The notes beneath the pieces were generated by a model. The model was not told the DNA's origin. It saw nothing but the letters and a program-made list of their open reading frames with translations, and did not search any database. The translations under genes were made by a program, and so were the position numbers. From Lentinula raphanica (Eukaryota; Basidiomycota; Agaricomycetes; Agaricales; Omphalotaceae), in assembly GCA_027919835.1 (NCBI GenBank), contig JANVFP010000011.1:434001-498000 (forward strand): a stretch of DNA of 64,000 bases, written 5' to 3'. Of the stretch, positions 1-64,000 are shown piece after piece (the first letter of the stretch is position 1; every line of letters starts with the position of its first letter).

Positions 1-933
1 AATATCAGCAAATCTATGTAGTCATGTCCGGTAACAGGGGTCAAGTACCACGGACCATTACACAACAGGACATGAGCGTTGAGCAACCTCATTATTTTGA
101 CAAACCGTTTATTGCGAAGAAAGTTCCGATCTTGAGCTTGCAGAAATTGTGTAAACTCTTTATTCAAATCCCTGACGCGGGTAAGGAACAAATTGAGTTT
201 GTGCTTCCCCGCTTCGATCTTGGCCCTCGTCTGGGCGTCATAACAGTTCCCTTCCTGATTCCACAAGAGCTCGATCTGGCCTCGATGGTAATTTTCCAGA
301 AAATCCAAGCCGTCGGTGATGTACTCCTTGACCTCCTCTACTGACGCGAACTTTTGCTTATACTCTTCTGTGAGTTCGAACTCTCGTCCACCTACATTGT
401 TGGAACTCATCAGCATCATAGCAAAGCCAATTGACCAACTCGAGCCTTACCTTCCCGCTTCAATATTGGCGGGTAGGCTCCAGGCGGGAGACTCGCCGGA
501 GCCTCTGCAGTCATTTGAATGTTCGAAGTCAACGGTTGTCCCGGAGCCCCTAGGGCAGATCTAGACGGTGGTCGTTTCTGTGGAAGCGTCGGGATACTGG
601 CACGAAGGGGTGAATTTGACGGTCCGGGAGACCACTTAGGCTCAACAGGTTGGGGTTTTGCATAGTGATCAAACGTCTGGTATTCGTGTCGGGGTTCATC
701 ATCCCCACGTTTGGAAATATCTAGAGTTTTGGATCGATTCACAACAAATACATGAGTTTCAATGAGAAGAAGAACACGAATTAGATTAACATACCTTGAA
801 CGGCCGGGGCTTGAACATTTGTAGCAGGAAGCGAAGGGGAAAGATTGCGTTCGTCCGCGAGAGGGAGACCGAGCACTGTGATCATCCCGACAGCGGCGAA
901 GAACATCATACTTGTCGAACGTGAAAGCATCAT
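1..933 (-). CDS. secreted Lys-Arg-site coiled-coil protein, array copy A (3' end outside window)
   Basis: First of four paralogous minus-strand genes. Exon 1 (795-933) encodes a hydrophobic signal peptide rich in A, V, G and M that ends near a GLPLADE motif. Exon 2 (451-720) opens with ISKRGDDE, a Kex2-type Lys-Arg site, then a Pro/Ser-rich stretch with a second dibasic motif, LPQKRPP, and ends with the shared PPGAYPP motif. Exon 3 (56-391) is charged and helical, and its GGREFEL start is shared with the paralogues. The last exon, with the expected GLAGK(E/D)YFGYE ending, lies left of base 1; bases 1-55 are intron. I chose the start because all four copies then have a matching first exon (139 nt in A, B and C). 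Function unknown; a secreted effector or a processed propeptide is an inference. Confidence 0.72.
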
Positions 934-1690
934 CGTGGATAGTGTGGTAGTGAGAATCAGTGCCAAAGTGAAGAAAGGTTGAATGACGGCGTGCTTTTGA
1001 GACTTTGCAGTCGTTTTGATGGGACGTTTGCGTGAGGCAGTAGAATTTGGAGACCAGCTCTGAGGGGCTTTGAAACGTTTTCAGCTCGTCTTTTATGCTG
1101 GACTACCTGGCAACCAGTGTGATGATAGGGCTGCCGGTGATGCAGCCGAGCATAGGATTGCTATGTGAGCACACTGCCTATTGAGCCTTTAAAGCTTTAC
1201 TGTCAGCGTGTCCCATGGGTCCGTCGGGAGTCCAAGTTGCTTGTGTGTTTTCCTGAAGTAGAGATTGAAAAATTAAAGTCGAGTAAGATCAATATGAAAC
1301 GAGTGCTGCAGCGGGTACTAGGTAGAATATTCAGCTTCAACAAGGGTGCTCCCTGGGTGCTCCTGCCTGCACCAGCCTATACTTAAGTAAGCAAGCGGTC
1401 CGGGGTCCCGGTGCCTTCAGCGCTTAGTAACTCGTATCACACAATCTTTGAGACTCTCCCACCTCCCTAGTAACATCCTGGTGCCGTAGCCACTCCAGAC
1501 TAGGATCGCTTCAGTGGGTCACCCACCCTCGCAAGGCCAAGCCCCCGACCACATTCATTGAATTTCCATGTCCTCCGGCTAGAAGGAGACGACGAAAGTT
1601 ATCAAGTCATCCTTTGAGAAGCTACATACCTTCGCTCAGAGGAAGCGAAGGCAGTGAGAGGAGGTGAGGCAGTGAGTATTTGTTTTTGAG
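934..1690. other. 5' flank of copy A, no gene seen
   Basis: This is the upstream flank of copy A. It aligns by eye with the flanks of the other three units (for example the GCAGTAGAATTTGGAGACC segment near 1037) and with the GCCAAGCC(C/A)CC segment near 1530. No coding frame longer than about 70 codons is convincing here. It matters mainly as the empty-site reference for the MITE at 7389-7662. Confidence 0.5.
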
Positions 1691-1699
1691 TGTCCCGGA

Positions 1700-1800
1700 T
1701 CAGCCTGACTCATCCATCAACTTCCTATGCATCCAAAGAAGCTAATCGAGAAGCGGTGATGCCTACCAGGACGAATCGGTGATACAAGGGACACTTAGCG
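1700..1800 (+). pseudogene. relic of the C2H2 zinc-finger gene (array unit 1)
   Basis: A short stretch matches the middle of the intact zinc-finger gene near 12.4 kb: the run GAGAAGCGGTGATGCCT, followed after a small gap by ACAAGGGACACTTAGCG, corresponds to the region coding for REAVMPETTQGTPSAS there. Only a few dozen bases remain and no frame is open, so this is a decayed fragment. A longer version of the same relic is present at 8290-8525 in the third array unit. Confidence 0.5.
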
Positions 1801-1949
1801 CACCGTTTGTATGCTCAACACCTTCGTGGAATCGAGCGAAATTGTGTCCATACAGTATGAAGCTGGCCTTTGTAATGGACTGGAAGCCGTCCACAGGAAT
1901 CTTCTTGGTCCGCGGATCTGGATGCTCAAAGTAACTGAGATCTCATAGG

Positions 1950-2860
1950 GTCGGTGAGCAGCCTGAAGTACACCCTCTTCCAATTCCCAAACTTGTTAAC
2001 CACGGTGGTTCCACTGGGACTAAGATACCTGGGCATCCGAAGCTTCCATGGCATCTTGCATCAAACCCAGGCCATTCACAAATGTTCGTGGCTGGTAGGC
2101 TTTCGAGATCGTTGGATCAAAGTGTTTGATCGGTGCTTAGAGGGGGAAGAGGCAATCGTACGGACAGTGGACACATTCAAGGTTATTTCGTATGGGTTCA
2201 ACACGTCAAGCTCAAGCTTTGGGCTTCATCCTATCAGTTCCTTTCCGCAAGGTAAGCCTGCTAATCATTCTTGTTGATATGATCGTGTGGATGATTGAAC
2301 ATTGACTTTGTTCTAGCATCGACGGTCGAAGGTGAAGTCAACTTCTGGGATATACGAGGACAGACCAATCAGGTTGATGCAAGATGTTGGTCTTTCAGCA
2401 TTCGACGTCCACAGTACCGCAGAGGTTTTCGCTGGGTGGGCGTTTCTATTAAGGACATTGGAACTCGGAAGGTCAGTACTGACATCCTCTCATAGCTCTT
2501 CTGCAATCACAAACACCAGATACTGCTCACAGCGATTGTCTTTCCGCTCGTTGGTAGCCGAACACAATGAGCCTTCATCGCAGTATAACACATATCCACT
2601 GGCCTCGTCACAGCACCGGTCAAACTCAGCCCATCATACATTCCGCGGTGCTTCATCCCGCTCACAGCGATTGTCTTTCCGCTCGTTGGTAGCCGAACAC
2701 AATGAGCCTTCATCGCAGTATAACACATATCCACTGGCCTCGTCACAGCACCGGTCAAACTCAACCCATCACCATACATTCCGCGTGCTTCCTCTTTTGT
2801 TTTTCACCCTACGGAGATGCTTTGTGGGGTTGGCGAGAGCGATGGCTCGAGTGAGTTAAT
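1950..2860 (+). pseudogene. relic of Raptor/KOG1 C-terminal WD40 region (array unit 1)
   Basis: Fragments in different frames resemble the C-terminal WD40 propeller of the TORC1 subunit Raptor (yeast Kog1): a VFDRCLEGEEAIVRT-like blade edge near 2130-2170, then STVEGEVNFWDIR near 2320-2360, which matches the family's 'SGEVKLWDIR' blade. The end, near 2775-2850, reads SSFVFHPTEMLCGVGESDGS in another frame, matching the usual Raptor terminus. The frames are interrupted and a 135-bp segment is duplicated inside, so the copy cannot encode the propeller. Related relics lie at 5190-5560 and 8530-9440. The Raptor identification comes from motif memory, not a search. Confidence 0.6.
2525..2794 (+). 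repeat. two-copy 135-bp direct tandem repeat
   Basis: The segment starting GCTCACAGCGATTGTC at 2525 recurs at 2660 with very few differences, so the period is 135 bp. It lies within the Raptor-like relic and is absent from the matching parts of the other units (near 5340 and 9225), so the duplication arose after the units separated. It creates a deceptive open frame of 175 codons. Confidence 0.9.
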
Positions 2861-3148
2861 CCGGCTGTCTTTTCTATGTCTGTTTGTTGAATCTCTGTCT
2901 AGTTTGAATTGTTGGCTGTAATCTTGCTCTTTGAGGATCCAGATTCTCAAAGTGCTCGAAAGTGGAATTGTAAATCAACGATACCCTTTCAAACTAATCT
3001 GTACACTGCCTCTATGTAATACATCTGTCTCATATTCTGAATACATACAGCTTTATGCTATCACTGCTTGACTTCGAAATACGCTTCGGACAAAAAACTA
3101 GCACTGAAAAGTTGGTCAGAATCCAAGAATATGAATCAAATTTGATTC

Positions 3149-4263
3149 TCAAGACTCATACCCAAAGTATTCTTTGCCAGCGAGACCGAGATTGTACATT
3201 TCCGAGCCGAACGAGGGCATTTTTTTCAAAACTCTTTCTATTGCGCCTTTAATAGTTTTAATGTGCTTGGTGGATCTCATTTTGTCGAGTCTTTCCTGAA
3301 TCCATTTGATTTGGGCTTCCACTTTTTTGTACCCGTCATCTAACAAATGTCTGCAGATTTAGATATGTCATAACAGAGGTCAAGTATTACAAACCGTTGT
3401 ACAACAGGACAAGATCATTGAGCATCTTCATTCTGTCTGTAAAGTCTTTATTTTTGATGAAGTCGGGCTTTTCCATCGATTTCTTCAGTTTTCCCTCAAG
3501 ATCCTTGAGACGATCTCCAAAATCTCTGTTTTCGTCCTCTTTCTTATTGATTTCGCGCCTTCTCTGATCGTCGCCACCACAGTGCTCTGTCTCCTCGACA
3601 TAGTACTTGAACTTATCATCATGGTACTTTTTCAGAAGAGCAATCTTGTCCTCGACCTCCTGCTTGATTTGCTCCGACGACGGTTCTCGAAATTTTTCCT
3701 TGAGCTTGAACTTTCGTCCGCCTACATTGTTAGAGCTCATTAATATCATAGCAAACTCAATTGATCAACTGAAGTTTTACCTTCCAATCTAAAGAGTGGC
3801 GGGTAGGCTGCAGGCGGGAGATCCTGTGCAGCGTCAGTCTTTTGAATCTTTGAAGTTGACGGTTGTCTGGAATTCTCTGAAGCCTCAGGCAGCGGTCGTT
3901 TCTGTGCAGTTCCAGTTCCTGGAATTGTCGAACTAGCACCAGTAGTACTAAGGTATGGGTTGAACGGTCCTGATGGAGACCATTTAGGCAATACGGTGAC
4001 AGGCCGGGGTAGATGATTGGGGTCATTGTCCACACGCTTTGAAATCTCTAGAGTTATGGATCGTTTCGCAACGAATTCCACATGAGATTGAATGACAACA
4101 GGAACCCAAATGGAAACAAATTACCTTGAACAGCTGGGGCTTGAACATTTGGGGCGGGAAGCGAAAGGGGAGAATTGTGTTCATCCGGGATAGGGAGACC
4201 AAGAACTGTGATCATCCCAACAGCGGCGAGGAACACCATACTTGTCGAATGTGAAAAAATCAT
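3149..4263 (-). CDS. secreted Lys-Arg-site coiled-coil protein, array copy B
   Basis: Four exons (4125-4263, 3781-4047, 3395-3721, 3149-3339) join without a frame error into 307 residues. The order is: signal peptide; EISKRVDND with a Kex2-type Lys-Arg site; a Pro/Ser-rich region with a second dibasic motif, TAQKRPLPE; the PPAAYPP motif; then about 170 charged, strongly helical residues likely to form coiled coils; and the terminal GLAGKEYFGYES. Introns are 57-77 bp with GT-AG ends, and the exon phases match copies A, C and D. This is the cleanest complete member and serves as the reference for the array. No catalytic motif is visible. The family appears lineage-specific and I cannot name it. 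Confidence 0.8.
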
Positions 4264-4269
4264 GATCGT

Positions 4270-5185
4270 GGATAGTGTAGTAGCGAGGTTCAGTGAGAGA
4301 AAAAAAGGTTGAATAAAGATTTTGCAGTCGTTTTTATGGGGCGATTGCGTGGGGCAGTAGAATTTGGAGACCAGCTCTGGGGGGCTTTGATTGTTTTCAG
4401 CTCGTGTCTTTTATGCTGAACTACCCAGGACTACCCTGGTAACCAATGTGATGTGATAGGGTTGCTTGTGATGCGGCAGAAACTCTCATGAAATTGCTAT
4501 GCGAGCTCACATGGGACTCCGTCGGAGCCCAAGTTGCTTGTATGTGTTTTCCTGAAGTAGATGTCCAAGTCAAGTAAGATCAATAGTATGGAGTGAGTAT
4601 GACAGTGAAGAAAATGACCTGTGAGGACGAAAGATGCAAAGAGGCCGCAGGTGTGAGATGAAGGACTCGTTTAGTACTTGTAAGTTCCGGGAAGGAAGAA
4701 TGTTCGCTGCGGGAGGGAATTTTGGCAAACCTGAAAGTAGAACCATATTACTATAAGTAGATCTGAAGACTGAGGAATCAAGCTCAAGGCTTAAGCATTG
4801 AGCAAGGGTGCTAGATAAAATAAGCAAGGATCAGTGCCTCGTATGCCTCGGCCGCCGGCTTGAGCTTGAGCGCTTAAGCGCTTACTATAGTAGTCACTCG
4901 GTCCAACTTCCAACTTCATCGCCGTCAACATTGAACACAATTTTCTAAAGCCCTACCACCTCCCTAGTCACATTATAGCGCCATAACCACTTGTGACTAA
5001 GATGATGCTTCATTGTATCGCCACTCAGGCTCGCGGGGCCAAGCCACCAGCAAAATGGTATGTATGACTTGACCACCAATGGGCAAACCACACTCTAGAA
5101 TCTCCATGTCCTCCGGCTAAAAAGAGCCAATGGACTATCTTATCCTCTGAGAAGCTCCATTGCTTCGCTCGAGGAAGCAAAGGTA
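4270..5185. other. 5' flank of copy B, no gene seen
   Basis: The flank aligns with the other array units. Near 4360 it holds the uninterrupted sequence GGGGCAGTAGAATTTGG, the empty counterpart of the MITE insertion site in unit 3. The remainder is AT-moderate spacer without a convincing frame. Confidence 0.5.
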
Positions 5186-5189
5186 GTGA

Positions 5190-5560
5190 GAAACAGTGAG
5201 TAGTATATGTATATTGTTGAATGTTCTGAACCAGCTTGAATCAGTTGGTTTTTGCTGGGTGGGCATTTTTGGAACTTGGAAGACCAATAAGTACTGACAT
5301 CCTCTCATAGTTCCTCTGCAATCACGAACACTAGATACCACTCACAGCGATTGTATTTCCGCTCATTGGTTGCCGAACATGACATGACGAGCCTTTGTCA
5401 CAGTAATAACATATCCATAAATAATGTAAGCTTGTCTTTCGAGAGTAGGGGAGACTAACATATCCACTGGCCTCCATTCTGCATGCTTCTTCATTGTTCA
5501 TTCTATGGAGGTCATGATGCTTTGTGGTGTTGACAAGAGCGATGGCTCAAGTGAGTTATG
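5190..5560 (+). pseudogene. truncated Raptor/KOG1 tail relic (array unit 2)
   Basis: Only the last part of the Raptor-like relic remains here: the segment around CTCACAGCGATTGTATTTCC (near 5341) and the terminal segment around GATGCTTTGTGGTGTTGACA (near 5516) match units 1 and 3. The zinc-finger relic and the upstream WD40 blades are missing, so this unit has lost roughly a kilobase relative to units 1 and 3. Confidence 0.5.
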
Positions 5561-5856
5561 CTGGGAGTCTTTTCTATGTCTTTTTGTTGAATCTCTGTTT
5601 AGTTCGAATTTTTGGTTGTAATCTTGCTATCTGAAAATCAGGTAATAGTGCTCAAAGAGGGCACTGCCATAAATTGACAATATGATCTTAACTAATCCGG
5701 ACGCTGCCTTTCTGTAATACATATGCCATTCTCCTTTGTCTCTCCGCATCCTGAATACATATAGCTTTATGTTACTGCTCTTGGTTTTTCAACATACGCT
5801 TCGGTCAGATAACTAACACTGAAAAGCTAATTAGAATCTGAGAGTATTGACCAGTT

Positions 5857-7331
5857 TCAATTCTCATACCCAAAGTAATCTTTGCCAGCGAGTCCAAGCT
5901 CGTACAGATCATCAGGTCTGGGCTTCTTGCTCGTGATTCGATCCATATAGCCTAAAAGGATCTGTCTTTTATTAGTCATCAATCCTGGATGATGAAACAT
6001 GTTTTTTCTGATCCATTCAAGCTGTGTTGTCACTTTTCTGAATTGGACATCTGAAATATTAAGGTCCCGTTCGGATGCCACTGGTTTTTTATATAACGGT
6101 CAACTTTTTTACTAGCAAGTAATTAGCCGAATGTGGGAATATAACGCTACCCAAAAACCGTCAACTTTCGAATTGCCATGCAAATGCCGTGGGAGTGCTG
6201 TACTTCCGGCAAATTGTGCAGGCACAACTCTTGAGCAATTTTGAGTGCTTCTGATATAGTCAAAGCAACGCGTAGTGCTCTAGCTGGACTGTAAGTCAAA
6301 GATATGACCATTAGAGGCAAAATGAGGTGGAAAAATTGCAGGATAGTGTTTTGTGTCCTTTAGGCGCTTGGGCGCTATAAGGGCGCTACAATGGCGCTTA
6401 TCAAGGCGCTTTTGGATCGAAAAATTGCCAAAAAGGCGCCAGGTCATCCGAACAGCAAAGGTTTTTTGGTGGGAACATATTTTTATTAAGAGTTGCTAAG
6501 AGCGGTAAATGCATACTATAAAAGGAAATAGTTAACGGTTTTTTAAAAACCTTGGCCATCCGAACAGGCCCTAACAGATTCAGATATCTCATAACAGGGC
6601 CTGAGGTCGAGTACCACAAACCATTGGCTAACAGATAATAACTGTTGAGCACCTTCATATTGTTGATAAAATCTACATCGGTGAAGTCCTGTTTCTCCTC
6701 CAGCAAGTTCTGAGTCAGTGAAGCCTTGAGCTTCTTGACACGCTCCCAGAAAGCATTCCGGTTTTTCTTCTTGCAGATATCGAGCGCTTCTAGAGTGGCA
6801 ATCTTGTCTTCGATCTCCTTCTTAATCATGTCTCGCGTGGGATCTGCATTGTACCCTGGTGCGAGCTCAAATTCTCGTCTACCTACATTGTTAGAGCTCA
6901 TCAGCATCACAGCAAACTCGGTCGCTCAACTCAAGCCTTACCTTTCCATTTAAAGATTGGCGGGTAGGCCCCAGGCGGGAGATCCTTTGCAGTCTTTGCA
7001 ACCTTCAGGGGCGGTTCAGAACTCCCAGCAGCCATATCCTCAGGCAGTGGTCGCTTCTGTGCAGTAGGATTTGTCAAACTACTACCACTCTGTGAGGCGT
7101 CCATGCGCTTGGAAATCTCTAAAATTTTGGATTAATTCACGACAAATACATGAGTTCCAATGCTAAGAGGAACATGAATTAAATCAGAATACCTTGAACG
7201 GCCGGGGCTTGAGTATTTGTGGCCAGCAGCGAAGGGAAAAGATTGTGTTCATCTGGGACGGGGAGACTAAGAACTGTGATCATCCCAATAGCGGCGAGGA
7301 ACATCGTGCTTGTCGAACGTGACAGAATCAT
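5857..7331 (-). CDS. secreted Lys-Arg-site coiled-coil protein, array copy C (MITE in intron 3)
   Basis: Exons 7193-7331, 6942-7118, 6622-6882 and 5857-6050 join in frame to 256 residues. The organisation is as in copies A, B and D: signal peptide, EISKRMDAS with a Kex2-type site, a TAQKRPLPE dibasic motif, PPGAYPP, a charged helical region, and a terminal GLAGKDYFGYEN. The Pro-rich second exon is shorter (177 nt against 267-321). Intron 3 is 571 bp instead of about 55 bp because a 511-bp MITE sits in it. Both splice sites remain, so the gene may still work, but splicing of the enlarged intron is unproven. A second MITE lies just upstream at 7389-7662 and may alter the promoter. Confidence 0.75.
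6063..6573. mobile_element. PIF/Harbinger (Tourist-like) MITE, 511 bp
   Basis: The termini are GGTCCCGTTCGGATG at the left and, as reverse complement of the right end, GGGCCTGTTCGGATG; the inverted similarity continues with gaps for about 40 bp. The flanks are TAA at 6060-6062 and TAA at 6574-6576. A TWA target duplication with GGGCC..GTT ends is characteristic of the PIF/Harbinger superfamily. There is no transposase frame inside. The interior carries a cluster of GGCGCT motifs at 6360-6412. Introns at the same place in copies B (3340-3394) and D (9926-9984) lack it and show the empty site. Confidence 0.85.
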
Positions 7332-7388
7332 GATTGTGGATAGAAGAAAGGTTGAAGTCGTTTTTATTGGACGGTTGCGTGGGGCAGT

Positions 7389-7662
7389 CACTGCATGCAT
7401 GACCAAATAAGTGGTCCCAGATTATGATGAAATTATTTTGAACTCTCAGATAATGGGAACATACTAAGTAGCACTATATATGGTAAACATAATTAGATTT
7501 TCTACCAAAAGTTGACCATAAATTTACATATATGGTCATTTTTTAAAATATGTTTAAAATATATTTTACCATATGTGGGGCTACTTAGGATTTTCCCATT
7601 ATTCGAGAATTCAAAATAAGTTCAACATAGTTTGAACCACTTATTTAGTCGTGCATGCAGTG
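7389..7662. mobile_element. 274-bp foldback MITE with CACTG termini and 3-bp target duplication
   Basis: The left end reads CACTGCATGCATGACCAAAT and the right end, reverse-complemented, CACTGCATGCACGACTAAAT. Inverted similarity continues for more than 90 bp each side, so the element is nearly one long hairpin. It is flanked by AGT at 7386-7388 and AGT at 7663-7665. The paralogous flanks in units 1, 2 and 4 lack the element. CACT(A/G) ends plus a 3-bp duplication fit the CMC (CACTA) superfamily, the class to which the transposase at 53.7-58.2 kb also belongs; that the two are linked is an inference. Confidence 0.85.
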
Positions 7663-8289
7663 AGTAGAATTTGGAGACCAGCTCTGGGGGGTTTTGATTG
7701 TTCTCAGTTCGCCTTTTATCTGGACCACCAATGTGATAATAGGGCCGACGGTGATGCAGCCGAGCATAGGGTTGCGTTGGACTACATATCTGATATCAGA
7801 TCTGAGACTATTAGGGTCCGTCGGAGTCCAAGTTGCTTTCAGGAGCGAGGAAGTATGGTGAAGAAGATGAGGGAGGACGAAAGATGCAATGAGATGAAGA
7901 ACTCGCTTTAGTATGTATTTGTTTTCAAGAAGAAGAATTATAGAACTAGAGAGTCACAGGACAAGAATGATCAGTGATGAGCGCTTAACCCGTTCCAAGC
8001 TTTAGCTTCAACGTCAACTTCAACGTTCTTCAACAACCATCTGCATCATCGCCGTCAAGATTGAGCACAATTGTTGAGATCTTCCCATCTGCCGTGGCAA
8101 CTCCTGGCAACTCTAGGCTGAGCTTCGATGGCCCAATTTTCCCAGGCAAATTACACTTTTGAATTTCCAGGTCCTCAGGCTAAAAGGTATGCTCTGAGAA
8201 GAAACATAGCTTCGCTCGAGGAAGCGAAGGCAGTGACAGGAGGTGAGAGGTGAGTATATATTGTTGAGTGTTCCAAATCAGCCTGACTC

Positions 8290-8525
8290 ATCCATTAACT
8301 TCCTATGCACTTTGAATATCATAGTAAATTGTCGCAGAGCGGTGGCGCACTTAAGTACTCCTGCGTCAAAAGAAACCAGTCCGAACTCGAGAAGCGGTGG
8401 TGTTTGCCAGGACAAAGCGACGATACAAGGGACACCTCTAGCGCATCTGGACCTGCTGCCGGACAAGCAAACTATTATCACGAATCTGTTCAACCAATCG
8501 TGGAACTTATCCACTCAAGTAGCCA
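8290..8525 (+). pseudogene. relic of the C2H2 zinc-finger gene (array unit 3)
   Basis: Translation around 8355-8500 gives SQSGGALKYS, then SGPAAGQANYYHES, matching SSQNGGALTP and SGPATGQLSYYHES of the intact zinc-finger gene at 12.3-12.5 kb. The zinc fingers themselves are absent. Directly after YYHES the sequence runs into the Raptor-like relic, so a zinc-finger piece and a Raptor piece have been joined in this unit. Confidence 0.65.
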
Positions 8526-8529
8526 TTAG

Positions 8530-9440
8530 CTGACGGCGTTGTACGCTTATACCGCAACTACGATCCTTTGTTGATCCTGAACCTCAGGTACGTACACCAT
8601 ACAACTTATGCTCAGCGGCTCGGGGGATTGAGTGAGATGATTGTGCCCATACATTATGAAGCTGCGGTGAGTAGTCTGAAGTACACCCACTTCCAGATTC
8701 CAGACTTGTTAACTACGGTGCCCTCAAGACGTAGACACCTTGGCATCTGAAGTTTCCATAGCATCTTGCATCAAACCCAGACCTTTCACAAATGTTCGTG
8801 GCTGGTAGGCTTTCCAGATGATTAGATCCAAGTGTTTGATTGGCGCTTAGAGGAGGAAGAGGCAATCGTACACACAGTTAACATATCAAGGTCATCTTGT
8901 ATGGGCTAAAAACGTCAAGCTTCAGGCTTCATGATGTATCCTTTCCTTTCCGCAAGGTACACTCATTGTTCAAGATCAGGAAACCAATGGCCGTATAGTG
9001 TCGAAGGTGAAGTCAAGTTATGGGATATGGGACGAGGACGGATCAATCAGGTTGTGACAACATGGAACCTGATGCAAGATGTTGACTTTGCGGGCGGCCC
9101 TTTCAAGACGTCCACAGTACCGCAGAGGCTTACACTGTGTGGGTGGTTTTGCTAGTGAGGTTGAAGCTTGATAAATACTGACATCCTTCCGTAGTTCTTC
9201 TGCAATCACGAACACCAGATACCGCTCACAGTGTTTGTGTTTCCGCTCATTGGTAGCCGAACATGACATGACAAGCCCTTGTAACAGTATAACATATCCA
9301 CTGCCCTCGTTACTGGCCCCAATGGCCAAACTCTACTACTTGTCACTGTACATTCCACATGCTTCTTTGTTTTTCATTCTACGGAGATCATGATGCTTTG
9401 TGGTGTTGGCGAGAGCGATGGCTCAGGTGAGTTCTGGCTG
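8530..9440 (+). pseudogene. relic of Raptor/KOG1 C-terminal WD40 region (array unit 3)
   Basis: Near 8530-8575 the frame reads DGVVRLYRNYDP, a blade motif typical of Raptor/Kog1. GGLSEMIVPI follows at about 8617, VEGEVKLWD near 9001-9026, and a tail equivalent to unit 1 near 9365-9430. Frames change repeatedly and stops intervene. The series parallels the relic at 1950-2860 but lacks its 135-bp duplication. Confidence 0.62.
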
Positions 9441-9638
9441 TCTTCTCTATGTCTATTTGTTGAATCATTGTCTAACTGGAATTGTTGGCTGTAATCTTGC
9501 CATAGCTGAGAATCCAGGCTATAGTGCTCGAAGATGGCACTGTAAATTGACAATATTGATCTAAATCAATCCGGACGCTGCCTTTATACATATGCCATTG
9601 GAGTCCTTCGTCTCTCCGTATCCTGAACATATGCAGCT

Positions 9639-10912
9639 TTATGTTACTGCTCTCAGTTTTTCGACATACGCTTCGGTCAAATAACCAACACTGAAAAGAT
9701 AATCAGAATCTGAGAGTTTTGACCAGTTTTGATTCTCATACCAAAAGTCTCTCCTGCCAGCGAGACCGAGATCATACAAATCTGAACCGAACTTGGGCAT
9801 TCTTTTCAAAACTCGTTCCATTGTGCTTTGAAGACTTTTTCGATCCTCGGTACTGATATTTCTCAAATTCTGGAGTCGAGTCTTGATCCATTCGATTTGG
9901 GCTTTCGCTTTTTCGTACCTGTCATCTAAAAATATCAGTAGAATTAGATATGTCATAACATAGGTCAAGTATGTGATCACAAACCGTTGTACAAAAAGAC
10001 AAGAACGTTGAGTACCTTCATTCTCTCTGCAAATTCTTTATTGTCAATGAAGTCGTCCTTCAGTAAGCCGTCTATTTTTCCTTTGAGTCTCTTGATTCGT
10101 TCATTGTAAAGATTGTTCTCGCGCTGTTTCTCACTGATTTCGCGCTGTTTCTGATGGTCGTCTCCACAGTGCGTTTCCTGCTCGTCAAGGAGCCTTTTCT
10201 GGTCGTCATAATACTTTTCCAAAATCGCAAACTTCTGCTTGATTTCCTCCTTGATCTGCTCTGACGACGCAAGTCGGAGGTTTTCCTTGTAGTCCGTTCT
10301 GAGCTTGAATTTTCGCCCACCTACAAAGTTGTTAGAACTCATCTGTATCATAGCAAACTCAATTGTCTAACTCACCTGCCCATCCAAAGACTGGCGGGTA
10401 GGCTCCAGGCGGGAAAGCCCCTGCAGTCTTTTGAACGTTTGAAGTCGACGATTGTCCACGATTCCCCTCGGTAGATCCAGACGGTACTCGTTCACGATTC
10501 CCTACCGCAGAAGCCTCAGGTGGTAGTCGTTCTCGATTCCCTCCCACACTGACATCCTCATCAGCTGGTGGTGGGCGTTTCTGTGGAAGCGTTGAACTAC
10601 TCGCACGAAGGAGTGGGTTTGGGGGCCCGGCGGGAGACCATTTAGGCTCTAAAGGTCTAGTATTCTGGGGTTCATCGTCCCCACGTTTGGAAATCTCTAG
10701 AGTTTCGGATTGTTCCACGACAGATACATGAGATCGGACGACAACAGGAACACAGATTGAGACAACATACTAAGTTGAACGGCTGGAGCTCGAACATCGG
10801 TGGTGGGCGCCGAAGGGGAAAGATTGTATTCGTCCGGGATGGGGAGACCAACAACTGTGATCATCCCGACAGCGGCGAAGAACGTCACACTTGTCAAACG
10901 TGAAAGGAGCAT
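9639..10912 (-). CDS. secreted Lys-Arg-site coiled-coil protein, array copy D (extended C-terminus)
   Basis: Exons 10771-10912, 10376-10696, 9985-10320 and 9639-9925 join in frame to 361 residues, the longest family member. It has a signal peptide, KISKRGDDE with the Kex2-type site, and LPQKRPPPA. The second exon is enlarged by imperfect GNRER/GNRGQ repeats; the PPGAYPP motif and the helical region follow. At the place where copy C ends (GYEN then stop), copy D reads WYEN followed by CAA instead of TGA, so translation continues for about 30 more residues to a stop at 9639. The first splice donor has also shifted by three bases relative to the other copies. Confidence 0.75.
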
Positions 10913-11789
10913 CGTGAATAGCGTCGTAGCGAGAAAAGAAAGGTTGAATGGCGGTGTGCTTTGAATGAAGACTTTGAAGTCAAGGCTTGCGTGAGGCAGT
11001 AGTAGAATTTGGAGACCAGCTCTAGGGGGCTTTGAAACGTTTTCAGCTTGCCTTTTATGCTGGACTACCTTAGACCTGGCAACTCCTGGCAACCAGTGCT
11101 ACGATAGGGTGGCCGGTGATGTGACAGCCGAGCATAGGATTGTACTACGCACAAACATTGGAACAGATTGGACTATCTGTGTCGCGTGGATCCGTCGGTG
11201 CCCGAATTGCTTGTATATTTTCGTGGTAGCATTTTTCATCAATGACCGTCGACGAGGGAGGCAAGATAGGGTAAGATCAATATGATGAAGCCCGGATATA
11301 GTGAAGAAAATGAGCAGCAACGAAAGATGGAAAGAGGTTGCAGATGTGACTTGTTCGAAAACGAAACATGAAGGAGAAGGAAAGATAGTCATCATAATCA
11401 AGCTTAAGGAACGAGATCAAGAGTGTTTATCCTAAGGAAGCGAAGGCGGTGACAGCTGGCAATGAGAGGCAGAGAGTACTTATCACTATGAATCCGGATG
11501 GCGCCCGCTGACTCTTGAGTCGCAAATGCCTTAAGGACCGCGATGAAGCTGCAGGACAGGAGGTTACTTACAGGCTCTTACAGGATGTTCAAACTGATAC
11601 TTACAGGACGCGTACACGGAGATAAGAAGAAAAAAACGGATCAACATTGAAAACGCCGGGCTGTGCCTAGATTTTTGACAAGCGCCCGGGAAGCGAAATC
11701 CTTCGAGTGGGCCTCCACTTGCAGAATCTTCTTACTACTATCCTCGCACTGATACTGGTACACCTCTCTCTCATTCACGATGGCCAGGT

Positions 11790-13337
11790 TGAACACAGAA
11801 GCCGAGGCAAGTCCTCAATGTATCATCATCAGCGTCGACCATTAATTCTATCCTCGGTCTTTATTTCACACCTGCGCAGTCAAGTGGTAAGAAGGAAACA
11901 TCAACGACCAGGAAGAAAGCAGCAGCCAAGGCGAAAAACGCTCAGAATGGAGTATGGCCTTGTGATATGAATGGGTGTAACAAGCAGTTTGCGAGAGAGG
12001 CGGATCTGAAGAGGCATCAGAGGACGACCAAGTTGCATTCTGTGGGCGGATTGTGAGTCGTTGCATCTCACCATCCAGGCTGTCCAGGATGGTTATGAAT
12101 ACTCTGTCGAAAAACAGTGCTTGTCCTCAATGCGAAGCCAACTTCACAAGAGTAACCTTCGCGTTTCTCATACATCATATTTCACGATCCAATTTTCAAC
12201 GATTTTCTAGACCGATGCTCTACGGAGACACCAAAAATCTAGGTATGTTTCTCGACACACCTCCGAATCGTGCTCAACACCTTGAAGACATAATGGTGCC
12301 TTGTTCGACCCCATGGAACCGGAACCTCCAAGCGGATCCTCACAGAACGGTGGCGCACTCACCCCAGCGTCAAAATCGAACGGTCGAGAAGCGGTGATGC
12401 CTGAGACGACACAAGGGACGCCTAGCGCGTCTGGACCTGCCACCGGACAACTAAGCTATTACCACGAGTCCGTCACGTCTGGATGTGCGTATTCGTATAT
12501 ACTTTGCTTCGAATCGAATCATCGACGAGTACTATGTCTTATAGCATGCGCATCACCCCCTCTCGTCGAAAGCGTAGCTGAGTATGGACAAGTCACTCAA
12601 TCTCCTGCACAACGGCTATAACGTCTGTTTCCAGATGGTCCCATGGACACGCTTGGCCGAATGGGAAACCTCCACCGCCTTTGGGTCAGACAGCTTATAT
12701 GTATGTTGCCTTGCCGTCGTATCGACAGGGAAATACTTCAGGTGGGTGCATATTCCACTAAACTACTCGTCTATTATCATTACTACTAAAGGACGCTAAA
12801 ATCTTCTACCTACAAGGTACCTCATCTTCCCGATCAAGCTCTAGCTCTCACTCCCAACCGAACGAGTCCGAACAGTCCATTTCCCCCGATCTACACACCA
12901 CCAGGGTTCCCTCGGTCCCAGCGCCCATTCCGCCATTGCCTCCACCAATGCAGTTAGTCTTGAATTCGAATGCTGAGATGACGCAGACGCCTGAGAGTGT
13001 TTCGGAACATCAGTGTAGTCAGGAAGGCTTCACGAATAATGATATGCTGAAGCATTCTCGGACGTGGAGTATGTCCGATGAGACTGCGTCGTCTGGTATA
13101 GGGACTTTGTCGACGTCGACGTCTTCGAATGCTACTACGTCTTCCTCATCGTCGTCGTCATCCTCGACATCATCTTCGTCGGTATCGAGCAGAGAGTCTG
13201 TCGTTCCTAGGGGAGGTCATGTCATGCTTGAACATGGATATGGTTCACGGCTTGTACGTCCTGAACCCCTGGAGACTATTCTGACGGAGAATGGTGAACC
13301 GATGTTGGATCCGGGTGTGTATCGGTCTTCTCGATGA
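11790..13337 (+). CDS. C2H2 zinc-finger protein, probable transcription factor
   Basis: The first finger, near 11958-12044, has WPCDMNGCNKQFAREADLKR followed by His residues. The second, split by an intron after NFTR (12092-12152), continues at 12211 with TDALRRHQKSR and starts with CPQCEANFTR. Such paired fingers are typical of Agaricomycete C2H2 factors. Downstream come a Ser/Thr/Gly linker ending YYHES, a Pro-rich part (PPPPLGQTAY), and a Ser-rich tail with a long serine run near 13140-13190; the stop is at 13335. At least five introns are needed. The 5' end is unresolved: the frame is open upstream to about 11800 but the first exon is unclear. Pieces of this gene recur in the array to its left. 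Confidence 0.7.
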
Positions 13338-13835
13338 CTGTGTTCTTGGTGCTCATATATCGTGTATCCAGCGGAACTGTTAACACAGGTAGGTTATATA
13401 ACATCAGTACGTTTCTTTTCCCTGACAAACCCCATTTCCAGGAATCCCTGGCTTCTCCGGAACCGTCATATTGAGACTTCTGTCTACTTACTTTCTTTCT
13501 GCTGCTTTCGACTTCAATGTACCAATCACATCGCATGTACGTTTGTCTGTATTTGTATGTGTAGAACGTTCGATGGACCTACTCAAAATCGTGTTATGCT
13601 TATACTTGTTGTCTGTATGTTCTGTTCAGTCCTTGTTATCATTATATCTGTCTATGCGAAAACCCTTTCTGATTTCATACACCACTGTTGTTACATACAA
13701 ATAATTTTGCGAATTGTACGACGGACGGCTACCGATCGATTGTCATAGAGTGCTGTTGTACCGTTTTTGGAGAAGAGAAACATAAGTAGGGTATCATATG
13801 TGTGTGTCAGACCAGTCCAGACAAGAAAGCACCTA

Positions 13836-14669
13836 TCAAGGAACAAGTGCTTGCTCTTTCCAAATTCCTCGCGAAGACCTACTGAACTGGGTGCGACGAT
13901 TCGGAAGTACACCCAGTTCGACATAATCCACCTCGGTAGGATCGATAAGGATCAGAGCAAAGTTGCGGAAAGACGTTTCCCAATTCTTCCTGTTTTCCTT
14001 ACTCTCCTCGGATTCATCTGGTCCCTCAGGTCCACTCGGTTCATCCACTCTCTCTGGCCATTTCTTCGCTTCCTCCTCGCCACCAACCAACGGCGAGCCC
14101 GGCGTGGGCCGACACCAGCTCGCTTTCATATGCGCACTCATTGTCTTGAAAACTTCCAACCGTTTCGCTTCCCAGTCAAAGTTCTCTTGATTGAGGGCTG
14201 CCATGCCCGTATTGGGCGACGATGAAGGAGATGAAGAGAGAGAGGTTGCGGAATGGAGAAAGTGTTTGTGTAAAGTATCATGGGGAGATGGGATGATGCT
14301 TGCTTTTCCAGTGACACGGTATTGTTCTTGGCTTCCCTCGATCCACCAAGCGATATGAACGTTGGGATTAGCGATGATCTGCGCGGTTTTTGGGCTTCGG
14401 ACGTCGGTTGTTGTGAGGATGAGAGGAAGACCTGGGTTCGAGCTGGGGTTGACGAATGAACGAAAGATAAGGGATCTAACGGTCGGTATGGGAGAATTCA
14501 CGTCTATAGACGCGAGTTGCATCACTAAATGGAGGATAGATTATCACGAGGTGGTGGAGGAAATTAAGCAGAGAAGAATGATACTTGTGCCGAACGTACC
14601 CACAGATTTTTCGTATTTTTCCAACGCGTTGGTGATGGCGGATTGCCAGCGAGGAGCATGCTGGGCCAT
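13836..14669 (-). CDS. pyridoxamine 5'-phosphate oxidase-like, Alr4036-family FMN-binding protein
   Basis: Two exons (14600-14669, 13836-14524) with a 75-bp intron join in frame to 252 residues. The N-terminus APRWQSAITNALEKYEKS, then LASID, PTVRSLIFRSF and a stretch ending QYRVTGKA match the Alr4036-type FMN-binding domain (Pyridox_oxase_2), which folds like PNPOx and binds FMN. The C-terminal PTEVDYVELG and a basic tail are also usual. An acidic, Ser/Pro-rich insertion lies between. The family is widespread in fungi; the substrate is not established, and true vitamin B6 activity should not be assumed. Divergently oriented to the aldo-keto reductase at 15019, sharing about 350 bp of upstream DNA. 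Confidence 0.85.
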
Positions 14670-14865
14670 CGTTGTCGATGAAGGCGATGTAAGATGAGAA
14701 GTGGTGAGCTGGAGCCTGTTGGACGTCGTGATGGTGGTGGTAGAAGAGCAAGAGGCGCTCAAGAGTCATGACGCTCCGATAATCAGTGTGATAATCATCG
14801 ATCATCCTTTGTCATCAACTTTTACCGTCGTCCTCGGATTCCAACAGAATCTGTCAGACATGGCT

Positions 14866-14941
14866 TCGAGTTCGGATTTCTAACGGAGGAAACGCGTCGC
14901 GTGTGATAATGGCCATGACGAGACAATTTCTCCCTATAAAA
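14866..14941 (+). promoter_or_regulatory. shared promoter block and TATA box of the first aldo-keto reductase gene
   Basis: A block GAGTTCGGATTTCTAACGGA followed by GGAAACGCGTC lies near 14868-14898, and TATAAA at 14935, 84 bp before the start codon. Both are repeated at matching distances in front of the other two reductase genes. Confidence 0.65.
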
Positions 14942-15018
14942 GAATTCACGAATCTCATGTTCAAAGACACTTGAACTTCTTTCATCTTTACCACCACCAC
15001 ATTTAACAGCATCCAACA

Positions 15019-16658
15019 ATGTCTTTCTGGCAACCAGCTCCTGATCCTCCCACCAAGCTCGGTGTTTACAGGACTCTCTCTGCGCGGGCAGGTATTAGAG
15101 TTAGCCCTATATGCCTTGGAGCGAGTGAGTACTATCGCGTATGATCACTGTGTACGCTTGCGTTGACCTCGCTATGTTCTTTAGTGAGCATTGGTGACAA
15201 ATGGAACGAGGCAAGTCTACTACAACACGTGAATCTCTAGGCATCCAGCTAATTGTCGCGCAGTTCATGGGCTCGATGGACAAAGAATCCAGCTTCAAGC
15301 TGCTCGACGCGTATTTTGACATGGGAGGCAATTTCATAGACACTGCCAACAACTAGTTGCGTTTATCCTTCGATATCTGCCCATCGTGTAAAGACTCACG
15401 ATCCATGACAGTCAACACGAAACTTCGGAGGAGTTCATTGGAGAATGGATGGAAAAGCGTCAGATCCGTGATCAGCTGGTCATCGCGACCAAGGTATGCG
15501 TCCTCAATATGATTATATGCTATAGTTTCGCTGACGATTCGCTTTCACACTGATCAGTATACCACTAATTACAAAATGGGCGACCAGAATATCAAACAGA
15601 AGGTCAATTTCACTGGAAACAACGCCAAATCTTTGCATTTGAGTGTCGAGGCTTCCTTGAAGAAACTGCGCACGAGTTACATCGATATCTTGTATGTGCA
15701 CTGGTGGGACTTTGACACGTCTGTGGAGGAAGTCATGGACAGTCTGCATAACATGGTCGTTTCTGGAAAAGTGATCTACTTGGTGAGTGTTCCTCGACGT
15801 TCGAGTGTCAATCAACGATGATCTCATTATGCTCGTCTCATAGGGTATCTCTGACACTCCTGCTTGGATCGTCAGCCAAGCCAACCAATACGCGAAAGAT
15901 CACGGAAAGACACCTTTCGTCATCTACCAGGTTCGTATATGCGCTCGTAAATTCCCTTCAATGTGCTAAAAACCATCGTCCATGTCCACAGGGCAAATGG
16001 AGCGTCCTCGACCGTTCCTTCGAGCGAGACATCATCCCCATGGCCCGTTCTCAAGGCATGGCTCTCGCTCCCTGGGGCGTAGTCGGAAGCGGCAAACTTC
16101 GCACTGATGCCGAGGAACAGCGTCGCAAGGAGACGGGTGAGAAGGGTCGTCAGATGGGTGGAGCCGGTTGGGAGAGAAACGAGGAGCAGGTGAAGATGTC
16201 TCATGCGTTGGAGAAAATCGCCAATGAGATTGGAGCGAAACATATTACTGCAGGTCGGTTTTTTGAAACCTTCACCTTTGCTGATTCAACAGATGCTGAT
16301 ATGATTCTGAACCTGGATAGTCGCCATCGCGTATGTCATGCAGAAGACTCCATACGTGTTCCCTATCATTGGCGGTAGGAAAGTTGAGAACCTCGTCGCC
16401 AACCTCGAAGCACTGGATATCTCTTTAAGTGATGAGCATATCAAGCAAATCGAGAGTGTTTTGCCGTTCGATATTGGGTTCCCGACTGATTTCATTGTAA
16501 GTCGTTTCTCGATCGATTCCTGTTCAATGCCTGAGCGCTGATTCATCGATTCCTCTTTCTCCAACGTATAGGGTGATGGTTCGGAACACAACTTCCTGTT
16601 GAATGCTACGGCTAAGATGCAGAGGTTGCCGTATCCAAGGGCTCTTCGTCCTGCATAA
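15019..16658 (+). CDS. aldo-keto reductase, aryl-alcohol dehydrogenase (AAD) type, copy 1
   Basis: Nine exons (15019-15124, 15185-15210, 15264-15355, 15412-15493, 15558-15782, 15844-15930, 15992-16253, 16321-16496, 16572-16658) total 1143 nt, or 380 residues, normal for fungal AAD enzymes. The tetrad is visible: Asp in NFIDTANNY, Tyr in the same motif, Lys in VIATK, His in [14 protein letters not shown] and [12 protein letters not shown] match the NADP(H)-binding part. These cytosolic enzymes reduce aryl aldehydes, and relatives serve secondary metabolism (NorB type). Intron 2 begins with GC (GCAAGT), whereas copies 2 and 3 have GT there; intron 3 starts GTTGCG in all three copies. Confidence 0.93.
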
Positions 16659-16659
16659 A

Positions 16660-17970
16660 TAGTATGTGGTAATGAAACCCAAAGTGTTGTAGTATAATTA
16701 CAGTGATAACGACTGAAGCTGTCTCGAAATCCGCATATTCTTTGTCCAGGATGAGGGAGTCAACTTGATTCATACTGCAACTGAGCAGGAAGCCAAGCAC
16801 CTGCTCTGGTATATTGCCTCAGTCTTGAAGTTTACTCCAGTGACTCTGGTCTGAACCGGGTCTGAACGTACGCTGCCCAGAACGAGTGATATGTTGATTT
16901 CCTTCTCTCCAACTTTCATACCGCATTTTTTTTGCCTTCTCACTGCTGGCCAGCCAATAAAGAACAACTAAACACGATACAAAGTGTAATGGTGTTAGAG
17001 GAGCTAGGTTAGAGTAATTTCCGTGGTGGAGTCTTGGACCGTAGAGACTTGTCTATCTGTGTATTTGAGTACTTAGCTGTGCAACACAGAGTTCCAGTAG
17101 GGATTGCTCCGTTCGAGATATATGCACACTTTCTCGCTCAAATCTTGGCATAGACGCATCACTGTCGAGTCTCGACATTGGGATAAGAAGTGACTCCTTC
17201 AAGCGTGTTATGTTTAGCTGGGACCTTGGAGCACAGTGAGTGAGCAGCTGTGGACAGCTCAGGATGCTCAAGGCACACTAAGTGATCCATTATGGGGCTG
17301 AACGTGGAAATTTACGCTCTTAGATTGAGGGAGGGTCACGAAATTGAAAATTCGACTTGTGGAATGAGAGGCGACGTGAGAAATTGGAATAATAGGGCGC
17401 CTAAATGGCGCTAATTTACTCCTCACTCTTTGTCCCGAACTTCATCCAGAGGACTCTCAACTCGCATTATTTCGGTTAATACCCTTTAAGCATGCTCATC
17501 CTGAGCATTAAGACTGCTCATGTGTCCTTGAGCGACGTGGCGGGTGTTGCCGCTCCAAGTGTTTAGGCAACTTGAGTTTTGCACAAGTTCGGACCCGCTC
17601 ATTCAACTAGTCATTCGAATCTCGGTGTGTGACGTCCCTTTTCTTTCTGCTGAACTTCTGAGTAACTAACTGAATGTGCTTCAAACCGCTGCTTGATAAC
17701 TAAAACAAACTAGGCTTCGCGAGCATAACGCCGTGCCATGATGAATACTTTGCGACCATACCTTGTCAGCAACTCTCGCCGTCTTCGCCGGATTCTGTTC
17801 AGACATGGCGTTGAGTTCGGATTTCCAACGGAGGAAACGCGTCCTCTGTCATAATGGCAATGACAAGGCTAAAGAGATCACTCCGTCTCTCCCTATAAAA
17901 GCATCCATGAATCCCATCTACAATACACTCTTGAACTTCTTTCATCTTTACCACTACATCCAACAGTTGA
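16660..17970. repeat. duplicated spacer between reductase copies
   Basis: This spacer and the one at 19610-20650 share segments, including the palindromic run GCGCCTAAATGGCGC (near 17398 and 20232) and the promoter blocks. They show that the whole transcription unit with its upstream DNA was duplicated. No gene is seen in the spacer. Confidence 0.65.
17805..17900 (+). promoter_or_regulatory. promoter block and TATA box of reductase copy 2
   Basis: GAGTTCGGATTTCCAACGGA lies at about 17812, followed by GGAAACGCGTC, and TATAAAA at 17894, 80 bp before the start codon. The sequence and spacing match copies 1 and 3. Confidence 0.65.
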
Positions 17971-17973
17971 ACA

Positions 17974-19609
17974 ATGTCTTTCTGGCAACCAGCTCCTGAT
18001 CCTCCTACCAAGCTCGGTGTTTACAGGACTCTCTCTGCGCGTGCAGGTGTGAGAGTTAGTCCTATATGCCTTGGAGCGAGTGAGTAGTATCGCGTCTGAT
18101 CACTGTCTACGCTGCCATTGACTTCACTATGTTCAGTGAGCATTGGAGACAAATGGAACGAGGTAAGTTTTTAATTGAATCCGCCAATTGTCATAAGACT
18201 CATCTGATTATCGCGTAGTTCATGGGCTCGATGGATAAAGAGTCCAGCTTCAAGCTTCTCGATGCGTATTTTGACATGGGAGGCAATTTCATTGACACTG
18301 CCAACAACTAGTTGCGTTGATCCTTCGTCGTCCATCGTGTACAAGACTCACCATTTGTGACAGTCAACACGAGACTTCGGAGCAATTCATTGGAGAATGG
18401 ATGGAAAAGCGTCAGATCCGTGATCAGTTGGTCATCGCGACCAAGGTCAGCATCCTTAACATAATTATAAGTATGCTGTCGTATAGCTGACGATTTTCCT
18501 TCTCACTGAATAGTACACCACCAACTACAAAATAGGCGATAAGAACATTCAACAGAAGGTCAATTTCACTGGCAACAACGCCAAGTCCTTGCACTTGAGC
18601 GTCGAGGCTTCTTTGAAGAAGCTACGCACGAGTTACATAGACATCCTGTATGTGCACTGGTGGGACTTTGACACATCTGTGGAGGAAGTCATGGATAGTT
18701 TGCACAACATGGTTGTATCTGGGAAAGTGATTTACTTGGTGAGCCTTCCTCGATGTTCGAATATCAACCATCGATGAACTCAACGTGCCCTGCAGGGTAT
18801 CTCCGACACTCCTGCTTGGATTGTCAGCCAAGTCAACCAATACGCCAAAGATCACGGAAAGACGCCTTTTGTCATCTACCAGGTTCGTATATGTGCTCCT
18901 TACTTCACTTCACTGTGCCCAACAAGTTAACGTCCATGTCCACAGGGCAAATGGAGTGTCCTCGACCGTTCCTTCGAGCGGGACATCATTCCTATGGCCC
19001 GTTCTCAGGGAATGGCTCTTGCTCCCTGGGGCGTCATTGGAAGTGGAAGACTCCGTACAGATGCCGAGGAACAGCGTCGGAAGGAGACAGGTGAGAAGGG
19101 TCGTCAATTTGGTGAACCCAGCTGGGAGAGAACCGAGAAGGAAGTCAAGATATCTCATGCTCTGGAGAAAGTCGCTAAAGACATTGGGGCGAAGCACATC
19201 ACTTCAGGTCAGTCTTTGAATATTCTGCCTCTGCTGGTTGGAAGAGGAGTCTTACACGAACTTGGGTCCAGTCGCCATCGCGTATGTTATGCAGAAAACT
19301 CCATATGTCTTTCCCATCATTGGCGGAAGGAAGGTTGAGAACCTTGTTGCTAATCTTGAAGCATTGGATATTTCTTTAAGTGATGAGCACATCAAAGAGC
19401 TCGAGAGTGTTTTGCCGTTTGATATCGGGTTCCCGACTGATTTCATCGTAAGTCGTTTATCAATTCGGTTTCTGACCAAAGCCTGAGCGCTGACCCTCGA
19501 TTTCTCTTTCTCCAACGTATAGGGTGATGGTTCGGAATACAACTTCTTGTTGAATGCTACGGCTAAGATGCAGAGGCTGCCGTATCCAAAGGCTCTTCGT
19601 CCTGCATAA
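17974..19609 (+). CDS. aldo-keto reductase, aryl-alcohol dehydrogenase type, copy 2
   Basis: Nine exons (17974-18079, 18137-18162, 18219-18310, 18364-18445, 18514-18738, 18796-18882, 18946-19207, 19272-19447, 19523-19609) have exactly the same lengths as copy 1 and give 380 residues. The catalytic Asp, Tyr, Lys and His are all kept (DTANNY, VIATK, YVHWWD). The gene is intact. Introns 1 and 4 differ clearly from copy 3, but intron 6 is nearly identical to copy 3 and intron 7 is identical, so part of the gene has been homogenised with copy 3. Probably the same NADPH-dependent aryl-aldehyde reductase activity; the substrate is unknown. Confidence 0.93.
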
Positions 19610-20479
19610 GTAGTATGTGGTGATGAAACCCAAAGTATAATTACGGTGATGACACCCGAAGCTGCCTTGAAATTCACGAACTTACTTTTTGTCCAAGATG
19701 GTCGTTGTTATCTACTCACAGCTGAGCAGGAAGCCAAACTTCCAGTTTTGATGCTTACTCCGACTCTGGTCTGAACTTCAACGTGCGCTGATGTGTATCT
19801 TGAGCTAAGCTGGCTGCTCAGGATGAGTGAGGCCCTGACTTTTACCTTCACAGCTCTTTTCGCTGACGGCCAGTGAAAATTGACGCTATTGTCCAAGCCT
19901 TCAAACTAGATACAATACCAACCGGTTCTGATGGTACTAGAATCGCAGCCAGCGCAATTTCCGTGTACTTGATTGGGCAACGATGGTCCCCGACTCTAGA
20001 ATTTCACCGTTCCTTTGAGATCTATGCACATTTTCTCGCTCAAACCTACATCAGGCGTATCGTAGTAGATCACTGTCGAGTAAAGCTTCAGAATAGTGGG
20101 TGTCATTCGTTATGCTTCATGTCTGTCAATGGCGCTTGCGCCCGATAATTTTGCAATCAGAGTGGGAGAGTCAACCGTCACACTGAATTTCGACTTGTGG
20201 AATCAGAGGCGACGTGAGAAACTATAATAGAGCGCCTAAATGGCGCTAAGCCACTTTCAACTCTTTGTCAAGAACCACTGACTAGGTCATTCGAATTTCG
20301 GTGAGTCTCGTCCTTTCAATTCTTTCTGTTGATCATCTAAATAACCACTGAATGTGCTTCATACCATTGCTTTGTAACTAGAACTAGGCCTTGCGAGCAT
20401 AACGTTGTGCCATGATGAATAGTTTATAACTACACCTTGTCAGAAACTCTCACCGTCCTCGGATTTCTGTCCAGACATG

Positions 20480-20580
20480 GCTTTGAGTTCGGATTTCTAA
20501 CGGAGGAAACGCGTCCCCTGTCATAATGGTCATGACGAGACAAGAGATCATTCCGTTGCTTCTTATAAAAGCATCTACGA
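20480..20580 (+). promoter_or_regulatory. promoter block and TATA box of reductase copy 3
   Basis: GAGTTCGGATTTCTAACGGA lies at about 20485, followed by GGAAACGCGTC, and TATAAAA at 20574, 79 bp before the start codon. Same layout as copies 1 and 2. Confidence 0.65.
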
Positions 20581-20652
20581 ATCCCAGCTTTCAAGCCACT
20601 CTCGGACTTCAAAACTCTCTGATTCTGCACCACCACATCCAACAGTCAAACG

Positions 20653-22296
20653 ATGTCTTTCTGGCAACCAGCTCCTGATCCTCCTACCAAACTTGGTGTC
20701 TACAGGACTCTCTCTGCCCGGGCAGGTGTGAGAGTTAGCCCTATATGCCTTGGAGCTAGTAAGCATTATCGCATATGATTCAGAATAGGTGCGATTGTGT
20801 TGACCTCGCTATTGCTCTTCAGTGAGCATTGGAGATAAATGGAATGAGGTAAACCTACTTGAGTCCGTGAATCATCAAGGATTTTGTTGATTTTGTGTAG
20901 TTCATGGGCTCGATGGACAAAGAGTCCAGCTTTAAGCTGCTGGACGCGTATTTTGATATGGGAGGCAATTTCATAGACACTTCCAACAAATAGTTGCGTT
21001 CCCCATTTTCAGATCTGTCCATTGCGTACACGACTTACAAGTCGTAACAGTCAAAATGAAACTTCGGAGCAGTTCATTGGAGAATGGATGGAAAAGCATC
21101 AGATTCGTGATCAGTTGGTTATCGCCACCAAGGTAAGCGTCTTAACATGATTGTGTGCTCTCGTTAAGTAGCTGACGATCTCCCTTCGTAATGAGTAGTA
21201 CACCGCCAGTTACAAATTAGGTGATAAGAATATCCAACAGAAGGTCAATTTCACTGGCAACAACGCCAAGTCTCTGCATGTGAGCGTCGAAGATTCCTTG
21301 AAGAAACTGCGGACGAGTTACATTGATATCCTGTATCTGCACTGGTGGGATTTTGATACGTCTGTGGAGGAAGTCATGGATAGCTTGCACAACATGGTCG
21401 TTTCCGGAAAAGTGATCTACTTGGTGAGCATTCCTCAACATTCAAACTCGACCAAAATTCATCATGGCCGGATCACAGGGCATCTCTGACAGCCCTGCTT
21501 GGATCGTCAGTCAAGCCAATCAATATGCGAGAGATCACGGAAAGACGCCTTTCGTCATCTACCAGGTTCGTATATGTGCTCCTTACTTCACTTCACTGTG
21601 CCCAACAAATTTACGTCCATGTCCACAGGGTAAATGGAGTGTCCTCGACCGTTCCTTCGAGCGGGACATCATTCCTATGGCCCGTTTACAGGGAATGGCT
21701 CTCGCTCCCTGGGGTGTCATTGGAAGTGGAAGACTCCGCACCGATGCGGAGGAACAACGTCGGAAGGAGACAGGTGAGAAAGGTCGTCAGTTTGATGAAC
21801 CCAGCTGGGAGAGAACCGAGAAGGAGGTCAAGATATCTCATGCTCTGGAGAAAGTCGCTAAAGACATTGGGGCGAAGCACATCACTTCAGGTCAGTCTTT
21901 GAATATTCTGCCTCTGCTGGTTGGAAGAGGAGTCTTACACGAACTTGGGTCCAGTCGCCATCGCGTATGTCATGCAGAAAACTCCATATGTCTTCCCTAT
22001 CATTGGCGGAAGGAAGGTTGAGAACCTTGTTGCCAATCTTGAAGCATTGGATATTTCTTTGAGTGACGAGCACATCAAAGACCTCGAGAGCATTTTGCCG
22101 TTTGATATCGGGTTCCCGACTGATTTCATCGTAAGTCGTTTCTCAATCCGGTTTCTGCTCAAAGCCTGAGCGCTGACCCTCGATATGATTTCTCTTTCCG
22201 AACGTATAGGGTGATGGTTCGGAATACAACTTCTTGTTGAATGCTACGGCCAAGATGCAGAGGCTGCCGTATCCAAAGGCTCTTCGTCCTGCGTAA
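20653..22296 (+). CDS. aldo-keto reductase, aryl-alcohol dehydrogenase type, copy 3
   Basis: Nine exons (20653-20758, 20823-20848, 20901-20992, 21051-21132, 21199-21423, 21479-21565, 21629-21890, 21955-22130, 22210-22296) have the same lengths as the other copies and give 380 residues. The tetrad is kept: Asp and Tyr in NFIDTSNKY (TANNY in the others), Lys in VIATK, His in LYLHWWD. The changes around the active site (A to S, N to K, V to L) could alter substrate choice. The 3' half is nearly identical to copy 2 at DNA level. Intact and probably expressed from its own promoter. Confidence 0.93.
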
Positions 22297-22643
22297 ATAT
22301 CTGGTAATGACACAGAGTCTTGTATAACACAGTGATGGCACCCAAAACTCTCGCCTTGAAATTCACACAGTACTGTTATGAGAAGCCCATCTTCTGTCTA
22401 CTTACAACTGAACGGAAAGCCAAAGCTCAAGTGGAGAGCTGTGGAGAGGCATGAGGAAGGTGTTGAATCCCTCAGTCCTCGGGCTCAGTCTCCGACGGCG
22501 GGTCTCGGATGTCTCAAGGTACATAAGCCGCCTATCAATGAGGCTTTTACTTTTTTCTCTCCAACATCCATCTTGTGTTCTTCCTTTCCTCTGCTGGCCA
22601 GCGAAAAAGGAACGTCGAAATCCAAGCACGATCCGACACTCAG

Positions 22644-23848
22644 ATGCTCTTCCGTCAAATCTTTTTGCAACTCGCAACCTGCACACTGCTTCTTCTCTCC
22701 ACCGTCCATTGCCTACCGACTTCTCCCTCTCAAACCCCAGCATTGGTGAATAAGCCCAATCCGTTCAAAGACGCAAGTTTCAGGAAGGCTTTCAATAAAT
22801 GGGTGTTCAAGAAGTCGCGCGAAGACTTTGAGAAGCATGTGAGTGATTTCTATATCTACTATCCTGCGTGATTTCATACAGTCGACCCGTGCAGAAAGAC
22901 TGGCTTGTGATCCCTGACAACCTGTATGCAAGAGACGCTCCATGTCCTGGTGAGGGCGAGAACGAGCGCTGGTTCGGTGAGGCAGATGATATCATCTTCG
23001 TATATGTTGAATCAAGAGCTCATTCACATGAATAGTGAAACAAAGCATCAGCAAGTCAGATATTGAGGGCATAATCCTCGATGACGAGAAACTTAAAAGT
23101 ATATTGGGAGACTACAACGAAGGAGTCTACAACGTAACGAAGCCGTTCACTTTACAAGGCGACCCAAACGAATATCCAGGAGATGGCGCGTACCTTGTCA
23201 AATTGGTTGAACTGAAACGCACTGCCTCATGCGAGCCATATGCGCTAGAAGAATTCGGTGTCTGGCATCGTACTTGGACACACGAAGATAATAACGGCCG
23301 GAAATCCGGTGCTATCCTCTTGAAAAGGGTTCCTGGTGAATATGTTTATAGCAACGAGCTGTGGAGAAAAAGCGATCCGGGACAGAAATTGGTAGTTTTG
23401 AATCAGGTCCGCGAGAAAGGCGGAAAGGATTTGTTCAATTCTGCGACAAATAGTAAGAAGAAACTATTTCGACAGTGAGCCAGTCTATCCATCCTCCTTC
23501 ACAAGGATTCTTCTCGCTAACATTGACGCGTGACGGACGACACAGTGATCTCAATGTAGGAAACTTTCTGTGTGAAATCGTCATAAACGAGAATACGGGT
23601 CAAATCGAAGCAAAAGGTGTAGAGCAGATTGATCTCGGTCCCCCTGGAGTCCATTGGCGGAAAGGGGAAGAGCTAGATGAGTCCAAGTTTGTGAGTCCAT
23701 AAACTATAGATCAAGTTCAATCTGATATAACTATCACATTCTCTAGTGGGAGTGGTACAATCGAGAATTCGACTTGCGTTGGTCTGTCGAGCATTATTTT
23801 GCGCATGATCCTAGGATACTGGATGAGTATCTTGCTTCCCTGAAGTAG
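22644..23848 (+). CDS. secreted protein with a kinase-like C-terminal half
   Basis: Five exons (22644-22838, 22895-22976, 23036-23474, 23546-23690, 23747-23848) join in frame to 320 residues. The N-terminus FRQIFLQLATCTLLLLSTVH is a clear signal peptide. In the C-terminal half, GAILLKRVPGEYV is followed by KKLFRHDLNVGNFL, which resembles the catalytic loop of kinase-fold proteins (HD.N..N), and then by EQIDLGPPG, which could be the metal-binding DFG equivalent. A standard glycine loop and VAIK lysine are not obvious. The likeness to kinases is my reading of short motifs; secreted kinase-like proteins are unusual, and a pseudokinase or chance resemblance is possible. Confidence 0.7.
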
Positions 23849-24169
23849 ATAATAAAGCCGAAGCTGAAGATGTAATGTTAAGAGGACCCAACCATGCATC
23901 ATCCCCAGCTCAACAAAGCCATCCGCGATCTTCCGTAGCGCAGCGATACTCGAGTCACATACGAAATCAGCAAATCTTGAATGATATACTTCCAACGATA
24001 TATGTAAGTATATGTATGTGGTACATTGCGCGGGATATATGGTACTTGTTTTAACCACTGTTGAAAGTGGTTGACGGTATAGCTACAGGTTGAACGTCTT
24101 TACTGATGAGCAAGCAAGTAATACAAAAAGAAAACATCACGAAAGCGGTTTGCGGTTTGTCGCAGACAT

Positions 24170-25514
24170 CTACAAAATGTTGATTTTGGGCCACTTGAAC
24201 TGAGGTCCGACCTGTGATTGGAGGATACATTAGCCACTCGAGCTATAAGACTCGGATAGCAGAAACAAGAAAACTTACCATCTGCACACACATCGCTCCC
24301 ATCTTATGCCCAGCCTCCACACACTCATCCAAACTCTTCCCAGAAACAAAAGCCCCCAAAAATCCACCAGCAAACGCGTCTCCCGCTCCATTCGTATCCA
24401 CGATATCCTCATACTTCAACGCATGAACCGGATGAACCTTGGGAGCATCTGGGGCGTCCGAAGTAACGACGACAGTGGACTCCGCGCCATGGGTCAGAAC
24501 AACCGTACGAGGTCGAGACGAGTTCGACTTGGGCTGCATCGCGATAGCTCTGGCCACCGCGGCGAGATCGGTGGGAGTCGCGTGTCCGTTTGCAGTGGCC
24601 CATGCTTCGGCTTCGGATTCGTTGGCGATGACGATGTCCGTGAAAGGGATGATTTGTTGGAGCTGGGCGCCGAAGAATTGGGGGATGAAAGGTGCTGATA
24701 GGTTGATGGCGAACACCTGTGGTTATCGTGATGTTTGAGATGGAGATGTGTGTTATAGGTCTGATATGGACGTACCTTTGCATCTTTCGAAGCCTTCTGA
24801 CTCAGCTCGAGCGCAGATTCCAAACCGTGAGTGAGGAAGAAGCCTTCCATGTAATAAGCCTTCGCACTCTCAAGTACCGCGGAAATCTCAGGCGACGACA
24901 AATGAGCCTTGTCGAATTTCTCAGCAGCCCGAAGGGTCGTGACAAGAGAGCTTGTGAGAAAAGTCAGTTTGGGAAAGATGGGTGCGAGCCAATGGGATAG
25001 ATAGAGCATACCGATTGTGACCAGTGATGACAACCGCACAAGCACCGGTTTGTTCGCCCTTTTTGACGTAGTACATGTCCTGCAGACCTTCGCGTTTGTT
25101 AGCGGCTTTGAGTTGCTCAGCAAGTTCGTCGTCGCCGACACAGCCAGTGTAAACGACGGAGTTTGGTGGTAAGACGTACTTTTGCAAAAGGAATGAGCGT
25201 TTATTGGCATACTACTACAAGAGCGACGTGAAAACACTCACTGCAGCACCACGAGCAGCGTTCTGGGAGGCTCCACCAGCGACATAGGTCACCTTGTGGT
25301 TCTTGACGATCTTCTCATAGCTTTGACGATATCAGGATCGCGATAGATCAATCAGAAACTCTTGAGAAACAACATACATCGGAGCGTGCTTTTCCTCAGC
25401 GAGGATGGCGTCGTTAGCCTTGAGCTCGTACTTTTTGAGGAGCTCCTCGCCGTTCGTCACCTGCATGTCAAGCAGGGGGTTTCCGATGCAGAAAAGAGAG
25501 TAGGACGACGACAT
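24170..25514 (-). CDS. ADO1: adenosine kinase
   Basis: Six exons (about 25378-25514, 25242-25320, 25013-25178, 24776-24950, 24279-24716, 24170-24211) encode roughly 345 residues. The N-terminus SLFCIGNPLLDMQV, then YVAGGASQNAARGAAYVLPP (the conserved Gly-rich substrate region), and the C-terminal VDTNGAGDAFAGGFL, with the anion-hole and catalytic Asp of PfkB-family kinases, are diagnostic. The ending PQFKWPKINIL also fits fungal adenosine kinases. The enzyme phosphorylates adenosine to AMP in the cytosol, feeding purine salvage and removing adenosine made by the methyl cycle. It is a conserved housekeeping gene inside an otherwise variable region; nothing is missing. Boundaries may be off by one base. 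Confidence 0.95.
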
Positions 25515-25649
25515 TGGAGCTGTAGGTGAAGATGGCGGTTGAGGTAAAAGGCAATCGATAATCGATGCCGACCGGCAGCAAGCCAGGACCAGTGCCGACT
25601 CCTGCCGACCCCTTCAAGTCGATCAAGTACATTGCAGAACCCCACCTAC

Positions 25650-27235
25650 TCAAGTTCTCAACGATACGATATTGACGGGTACAAGTTCGGAAAACTCTCC
25701 AACTGTGAAAATACGCTACGTGATTTTGGCGGAAGCCTGTAAACGCCTATATTTCGCCCTTTATCAGCTAGAAAGCAAGGTTTTGCTAGGTGGGCGAGGG
25801 TGTAGATCTAGAGTTCAAAGGAAGCGAAGGATACTAAGGTTCAGACGGAGAAAGAATCGAACAAATAATTCCCCAACGACGCTTTTCTAACGCCCACAGC
25901 CTAATGACAACCCTCTTGAAGACCTTTCTCTCCTTTCACTCTACTATGCCTCGCCATTCTTGGCCCCAAGATGAATTCTTACTATCCTGTATTATGACAC
26001 TGACTCATTCCGAGTTCAATCCTCTATGCAGCAGCAGCAGCACCGTTAGACTTAACACAGACACGTTGTGCTCGATGAGCACACCTTGTTGACTCGTGTA
26101 TTTCTCCGTTCAGCCTCTTTCCGACACTCAGGGCGTGTTGGTGAGATTGAATTGGATTTGAACACGCGCGGAAGACGCGACTCGCTCGATAGCTCGACCG
26201 CAAGAAGAAGAAGTGAATACTTATACTAAGTCAGTGCGTGAGTGAGTGAGATAGAAGCCCCTAGCTGCTGAAGAATACTCACCGCAGGAAAAAGGAACAA
26301 CTTGATTCTTGGAACTGTTAGAAAACAAGTGAAGGACCACCGCCCATCGTGCGAGAGGATAGGTACGATAGTCATCGAAGACATTCGGAACTTAGTTGAT
26401 GAATTTATGAGCATCTTGTTGGCGAGCGAGCCGGAGCTGTTGTTTGCTGGGTCAGTGTACATAGTAGACAGTGTTTCAACGAAGATGAGTCTTGAATCTT
26501 GAGAGCTTGAGACCTCTCAATGAGACGCTCAGAGCCATTATTGAGCATGAGCATGCGTTACCAGAGATATGCCAGCGGCTGAAGAACGCATAGAAGACAC
26601 GAGGATGACAGAAGGCGCTACTAGCGGCTCCTGAGTCTTATGGGCACTTTACTATTAGAAATTCAGAAATGCGGTTGGTTGAACGAAGAGATGACTCGGG
26701 ATGAGCTGTTGGAATCACTGAGTCTAGAGCGAGATGAAGAATGTACAGAAGCTCACCCCCCTCAAGCAAGCTTGGATCGACAACTCTGCTCACCGATGTG
26801 TGTCTAAATCATCTCCTACCAGCTGGCAGATTTCTGGCCGATATGTCACCTCATCAACGAATTCTTTGCCAGTATCTGGACGAATAGACATGATTGAAGA
26901 GGACAAGAAGTTCGTTCTGTTGGCGCTCAGTGAAAGTCACCGTTTTCTCACACTGCTCGGATCCTCCAGAGTCCAAGCTTCAAGAGCTAGCTTGTCGAGC
27001 CTCGAGCCTGACCTCGATTGACTCATTTACTATGTGCTTCATTGCTTACTACGTCCAACCACTCATTCAGCATAAGCGTAGGCCTCATTCAAGTTGGCAC
27101 ATACTAGTACATCCCGCGACTCTCTGCTTGAATTCATGATACTGTCGTACATGAGCACCAGTCAAATTTCGAGACTGTTCGATACATTTCAAAAGACAAA
27201 GTACTATGAACCATACTCGAACAGGGAGAAGCAAC
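25650..27235. other. gene-poor stretch with decayed frames
   Basis: I see no complete gene here. Short plus-strand stretches (for example 26302-26502, containing TIVIEDIRNLVDEF, and 26537-26590 with RAIIEHEHALPEIC) look protein-like but are broken by stops and lack consistent splice sites. They may be remnants of a gene; I could not name a family. Confidence 0.4.
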
Positions 27236-27242
27236 AGACAAT

Positions 27243-28253
27243 CTATGTAGGAGGTGTAGGAGGAGGTGGAAGTGTATATTTCTTTCCTGATCTGAACGCC
27301 TGAACATATTCATCCCAGACCGGCTTTCCAGTTCTCCAATCCTCAACCTCTGTGAATACGACTTTTGAGTACTCCTCTCGGCGAATCCTCTGATTCTTGT
27401 TCGCATAATCCTCCCGACCCTCCTGAGCCTTTGCCGCCTGCAGCTGCTTTGCTGCTTTCCTCTTGTTATTTTTCTTCGTGTCTGTACGCTGCTTGTTCTC
27501 CTGTGTGAGCTCTGCCTGCAATCGTACAGAATCTTCATACTTTTCTCGCAATTCCTCATTCTGATCCAGACACTGATCAAAGAAAGATTCTAGGGTTCTG
27601 AACCTTTCTACCATCGCATGAGCTGCTTCGATGCGCATCTGAGGGGTCGGGTCTTTGCTGCTACTGCCCTCGGAGTGAAGACGAGAGTGAATCGCATACT
27701 TTGGCCCGATCTGAGTAATGACATTCCCCACTAGAAGTGCCTTCATTTTTTGATCAAAGAAGGTGAGTGAACCCAGTTTGAGGTATAGCGTTGATGATTG
27801 ATCAGTTCTTGCCGTTGTCGAGGAAGGTTCGACCGTCCACCAAGAACCTGAACTTGAACCTGAACTTGAACCTGAACCTGAACCTGAATCTACAACAGTA
27901 GACCACCAGGCATCAGAATGAGGATTCAGGTTACTGGATGTCGCCGGGGTCCCAAGCTCTGGTTCAAGGTCCAGAGCCTGTCTAGCTCCAAGTATAATAA
28001 CAGGGTACTCTGATCCATCACGCAAAGATATGCGTTTGGCATAAATGTTGGTGGCTGCTAGAGAGTATTTATAGCACAAGGTCAGCTTCGCTCGTAGCGG
28101 CAGCAGAGAAGAAAACTCACTATCACGACGCTCGAGATGTTGCTCAGTTGCATTCTGACCAGCAACTGAAAGCGGGGCGGCCGCAATCCCAAGAACACTT
28201 GCAAGGAGAAGTAATGCCACAGATATTTTGCGCGTCGTAATCGGAATAGCCAT
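27243..28253 (-). CDS. secreted protein with Ser/Gly linker and charged coiled-coil tail
   Basis: Two exons (28121-28253, 27243-28057) with a 63-bp intron give 315 residues. An upstream in-frame ATG at 28325 exists, but the start at 28253 places a clean signal peptide (KISVALLLLASVLGIAAA) at the N-terminus. HLERRD follows, a possible dibasic processing site. The middle has a low-complexity Gly/Ser stretch flanked by tryptophans (near 27830-27900). The C-terminal third is Lys/Glu/Gln-rich and likely a coiled coil, and the protein ends in a Pro-rich tip. No known domain. One of three minus-strand secreted-protein genes at 27-35.5 kb that are similar in design but not obviously homologous. Confidence 0.65.
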   Translation of the reverse strand: MAIPITTRKISVALLLLASVLGIAAAPLSVAGQNATEQHLERRDSEFSSLLPLRAKLTLCYKYSLAATNIYAKRISLRDGSEYPVIILGARQALDLEPELGTPATSSNLNPHSDAWWSTVVDSGSGSGSSSGSSSGSWWTVEPSSTTARTDQSSTLYLKLGSLTFFDQKMKALLVGNVITQIGPKYAIHSRLHSEGSSSKDPTPQMRIEAAHAMVERFRTLESFFDQCLDQNEELREKYEDSVRLQAELTQENKQRTDTKKNNKRKAAKQLQAAKAQEGREDYANKNQRIRREEYSKVVFTEVEDWRTGKPVWDEYVQAFRSGKKYTLPPPPTPPT

Positions 28254-28329
28254 GCGTAGCAATGATCGTAATGTGCAGATAGCAGGAATGAACAGCGGGG
28301 AAAGACTAGGAAATGGCGAAGACATTGAT

Positions 28330-29115
28330 TAGTTCTATGCTTCGAGACCTAGGCTGCAGTGTGCACTGACTCACAATGGTGGAAATATAGTTGAGGCTTG
28401 CGAATTCGTTGACCAAATTCCTTTCTTTCAGACCGTGAATGGTTGTAACTAGTAAACAGATTACCAAGGAAATACAATATAGGAGGAGTTTGGAACGTAC
28501 CGGACCAGCGCTACAACAATTCGAAGAGAAGAGCGTGATTTTACTATGTCGTTCGTGGACAGCGGAACGGGTTGTCTTGAGTGGACAGCAGCAAATCTAT
28601 AGATTAGTGAAGACACGATTAGCTCGAATCACGACTCGCCAACAGTTGAACGATATCAAGGGACTGGTTCACTAACCAGAAATGAATAACGAGTGAAGTT
28701 TGTTGATAGTCTTGAGCTTCCTTTTGAAACGTAAACGGCAATAACTGGTGAAGATGAGTGTGGGACAAGAGATCAGTAATTAGAGGAGAGGCCACAGAGG
28801 AACTCAAAACATACCGAACCAGCGCTAGAACCGCTCAGAGAAGAGAAGAAACAGATTGGGTACTACGATGGTGGTGAAACGAGGTGTTGGAATAGCACGG
28901 GGAATTGTTAGAGCCTCTCCCTAGGCTTTTATGTCGCTTGAGTTTTACGGGAATCATGAGGTGATCCTAGCTGATTGTTCTCAAAACCATATGTGCAGCG
29001 TGAGTAGGCGTCGGGCGTGATAAAGATTTCATTCAATAGCCTGAGGGTCAGAAGAGGTCCGAAGGGGTCAGAAGGCAATTTTTGCACATGTGAAGGTGAT
29101 ATAAATCGGATTGAG
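28330..29115. other. upstream flank with a repeated ACCRGACCAGCGCT-type motif
   Basis: A segment around GTACCGGACCAGCGCTA (28497) recurs as ATACCGAACCAGCGCTA (28813) and near 35881 upstream of another secreted-protein gene. These may be shared upstream elements of the secreted genes. No gene seen. Confidence 0.4.
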
Positions 29116-29119
29116 CTCA

Positions 29120-30425
29120 AGGGCTGATCATGAACATGTATCTACACTGCCATCGGAGTCTGTACAGAGACAGTTGTAGAATCCGTGAGCCCGAAACTGA
29201 AGCGCTGAAGGCTGAACGGTCTAAAACTGGCACAAGATACGGACGAATGTTCAGAGGTCAAAAGGAGTGAAGTGGCAAGAGGGGACTGGCTGTAGACTGC
29301 TTGGCAGGCTATGCACATGAGCTCTATTAGCTCTATGTTCGCAAATGTCGAAGTTCAAATCAGCTTAGGCGAGATAAAGAATTGAGGGCTTGTGGCGACC
29401 AATAGATGCGAATCACGGAAATGGAGCTCTATGTTGAGGTGGATGAGCAAGTTGTGAACAGTGAAAGGTTGTGAACTGTTGTGAAGCAACCGGCATCAGC
29501 CCTTGAAGCTTGAATATTGAGGGCTTGATCATGGTTCTATGAGAGTATGTTGGTTATTTTGGCTTTGAGGCTTTGAGAGCTTGTATTTGGGAAGAATAGT
29601 GATGTGGAACTTGGAAAAGTTCGGTTCGTTGACGGCAGGCTGCAGCATCTGCCAGGCGCTAAACCAGCGCTCAAAGCTCTTCTCACACCTTGAGTGGCAC
29701 AATTTGGGCACATTCGTGAACATGTATTGTTACAACTTACCACAGGACCTGCAAGAAAGAACGTTGAAGAGAGGGATCGAAACCGACAGAGGACTTTCTT
29801 GGATAATTTTCTGTATGACATCTCATTCACTTCACATGATCGAGACGAGAGAGCGAAACCAGTACCGTATCAATTGTATCCCAAAATTCAGTAACTGATT
29901 TTGTTAACGAAGTCTTCTTAAAGCCACAACCAACATCGTCAATTCATCACATACAAAGGAATGACTAATGAAAAGTAAATGAACAAGCTACCTCCCAGTA
30001 ATGGCACCTACACCGGAAGCAGTCTTGGACAGATGAACCTGAGCCCAAGCCCGCGATCTCGGGCGTGCAAGATGATAAGGAAGAGGAGGAGGAAGAGTGG
30101 AGCCTGAGCCTGACAATGACCTCGGACATGAACATGCGAGGGTAGACAAAGAGGGAGAACAGGAGAAAGAGCATCGAAGGAAGAGCGGGAAGAAGACGGT
30201 AGGAGGAAAGCGGGGGAAAGACAGTATGAGGCAGAGTAAAAGAGTGTTTTGGGGCGTCTGCAGTAGCGGCGGCATCAAAGACAGGGGTAGAGATGAGTGC
30301 GGAGGAAAGATGGTCAGAATGGTCCCAGAAGGATGCCTGATTATCGCACCCTTGGCAACGCCACGATAAGTAACGATCCTTGTCCTCACGTCGCATCTCT
30401 ACCGCTTGCAACTACAACTCAATTA
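29120..30425. repeat. segmental duplication, copy 1 (partner 32330-33560)
   Basis: Segments of this interval recur in the same order at 32330-33560: AAGCTGAACGGT-type spacer sequence near 29200 against 32390, and a closely matching block of about 450 bp, 29960-30400 against 33090-33530, which includes CACCTACACCGGAAGC and GGATGCCTGATTATCGCACC. The block is the 3' flank of the secreted-protein gene at 30432. Frames of 130-150 codons inside it are probably not genes. Confidence 0.75.
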
Positions 30426-30431
30426 CTGCTT

Positions 30432-31618
30432 CTATGATGGAGGGATTGGGTCCAGTCCTGCCATTTGCTTCACAGTGAGCATCGACGTCCCTGTGCCGCC
30501 CGTCGGGTTCGTGGCACCTGGTCCTTGGGCCGCTTGCGTCTGCCGTGATTCTGAGGAGCCAGACTCTGGGTCTTTACTAGGTCCCGGTTTGGTGGCGGCC
30601 ATGTTGTGGGGAGTGAATGCGTCTCCCCAGCTGTAGCTTGTCATGGTAGAACCGGATCTTTGGGTCGCGGCCATGTTGTCGGGAGTGTGTACTTCTCCCC
30701 ATGTGAGACTCGTCGGCGCCTTGATATTTGGTGGTGCTTGTGAAGGGCCAGATGTTTTCGGTGCCGCCTTTCCTCCTCCGGTCAAATTTTCAAGCACAGT
30801 CGTCCACTCCTCAGCTTTTACACCATCATATTCTTTCTCGAATTTCTGGCTATCCGTCCGGGCTGTATAAAAGATCTGCCAAGGGTTATGAGCAGCGAGT
30901 TCGAAACTGACATCCGGAGGGAGTAATTTCCCAGAGCTACAACCTTTCACCGCTTCATTGAAAAGAGAAATACTGGAAACTCCCTGCAGGTTTCCCTTGA
31001 AGTTCTCCAACAGGATGGGTACAGATTCAGACATGTGGGTTGGGCTTTTGAATATGAATCTTCCTATAATGGTAGTCGACATGTAGTAGTAGCGCTGCCG
31101 AAGTGTCGTGCGCTCCTTGGTACTACTGAATTTCCATACCGCCATCTCTGGAGGCATGTTTGAATGAACGGATGGATCATATGAAGCGGGTTCAGCGACG
31201 GTGGGGTTCCGATCAACAGCTGGAACCGATGATTGCTCCGCCTTCATGGATATGTCATTGCCAACCCAAAAGAGCATGGGTCGATCCTTGAGTGACAAGG
31301 GTCCAAGTTTTTCATATCCTTTGGACAATGTAAGTTGTAGCGGCAGTTTAGTAGGCGAATCGATTGGAACCGATGTTCTCCCAGCTGAGGCTGATCAATG
31401 AAATATACAATGAGCTCAATTACCAGCTGACTTTCGAATAGAAGCTTACAAGGCCCCCGCTGACCCCCCTTCTTCCCAGCCCGAGCTTCGAGGTGTGCCA
31501 TACTCTCTGTCTTTGGGTGATCGACAGCCAATAATGGCATAGCCATCACTGGAAAGACCAAGTGCAAGGCAAGGATGTATATGGATAATGAACGGAGTGA
31601 AAGTGACGGTAGGTGCAT
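30432..31618 (-). CDS. secreted Pro/Thr/Gly-tailed protein of unknown function
   Basis: Exons 31450-31618 and 30432-31390 join in frame to 375 residues. The start at 31618 gives a signal peptide (SIYILALHLVFPVMAMP). The central part, about residues 60-230, holds PIDSPTKLPLQLTL, YEKLGPLSLKDRP and a Tyr-rich segment (RQRYYYMST), and may form a globular domain. The last 120 residues are disordered, with an imperfect repeat (SLTWGEVHTPDNMAAT, then SYSWGDAFTPHNMAAT). A remnant of its C-terminal coding region occurs at 33556-33735, next to the duplicated flank. Function unknown. Confidence 0.68.
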
Positions 31619-31619
31619 T

Positions 31620-32325
31620 GGAACAACTGGAGCACACAAATATGTCGAGGATGTTTGTATAAGCCATTCGTCTCGCGCCGAAGAGAATAAGTGTACCAAA
31701 TATGCCTGAAACAACGAGGGATTCTTGAATTCAACGAGTTGAGCGACCGGATAATTTGAACGACTGAGGATAGGGATAACGTTAGCCATGGGATCGAGAC
31801 CATATGTCTGCACGTACTAAGAGCAGATACAAGAGTGATCACAGAACGAGCGAACAATCTTGGATAATATCAATTGCGAGAAATAGCCTGCGAGAGCGTA
31901 GAAATTATTGATGAAAATGTTGTTCAGTGACAATCTGACAAACCACTCGATAGATAACTTACTTGCCAGCAAGCAGTTTAAATTCGACCAGCGAATCTTT
32001 TGTGTCTTCAAAGTGATGCGACGCGGTTAGGAAGTTATAAAGACGGGGGCATTCGCAATGCCAGACGACGGGGATTTTAAGTCAGTTGGAACTTGTGCGA
32101 ATTATGTGAAGATAATGGGGAAAATCGCACTGCATGACGGCCGGCGGTGGCAGGGAGATGATTGATTGTGCAGATGCGGTGGGTCTGGTCAGTCTAGCCT
32201 CGAGACTGTCTCGAGTCGGAGTCTCCAGTGCTCCATCGGACACCAGGAAATTGTCAGTCATGATACTCAGATATCACAGATGTTATGTGTTTCATGCATC
32301 GACTTGTTACTATGTAGCCCCGGGG
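31620..32325. other. no gene seen
   Basis: This is the upstream flank of the gene starting at 31618. Nothing beyond short chance frames is visible. Confidence 0.4.
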
Positions 32326-32329
32326 CCCG

Positions 32330-33560
32330 GAGTGCCCATAGAGCCAGCTGAAGTCTGAAGAGTCCTGGGCTGAGGGCTCAGTGGGCCTGAAGCTGAACGG
32401 TTGAACGATCTGAAATCGGCACAGAGGTTGAAAGGAGTGAAATGTGATAGGGAGTGCGAGAGGGAACTCCCACTGGCTGTGCGATGTGCATGCACTGCTA
32501 TATGAGGCTATATGTTCGCGAATTTCGAACCAGCTTAGGCGAGATAACGTCGAACAGATTGAACGATCTATTGAGAGGCACTGAGTCTTGAGAAGCACTG
32601 GGGGCTACTGAGGGCCTGCGACGGCTGATAGATGTGAAACATGTACATGGAGTTTTAAATAAGGAAATTTTGCGCAGATGAGATCCGGGGATGTTTGAGA
32701 GTGCTTGAGGTAGATGCAAAGCAACCGGCATCCAGCGCTCAGCCCTCAACCCTCAAGTTGTTGCAAGACGAGAGGAAGATATGCGCTGAAATGGGGGGTG
32801 AAATATCACAATGTACTGTGACAGGGCGTTCGAGGGATCACAAAGTTCGATTATAGCCTGCGGTAGATGAGGACAAGAAGGTCGCATCCTCAAGGCAACA
32901 ATCCAGACATTCATGAACTCGAACCATCCAGGGTATGGTATAAAGGGTTGGTATAGTGTGGTATGGATTACAATAGAACTTGAAAAGTCTAGGGCTGATC
33001 TCTGAACTTTGAAAAAAAAATTCTGTAACCAAGTCTTCCTAAAGCCTCAACCAATGTCATGAATTCATCACAAAAAGGAACGACTAATAAAAAGCAAATG
33101 AACGAGTTACCTCCCAGTAACGGCACCTACACCGGAAGCGGTCTTGAACAGATGGACCTGAGCCCAAGCCCACGATCTCAGGCGTGCGAGATGATAAGGA
33201 AGAGGAGGAGGAACAGTGGAGCCTGAGCCTGACGATGACCTCAGACATGAGCCTGCGAGGGCAGACGAAGAGAAAGAGCGGGAGGAAGAGCATAGAAGGA
33301 AGAGAATAGAAGGAGGAGGAGCGGGAGGAAGACGGTAGGAGGAAAGCGGGGAAAAGACAGTATGAAGAAGAGGAAAAGAGTGTTTTGAGGCGTCTGTAGT
33401 AGCGGCAGCATTACAGACAGGGGTAGAGATGAGTGCGGAGGAAAGAGAGTCGGAATGGTCCCGGAAGGATGCCTGATTATCGCACCCTTGGCCACGTCAT
33501 GATAACGATCCTTGTCCCCACGTCGCATCTCTCTACCACTTGCGCAACTCGATTACTACT
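32330..33560. repeat. segmental duplication, copy 2 (partner 29120-30425)
   Basis: It matches copy 1 in order and orientation. The part at 33090-33530 is closest, with scattered substitutions and a short GA-rich insertion near 33270-33330. Together with the C-terminal remnant at 33556-33735, this shows that the 3' end and flank of the gene at 30.4 kb (or of an ancestor) were duplicated about 3.1 kb away. Confidence 0.75.
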
Positions 33561-33735
33561 CCTGCCGTGAAGGGTCCCCAGGCATCGAAGTCCCGGTGCC
33601 GCTCGTTGGGTTCGTGACAGCATCTGATTCTGGGGCCGATTGCACCTGTCGTGAAGGACCAGATTCATTTGTGTGCTGTTCATCGGGTTCGTGTGACCTG
33701 ATCCTTGGGGCCGCCGTTCTTCCTGCAATCGTTGA
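33556..33735 (-). pseudogene. C-terminal remnant of the 30.4 kb secreted-protein family
   Basis: The minus-strand translation contains ESGPSRQVQSAPESDAVTNP and TSGTGTSM, equivalent to ESRQTQAAQGPGATNP and TGGTGTSM at the end of the gene at 30432. The N-terminal two thirds are missing. It lies directly next to the duplicated 3' flank and ends against the gene at 33743. Confidence 0.6.
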
Positions 33736-33742
33736 TACGCAG

Positions 33743-35485
33743 TTAAGGAGGAGCTTCCGGGGGCCTTTCACTTGTGCTCGCATTCTTTACGCTCACATCC
33801 ATGCTTGTATTTGGGTTTGTATTCGAGGTTCTTTCCGATGATTTGAGCCTTTTCATACATTCGTCCAGACCGTTTAAAACGCGTAAATATTCTGGGAGTG
33901 GTAGGAGGGGCTGAAAACGCATAAATGAGGCGCGGACATATGATTCGTCATCTGTAATGGTGCAACCGGTGTCGGCCTGGAGTTGCTGCTTGTTGTCAAG
34001 ATCTTTGTTTATTTTCTTATGGATCAAAGGGGTTTTCGCAGGGATGGCCAAAATCTCGATGAAATTGTCGTTGTATGGATCGGCATTTGACATCGTGAAA
34101 TGAGTTCTGACTGAGATGATCGTGCCAAGGTCCTTGTCATAAGCCCGCATAACTTTACCGACACCAAAGCCGACCAAGGCCCTCTCTTTGTCCGCCTTAG
34201 AGGCATCCTTTGCCAGTAGGGCATATTCCTTGTCGGCCTCATTGAAAAGTAGAAGCCCGAGATTGAGCGGAGGGCCTGCAGATGCACTCCCATCTTTGGG
34301 GAGGTGTGATCCACCTCCGCCCATGGCTTGTGCGGACTGACCACCCAATGAGTTATCTACGCCCAATGAAACCCTGGGCTTCGGAGCCAGCGTGCGTAGT
34401 GACTTCGAGGCAGATGGGGGCAATTGTGAGCTCAACAGTCTAGGGACAGGTTCTACAGGAGCTTCCGGGGGCCTTGCACTCGTGCTCGCATTCTCCACCG
34501 TGCCCACATTCTCCGCCGTGCCCACATTCTCCGCCGTGCCCACATTCTCCACCGTGCTCACATTCTCCACCGTGCTCGCATTCTCTATGCTCACATCCAT
34601 GCTTGTACTTGGGTTCGTATTCGACGTTCTTTTGGATGGTTTGAGCCCTTTCATACGTTCGTTCAGACCGTTTAAAACGCGTAAATATTCTGGGAGTGGT
34701 AGGAGGGGCTGAAAACGCACAAATGAGGCGCGGACATATGATTCGTCATCTGTAATGGTGCAACTGGTTTCGGCCTGGAGTTGGTCCTTGTTGTCGAGAT
34801 CTTCGTTTATTTTCCTTCGGTTCCAAGAGTCTTTTGAAGGGATGGCCAAAATCTCGATGAAATTGTCGTTGTATGGATTGGCATTTGACATCGTGAAATG
34901 AGTTCTGACTGAGATGATCGTGCCATGGTCCTTGTCATAAGCCCGCATAACTTTACCGACACCAAAGCCGACCAAGGCCCTCTCTTTGTCCGCCTTAGAG
35001 GCATCCTTTGCCAGTAGGGCATATTTCTTGTCGGCCTCATTGAACAGTAGAAGCCCGAGATTGAGCGGAGGGCCTACAGACGCACTCCCATCTTTGGGGG
35101 GCTGTGATCCACCACCGCCCATGACTTGTGCAGACTGACCGCCCGATGGATTGGGCTTAGGAGCCAGCATGCGTAGTGACTCCGGTGAGGGTGGGGGCCG
35201 TCGCGAACTCGACAGTCTATTGAGTGGAGGGCCTGCAGACGCACTCCCATCTCTGGGGGGCTGTGATCCACCACCGCCCATGGCTTGTGCGGACTGACCG
35301 CCCGATGAGTTATCTACGCCCAATAGATTGGGCTTAGGAGCCAGCATGCGTAGTGACTCCGGTGTAGGTGGAGGCCGTCGCGAACTCGAAGGTCTTTTCC
35401 TGTTCACGGGACTTGCAGCCACAGAGACTAGCACAGCGAAAAGGGCAGCGGTGAGCAGGCCGGAGTAGATGACACGGAAATGCAT
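33743..35485 (-). CDS. secreted protein with internally duplicated domain and hexapeptide linker
   Basis: One uninterrupted frame of 580 residues. A signal peptide (LLTAALFAVLVSVAASP) is followed by basic Pro-rich modules (SSSRRPPPTPESLRMLAPKP, three related copies). Two copies of a domain of about 130 residues follow, each starting LNLGLLLFNEADK and containing GFGVGKVMRAYDKD, SVRTHFTMSNA and NDNFIEILAIP, at roughly residues 145-275 and 420-550. Between them are six-residue ENV(S/G)T(V/A) repeats. The two domains are nearly identical at DNA level (compare 34020-34290 with 34800-35070), so the duplication is recent. No known domain. With no intron in 1.7 kb it stands out from its neighbours. 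Confidence 0.72.
   Translation of the reverse strand: MHFRVIYSGLLTAALFAVLVSVAASPVNRKRPSSSRRPPPTPESLRMLAPKPNLLGVDNSSGGQSAQAMGGGGSQPPRDGSASAGPPLNRLSSSRRPPPSPESLRMLAPKPNPSGGQSAQVMGGGGSQPPKDGSASVGPPLNLGLLLFNEADKKYALLAKDASKADKERALVGFGVGKVMRAYDKDHGTIISVRTHFTMSNANPYNDNFIEILAIPSKDSWNRRKINEDLDNKDQLQAETSCTITDDESYVRASFVRFQPLLPLPEYLRVLNGLNERMKGLKPSKRTSNTNPSTSMDVSIENASTVENVSTVENVGTAENVGTAENVGTVENASTSARPPEAPVEPVPRLLSSQLPPSASKSLRTLAPKPRVSLGVDNSLGGQSAQAMGGGGSHLPKDGSASAGPPLNLGLLLFNEADKEYALLAKDASKADKERALVGFGVGKVMRAYDKDLGTIISVRTHFTMSNADPYNDNFIEILAIPAKTPLIHKKINKDLDNKQQLQADTGCTITDDESYVRASFMRFQPLLPLPEYLRVLNGLDECMKRLKSSERTSNTNPNTSMDVSVKNASTSERPPEAPP
34482..34589. repeat. six-copy 18-bp minisatellite within a coding region
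   Basis: Units of the form GTGCCCACATTCTCCGCC repeat at 18-bp spacing six times with small variants. On the minus strand they encode the six-residue ENVGTA-type repeats that link the two duplicated domains of the 580-residue secreted protein. Confidence 0.9.
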
Positions 35486-35489
35486 TTCT

Positions 35490-36480
35490 GGATAACGATC
35501 GGATGAATTCGGGAATAGGGATAGGGAGTGCGTAAAGCGTCTTCGAAAGTCAAAACAGAGGGGAGGATGTGGATGATGAGCAACTGAGTTACAGGGAAGG
35601 ATGTGAGTGCAGTTGAGTGTGCTGAGACGGAGAATGATGATGGATGTGGGGACGAATGCAGCAGAAATGACCTTTTCAAAGTGTATAGCCCAGTGTTAGT
35701 TGGACCGTTGAAACTTGAAAGGGTTTAGAATGGAGGACTCACAGTCAGAATTTAGACGATTCTGATAAGGGTTTTGACCAGCAAAGATAGTAGGTGAAAA
35801 AAAATCAAGGATTGTGTCGACAATGCTCAACTGGGATGTAGCGGTGAGTCCGTTGAGAATGGCGAGGATGGACTAGTGCATACCGAACCAGCGCTGAGCA
35901 ATGGTGTTTTGTGAGAGGCTTTCAACGGTAGAGAGTTTGAACTTTCGCGTTCAAGCTGTCTTAGCAAGGCGAGGGTGACGGGCGAGAAGAAAAAATCGTT
36001 CTTGAATGAAGGTGTGAGGAAAAGACATCAGTGGGCAGGCGCACATTTTTAGCCATCCGCGCACATTTTGCTCTTCAGTCTATTGGCTGGAGATCTGCAC
36101 GGAACTCGACGGAACGATGCTTAGACCAAGATTTCAACCACAAGACAATACACAAGAGTTGAACAACGTTTCAACCTATCATGGTGTCCTCATCATGGCG
36201 AAAAGAGGCGGGGAGTCGGCGTAGCCTCCGAGTCGTCCCAGCCCAGTCGAGTCTTTTGAATGCGGAAGAGAGGCAGTCGTAGCGAGCGTCGACAGAGATC
36301 TCCCACAGATAAGAGCAAAGTTATGGTGAAGCAAGCAGATTATATGCAGATAGTCATCTTCGAGTTCCTTGATGAAGGACACTGCGGGGATGAGACCGTT
36401 TTCTCGACGCTTAAAGGCTGATGTTATGAGGAGGAAAAGTACAAAATCCTCAGACTTTTCGGAAAGCGGAAATTTATAAT
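35490..36480. other. upstream flank, no gene seen
   Basis: This interval contains the region upstream of the 580-residue gene, including an ATACCGAACCAGCGCT motif near 35881 that is shared with 28.5-28.8 kb. Short frames at 35428-35679 and 36179-36382 have no support. Confidence 0.4.
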
Positions 36481-36489
36481 ATTCTCACC

Positions 36490-37132
36490 ATATTTAGAGT
36501 AAGGTTATATAGCGGAAATCGAGCGAAAATTTGATATTACAGACGCCTACCCTCAACGAGGAAATTTTTGAAACTCTCACAGAGGAAATTGCTAGTGTCC
36601 CGGGTGATTTTATTCGGATGATTTTCGAAATTCTCTCTAAGCGGAAATGATAGCCAAATTGGGATGATTTTTTAAAAATTCGCCAGATATCCTCGCCAAG
36701 GTTATTTCCAATTTCCAGCCAATTTCCGCCTCGAGGATATGGTGAGGTTCTTCTGAATATTCTCGCCGAGGTTATGTGTACCGGACGTCGGGATGTCAAG
36801 ACGTCGAGACGTCCCCGACATCGGAATAGCAAAATGTCGGGACATCCTGATGTCGGAATGGCGGGCCACAAACGTCGGGATGTCGGAACGCGTGACATCA
36901 CTGATGTCGGGGATGTCGGAACGCGATTGTTGAAGAGTACCAAGTACTCTTTTGCATCTACATCCACCACTCCGTCGTTTGTTCACCTCACCTTTCTCAC
37001 TAACTCACTCGTCCTTCGGCATTATGCATCAAACCAATAACTGGCTTAAGGGTCTGAGCTCACCATTCGCGGGATGATGCTCGACGTAGTCGAAGATCAG
37101 CCTTCTGAACTCGATGCCGATTGCAGGATCCA
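36490..37132 (-). repeat. dispersed repeat rich in GATGTCGG palindromes, copy 1
   Basis: Bases about 36577-37132 match the reverse complement of 63437-64000 closely over more than 550 bp. At 36776-36930 a cluster of GATGTCGG/CCGACATC motifs in both orientations alternates with GACGTC-like sites. The remainder repeats CGAGGATAT/CGAGGTTAT and GCGGAAAT motifs. Both copies share an identical spurious 94-codon frame. It could be part of a transposable element (LTR or other) or a segmental duplicate; no transposase or target-site duplication was seen. Confidence 0.8.
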
Positions 37133-37420
37133 TAGGGCATGTCGGGGAACCAACGTTCTTGAACATGGCTTCAGCTTTCTCCCTGGTCATCAGCAAAGGC
37201 AAGCAAATGTTCTCCAGGTATCGCTTCGTGTATCCTCTTTTCTGTGATACGTGGTGAAGGATCAAATGTTATTGAAGCCTATTCTCTTCATTTCCTCTGA
37301 CTTCAGCGACAAGTAAGGTGGAACTACAGCAACGAGGGAGTCGCTGTCATCATAACAAGAAAAGAACATGAAGCTCAATATTGCCAGTGCGCCTTTCGAT
37401 ATCTTGCCATCATTCTGTAC
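37073..37420 (-). pseudogene. BTB-protein-like relic
   Basis: In the minus-strand frames, SLVAVVPPYLSLKSEEMKRI and then, after a frame change, a KRYLENICLPLL segment followed by GSPTCPMDPAIGIEFRRLIF resemble in order and spacing the second half of the intact BTB gene at 42.3-43.4 kb (LLAAVAPYLINLKPEVIETI). Stops and frame shifts interrupt it and no BTB domain proper is seen. Its 3' end continues into the dispersed repeat, and the partner copy at 63437 carries the same tail. Confidence 0.5.
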
Positions 37421-37889
37421 CTCATCCTCGTTCAACAGATCCCGCGACGGGGGATTGAGAACATCCCGGTGATAAGAGTGTTACCGTGTGTTTTTGGAGG
37501 TTCCGCCGACTCCATCGGTGATGAGTTGGCTGGATACATTTTTCGCATAACTGGAGAACGACAAGCAGGGCTTTCCTACGAAACAAGATTTTCTCCTCTC
37601 TCATCGTAACCGTCTTCTCCTTTCCGATGGCGGCTTTTGCTACCGTCCCGGCCGAACTGGTGAACGTTGACGCAAGTCCGTTCGTGGGTGCATCGACGGC
37701 CTGGGTACCGCCGTTCTTTCTGTGGTCATTGTCAAGCAAATTCACCAGCAGGATATCCCGGTCTGACTGATGCCGTTCTCCCTGAACGACTAGGCCCAAA
37801 GAGGGTAAATTTTGTTAATCCTTCTCTTCTTCCAGCAAGTGTGCTGATACCCGTCTAGTACAAAGATCCAGCGCCTCGTCACCGCAAAA

Positions 37890-38540
37890 TATCAATGCAA
37901 ATCTTTAATGAGCAGGTGAAGAACATCGCTCGTGATTTTGATAATCCTACGGATACTCTGCTAGGGTCACAGAAGAAAAGGCCATGAGCGCGCGCGTCTT
38001 TCATAGGGGCACTTGCTCTCGGAGATCTCGTCAAATCGGCGTTAGGACCGAAAGGGATGCACAAAATTCTCCGATCTGCAGCCATACAGCTCAGCAACAC
38101 TGCTTCCAAGATTCTGGTCAAGACTTCAAAGCCCAGGACGATGAAGTTGGACGATGAAGTTGGACGATGAAGTTGGACGATGAAGTTGGCGATGGAACGA
38201 CGAGTGCTTGCTTGCGGCTAAGCTGCTAAGAGAGGCAGAGAAGCTGATCACGGTCAAGATACATCCTCAGACCGTTGTTGAAGGCTATAGAATCCCGAGT
38301 CTGGCCTTCTTGAGGCGTTAGAAGCTGCTGCTGTTGATCACTCGTGAGTATCGACCGCATCGATCTAAGGAGTGTTCACCAATGGGTTCTAGGTTGGAAC
38401 CTGCAAATTTCGGAGATCATCTCTACAACATCGCACGAACCACATTGTCATTCAAGGTTTTATTGCAAGAGAAAGGGTATTTCGCAGATCTGGCCGTCGA
38501 CACTGTACCAATGCTGGCGAGGCTTGTATAATCATTTTTT
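37890..38540 (+). pseudogene. degenerate CCT2 (TCP-1 beta) chaperonin copy
   Basis: Pieces of the beta subunit of the CCT chaperonin appear in the right order: QIFNEQ near 37895, [20 protein letters not shown] near 37998-38057, [10 protein letters not shown] near 38105, GDGTTSACLLAAKLLREAEK from about 38189, IHPQTVVEGYRI, and [16 protein letters not shown] near 38417. The frame shifts at least twice, and the segment holding the first nucleotide-binding part after GPKG is deleted. A 13-bp tandem expansion at 38138-38189 replaces the single DDEVG codon block and brings in a TGA. No remainder of the gene is present, so this is a dead partial copy; a functional CCT2 must lie elsewhere. Confidence 0.8.
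38138..38189 (+). repeat. four-copy 13-bp tandem repeat in the CCT2 relic
   Basis: The unit ACGATGAAGTTGG is repeated exactly four times in a row. It corresponds to the DDEVG motif preceding the conserved GDGTT of CCT proteins. Three extra units add 39 bp, a multiple of three, but the shifted reading through them includes a TGA stop. Confidence 0.9.
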
Positions 38541-38770
38541 GGGGCTCGACTTCCCAGATAGTGGAGGGCGCCGAACGTTCGTTACATAACGCATTGTTGG
38601 TCTTATCCCAAACTGTGAAGGGAGACCCGCATTGTTCATTCTAACTTCTCTCTTTTAGTTTTTCGGCTTCGCTACAAAGGGAAGGTTACTCAAAGGGGTC
38701 ACACCTGGGTCTATTTGAAGCCGTAGTACACAGTACAGTGGCACCACGCATCTTTGTTCCCTACCACATC

Positions 38771-39135
38771 ATGTCTCTCCCAAAAATCCGCTATGTCCGC
38801 TATATTACCTGTGAAGCAGCTGAAATTGCTCAGCTCGTACGACGAATCACCGCTAGTAAAATCGAGATGGAAAAGCTTCGAACAGAAGGAGATGAGTTAG
38901 TGCAACAAATCAAACAACTGGTCAAGATGAAGGTATGCACATGTGCACTCGTTGTCGAGGATCCAGGAAATTCATCGACGTTTTTACATAGGATATCCCT
39001 CCAGTACTCCAACCTCTTGATGATCTTAACGCTTTGCATACGGAACTCGCTGCCTCGTTAGAGGCAAAGAGATTGGATATTCGGCAACTCGAAGAGGAGT
39101 TGTTGCTTTTGAACAAGTCAAACACTCCCCGTTGA
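38771..39135 (+). CDS. small coiled-coil protein
   Basis: Two exons (38771-38932, 38992-39135) with a 59-bp intron join in frame to 101 residues. Heptad-like patterns cover most of the length: EIAQLVRRITASKIEMEKL in exon 1 and ELAASLEAKRLDIRQLEEEL in exon 2, suggesting a single helix or a two-strand coiled coil. There is no signal peptide or catalytic motif. It lies directly after the CCT2 relic in a debris zone, so it could itself be a fragment of a larger coiled-coil protein. Not recognised. Confidence 0.55.
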
Positions 39136-39563
39136 GCTGTGACGCTGATCATAGTAAGTCGTTGCTTACAGTTAATTAGGGTCATATTCCACAGTTCATT
39201 GAGCCCCTTACAGTCTCCATATCCTTTCCGTAGCCGTACTCCTACGCGTTTATCCATATCATGTACCAGAATTCTGCATCACCCTTGCAATCATAACTAA
39301 TTTGAACCAGTGGCCACAAGCGAAGCAAGATGAGCCTCTTCAGCATTCAAGTTGAGATGCTATAGACGATTTAGATGCTATAGACGATTTGGTCTACGAT
39401 TTGGTCGATGCAACGAGGGATTGTGATCATGAATTATAATCTGATATGTACAGTGGCATGCGCAATGGTCAGCGGAATGTCGTGACACGGTACCGGTGGC
39501 TTGCGTATGGCCTCGTGTTTGACATGCATGTAAAGCCTTATTCCGGGCTTTACATGTTCTTCC

Positions 39564-41326
39564 ATGCAACCGATGAAAACCTCGTATACCCAGCTGGGAA
39601 CGATAGAGGCCCCGACGGATTGCGTGCACGCATTGGCCTTCTCAATGGACGGACGTTACTTGGCGAGTGCTACTAATGACAATATGCTACGCGTTTACGA
39701 TGTCCAGCGGAGCTTCGCAACAGTTTGGGAGGAAAAAGGTCCCTCTCCATTCACTGCTGTTGTATGGAGAGATAGTACACTCTTTTTTGGCAGTATGGAC
39801 GGGACCATATCTTGCTGTTATCCAACCAAAGTAAGTGCCAGCGTCTTTCGATAATTCTTCCACTCTTTACCAAGAACATTGCCAGAACTGGATCTTTCAA
39901 CGAAATACCGAAATCATTTACAAGACCGATGACCCAGTTCATGCTCTAGAATTCAATTCGCGGGGCGACTACCTTCTTGTTTGTGCAGGTGCTGATGTGT
40001 TTCTTTTTGAAAAAAGTGTGTGCAAGTGCTAGTCTGTTAGCAGATCATGTTTCTGACCTTCGTTGTAGGTTCAGGGAGGTGGAATTATCGCGACTACCTT
40101 CCTCGTCCAGATCCGTTTGGAGAACCTAATTTCGGCGATGTACACCCAATCATAGTCACCGGCGCTCATTTTCTCGAGAACGATGAGCAATGCATTATAG
40201 GTTATCTCTATAACGGGTTCTGGTAAGATCGAACTTTTTGAACTCAAGAACTCAATGTGAGCCTAATACTCGAATCGTGACCCAGGAAGTTCAGTTTCGA
40301 CACTTGGGAGAACACCAACGTTTGGGGACCAGACTATACATTTGACTCAAATGACCCAAGAAGGTGTTACGGGAGAATGTAGGAAACGTATACACTCAAA
40401 CTGCACAATATCAGCTCCTGAATCTGTCAATTTCCCAGTGCGGCTTCAGCAAAGTCTCCCGACTCTAGGTCGATCGTTGCAACGGATGCTTGTCTAGGAC
40501 TACAATGGTTCAAAGTCACGCCGGAAAGGCTCAAGAGCATGAGCGTCACGTATCACGTCCAGGATCTTGCGTCCAACATTCCTCTTCCCGTCTTGTTCAT
40601 AAATCAGGGTGAAGCGGTGATTGTAGGTTCGACCAAAGGGTGTGCCTTGATTCTGGAAACAAAACGTGCGGAGAAGATACAAGCCCTTAAGCACGGGAAT
40701 GGTAAGACTACTGATTCTTTCAAATGGTTGTATTCAGTATGATCTCAGGCTAATACAGATCGCACCTGGGTTACTGCATTGGTATGATATTGAACCCTGG
40801 TCATCTCGTGTTCGCTCAATGTTGATGGATGAGTTAGGCTTATGTCGAATTGGTCGGTCGCCGTCGAATAATTGCAACGGGTGATGGGAATCGAGGAAAG
40901 CAAACAAGAATTATATTATGGGCTGAAGATAAGAAGGTTTCCTCGTTCTTGAATCTACCCAAGTTCTGGCATACCATGCGCGCAACCGTGAGTTTTCGAG
41001 CACACTGCCATACATTGATTGATCAGTTCCGATTCCAGTCTTCGTACCTCCTGACCATCGTGCAAGTGGTCTTTATATCTTTGGGCATCATCTCTACTCT
41101 GTCGTGGTTATATCCTGCACTGTGGAGCAAGGCGATCAGGCTAGTGGACGTCCGGAAAATCTTCTCAGGGTTCAACTTCAGTTTCAATCTCATTCCTGAC
41201 ATCCCATTCTCAAATCATTTGTCTGCCACAATCCCTACTGCTACGCCATCTCCTTCGAAGACAACAGCGGAGAAACTTTTCGAGGCTTTCGAAAATCTAC
41301 TGGTATGTGTCATGTTTTCTCGTTGA
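39564..41326 (+). CDS. WD40-like repeat protein with a C-terminal membrane segment
   Basis: Seven exons (39564-39830, 39886-40015, 40069-40222, 40286-40363, 40439-40701, 40759-40781, 40838-41326) join in frame to 467 residues. WD40-type blades are visible: DCVHALAFSMDGRYLASATN followed by LRVYDVQ, DPVHALEFNSRGDYLLVCAG, and SPDSRSIVATDACLGLQWF. Near residue 375-400 a hydrophobic stretch (LLTIVQVVFISLGIISTLSW) should span the membrane, leaving the propeller on one side and about 70 residues on the other. A 39-bp GT-AG stretch at about 40988-41026 could be an additional intron without changing the frame. The first blade may be incomplete, so the true start could be further upstream. The role is not known. 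Confidence 0.72.
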
Positions 41327-41329
41327 TAT

Positions 41330-42325
41330 TACTGGCTAAGGGCGCGTAGGCATAAACGAAAGTTCATTGGACTACCCGCCATACTGATGGTAGAGACTAC
41401 TCCTAATAAACCCGTTGTCGTCACCGTATGTATCCAGTATGAATACTTACCTGCGCAGACAAATTACAGTGTAGTATGTACCGTGATACATTCATGTGCG
41501 AGCAAAACTGCAAGATAACATGGGAAGCGTAGTTTACCCTGATCCGGTTATCAGAAACGACTCGAGACTGGCATTTGCTGGCCAAGATTGTTGCATGGTT
41601 GTAGTGTGACTGTATCGTCTTCTGCTCCAAGCACGAGTTTCTCTAGCCACCACCTCTCAAACGTTCGGCCAGGGTCTAAGGCCAAAGACCTGAGACTTTC
41701 AAGAGAGCAACGTTGCAGCGCCGGTAGTGGATTCTGAGAAATTGGTGTTGGAGCAAACCCGGTCTGTTATCGAGGAGAGGCTCTCATGATCACTGATAGG
41801 GCACTACTACCTTGCAGTAGCGACTCCGAATCAGATAAAAGTGGCTCAGTCGAGCAAAAAAATCTCCTGAAGATGGTCGCGCGTTGACTCGGAATTATCG
41901 CCAGCCAGAGATTGTGAGTTCGGATTACTCTACTCGCTTTAGTTCACATATTGATTGATGAAGCAGGTTTCGACTTACGCTCTGTCCTCGTTGCTGCTCA
42001 CACGCAATCGAAATGCAAGCCTCCTTGCGACCGACAAAGGAATGCTTTTATTTGCATGCCAAACCAATCTATGTCTCTTTAAATTTGCTCATGAAAGTTT
42101 TGAAGTAGCTGAGCGCTTTGCCAAATCACGGTAACGTGAACGTATATATCATGTGAAATCTTCGTGCTTAGGCGCCTAGAATATAAGACGCCTGCAGCCT
42201 GTGCCACTTAGAATCAATTCTTTTCCCAAGTTCCTACTCCAGTTTCGCAATCGAAATCTCATCGAGCGTATATAAAGCTACCTCTAGTCTTTATCTATCT
42301 TCTGATTGCTCTATAAGCTCATCAG
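41330..42325. other. gap with a possible WD-like fragment
   Basis: At 41967-42130 the plus strand reads STYALSSLLLTRNRNASLLA followed by TDKGMLLFACQTNLCLF, which resembles a propeller blade, but no start, splice partner or further blade is seen. TATA-like and CT-rich promoter sequence for the BTB gene lies at 42240-42330. Nothing else is supported. Confidence 0.4.
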
Positions 42326-42330
42326 CAACA

Positions 42331-43360
42331 ATGTCCAGCCTTCCTGCAGGAAAAATAGTATCTGATCTTTGTGCGTTTTCCGCTCGTTCTCTTCTCGTCT
42401 TTCTCTTTTCGTCTTTTCGATTGGTTACGATGAAACGCAACACTAACTTCTCTTTCTCTTGCCCTTCAAAGTTACCACTGGCGATGTGTCCTTTCGTTCT
42501 TCTGATGGTGTCCACTTCCGAATCGATCAATGGCGTCTGGAGTTTATTTCGAATATGTTTCCACCTATCATATGCCATCCCAATGAGGTTATAGAGCTGT
42601 CCGAAGACGCTAAAACCCTTGAAATCCTTTTCACCTTCTTGTACCCAAACCGTTCCACTCCTGATATTGGTGCTCTTTCGTTCGACGATCTCGTGAAGCT
42701 AGTCAATGCTACCAATAAGTATGCGTTTAACTCAGCGATTGAGATCAGTCTGTCACTTCATTTCCAGTAGGTGATTTTTACATTAAGAGATTTTGACTCG
42801 TCTGAAAGCCACCTCAGGAAATACGCGCAATCTTTCCCATTGAGAGTTCTTCTCTTAGCTGGAACGCACAATAACAGCGCTCTTCTTGCTGCTGTGGCTC
42901 CCTATCTTATCAACTTGAAGCCCGAGGTGATAGAAACGATAGGCTTTTCGGCCAAGCTTTGCACTAAGTGGGTGAGTCCAACCGTCCAACCCTTATAGTC
43001 ACTATTATATGTTCTCATCTCAAAAATCAGAGCGAATACCAAAACAAATGGTTTTCTACCATCATCGCGAGCGAGGAAATTCTTAACGCCCACGACAATC
43101 AGTGCTCTCGCTGGTGCGACTGTATCCATCCATATTTGCTCGCCCAAATCGAGTCTTCGATGAGTCCAATCTATCGTTTGATGAGGGGTACGAGCACGAA
43201 CAACCAGAAGGGGCTGTGGGAGGTATATGAGAACGTGATGAAGAGGCTCGAGGATGCTCGGGACGCGCACAAGGATAAGTTGTGCTGTGAATTGGAGTTG
43301 CGGAAATGGTTCTACCATGTGGTAGATGAGCTCCGTGGTATCCAATTTCCGTTGGATTGA
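42331..43360 (+). CDS. BTB/POZ-domain protein
   Basis: Four exons (42331-42370, 42472-42766, 42818-42971, 43031-43360) join in frame to 272 residues. TTGDVSFRSSDGVHFRIDQW opens the BTB fold (the D.....G..F..H-like region), followed by SNMFPP, VIELSEDAKTLEILFTFLYP and a DLVKLVNATNKYAF helix. The C-terminal part has the DPP-type wrap seen in Agaricomycete BTB proteins, with a Cys-rich WCDCIHPYL motif near residue 195. BTB domains mediate dimerisation and often recruit targets to Cullin-3 ligases; in these fungal expansions the partner is unknown. A relic with the same second half lies at 37.07-37.42 kb. Confidence 0.85.
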
Positions 43361-43366
43361 TATCCC

Positions 43367-43381
43367 GGGGGGGGGGGGGGG
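43367..43381 (+). repeat. homopolymer run of 15 G
   Basis: Seven bases after the BTB stop codon is a run of 15 consecutive G (preceded by CCC). Such runs are rare in this window and may form a quadruplex or reflect a sequencing artefact. Confidence 0.95.
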
Positions 43382-43841
43382 AAATTTGGTGAAGTCGGTT
43401 TGTATCACTCGCTTCACTATAGGTAGGAAGAAATGTTCAGATTTTTCTATTCACTCTTTTCGATATGATGGCTTTAGGTGACCGCGATTTAGACGCGACG
43501 TAAGTACTGAGTCATGATCATACTTCGAGTCGACCACTGAAAGACATGTACAAGCTATATAGGAATCGAGAGCAGGGACTTTGTTACGGGCCGCCTCACC
43601 GTGGACTCTGCAATCATAGGCATAATGGGCATAGCATTACAAGAACCGGAAAGTTGACATATTTACAGATGGACATACAAGCTTTGTATCGTGATAGGCT
43701 AGACATCAACAAGCTGACGCTGACGTACTACTAGGATCGGCCATACAACGAAAACAATGCCAAGGGGGAAAATCAAGAAGAAGGGGCATATAAGAACATT
43801 CCTATCAAGATAGAGAGAATAGAGAGACATGGTGGGTGTGA

Positions 43842-44654
43842 TCAACACACGAAGATGGAAGGACATATACGAGATCCAAAAATGACGATAGGCATGCGAA
43901 AGGTAAAGCTCGAAGCCTTTGTGAATGCGAGAAGGACACCTAACCAGAAACGATGTTGCATAGGATGGTGTTGTTCTCGATGTGATTCCTCACATTCCTC
44001 GCAAACCTGTGTGTAGATTATCAGTATCACAAGACCAGAATCTCCAGAGGATGGGACCAACGCAGTGAGCACTCGACGTATCGTTTCCTCCCTTTCCTGC
44101 GAATTCCGAAACCTGGGCATAGTCTCTAAAAACCTCTCCGGTTCGTGGACGGTATAGAAGAAGACGACGATATCACCCTTGAATGTCTCCGTCACGCCGT
44201 AGGATTTCAAAGATTCGTTTGTATCATGGGAGGACTGGTCGTAAGTTCCACAGACGTAGAAACGTTTGTTGTCGACTACGACTTTAGTCTTGTAGACATC
44301 ATCGGCGTCGGTTTCGGATGAGAAGCCGTCTCGAATATCGATGAACCTCTGGTGTCTGCGACGAACGGATGAAACAGACGCAAAACGTTTTATCTCCGCG
44401 ATCGCTCGAAATCGACCGAAATAGAGACCCAACGTGGAGCCCGGCAACTATGAGATGAAGGTTAGTGATACGATTGACGTTTCAATGCTGGACTCTACCT
44501 GATCTAGTAGGTCGGGCTCAACCCCTCCATTGAAGGGAGGGCCAAGAAGGGTGTGGCTAGGAGAAAGACGTCTCCGTGTTCGCTTTGGTTGCGTGGGTGT
44601 TCTATTCCTAGATCTAGAGGAACGAGAAGAGCTGGGAACTAAATTGGCTGGCAT
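43842..44654 (-). CDS. protein of unknown function
   Basis: Exon 1 (44499-44654) and exon 2 (43842-44447) join in frame to 253 residues. The N-terminal 45 residues are basic and Ser/Arg/Pro-rich (SSSRSSRSRNRTPTQPKRTR), resembling a nuclear or disordered tail. The remainder looks globular, with GLYFGRFRAIAEIKRF, VVVDNKRFYVCGTYD and FKGDIVVFFYTVHEPERFL. The C-terminus, with CEECEESH and a hydrophobic end, may include an unrecognised intron, so the last 50 residues are uncertain. No known domain recognised. Confidence 0.6.
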
Positions 44655-44659
44655 CGTCG

Positions 44660-45915
44660 GAATAACTGTGAAATACTAGGGGTGTCTTTGACCGTCTTTT
44701 CGCTCTGGCTTATGTAGGAACCGACACGCTGCGAGCACGACTCGTTTCGAAGGGCGTAGGGTGTTTTTTTTGTCATAGTTGTCGATTTTTTACTCACCAA
44801 AATATCTTGTCAGACAGATACGCGAACGCCTTCCGGACAGGTGTGAATTGACATCTTTCCAAAAAAGGCTTCGTTTTTCGCTCTTCCTAATCAAATATAC
44901 CCTCGATTGGTCCGTGGAATCCTCAAAACAGCACCATATTTCATCCAATCTTCGAGCACCCAGTGTATAAACAGTGCTCCTAGCTGATACTCCCAATGAA
45001 AAATGTCGCCCACTGTATTATCCGTATAGATTTTTCAAATTGGACCAACTCTGATGCACAGGGGCTTGGGTATCACTCAAAAATTTGTCCTCGTAACAGT
45101 GGCCTTTGCAGAAGGTACGTTTCACCGACGAAAATCTATTTCCATGAGCAATTGCGCGTCTGAATTCATTTATTGACAATGATATTTCATATTAAAGCCA
45201 TCGCACCGCCGTTGTGTAATTCTAGAACCGCAATTGGCAGGGTGAACGACCACGGGCTCCGGCAACGAGGTCCTAAAGGCCTTCAATGATTCATCAGGAT
45301 TCATGCTTCATGCTTTATGCATTCATGCTTCATGCTTCATGCTCCTTCATCAACTTATATTATCCACATTTCCTTCCTCATCATGCTTCCAGCCCTGATC
45401 ATAACCCTGATAAACGTGCCCAGTCATATATTCGATCTTGATCAAGTTGGATGTCCATCTGATCCTTCCTTACGCTCCTTTTTAGGACTTATCCCAAACC
45501 CTTTGTGCAAAAATAATATTTGTAAGTATCATCTCTCACAATTCGAAGAAGCCATATCGCCATCACTTAACTTGTCGTAGAGTAACAGGATTTCTAGACG
45601 GACTCGAACGAAAATTGCATTAGGGACTCCCAGACGATTTTGAGAATACCCCTCCCTTTTACCGAGACACATTGCATTTCCAGTGACCAATCAATCGAGA
45701 TATAGCCAGGAAAGCCACCACTTGAGGCTGCAAGTCAGGGACGTTGTCAGACAGCCTCATGTGCGCAGGCAGGTTGGTTGTGAACGGCGAAAGTGACTTG
45801 CGATAGAACGGTACGTACCGGCGTGAACACCTAGTACTAGTGAACACCGAAACGTCAGTATCGGATCGATAACTGATCATCTGGGACTGGCTAGCCAGCT
45901 TGGTATCGATTGTTT
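44660..45915. other. spacer with a CTTCATG-type simple repeat
   Basis: Between 45285 and 45352 the sequence TTCATGCTTCATGC and variants (TTTATGC, ATTCATGC) repeat about seven times. A plus-strand frame at 45383-45580 is hydrophobic at its start but has no further support. No gene is called. Confidence 0.5.
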
Positions 45916-45922
45916 TATCTGC

Positions 45923-46775
45923 ATGCGCGCTGGGCTCCTTGACCAAGCACTTCAAATCAAGATAAAGAAGTCCATTCGCCAATTTGCGAGTTCAAACACC
46001 CCAGTTCCTGCGATGCTTTTTGTTGCTGCCACTTCTACTGCTACATACACTGCGTCAGACGCTGATTGGGCCGACGTTCTCAAACGCTTCTTCACCTCTG
46101 CCACTTCCGCCGCTACATACACTGCGTCAGACGCTGATTGGACCGACGTTTTTCAACGGTTCTTCACTTCTGCCACTTCCACCGCTACATCCATTGCGCC
46201 AGAAGCTACTTGGGCCGGCGTTCCAAAACAACTCTTCGCTTTACACCGTGACCCCAAGGATGCCCTGTTCAGTGTGGTTTCATATTGGACCCGTGAAGAA
46301 ACCACGGGGACGCTCATCATACTTGGGATTGTTCTTTGCTTCACCCTTGGTCTCGGTTTGATCGTAGTCAGTTCCTTCAAAGCGGTAAGTAGATTCAGAT
46401 GCTTTTATCCTTACGAGAGTGGCTTATATCTGATGCCTTTGTTGAACGCAGTGCTATTATACTGTAAAACGATTTTGTTCTTGGCTCTACAGAAGTAATC
46501 CATGGGCTAGAATGCACGAGCTTGAACGGCGAGAGAAAGCTGTAGAGCTCGAAGAGGCCATGGTTGCTCGACAGGCTCGAAGCCTTGCATTGGATGTTGA
46601 GATCGGTGTTTGCAAACGTCTTCTAGAAATACTCCGACGTTCTGTGACATCCACGGAAGACAGAGAGTTCGAGTTGGAGAAAGAAAAGGAGGCATTGCTG
46701 GAGGAAATTCTCCGCGATGAGCGCGATGTGATGGATTTTAGGCGTCGCTTGCCAACGATGGAGCCAGAAGAGTAG
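45923..46775 (+). CDS. membrane protein with 24-residue repeats and coiled-coil tail
   Basis: Exons 45923-46384 and 46452-46775 join in frame to 261 residues. Three repeats of 24 residues (ATYTASDADWADVLKRFFTS type; DNA unit 72 bp) fill residues 35-107. A strong transmembrane helix follows (GTLIILGIVLCFTLGLGLIV), then a charged segment, then about 90 residues of Glu/Arg/Leu-rich coiled coil (ELERREKAVELEEAMVARQ). The layout suggests a single-pass membrane protein with a repeat domain on one side and a coiled coil on the other. The start at 45923 is the first in-frame ATG; 46011 is an alternative. The family was not recognised. Confidence 0.65.
46026..46241 (+). repeat. three 72-bp tandem repeats in a coding region
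   Basis: Units start CTGCCACTTC at 46026, 46098 and 46170. The first two are nearly identical and the third is more diverged. Each encodes 24 residues containing a D-W dipeptide (ATW in the third) and a final FF or LF. Confidence 0.88.
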
Positions 46776-46859
46776 TCGGAGGACTCTCACACCGTTTTCG
46801 AATAACCAGATGTATGATCTTACCTGAAAAATGCATCCTGAGGGCCTTGAAGGCAAAGT

Positions 46860-47142
46860 GTTTCGTTTGATCGATAGTTTTTCTCCTCGCAGTCAGCTCA
46901 ACGGGTAAGTAAATGCGAGAAACGAACTGTTACAGCTCCTGTATAATAGTACTATAGCTAGAGCCTAGTAGTAGTACTCTGATCGTAGCTCGACGACACC
47001 GATAAGATAAGGCACTTAAACGCTTTGAGCGCTTATCGATATCTTTCAAGCGCTGTCGTATTGATCACGAGATCTTGCCTTTTCTTCTACTACTAGTACT
47101 ACAGTCTACTAGTAAGTACTAGTCTCAGTCTGCGAATTTTCT
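46860..47142. other. spacer with CTAGTA-rich palindromic motifs
   Basis: The stretch around 46950-46980 (CTAGTAGTAGTACT) and 47087-47130 (CTACTACTAGTACTACAG, ACTAGTAAGTACTAG) contains many short palindromic CTAGTA motifs on both sides of a GAGCGCTTATC region. It lies directly upstream of the TET/JBP-like gene and could be its promoter or a boundary structure. Confidence 0.45.
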
Positions 47143-48962
47143 ATGAACGTCAACGGTGCGTAGCTTACTTCTTCCGCTCTGCATCGATGTTTTTTTCTCT
47201 CCGGCAGCTGGACAGACGTTTCAATGCCAAGCCTATCGAAGGGGCCAGGCTTGAACGCGTTCGTTGACCAGCTGCCTGTAGAAAAAACATCCTTGCTAGC
47301 GTTTCTCAGAACTTCCGGGTTCTAGCTCAACAGCACTTACAGGGCTTTCTATTCACACCCAAAGAATCAAGTTTCCAGACTTTGACTTAGGTCTAAGTTT
47401 AAAAGACGACGGTCTACGGCGTGCCGAGGCGGAGGAGGCAGGAGAGAGTTTTGAAGATGGCGAACATGAATTCGAAGACTTTGACGAGGTTGTGAACCCT
47501 TCGATTCCCGACGCAACAGGCCGGCCTCTATCTCAAGGTGGAGCCTGCCTACCAGAAACGCCGGGTTCAAAAAGCCGTTCTCAGCAAAAGAAAGCAGATA
47601 AAACCGCGAAGGCCCGTCGTACGCGTCAGAAGAACGCGTTGCGGCGTAAAGACGAACAGGGCTTGAAGGATTTAGCCGTTCAAGTTGCGCAGAACGCGTC
47701 ACCAATCGAGTTACAGAGTTTTAATGCTGCTGATCTCCCGGTTGCTTCCACCGGGTGGTCTGGCAACAACCGTCAAAAGCTTTCGCCCGGGCTCACGCGC
47801 GTTTGGAAGGATCTTGAACTCTTGAGAAGCATGCAAGGTCTGAAGCTGCTGCCTTGGGATGGACGGTGAGCAATCATTTTAAACCGCTTCTTTGCTCGGA
47901 AGGTCCTGAACAGGATTGATTTTTCTTTAGTGCTTGTGTTGTTCTTTTGGACAGGAAAGACCGCATCGTCGCTGTCTTAGGAGGTGTTCCCCCGGCGTCA
48001 GCAGGATCCGACTGGGATGAGAACACTGTAAAACTCACGGCAGCCATGGAGACCTGCTACAAGGGGAGCACATTCACCAAGAAACAAATGGGGGGCCGTC
48101 GGGGCCAATTCGCTTCACGAACAGTGGGCTACGGTTATGGAAACGGCCGTAAAACACCTCTGAATTACAAGATCTCTGGCGAGACGAATCAGGCAGCGAT
48201 ACAGGAACTTTTGAGAAATCGAGCTGTCCGGCGGGTCGTGGGCTTTACTGATTGTACGTTGCGACAAGATGCCATGGGCTTCACTCACCAACTCCCTTCA
48301 TAGGTTTGTTCAACGCCTTTGCTCATAAATTATACCAGGATTACGAAGCTACTAACCGGGAAGTCCTTTGTCATCACCCTCATCTTCGTTCAAATTTCCC
48401 CGAGAAAACCGTTTTCGCGGCTCTCACCCTTAATCTCGGCCCTCGGTCGTTCTCCCCTCCTCACATGGACGCCGACAACGGTGCTGGAGGTTGGTGCACG
48501 GATACACCGGCTGGAAATTATGACCCTGACAGAGGCGGGCACCTAGTTTTGTGGGATATGGGGCTTATTATCCGCTTTCCTCCAGGCTCAAGTATCCTGT
48601 TTCCCTCTGCCTTGATCACCCATTCAACACTTCCAATCCAAGAGGATGAAACTCGTTATGCCTTCATTCAGTATTCCTCCGGCGGCCTCTTTCGATGGCG
48701 GAGGAACGGCTTTCGTTCAGATAAAGATGTTCAGGCGGTGGCATCCCTCGAAGATCAAGCAAGGCTGAAGGCTGAACGAGCTTCACGCTGGAAAGTCTCG
48801 TTGCAGAAGTTCACAAGGTGGAATGATCTTGTCCACGGAGACTGGCAGGGTAAGCGGCGTACGGAGGCTGGGCTTGATGAAATCAGTGACCTCACAGAGT
48901 CGGACGATGAAGAGAAGCACAAAATGGCTAGGGCAGCAAGAAAACGCCAGCGTCATGATTGA
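47143..48962 (+). CDS. TET/JBP-like 2-oxoglutarate/Fe(II) dioxygenase
   Basis: Exons 47143-47155, 47343-47865, 47955-48253 and 48304-48962 join in frame to 497 residues. The C-terminal half is a double-stranded beta-helix dioxygenase. Iron ligands H332 and D334 lie in SPPHMDADN; GGHLVLWDMGLIIRFPPGS is the family's core strand; H385 in LITHST is the third ligand and R396 in ETRYAFIQYSSGG probably binds 2-oxoglutarate. This pattern and the trailing FRWRRNGFR match the TET/JBP family, expanded in basidiomycetes, whose members oxidise 5-methylcytosine or thymine in DNA. The N-terminus (about 200 residues) is charged and basic and may bind DNA. All active-site residues are present. Intron 1 (187 bp) is unusually long and holds a hairpin. 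Tail-to-tail with the next gene. Confidence 0.85.
47186..47292. repeat. long hairpin in intron 1 of the TET/JBP-like gene
   Basis: The left arm GATGTTTTTTTCTCTCCGGC continues with AGCTGGACA; the reverse complement of the right arm reads GATGTTTTTTCTACAGGCAG, then CTGGTCA. Arms of about 45 bp pair imperfectly around a short loop near 47235-47248. Inverted arms of this size are not seen in other introns here. Confidence 0.75.
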
Positions 48963-49299
48963 TCCTTATCTTGCACCGTCGCCTGTCGTTTGGACTACGT
49001 ATCTACATGAAGCTAACAGAGTACGCAGCAATGTATCACTTTTTCTGATCTTGTAATTCACTGAAGAAGTAGTTCAATCAACACCGAGCCCAGATGAGAT
49101 TAGAGAGCATAATACACTATATGCTACAACTGTGAGAGCATGATCAATGAACTGTGTCTACATAGGGGTGGATCCAGCACCAGACGATCATCTGACATCG
49201 ATCACCGCTTGTGTTCTAAGCTACGCCGGGGTATTTTCGCTGGGACAGAACTCTGGAAACCGGATGAGTTTGTGAGATGCTTTGGGGAGAAAAAACCGC

Positions 49300-51219
49300 T
49301 CACTTCGCAAGGTCTGCAGGAAATACTAAATGCTTCACTGGACGAGGACGGATAATCTGATTGACAAAGCCTGCACCGCCTTTTGCCCATCCAGGTTCCT
49401 GGTTCTCGAGCCATTCCGCGTCGTAGAAATTGACCGGCAAGCCAGCCACATAAGTGCTTTTCGACGTCCTGTCATCGTTATCCACACGGAGGCGAGGAGC
49501 AGCGCCTCGTGTAAAACCGAACGTGGTACCTTCGGAATCTACGGAGCATCGGCCTTCGAGATGAACAAAATCCAATAGCCGAAGCCACTTCGCGAGCACA
49601 CGACTCCGCCAGTATGGTGCTTTGATTTTATAACGCATATTGGTGGAACTCATCTCAGAATCCTCCTCATCAGACGACATACCACCCACACCTAATTGAT
49701 CAAAATCTTGAAGAAACGGCTCGAGCTCAGGGACCGTATTTATCACGTCCCTTCTGCGATGGAATAACTGCGCCGAGACGTGTTACCGGTGCCATCACAT
49801 AATATTCAAGAATAAAGAAAACTCACGTTGTATTTCCTCTGTCGTCTTCTCATGGACACAGCTGATGGCTCCGACTTGTCATCCTGCATTTTCTGCTTCT
49901 CCAACCAGTATCCACGCAACGTTTTCAGCCGCACGAAGAAAGCTTCGCGGATACGATCGCGGGTTTCGAGGTCGGGCTTCGGGATGAGTCTCTTTTGCTC
50001 AAGAATTTCTATGAAAACGTACGAAGCGCCTTTGTTCCAGGCCGATTTAGGAACGCCTGCAATCCAATACCGAAAATTCTGAGCAGTGCACGGGCGCGCA
50101 AGGGGATCCTTCTTGAATATCTCAGCGAATTGATCGGCTTCGTCCTGTGTAACCTCGTTTCGGTAGAGATCACGGTTTTCCATCACTTCGTTGAACCATT
50201 TACGCATCACCTCCTACAAAGGCCATGAATTCGTGAGCCAATATCAGTGGAATAGACACCTGCCTTATCTCTGAGCTCATCCTGAGGACGACGCTTTACC
50301 TCTCCAGAGCGAGCACTTCCCTGTTTTTTGGTACCAGAGCTGAACGCAGCTGTATCTTGACCTCCATCGCCTTGGTTAGAATCATCAGCACAGCGAACAG
50401 TCGCTCTCAAAGTTGACGCCCTACCTTGTCGACGTTCCGAGTCTTCGTTGACCGTCGCATTCCCTTGGTGTACATTCCTTTTGTTCTTCGCGGATAAAAC
50501 GTCCAGCTTCTCTACAACCTGACCAAGGACAGCCGAGTTTTGCTGAACGCTACTGGCTAGTGTATTGATTTGCTCTGACTGTTTATTCGCGAGTTCGACG
50601 TTGGAATTTCGTATACCAGTGTACAGCTGCTGCATCATTTTCGTTTGCTGATCAAGCAACGCCTTCAGCTAGGAACGTGTTCAATTCTGAGATCATCAAT
50701 CAGTGCAACTACGAGATACCTACCATATCCATGCCCATTCCTTGACCGGAACTGCCACTCGATTGAGAGGGCTGAGGTGGAGGGGTATGAGCTCTTCGTT
50801 TTTTAGAAGCTGGCGGGGCTGCAGTTGGCGACGGGGGCGGCTAAGGCATAGTTAGAATTGTCGCGGATGAGTCGTTCTTTGTGTTGACACACCTGCATCG
50901 ATGGTTGACCTTCTCGGAAGTCCGACGCTCTCGGAGTAGCCTGAAGATCGGCCATCGTAGCGTTCTGGCGGTTGGGGGTCTGGGGAGGTGTCTGACCTAC
51001 CCCATGCTCTTCTACTGGTGCTGGGTACCCGCTGATACTTTGATTCGAAGGACCAGGATGCGTCTGTGGTAGCTCTGATGCTCCAGATGTAGTACTACCC
51101 TGCGATACTCCCTGGTGTTGAGGAGTTTCCTGATTGGCATTGTTGTTTTGGTCGGGGTCCAAGTCCATATCCGATGATTCTGAATCACTATCAGTGGCAA
51201 GGCCTCCAGGAACTCTCAT
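49300..51219 (-). CDS. regulator-like protein of unknown function, convergent to the TET/JBP-like gene
   Basis: Five exons (50893-51219, 50724-50840, 50258-50668, 49827-50213, 49300-49767) give about 569 residues. The donor at the end of exon 3 is read as GTCTAT, so that boundary is tentative. The N-terminus is acidic then Pro/Gln/Ser-rich and carries a PASKKRR nuclear-signal-like motif. A Gln-rich helical segment (DQQTKMMQQLYTGI) suggests a coiled coil. Exon 4 has VMRKWFNEVMENRDLY, FRYWIAGVPKSAWNKG and LRGYWLEKQK, rich in aromatic residues. The C-terminus contains VGGMSSDEEDSE, then RSRVLAKWLRLLD. This MSSDE-type region recurs in Agaricomycete proteins in my memory, but I cannot name a domain. 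Only 337 bp separate the stops of the two convergent genes. Confidence 0.65.
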
Positions 51220-51325
51220 TGTCGACGGGTGCTCATGGACAAAGAGATTGTTGGTTTTTATATCCGAATTCCGACTAATCTTATCACAATGGCAAGAGAT
51301 CTAACCGACGCCAGTCCCCATGTAC

Positions 51326-51814
51326 TTATCTCATGATCAGTGGACACATCTCGCCATGCATGGGGATAGTAGTATGCGCGCTAGCCTCTGAGTGACACAT
51401 GTTCTCGAGGCTGGAATGTTGCAGCCTTGCAGGAATGCATGGTGAGGATGTCCAGAATCTGAGATTGGCGATGAATGGTCTACATACATGAGGACAAGGG
51501 TCCAGGGTCTGATAGGATCCAGTGTCTTCATGCCCCCCTCCATCACGAACAGCTCCCTCTCCGGACCCAGCCCTCACAGCGAATCCATACCCGTGGTACA
51601 AAACCCAGATTCTGACGCTTCGGTAATATCTTTGCTGTAACTCTTTGAAATGGTCGTCTGACACTGTACTGCGACCAGAATACAGGGAACGTTCTTTCGG
51701 GTACAGGTCCAACAAAGTCGTCTGCGCAGATCCCTGACCGGAAACTCCTTCGTCGAAAAAACCATCAAGCCCATCGTATATCAATAGATTCGGGATTAAC
51801 AGTGGCCATTTCAT
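51326..51814 (-). CDS. possible gene or gene fragment, unknown
   Basis: The minus-strand frame from 51814 reads GLDGFFDEGVSGQG, LLDLYPKERSLYSG and FKELQQRYYRSVRIWVLYHG, which looks protein-like for about 90 residues. After AVRAGSGEG the composition changes, and an intron or frame end is likely. No domain recognised. It lies between two genes of the dioxygenase-transposase block and may be a cargo gene fragment. Confidence 0.35.
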   Translation of the reverse strand: MKWPLLIPNLLIYDGLDGFFDEGVSGQGSAQTTLLDLYPKERSLYSGRSTVSDDHFKELQQRYYRSVRIWVLYHGYGFAVRAGSGEGAVRDGGGHEDTGSYQTLDPCPHVCRPFIANLRFWTSSPCIPARLQHSSLENMCHSEASAHTTIPMHGEMCPLIMR

Positions 51815-51879
51815 CGCTTTCAGGAAGATACTTGTAAGTGCTTCAACCTTGTATCGGTCATATTTTCATCGAGAACCTT

Positions 51880-52315
51880 GTGTCCAATCATTAGCTAGTC
51901 GATATTGATCTTCCGAAAATACTGCTGAACGCCGGTATCTTGAGTTATCTGATGTTCGCACTGAAGATGATCTGGAAGTTATCAATAACATTCCGCAGTC
52001 AGCCATATACCGTTGGATTCCTAGTCCCAAGCGTTGCGACCTATGTCCTTGTCCAACGCTATTCTCCAGGCAAGTCTCATGAGAGCGTGAGTCAGCTTTT
52101 TGCACACATAGGGAATGAGTTACTGATCATGACATTATACATATGAACAGAGAATCTTTCGAGCTGCTGTGGACATCACTATTCTCGCAGGCACCTTCAT
52201 CTGTACCTTCATTCTGTGGTCGTTGATATCGTTTATGGGGGACGTGGGAGCTATGGTTCTCTTAGCATTCAGTTTTGGAACGCGATATCTATCGGTATTG
52301 GGCAATATCAATGTT
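51880..52315 (+). pseudogene. partial membrane-protein gene related to the 59.8-61.1 kb gene
   Basis: The plus strand encodes two hydrophobic stretches: LPKILLNAGILSYLMFALKM near 51918-51977, and then, after a probable intron ending AACAG at 52151, RIFRAAVDITILAGTFICTF with LWSLISFMGDVG. They align with SLPQALFKVGALIYLLFLGR and VVDSITFVGAFTCVSIIWQT of the gene ending at 61068. The N-terminal part is missing, so this may be a truncated copy; a complete short gene with undetected upstream exons is also possible. Confidence 0.5.
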
Positions 52316-52451
52316 TGAGCCTCGCGTTACTCTCGCCTATACTTTTGATAACCATTAAGAAGTGTCCCGAATCTGGGAATATTGAAAATTCTATCTCGTT
52401 GAATAAACAAACGGTGCACTAGCGAGCAAGTCCAACGCCCTCAATAGCTTC

Positions 52452-53216
52452 TCAGAATGAGCATGCTAGATGGCACAATTGGGCACACTGTTCATGGAGG
52501 GCTTGTTCACTACGACCAGAGCCCAGATTTCTCGCCAAGTCATTGAGTTCGATGCATTGTTGCACTAAAACCATGGGTAAACTTGAATCCGTTGCAGCGG
52601 AATCTCTTTCTGCAAGCTGAGAGGTTGAATGCGATGAAGGCTGATCATGAAACTTGTATTCAGTTTTGGGACAAGAAGGATAGACGAACAACATACGCAG
52701 GACTCCTTTGATCGCGATTTCACTTCATCCACCAAAGACCAGAAGATGTTTGGCTGTACAGAAATGAAGCATCCAAATATAAAAGTCAGCTGGCTCCGAG
52801 GAGCTTGAACCAAGGCGTTTTAGTACGTACTTCGTCTGTGAAGATTGCTTTCATGCATTGTGCCTCCGCAACGTCACATCCCAAAGAGGCCAGGATCTGT
52901 ATTCTGAGTTTATATGTAGAGTTGGTGGCGTCATCTAACTCAGACTTCAGGCGGAACGTATCGATTTGTAATTCCTTTGAGGGTAGAGTCAACGATAAAA
53001 CGTTTCAAATAATTGGAGGACACACACATATTGCGATCGCAACTGACCGAATTGACGGACTTCGTCTCGAAGCTGAACAACCTCCTGGTGTTTGAGCGAA
53101 GCTTGTTCTTCTAGGAGCCTCAAGCGCCACGTGTCGGCTGATATCAAGCGGATTTGCTGCGAAGAAAAGGTTGAAGTGGTACGATTGCAGAAGTGCGAAT
53201 TACTCACCGAGCTCAT
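52452..53216 (-). CDS. coiled-coil protein within the transposase block
   Basis: Starting at 53216 (MSS followed by a 52-bp intron), five exons can be joined in frame by GT-AG introns: QIRLISADTWRLRLLEEQAS up to QFGQLRSQ; ELQIDTFRLKSELDDATNST up to AIFTDE; PNIFWSLVDEVKSRSKESC; then LAERDSAATDSS to the stop at 52452. The product is about 170 residues. The first two segments have heptad spacing typical of coiled coils; the rest is helical with several cysteines. It is in the same orientation as the transposase, with about 480 bp between. No known family; a small accessory protein of the element is an inference. Confidence 0.55.
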
Positions 53217-53421
53217 CTTGTGTCAGAAGTAAGAAATTCTAGAGGTTGTAACTTGCACAAGCGACTCTAAGAGTATTTAAGCGTTCCCCGTTCTTTGTTT
53301 CTCATATGCGCTTTGAAGAAAATGGTATCACGAATGTTCATGGGTCTTTGTTCCGTGTATGGGGCTGAGTCGAGTAATGGGCACCGGTGTGCACGAAAAA
53401 GCCAACGAGGATCACTGATAT

Positions 53422-53477
53422 ATGAAAGGGAGCAGATGAAAGGGAGCAAATGAAAGAAAGCAAATGAAAGGAAGCGA
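53422..53477 (+). repeat. four-copy 14-bp tandem repeat
   Basis: The unit ATGAAAGGGAGCAA repeats four times with small changes just downstream of the transposase stop. The preceding GATCACTGATATATGAAAGG resembles GATCACTGAGACATGAAAGG at about 53529, so a larger duplicated segment may be present. It could be subterminal repeat sequence of the transposon. Confidence 0.8.
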
Positions 53478-53695
53478 ATGAGCTGGTTATAGTTACAAGA
53501 CGGTTTTGCTGAAGGCACTCAGACCTCAACGATGATCACTGAGACATGAAAGGTACGAATGAAATTCGTAATCGCAAACGGGTATGAATTATACAAGACG
53601 CCTATGTTGTTGCCGATCGATTACATAGTTTTTTTCGGTTTACTGCGGGATTGGCATTCCAGATGCATTGTCTCGGAATATCTATGCTCGAGCAT

Positions 53696-56600
53696 TCATG
53701 AGGTCACTCGCTCGAGACAGAGAAACCAAGTCCTCACCTTGGGAACAGGATACACATGCGTGACAGCGTTTTCTTTGATAAGAAGCGTAAGGTCTGTTCT
53801 GACAAAGTGTGAAATCACATCTCCTAAAGGAACGGTCAACGTCCTCCTGGTCGCCGTCTTTGATTGTAAACATAACCACCCGCAGCTGAGAGTTCGATAC
53901 AAGTCATCTTCCTCGCTGATTGGCTGCAGAGCTATGACTTCGAAATACGTACTTGCGACCGATTCCTTCGTGACGGGGTGAGGGTGAGTATGTCGAATGA
54001 TTTTGTTGATCGTTCCAGCTAGTATTGTCCCTTCGCCGCGAAACACAACGGAGCTCTCGCGAGGCTTACAGGAGTAGATCACCCGTCCGAGCGCTACTCC
54101 ATCTAATTGTTGAGCCCGCCGAGCTACTTTACCATCCCAGTATGATCTATGAACATCATATTTCACACACAAGCAGTCCACAATGCGGTCCAAAGCAGAT
54201 CCGTCGATGTAGACAAGGGTTTCCTTGAACTCAGTACTAGCCCAAGCAGATAAATCGGTCCCGGCGAACATACCACGATGGTCTTCGCGTTCAATGTCTT
54301 GAAGCACTGCCAATGCTTCTTCGATATCTTCCCGAAGCTGAGGATACTGGTCCAGTAAGATTTGTAGATTGGCCATTTGACCATATGAAGACATCATCGT
54401 AGCTTCAACTTCACCTGCGATGACCATATTTCACCGTATAACAAGAACATGGTCAAGGAACGAGCTTACCCAGATGACCGTTCTTCTTCATGTCTTGTAA
54501 CAAGTGGTTGATGCGTTCGAACACAGGGGTACTCCATGCGTGCCCTGGACCCATGTTTTCTAAGTCAGAGATGACGTGAAGCGCAAGATGGTGGTTCGAT
54601 GAGAGCACCACGTCAGGAAACAGTTCTAGCACCCCCCGTAGGTATTTCAAGATGGTCGATTGATAATAGACCCTTGATTCTTCAGACGTTTCACGGAGAA
54701 AGATGACATGGAGGCTATGAACTAGGTCCAAAAAGTTCAGTAGCATCTGGTAGTGGCGTGATTGGGGTTTTTCTCTGTTCCCATAACCCCATACCCGGAT
54801 CAAGGTTATGACCAACGAGATGGAGCATACGACCTTGTATTCATCGGCGCTGAGCTTTCCTGTCGCAGGGATACCCCACTTTTGGGGTGCCGGTTGAATC
54901 CAGCTGGGAAGCACGGATCGTGCCATATCTGCCCATATTTTTTCTAACAGATCCTTCCCGATCACTGCTCTGGGGGAATTTTGCTTCAGATTGCTGTCGC
55001 GATGCTCTTGGCGCTGAAAAGAGTTGAGTCAATGTAAGCCCACTAGTTTCTAACGCGACGGTAACATGTCAACTTGCCCACAATAACAATCGTCGTACCA
55101 TGTCGTCCTTCTTCAACGACCTGACGGTTGTGGAGTCAAACGGCGGAATTTTATACTCTCTGCACAGCTGCTCCAGCTGCTGATGTGGCCAAGATGTCAG
55201 TGTCGCCTTTGATAGCTCATTTTCTTCGAAATTTTGCTTGAGTTTTCCGTATCGTAAGTTCGAAGAATATGCATTATCGTCAGCTCCATTTTCTTGTCTC
55301 TGCATTTGATTATCAATAAGAACGTTATCGTAACCATAAAAAGACACATACGTAGAGTAGAAGACGTCCTCCCAGAATCTTCTTTGTATCTTTCGAGTTG
55401 TAGAGGATGTTGAGATCTTGGCACAACGCTTGAAGAACCAATTTTGTGCAGTTCGAGAACGAAGGAGCTCTCGAACCCAAGTTAAGTAGCTTGGATTTCA
55501 GGTCCTCAAACGCTTGGTCTTTATCGAAATGAAAGGCTGCCGCCGGTTTCGATACCGGGGGTAGCATGTTGGGATCTGCAACTGAGGTAGCTCTCGAGCT
55601 AAAGGACTTCATACAAGGGCAAGCTGGTCATGATCTGATCACATCGACACAATACGGAACAAACATACTGCCTCAGACAATTCCGATTCTGACTCTTGAG
55701 CGCTAGCATTCGACTATCAGAGTGAATGACTGTGGCAAGCATGTACAAAGGAGGACGCTTACAGGCTGGACCACTGTCGGCTTGTCACCTACCCAACCAT
55801 CGGGGATTTGATCATAGTCGAGAGGAGGAATCTCAGGTACCTCTTCTGCTGCAATATTTGAGCGCTGTGACTCATGAGTTCATGAAGAGGGCTGGTGAAC
55901 GAGTAGGCTACTCACCCAATGCAAAATCTGTTTCACCATTTGCTGTTTACCCCCGGCTCCAGTACGTAGATTGAGCCAAAAGCACAGATACCAGATGACC
56001 TTCTTGTTTTCTTCTTCTAAAAGTCGCTGCAAGGATGGAGCGTTCTCCCGAATTTCATCGAGAAGACGGCGAAGGCTGGCCTTGGATAGCTTTCTTTGCC
56101 TGTCGGTGTCTGGGCACATTCCATCTCCGCCGTTTTTTTCATGATCGATCCCCCATATTATACGAAGATGAGTTCTAAATAGGCCAAGATATCCGAGATG
56201 CATATCGTCAATGACGGTGTACCGAATGGGGTTCCAATACGGCAACTTCAGCAGCTCTGTCCAACGGACTCCGTGATCCCTGTATATTGCTTCGCGTCGC
56301 ATCTGAGAAGCTTCTTTCCATTCGAGAGCGAGTTCTTTGTGTTTGTCAGGGTCCCGCATGATCCAGGTATTTGGCTCAAGGTTATGGATGTCGCTGATTG
56401 GCAAGAGACAACGTCTACAAAAATGGGTATGATTGTGTGCAGCAAAGCCAGAAATTTGAATCGCAGCTTCCGTATCACACACCGCAGGGAGTAGCGCTAT
56501 GAATACTGTTCGACCAAGGCGATAGCGAGCCGTACGCGTGTAAGAGATGCCTTGCCAGAATGGAAGCAGTTGCTCGACCAACACGCGCAAGGTATAGTTG

Positions 56601-58177
56601 ATGTGATGTTGTTTGGGCTTCCCGGGAATCACAGTGATGAGACACATGTATTCTTGTCGGTATCGAAGATGTTCAGGGAGAGATAAAAGCACCAAATACA
56701 GAGCCGTGGACTGGATTTGAGCGTGAGTCTCTTTCTGGTAGAAAGGATTGAACCCATCGAATCCAAGGCTCATTACAAGTCGCAGATCTGGGTTTCCAGA
56801 CAAACCTATCTGGGGCTGTGCATATGGTTGTCCGTCTGGCCCCTTAAGTTCACGAAAGACGGAAGAATCCACGAAATCTCTTGCCAGACCTGGTTCTGGT
56901 GGGGGTACATGGTGTTGGTGCTCATTAATCACATCCTCGATGCCGGGTATACTCAGCAGTCTCCCAATCCATGATTTCAAGTCCTGAAAAACCTGCTTTC
57001 GAATCGGGGCCAGGAACGAATGTTTTCCGTTCTTGAGAATTCGCCATAACGTGGCTCCACACAACGGTGAGTCCGGAGAAGACCTCTCTTTGCACACAGG
57101 GAGAGGCAGGTCAGCTTTATGCGCGTTTTCGGCTTCAGTAAGCACCTCTCCGGTGAACGGATAAAGGGCATGGCATCGGGGGCATAAGATTGAGACATGT
57201 AACGTAGGATTGAGGTTGAGATGGTCTACGATGGTGTGAATGTCTTTCGGGATCATGGATGGAACTTCAGACTGAATCCCGTGACGCCTGGCAAAGGCTC
57301 TGAGTACACAACGTAGCAAGGCAAGATTCACCCGCATGTTACGGGTCGAGCTCCGGTTCTTGATGTACATGATCAGGGCAGCGAGGAGAGTCGGTGTCGC
57401 ATCTGTCAGTCGCCTCTCAGCAAAATGAAGACCTGGATATTCAGAGGTTCAGATATGAATAACTCGCAGGATTGAAACACAACACGTACCATTGTCAACA
57501 GTGGATCCCCCATGTCCATCAGGATAAGCCTGTAATGTCCATTGCCACTCTTTGATGCGGTGAATCTTATTCAATGCCTCAAAAAGCTCTTCCTGCACAT
57601 CTACTTCTCCAAATGAACGGTGTTCGCGAGGGAGGGATTGAACGGTTTTTAGCAGATGGCAGAATCTTGCCTCCGCATCCAACAGGCGATAATTGGTGAT
57701 CTTCTTCGTTTGCAAAGCGAAGTCACCTGTGTTCACTTCGAGAAGACTCTCAGAGTCTGGAAACACAAAGGATAGGTTCGGTGAAGGATCATTGATGAAG
57801 ACGAGACGAGTTTCGCAGTCGCAGAGTGTTTGCAAACGCATAGAAATTTCGGATGTTATACTTCCTAGCCAGCCGTCGGTAGATTCGGTGGAAATGGAGC
57901 TCGAGACGGACGGAAAAAAGGGAAGGTCCTCCGAACGATGGGATTGAACAGCAAGTCCCTCGCTGTCAGGTTCTGCAGGTCCTATTGCTCCTCTATCAGA
58001 CGGTTGTGATCGTTCTATCCTCGATAGAAAATTGGTCCTGAGACGCTCCCGATGTCGATGCTCTGTTAGAGTCGAATGAGGGACAAGGACTCCGTCGGGG
58101 TTGTGCTTTAAGCAATCTTGGCAACGACACGGCTGAAGGTTGGAGCCATTCGAGCCACCTCTATGGCGGCGGGCCAT
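53696..58177 (-). CDS. CMC/CACTA-type (Tnp2/Plavaka-like) transposase
   Basis: Eight exons (57490-58177, 55916-57432, 55763-55864, 55669-55713, 55352-55606, 55078-55299, 54470-55013, 53696-54414) join without a stop into 1363 residues. The N-terminus has a Cys motif (CRCQDCLKHNPDG), then Zn-ribbon-like Cys pairs (ILCPRCHALYP, CGATLW). The RNase H-like core shows SLGFDGFNPF with the first Asp (about residue 455), AVCDTEAAIQISGFAAHNHT followed by FCRRC (second Asp about 549), and IDDMHLGYLG. Two SAP-like helical motifs follow, one with LEQLCREYKIPP. The C-terminal ALHVISDLENMGPGHAWSTP resembles the DUF4218-type region of CACTA proteins. Intron 6 is probably GC-AG (GCAAGT). The intact frame suggests recent activity. 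Confidence 0.88.
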
Positions 58178-58179
58178 TT

Positions 58180-58850
58180 CAACAGCAAAGTGAACTTGAT
58201 ATGTTTGATACGTTGGGGACAGAAAAGAGAATCGACGGCCTGGTACCGGTGCCTCTGGTGGCGCGCGCGCGCGCTATTAGTATTATCCGTAATAACCATC
58301 TCTTTGATCATTCGGCAGCGCTATCCCTCTATATTCCAGATCTTATAACTTCCTATCGTAGACATCAGCTCCTAGGCAGGTAGACATCAGAAAGCATTAT
58401 GCAGGGCCCGTGAATTATTCCGATGTCATGACTTACGTGAGAATCAGGCTAGGGTTCAAACGTTCAAGAATCAAACTTCAACATCTTCAGAACCACTTCA
58501 GGTACTTGCCCACTGACGAGAATGGAGCCGGACGAAGGCCAAGACACAGACACATCCGAAAGTACAGCAGTAGGTTATTCGCAGGCTTGGATCATAGCCC
58601 GATGCTGATTAACTGCAGCCCTCTGTGTGGTGGAGAAGGCAGACATATGATTATGCCACCTATTATTTGGACGACGATGGAATGATTCAGAAGATTCATC
58701 ACGATCCAGGCGTTGAGGAGTCATAAGCCAGAATAATATTGCGGATATTTGAGAGGGTCACTGAAAGTGAATGCAGTAACACGAAGGCAAGAGGACGTGC
58801 AAAAACCCCCCCTCCGAAAGGCGGGCTCAGAAAGTCCGAAAATTCCAGTT
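58180..58850. other. 5' flank of the transposase, element end not located
   Basis: This holds the upstream region of the transposase, a (GC)6 run at 58261-58272 and a possible short plus-strand frame at 58410-58685 that I do not support. I looked for inverted termini shared with 46.8-47.1 kb and with 53.2-53.6 kb and found none by eye. Confidence 0.4.
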
Positions 58851-58858
58851 AGTCTTTC

Positions 58859-59416
58859 TTGAGATGTCCGTATCGTGTACTGAGGTCTGTGTTGATTGTA
58901 GCGTCTGCGAAGGATGGCGATAGAGGATTCACCCCCGTTAGCTTCAAGCCTTTGACACGCCCCGTTAAGTACTTCGTGCCAGGAGGGCGTACAAACACCA
59001 CGAATGAACCATTTGGCCCAACGAAGCTGGAAACGACGTCTTTCAAGTCGATCGATAGCGAGGGCCATAACGCCTGGCACTCTAGTCAATCACCAAATGA
59101 TCTAGATGTCCCTCTTCCTGACACTCCAATGCCTAGAATGATAGGGACGACATATGTTCATAGAAACACTACGGATGGGGGTTACCAGGTATGGGTATGG
59201 TGTAGTCGCGAGGGAGGAGAGCTTGCATGGCAACCTGTTGACCTGAATAGCGAGCAAATCGCACACCCAAAGATTCCCAACAGGTCGCTGAAATTAACCT
59301 TAACAGGAAAGCCCAGCTGGGTTCTGAATAGCACATTGACGACTTATCAGAAGCGGAACTCGCGAAGATCCAAATCGCGTGCCCCCGAATCCGCTAGTGC
59401 TAGCACAACGAACTGA
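58859..59416 (+). CDS. small protein of unknown function
   Basis: One open frame of 185 residues. The middle and end look like a folded protein: GGYQVWVWCSREGGELAWQP, then HPKIPNRSLKLTLTGKPSWV, followed by a basic Ser/Arg-rich tail. The first 10 residues are doubtful and an upstream exon may exist. The antisense strand also has a frame at 58849-59046, so orientation is not certain. Lies just outside the transposase start in divergent orientation and might belong to the same element. Confidence 0.45.
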   Translation: MRCPYRVLRSVLIVASAKDGDRGFTPVSFKPLTRPVKYFVPGGRTNTTNEPFGPTKLETTSFKSIDSEGHNAWHSSQSPNDLDVPLPDTPMPRMIGTTYVHRNTTDGGYQVWVWCSREGGELAWQPVDLNSEQIAHPKIPNRSLKLTLTGKPSWVLNSTLTTYQKRNSRRSKSRAPESASASTTN

Positions 59417-59849
59417 TGAAGAGAGATGCTGCGCGATTAAACGTTTGTGGGTACTGAAATGGGGAAGACTGGTTATTGGAATTGGGATACTTACCGTGGT
59501 AGAGATATCGGTTGATCACGAATGAAGCAGTGAACGGCGCTTATGTTGTGAACTCTATTGGATTTCTGTTATAATTTATTGGATCTAGACCGCTTTGCAA
59601 ACTTAATTTGGCCTGTCACAGCCTGTCAGCTTCGTCACTCCATTCGAGTCTCCACGAGGTTCGTCGATGTGACCATATGAACCACTCTGTTTCACAAGCT
59701 CTCGTCCGCGACAGCGAAGGCTGGTTCGTACTCATGGACATGGAAGAAACAACTCTCTTTCATCATTCATATGCTTCATCATCGGTAATTATCACAATCA
59801 TCGTGTTCTAGCAAGCATGAAAGAGACTGATTGATCGATCCTAGATAAT

Positions 59850-61068
59850 GGGCTGGCGAGATAATAACAAGAACGAAGAGGAAGTCGATGGATCCAGTCA
59901 CTTGGAGAGTAAAGATACTGATGACACAGAGAGTCAGAAATCCATGATCGAAGTATGCTCTGTTCATCTCTCCGAACTCATTCCTGATTATTCCCGCCGG
60001 TATGCGTTGTAACCGCAGAGTTTCCCTACAAATCCTAACATCCTCTCGAATCATACTGAAAATTGGCCACATGCAGAAACGGTAAATACGTTCAGTGTAT
60101 GAGTCTTTTATTGCTGACGTATGTCTTCACAGGTCACTGCGAGCCCCCCAGATATCCAGAAGTTGATCATCGATGAAACTCCACCTTTGCAGGACCCCAG
60201 ACAGAACGTGAACGAACCTATCATACATCCCATCTTTGCAATGCCAGTGAGAATGATACAGCTCCTGTCGAACTGACATCTGAAGTCTCATTCTCAAGGA
60301 TGTGTCTAACTCCCTGGGCACGAGTAACCCACAGGTCACGCATGATCAGTCAGTCAAACTGACGGTGGGTGGACTTATTCAACCTCATAATTCAGACAGA
60401 TTGTAAATCTTTCTCCACAGGTTCTATCCAGCTCACCAGAACGTCCCGCGAGTCCAGAAAGCGTAAACGAGAAAGTGAGCTTGCTCATCGTATGGATTTT
60501 TAGATCATGCTCATCTTTTTTTCCAGGAATTGCCCAATTCCTTGATCAACTCGACTAAGATTCCCAGCGTTGATCAGCCCTTCATAGTGTTATCGGACCT
60601 TCTCGACCGTTTCGGAACTCTCATCGTGAGTCTCACAAGGATCAAGACACGAGTGCATTGTATTGAAGTGTTTCCATGTTACAGATAATCAATTACTCTC
60701 TCCCGCAAGCCCTGTTCAAAGTGGGAGCTTTGATATACCTGCTGTTTCTAGGTCGAGTAATGCGAAAGATCTGGTTGATGTTTCAAAGCCAAGCGCTTGC
60801 TGTGGGGCTTGGAAATCTCGCTCTCAGTATCATGATATCGTTACTCGTTCGACTCAATGTTCACGGGCAAGTTAGAATGCAACTGGATGAGGTAGGCTTC
60901 GTCGATGTTAGTTCTGACCGTATTGCTTATGCTTACCCTCGAATTGCTCAGAAATATACGGTTCCGGAAACTGTCGTCGACAGTATTACTTTTGTGGGCG
61001 CCTTCACCTGTGTCTCTATCATCTGGCAGACGGCTCTGATTGTTGGGGACTTCGTAGCTTATCTCTGA
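59850..61068 (+). CDS. multi-exon membrane protein of unknown function
   Basis: The clearest exons are 60421-60472 (SSSPERPASPESVNEK), about 60528-60624 (NSTKIPSVDQPFIVLSDLLD) and 60685-61068. The last exon encodes two or three hydrophobic segments (ALFKVGALIYLLFLG, LGNLALSIMISLLVR, SITFVGAFTCVSIIW) around a polar loop and ends at 61068. Upstream exons are acidic and polar (NKNEEEVDGSSHLESKDTDD near 59867) but their joins are unclear. The same hydrophobic pattern is found at 51880-52315. It may be an integral membrane protein with a cytosolic acidic N-terminus. No family recognised. Confidence 0.5.
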
Positions 61069-61670
61069 ACACCCAATATGACTACTATTCAATATTGAGT
61101 CTGGAGACCAGTTAAGAGAGCGAACGTATGTGAAGCCTGAACATCTCTGAATTTTGCTGGTTCCGTCCTTAGAACCCATCGCTAAACACTCGTTAAATCA
61201 ACGCGATTGACACTCACGAGAGCTCCTAACGCCCCAAACACCGCCGCCAGATTCGCGATTCTATGACATTCAACAACGGTCTGAGGATGTATCTTCCTCG
61301 CGATCGACTTCTCTGCCTCTCACAGAAGCTCGATGCAGACACAGGTGAAGTCAGGGACAGAGGTTTGGACGCATAGGGTTCTAGGAAGACAGAGACAGAT
61401 ATTCGGGTGTGGGTGCCAAACGGAACAGAGGCAGATTCGGACGAAAAGTGGGATGAGTTATTATTCAGTGTGCCATACAATGAACCTCGTTGATAACAAA
61501 TGTTATGACAATTACTACCATATAATCTTCTTCCATGGTCGCAGAATACGAGCAGAATTTCAAGGGTGGCGATGCAGTCTCTAAAAAGTAGGGAAGAAGA
61601 TAAAAATTGAGGGTCTCGCCGTCATGGAATTGACCTGTTCTGATCAATCGGAAGTCTGAGCGATCAAGCA

Positions 61671-61955
61671 TCAACACCGTGACCTTCTTCCACCCCATCT
61701 TTGTCTCCCTCCCCCATTCTCGCGACCACCTCCTCTTCCCCAATTGAACCCTAGCTCACCAGCACCACCTCTGTCCCTACCTCCGCCTCCGCCTAAACCC
61801 CATCCATTTGAGGAACCTGCACCCCGGGCATACATAGCATCATCCTGCGACAGCGATGGGCCATTTGTACGGGTAAAATTCATGTTGGCACTAGCACCAT
61901 CGCCGATTCCAGGGATCGACGCGCGTGTGACTGATGATCATGAGCCAGCTTTGAC
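61671..61955 (-). CDS. possible Gly-rich protein exon
   Basis: The minus strand has an open stretch coding RASIPGIGDGASANMNFTRT, then a strongly Gly/Arg-rich part (SNGWGLGGGGGRDRGGAGEL) ending in a basic tip. A splice acceptor could precede it near 61950, but I could not find the remaining exons. The antisense frame is Pro-rich, so the composition alone is ambiguous. Low confidence. Confidence 0.3.
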
Positions 61956-62593
61956 ATTTTCGATTTTTTTGAAGATGCCTCGCTGGCGACAGTATTCTAC
62001 ATGAAGGTCACTCAAAACTCTCCGTCAAGGTCTTCGTCGTCCAGATCACCCTCTTGGATTTCCTCCGCTAACTCTTTCTCTCTTTCGCGTGAGCATTGCC
62101 TAGGAAAATCAGGTCAGTAGCGAGCTATAGCAACGTAAGTGTACCACTACTTACCTTAACACTCTGATTATGCAGTTCCAAACAATATCCGATCCTTCTC
62201 GAGAAGATTTTCGCCACCTCCAAAAAGTGGCAGCATGATAGAAACCAGGTGCAACAGTAGCATGGGCGCGGGACGGATTGCTTGATGAAAATTTGTATGA
62301 GCGTCACTGTACACAAAGGACGATCAGTGTAGCAAAGCGTTCCTAAGATTGGTGGTTCCCCTGCATAAGCGCGAGATCAACCTAGAACAAATTGGTTAGC
62401 AGGGCACGGCAGGATATACTGTAGTAGCACTTATCTTAGGAATACTTCTAATTATAATGGATATTGTGACTGATTTGTTTTGAAAGTAGACTATGGATTG
62501 TATCACTACATTTTGTAATAAATATTATCGGTCTCACTATAATAACTAAGGGGAATCAGCCCGAAATCCAAAAGAAGAGACGAAACACGTACC

Positions 62594-63093
62594 TCACTCG
62601 GTTGCAGCTCTGAAGAGAAGCGGGCGAACGATAGATTTCCATGCTAACCGCCTGTTCACGGAAATCTCGAAGATTTCTACATGTGTCTTTTGGCCTAAAG
62701 AGGGGGTTTGCAAATTGAGCAAAAGCAAAGCGAGATACATACATTGATAGCAGTGAATTCGCGGCCTTTCGGAGCACCAGAGTTCCAACAACAAATGTGC
62801 TAAAGATTCTACAGGAACAAAGATCGATTGATACATCGAGGGACAAGGGTGAACTTACCGGCCCTTCGTCTCTTCATAACTGTGATTGGTGGCATCCACC
62901 TTCGATAGGCAGACGGGCACTGCCTATCCCATTCTCCTTTTCGTCGAGCGAAGTCTTTGGTCATCCCGATCTTCCATCGGTGACCACGATCAACAAACGC
63001 GTAGAGAAAACCGGGCCCATCCGCGAGAGACGTCGAACGCGACCGCCGAGAAGCGTACAGCGTGTGCAATACACGAGGGGATCGTTTAGACAT
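62594..63093 (-). CDS. T5orf172 (GIY-YIG-like) domain protein
   Basis: Three exons (62859-63093, 62743-62808, 62594-62694) join in frame to 133 residues. GFLYAFVDRGHRWKIGMTKD followed by FARRKGEWDRQC is the signature of the T5orf172/Mug113 branch of the GIY-YIG superfamily (the G-x-(L/V)-Y and the K-I-G-x-(S/T) strands, then Arg). The second exon has ESLAHLLLELW with the expected Glu of the helix, and the third has KTHVEIFEISVNRRLAW, matching the usual CG..H.EWF-like end. These short proteins are abundant in Agaricomycetes. A DNA-nicking role is plausible from the fold, but no function is established for the fungal proteins. Confidence 0.75.
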
Positions 63094-63119
63094 TTAGTAG
63101 ACTGGGAGAATTAATGTGG

Positions 63120-63436
63120 TGTTCATTGAAAGGAGCCGCTGATCAAAAAGAGCTGGGACCTGTGAGGATAAGCAGCAAACCTTTTTCTATGGTGGAAGAA
63201 GGGATGGGAGTGAGATTGAGGCGCTGTTGTCGATGGGATCAGATAGAGTAATGATTATTAGTCGTTGAGTGCTGTTAGGCAAACTCATGAACATTACCAT
63301 CGATGACAAACTGTTGTGGACCGCGAGAGATCTGGGTGACCTTCCTTACTGATGTACTGCTAGAATAATGTCAGAGTATCATTGATAATTAAGCTAATGA
63401 TGCCTCGTCAGTCGACCGGGAATGAAAGCACGACGG
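63120..63436. other. short spacer, no gene seen
   Basis: The minus strand has a short stretch with VRKVTQISRGPQQFVIDGNV, which looks coding-like but has no support from splice signals or length. It ends next to the dispersed repeat. Confidence 0.35.
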
Positions 63437-64000
63437 GGTCCTGCAATTGGCATCGAGTTCAGCCAGAAGACTGATCTTCGACTACGTCGAGCATCATTCC
63501 GCGAATGGTGAGCTCAGACCCTTAAGCTAGTTATTGGTTTGATGCATAATGCCGAAGGACGAGTGAGTTAGTGAGAAAGGTGAGGTGAACAAACGACGGA
63601 GTGGTGGATGTAGATGCAAAAGAGTACTAGGTACTCTTCAACAATCGCGTTCCGACATCCCCGACATCAGTGATGTCACGCGTTCTGACATCCCGACGTT
63701 TGTGGCCCGCCATTCCGACATCAGGATGTCCCGACATTTTGCTATTCCGATGTCGGGGACGTCTCGACGTCTTGACATCCCGACGTCCGGTACACATAAC
63801 CTCGGCGAGAATATTCAGAAGAACCTCACCATATCCTCGAGGCGGAAATTGGCTGGAAATTGGAAATAACCTTGGCGAGGATATCTGGCGAATTTTTAAA
63901 AAATCATCCCAATTTGGCTATCATTTCCGCTTAGAGAGAATTTCGAAAATCATCCGAATAAAATCACCCGGGACACTAGCAATTTCCTCTGTGAGAGTTT
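63437..64000 (+). repeat. dispersed repeat rich in GATGTCGG palindromes, copy 2 (cut by window edge)
   Basis: The sequence from GGTCCTGCAATTGGCATCGA onwards matches the reverse complement of 36577-37132 with few differences, including the GACATC/GATGTC palindrome cluster at 63651-63795. The left limit of similarity is near 63437; the right limit lies beyond the window. It carries the last codons of the BTB-like relic, so the duplicated segment included part of that sequence. Confidence 0.85.

Follow-up and report, generated by a model that had tools for sequence, protein, structure and literature searches.

The window analysed here, 64,000 nt of the Lentinula raphanica genome (assembly GCA_027919835.1, contig JANVFP010000011.1, positions 434,001-498,000, forward strand), contains a 27.8-kb transposon that carries a putative TET/JBP-like dioxygenase gene together with its own transposase. 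The reading that we favor, at a probability of roughly 60%, is that of a CACTA cut-and-paste element whose dioxygenase cargo weakens the methylation silencing of the element itself. The element extends over 36380-64191 (36380-64000 inside the window) and is bounded by terminal inverted repeats (TIRs), with the 3-bp target-site duplication (TSD) GGA on both sides. Its right end is at C11:498191, or window position 64191, and the final 191 bases lie outside the window. The left TIR (36380-37131, + strand, 752 bp) starts with CACTGCGGGGAT, its first base being the start of similarity to a copy on contig C13, and the right TIR (63436-64000, - strand, running on to 64191) is its inverted partner; the two are 98.5% identical (36380-37131 against inverted 64191-63436). 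The termini, CACTG...CAGTG or at greater length CACTGCGGGGAT...ATCCCCGCAGTG, have the 5'-CAC...GTG-3' form that defines CACTA/EnSpm. The element-end motif was found at 38 sites, and the backwards control at none. The dioxygenase, the transposase and the other cargo thus almost certainly form one mobile unit, and since the TIRs, with a TSD outside them, enclose both genes, their closeness is not due to chance. The initial annotation had proposed such a unit with a base-oxidase-like gene at 47-58 kb; the unit stands, with ends, TSD and a second copy, and its extent is larger than was thought.

The second copy is split, one part lying at an end of contig C13 and the other at an end of C19, with GCA at both flanks (left on C13, right on C19). 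It ends at the same bases as the window copy, and its flanking DNA differs. The equivalent of window 55574-57619, in the middle of the element, is unseen at the break between the two contigs, and the C19 part exceeds the window copy by additional sequence of about 3.1 kb and 170 bp. Two further relatives have the same ends, one of 8.07 kb with the TSD AGG and one of 40.0 kb on C24 with the TSD TTA, so that all four duplications have the 3-bp length that CACTA/EnSpm requires. Alignment to same-genome copies, which had been suggested as a check, therefore gave element ends, TSDs and a second copy. The broken second copy with its unseen middle would also be compatible with a segmental duplication in which transposon and dioxygenase gene lie together by coincidence, but similarity stops exactly at the CACTG termini, the flanks differ, a separate 3-bp repeat accompanies each copy, and the same ends bound the 8.07- and 40.0-kb elements with TSDs of their own, which makes a shared duplication very improbable. 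When the flanks at two insertions were joined to reconstruct the empty sites, the open frames that spanned the junction were short, at most 81 and 110 aa. A block at 58604-61056 is common, by sequence similarity, to the 8.07-kb relative and in part to the 40.0-kb relative. Elsewhere, a duplicated block on C4 and C19 still matches at 99.9% 1.5 kb further out.

The Tnp2-like CACTA/EnSpm transposase is encoded at 53696-58177 on the - strand (start 58177), in eight predicted exons; all gene models here are splice predictions from the DNA sequence. The predicted protein has 1361 aa and no internal stop, in agreement with the initial annotation of an uninterrupted transposase (given as 1363 aa) within 5 kb of the dioxygenase, the gap being 4.7 kb. 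It matches Pfam Transposase_21 with an E-value of 1.9e-6 at 27.7 bits, slightly below the cut-off of 28.6, and a related transposase on C4, 36% identical to it, matches at 67.8 bits. Its dN/dS is 0.12 against the C16 relative and 0.10 against the C24 relative. The motifs DGFNPF, VCDTEA, FCRRC, DDMHLGYLGLFRTH and FERINHLL were picked out by eye; the CMC group is defined by DDE residues plus the motifs C(2)C and H(3-4)H. Two other classes were considered and rejected. For Plavaka, the transposase has no PF18759 match at E-values up to 1 and the locus is absent from the 129 PF18759 matches in the genome, and the ends are CACTG...CAGTG instead of TGT..ACA (Plavaka A) or CATCA..TGATG (Plavaka B). 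For KDZ (Kyakuja-Dileera-Zisupton), there is no PF18758 match, and the TSD has 3 bp, not 7 or 8 bp. Of the earlier label "CMC/Plavaka-type and not KDZ", the CMC type and the exclusion of KDZ are retained, while Plavaka is dropped on account of the PF18759 result, the CACTG ends and the 3-bp TSDs. Judged from these sequence features, the element very probably belongs to the CACTA/EnSpm class.

The dioxygenase gene, recognized by family alignment and profile comparison as a TET/JBP-like 2OG-Fe(II) enzyme, lies at 47224-48962 on the + strand. Its four predicted exons (47224-47258, 47326-47865, 47931-48253 and 48304-48962) encode 518 aa, or 537 aa with an alternative start, the N-terminus being uncertain. 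The last exon supplies every iron and 2-oxoglutarate ligand, namely an HxD motif (HMD), a distal His at +53 and an Arg at +64, the same spacing as the H332, D334, H385 and R396 reported earlier for an intact protein of 497 residues. The HxD...H...R ligands are invariant in all six aligned family members. For the last exon, dN/dS is 0.24 (window against C38), 0.16 (window against C4) and 0.10 (C38 against C4); dS is high in the first two of these comparisons and is saturated against C53 and C51.

The enzyme appears, with good confidence, to belong to the TET/JBP superfamily. The assignment comes from its paralogs and from profile comparison, as the window protein itself has no direct Tet_JBP match in Pfam; the earlier TET/JBP-like label can be kept in this indirect sense. 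Four of the six family members do match Tet_JBP (best E 1.2e-6), and hhalign of the family profile with a CcTET-type profile gives a probability of 65.5% (E 5.9e-5) with the ligands in register, the register being drawn from shallow profiles of six and two sequences. Matches to solved structures in the PDB were zero for the window protein, and for its family profile A1 the lone match was an unrelated phosphatase (E 0.89), with no TET. None of the six members matched NCBIfam, and when the catalytic exon was modelled by itself, the predicted structure reached a pLDDT of 35.1, too low for use. Neither of two known TET types fits. The positions of CcTET Gly331 and Asp337, which mark the AG type (CcTET/Kyakuja), are occupied by Asn and Cys in 6/6 members; a locus in the same genome, C6:1347522, does carry the AG-type Gly (or Ser) and Asp residues. 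The PE type has HxE, and here the motif is HMD in the window protein and HxD in all six.

In the favored mechanism, the Tnp2-like transposase would act at the CACTGCGGGG ends and leave 3-bp TSDs, a reaction presumed from the ends, duplications and two copies that are observed. The dioxygenase would most likely oxidize a modified base on the element DNA, probably 5-methylcytosine, and this oxidation might weaken methylation silencing for long enough to allow transposition. We give the anti-silencing role by itself about even odds. Between the window copy and the second copy, CpG transitions number 43/55 against an expected share of 24%. Such a bias is expected of methylated DNA and suggests methylation of the element despite its dioxygenase, in which case any protection would be only partial. 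It speaks against the role that carrier copies still bear these methylation-type mutations and that relatives with no detected dioxygenase have inserted too. The two TIRs of the window element run counter to the methylation-type pattern, with CpG transitions in only 2/6, and same-orientation comparisons of 557-bp copies (3/7, 1/1 and 2/6) have numbers too small for use.

It is also possible, if unlikely, that the dioxygenase has a different target base or yields another product (6mA, thymine or a hypermodified base) and does not remove 5mC. CcTET Asp337 is described as essential for 5mC activity and not for 6mA activity (PMC12730594, accessible part), and with two CcTET base-contact residues replaced by Asn and Cys in 6/6 members, 5mC may not be the substrate. 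Set against this are the CpG-biased mutations, which suggest 5mC as the mark on the element, and the shallowness of the profiles (six and two sequences) that place the residues. The replaced residues turn the substrate of the dioxygenase into a testable question.

The dioxygenase travelled with the window element and yet is not obligatory for the element family, because the same-ended 8.07- and 40.0-kb relatives have none among the matches listed. The check suggested earlier, whether dioxygenase and transposase always occur together, thus comes out negative. In the 40.0-kb element the left TIR is at C24:564872-565424 and a partner gene lies directly inside it (C24:565635-566542), so the TIR-to-partner block, which holds the dioxygenase in the window element, is missing there. 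Both relatives would suit a dioxygenase that is passenger cargo, picked up in the same way as the WD40 and BTB-like genes but of no benefit to the transposon. This is a rather doubtful explanation, since the ligands are invariant in 6/6 members, dN/dS is 0.10-0.24 where measurable, the dioxygenase and partner gene recur as a convergent pair at C14:178538/179840 and C21:70346/71462, and 19/73 loci of the family lie within 6 kb of a KDZ transposase, more than uniform placement would give. Within 15 kb of the closest paralogs (C53:89060, C38:56428 and C4:397229), the matches listed include none to CMC, KDZ or Plavaka, and eight open frames beside these paralogs gave only two Pfam matches, both weak. 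For the favored anti-silencing reading, the genome combines a young element whose ends are defined, two closely matching copies of it and relatives in which no dioxygenase was detected, and so offers a natural comparison of whether a base oxidase benefits its own transposon.

Transposons carrying TET genes in fungi, EnSpm included, were published in 2025 (Kojima 2025, PMC12730594), and the general proposal that transposons may use such enzymes against silencing is already in print there. In its accessible part, that survey lists EnSpm only with PU or PE TET types and, for the AG type, reports no case of transfer from one superfamily to another. The TET+ EnSpm elements share with the window element the CAC...GTG ends, 3-bp TSDs, an EnSpm-type transposase and a TET/JBP-like gene, and differ in their PU or PE types, whereas the window dioxygenase has HxD without AG residues in a 27.8-kb element with cargo. 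TET+ Kyakuja/Zisupton (KDZ) elements, with AG-type TET such as CcTET, likewise link a TET/JBP-like HxD enzyme to a transposon, but transposase, ends and TSD length differ, as do the Gly331 and Asp337 positions. The TET+ PlavakaB elements of Agaricales combine a dioxygenase with a CMC-like transposase group, but have CATCA...TGATG ends and the HxE of the PE type, in contrast to the CACTG ends, HxD and lack of a PF18759 match here. Starships of Pezizomycotina are also large fungal cargo mobilizers; as far as their description is accessible (PMC12134995), they are classified by a tyrosine recombinase and reach about 700 kb, unlike the window element with its Tnp2-like transposase, TIRs and 3-bp TSDs. 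New here are the element size, this dioxygenase type inside a CACTA element and the conserved partner gene. These findings place within a CACTA element a TET/JBP-like family whose members in this genome often lie near KDZ transposases. Tentatively, giant CACTA elements in this genome may form a lineage of their own, 28-40 kb long as observed and perhaps up to about 80 kb in sister lineages. Their dioxygenase would be of a fourth transposon-borne type (Asn/Cys for CcTET Gly/Asp), would be paired convergently with the partner gene in a conserved arrangement and would modify a base on element DNA. If true, mushrooms would have their own equivalent of the giant transposons that carry cargo, here with a DNA-modification module built in.

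The partner gene (49300-51814, - strand) is convergent with the dioxygenase and is predicted by the splice model to encode 729 aa. Conservation in relatives covers its C-terminal 285 aa, at eight clear loci, and the initial annotation of only small unrecognized genes in the gap is for this reason incorrect. The other cargo includes a WD40 protein (39564-40742, + strand, 315 aa by the splice model; Pfam WD40 E 7.8e-11, above the cut-off), a weak BTB/POZ-like open frame (42450-42767, + strand; Pfam BTB E 0.16, below the cut-off) and a predicted 261-aa protein (45923-46775, + strand) that has no known Pfam domain and by eye looks like a membrane and coiled-coil protein. A GIY-YIG-like (MUG113/T5orf172) open frame lies at 62594-63093 on the - strand, with Pfam E-values of 0.0011 and 0.0041, both below the cut-offs. 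A stretch near the C53 dioxygenase locus resembles this frame at 71.7% DNA identity.

The dioxygenase and the transposase belong to one unit that is bounded by TIRs and TSDs, is present at two sites in the genome and has constrained main reading frames. Aligning the interval to other copies in the same genome, the check proposed in the initial annotation, located the element ends, the TSDs and a second copy. The element spans 27.8 kb (window 36380-64191, the last 191 bases lying past the window end), its terminal sequences are CACTGCGGGGAT...ATCCCCGCAGTG, and its TIRs (36380-37131 and, inverted, 64191-63436; 752 bp) are 98.5% identical. The TSD is GGA on both sides. In a DNA search of the assembly (49.06 Mb, 75 contigs; the window is bases 434001-498000 of contig C11) the dioxygenase region recurs on contig C13, where similarity starts exactly at 36380 and continues for 19.2 kb to the contig end at 99.4% identity. 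The opposite end of this second copy is at the end of contig C19, which matches window 57620-64192 in three pieces (98.7-99.6%). The two contig parts together cover the element except for 55574-57619. GCA is common to its left flank on C13 and its right flank on C19. The C13 part differs from the window copy by 39 substitutions in 19.1 kb, indicating a recent move, and the last dioxygenase exon is open with one of 218 residues different. Most of the single-base gaps on C13 are concentrated in the final 1.7 kb of the contig, and are probably contig-end errors.

Two stretches on C19 are absent from the window copy, one of approximately 3.1 kb at ~59016-59029 and one of 170 bp at ~62820; they are either later insertions in the second copy or losses from the window copy. 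The longer stretch (approximately C19:1106148-1109289) is bordered on both sides by 14 bp of window sequence (59016-59029), an arrangement that resembles insertion of another element. The window sequence left of the element has tandem blocks of ~2 kb (three copies, 80-85% identical) and 0.65 kb (80-88%), at 14800-22400 and 29900-35400.

The splice-model script predicts the dioxygenase on the + strand at 47.2-48.96 kb (518 aa, or 537 aa from an alternative start), the transposase on the opposite strand at 58177-53696 (1361 aa), and a 729-aa gene between them. The spacing of the iron and 2-oxoglutarate ligands noted initially is retained in the splice-model dioxygenase. The long transposase exon has dN/dS values of 0.12 and 0.10 in comparison with C16 and C24, respectively, and two C-terminal exons have 0.04 and 0.17 against C24. 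The last dioxygenase exon gives 0.24 against the C38 paralog and 0.16 against the C4 paralog, both with high dS, and the C38-C4 comparison gives 0.10; the comparisons window-C53, window-C51, C38-C53 and C4-C53 are saturated.

The transposon is a CACTA/EnSpm element by the criteria for ends and TSD length in PMC12730594, having CACTG ends, 3-bp TSDs and a match to Transposase_21 (tnp2). This Pfam match (E 1.9e-6, 27.7 bits) is just below the cut-off of 28.6; neither Plavaka nor KDZ is matched in Pfam, and the CMC-type motifs were recognised by eye only.

The dioxygenase itself does not match Tet_JBP in Pfam (best 2OG-FeII_Oxy_3, E 0.11), nor any PDB entry, and its link to TET/JBP is indirect, through paralogs and profile comparison. 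Four of six aligned family members match Tet_JBP (best E 1.2e-6), and the window dioxygenase also retrieves two PF12851 (Tet_JBP) loci, on C51 and C19, at 47% identity. In hhalign against a two-sequence profile of the type of CcTET, a fungal TET enzyme, the ligands are in register (probability 65.5%, E 5.9e-5). In that register Gly331 and Asp337 of CcTET are Asn and Cys, unchanged in all six family members. The HxD motif rules out PE, one of the transposon-borne TET types. A CcTET-like locus at C6:1347522 (E 4e-12) means that the genome has both kinds of dioxygenase. Together with spliced genes and the presence of KDZ and Plavaka, this protein is consistent with a mushroom-type basidiomycete. 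The paralogs at C38:50001-70000 and C4:385001-405000 share two or more of their neighbouring open frames (family unassigned) and may belong to another mobile unit; CMC, KDZ and Plavaka are absent within 15 kb among the matches listed.

The end motif CACTGCGGGGATNNNNCC has 38 sites in the genome, and its backwards control none. Eleven facing pairs account for 22 sites, the C13 and C19 ends for two, and 14 are single. Besides the window element, the pairs are 40.0 kb (C24:564872-604881, TSD TTA), 8.07 kb (C16:176410-184483, TSD AGG), 5.6 kb (C16:538159-543800) and seven MITE-like copies of 557 bp with CACTGCGGGGAT ends (C2:302467, C3:1994180, C10:984070, C29:146078, C32:358724, C32:560271 and C60:4883). 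An eighth 557-bp copy, on C22, has one end altered. Two 557-bp copies were read at both ends, and one has the TSD ATT, the other none. The 8.07-kb element looks like a deletion derivative since it lacks the C-terminal region of the transposase; in the 40.0-kb element, of which ~24 kb was examined, the transposase has an in-frame stop within a CxxC motif. No dioxygenase lies inside the 8.07-, 40.0- or 5.6-kb pairs among the matches listed, where 83 of 147 candidates were scored, so a decayed copy could escape detection. Within that scope, the 8.07- and 40.0-kb relatives do not bear out the idea that dioxygenase and transposase always travel together.

The 729-aa gene (49300-51814, - strand) is convergent with the dioxygenase, ~0.3 kb apart. 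Its last 285 aa retrieve eight clear loci and a weak one, three of the clear ones being in the window-element family (window, C13 and C24). Of the other five, all but C23 have, no more than 78 kb away, a transposase with 50-52% identity to that of the window (C21:7302, C14:533569, C45:261524 and C14:102626). Convergent pairs with a dioxygenase 37-38% identical to that of the window recur at C14:178538/179840 and C21:70346/71462, with ~0.5-0.6 kb between matches. A second dioxygenase-CMC pair, ~8 kb apart, is in a block duplicated at C4:1722001-1740000 and C19:388433-408600 (at least 19.5 kb, 99-100% identical), which also encodes a large acidic open frame; its Tnp2-like transposase is 36% identical to that of the window.

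Between the two copies of the element, 43 of 55 transitions are at CpG, against 24% expected if random (P 6e-17). By part, the counts are 28/34 on C13 and 7/8, 6/9 and 2/4 in the C19 pieces. This excess is, in sequence terms, the pattern left by 5mC deamination. Two host tandem repeats, which are older and hence not a strict control, give 45/193 and 18/39, and the comparison of left with right TIR gives 2/6 in the window element and 5/6 in the C24 element. The window element has a CpG observed/expected ratio of 0.98 (flanks 0.86 and 0.79), indicating no long-term CpG depletion. About 8 kb to the right, C11:506001-518000 falls to 0.48-0.68, perhaps reflecting older methylated repeats.

The transposase would act on the CACTG ends, and the dioxygenase may oxidise a modified base on element DNA, which could then ease silencing. 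Escape from silencing is proposed for TET+ transposons in PMC12730594. A strong anti-silencing role is disfavoured, however, since relatives without a detected dioxygenase have also inserted and methylation-type mutations are still present in the copies that carry it.

PMC12730594 reports TET+ transposons in 11 lineages, including EnSpm and Plavaka; literature on Plavaka and Kyakuja elements, on cargo-bearing giant transposons in basidiomycetes and on dioxygenase-bearing CACTA, covering few subscription papers, gave nothing closer. Listed matches were merged by hand into 73 dioxygenase, 41 CMC, 80 Plavaka and at least 110 KDZ loci, and the neighbourhood statistics are rough because uniform placement disregards transposon clustering. 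Among the KDZ matches listed, at least 19 of the 73 dioxygenase loci have KDZ no farther than 6 kb away, where 2.0 are expected, and at least 26 have it within 15 kb (4.9 expected). Within 15 kb, proximity to CMC is weak (5/73, one being the window element; 1.8 expected) and to Plavaka 2/73 (3.6 expected). The PF12851 loci show a second dioxygenase-transposase association, 11 of 28 being within 15 kb of Plavaka against 1.4 expected under uniform placement.
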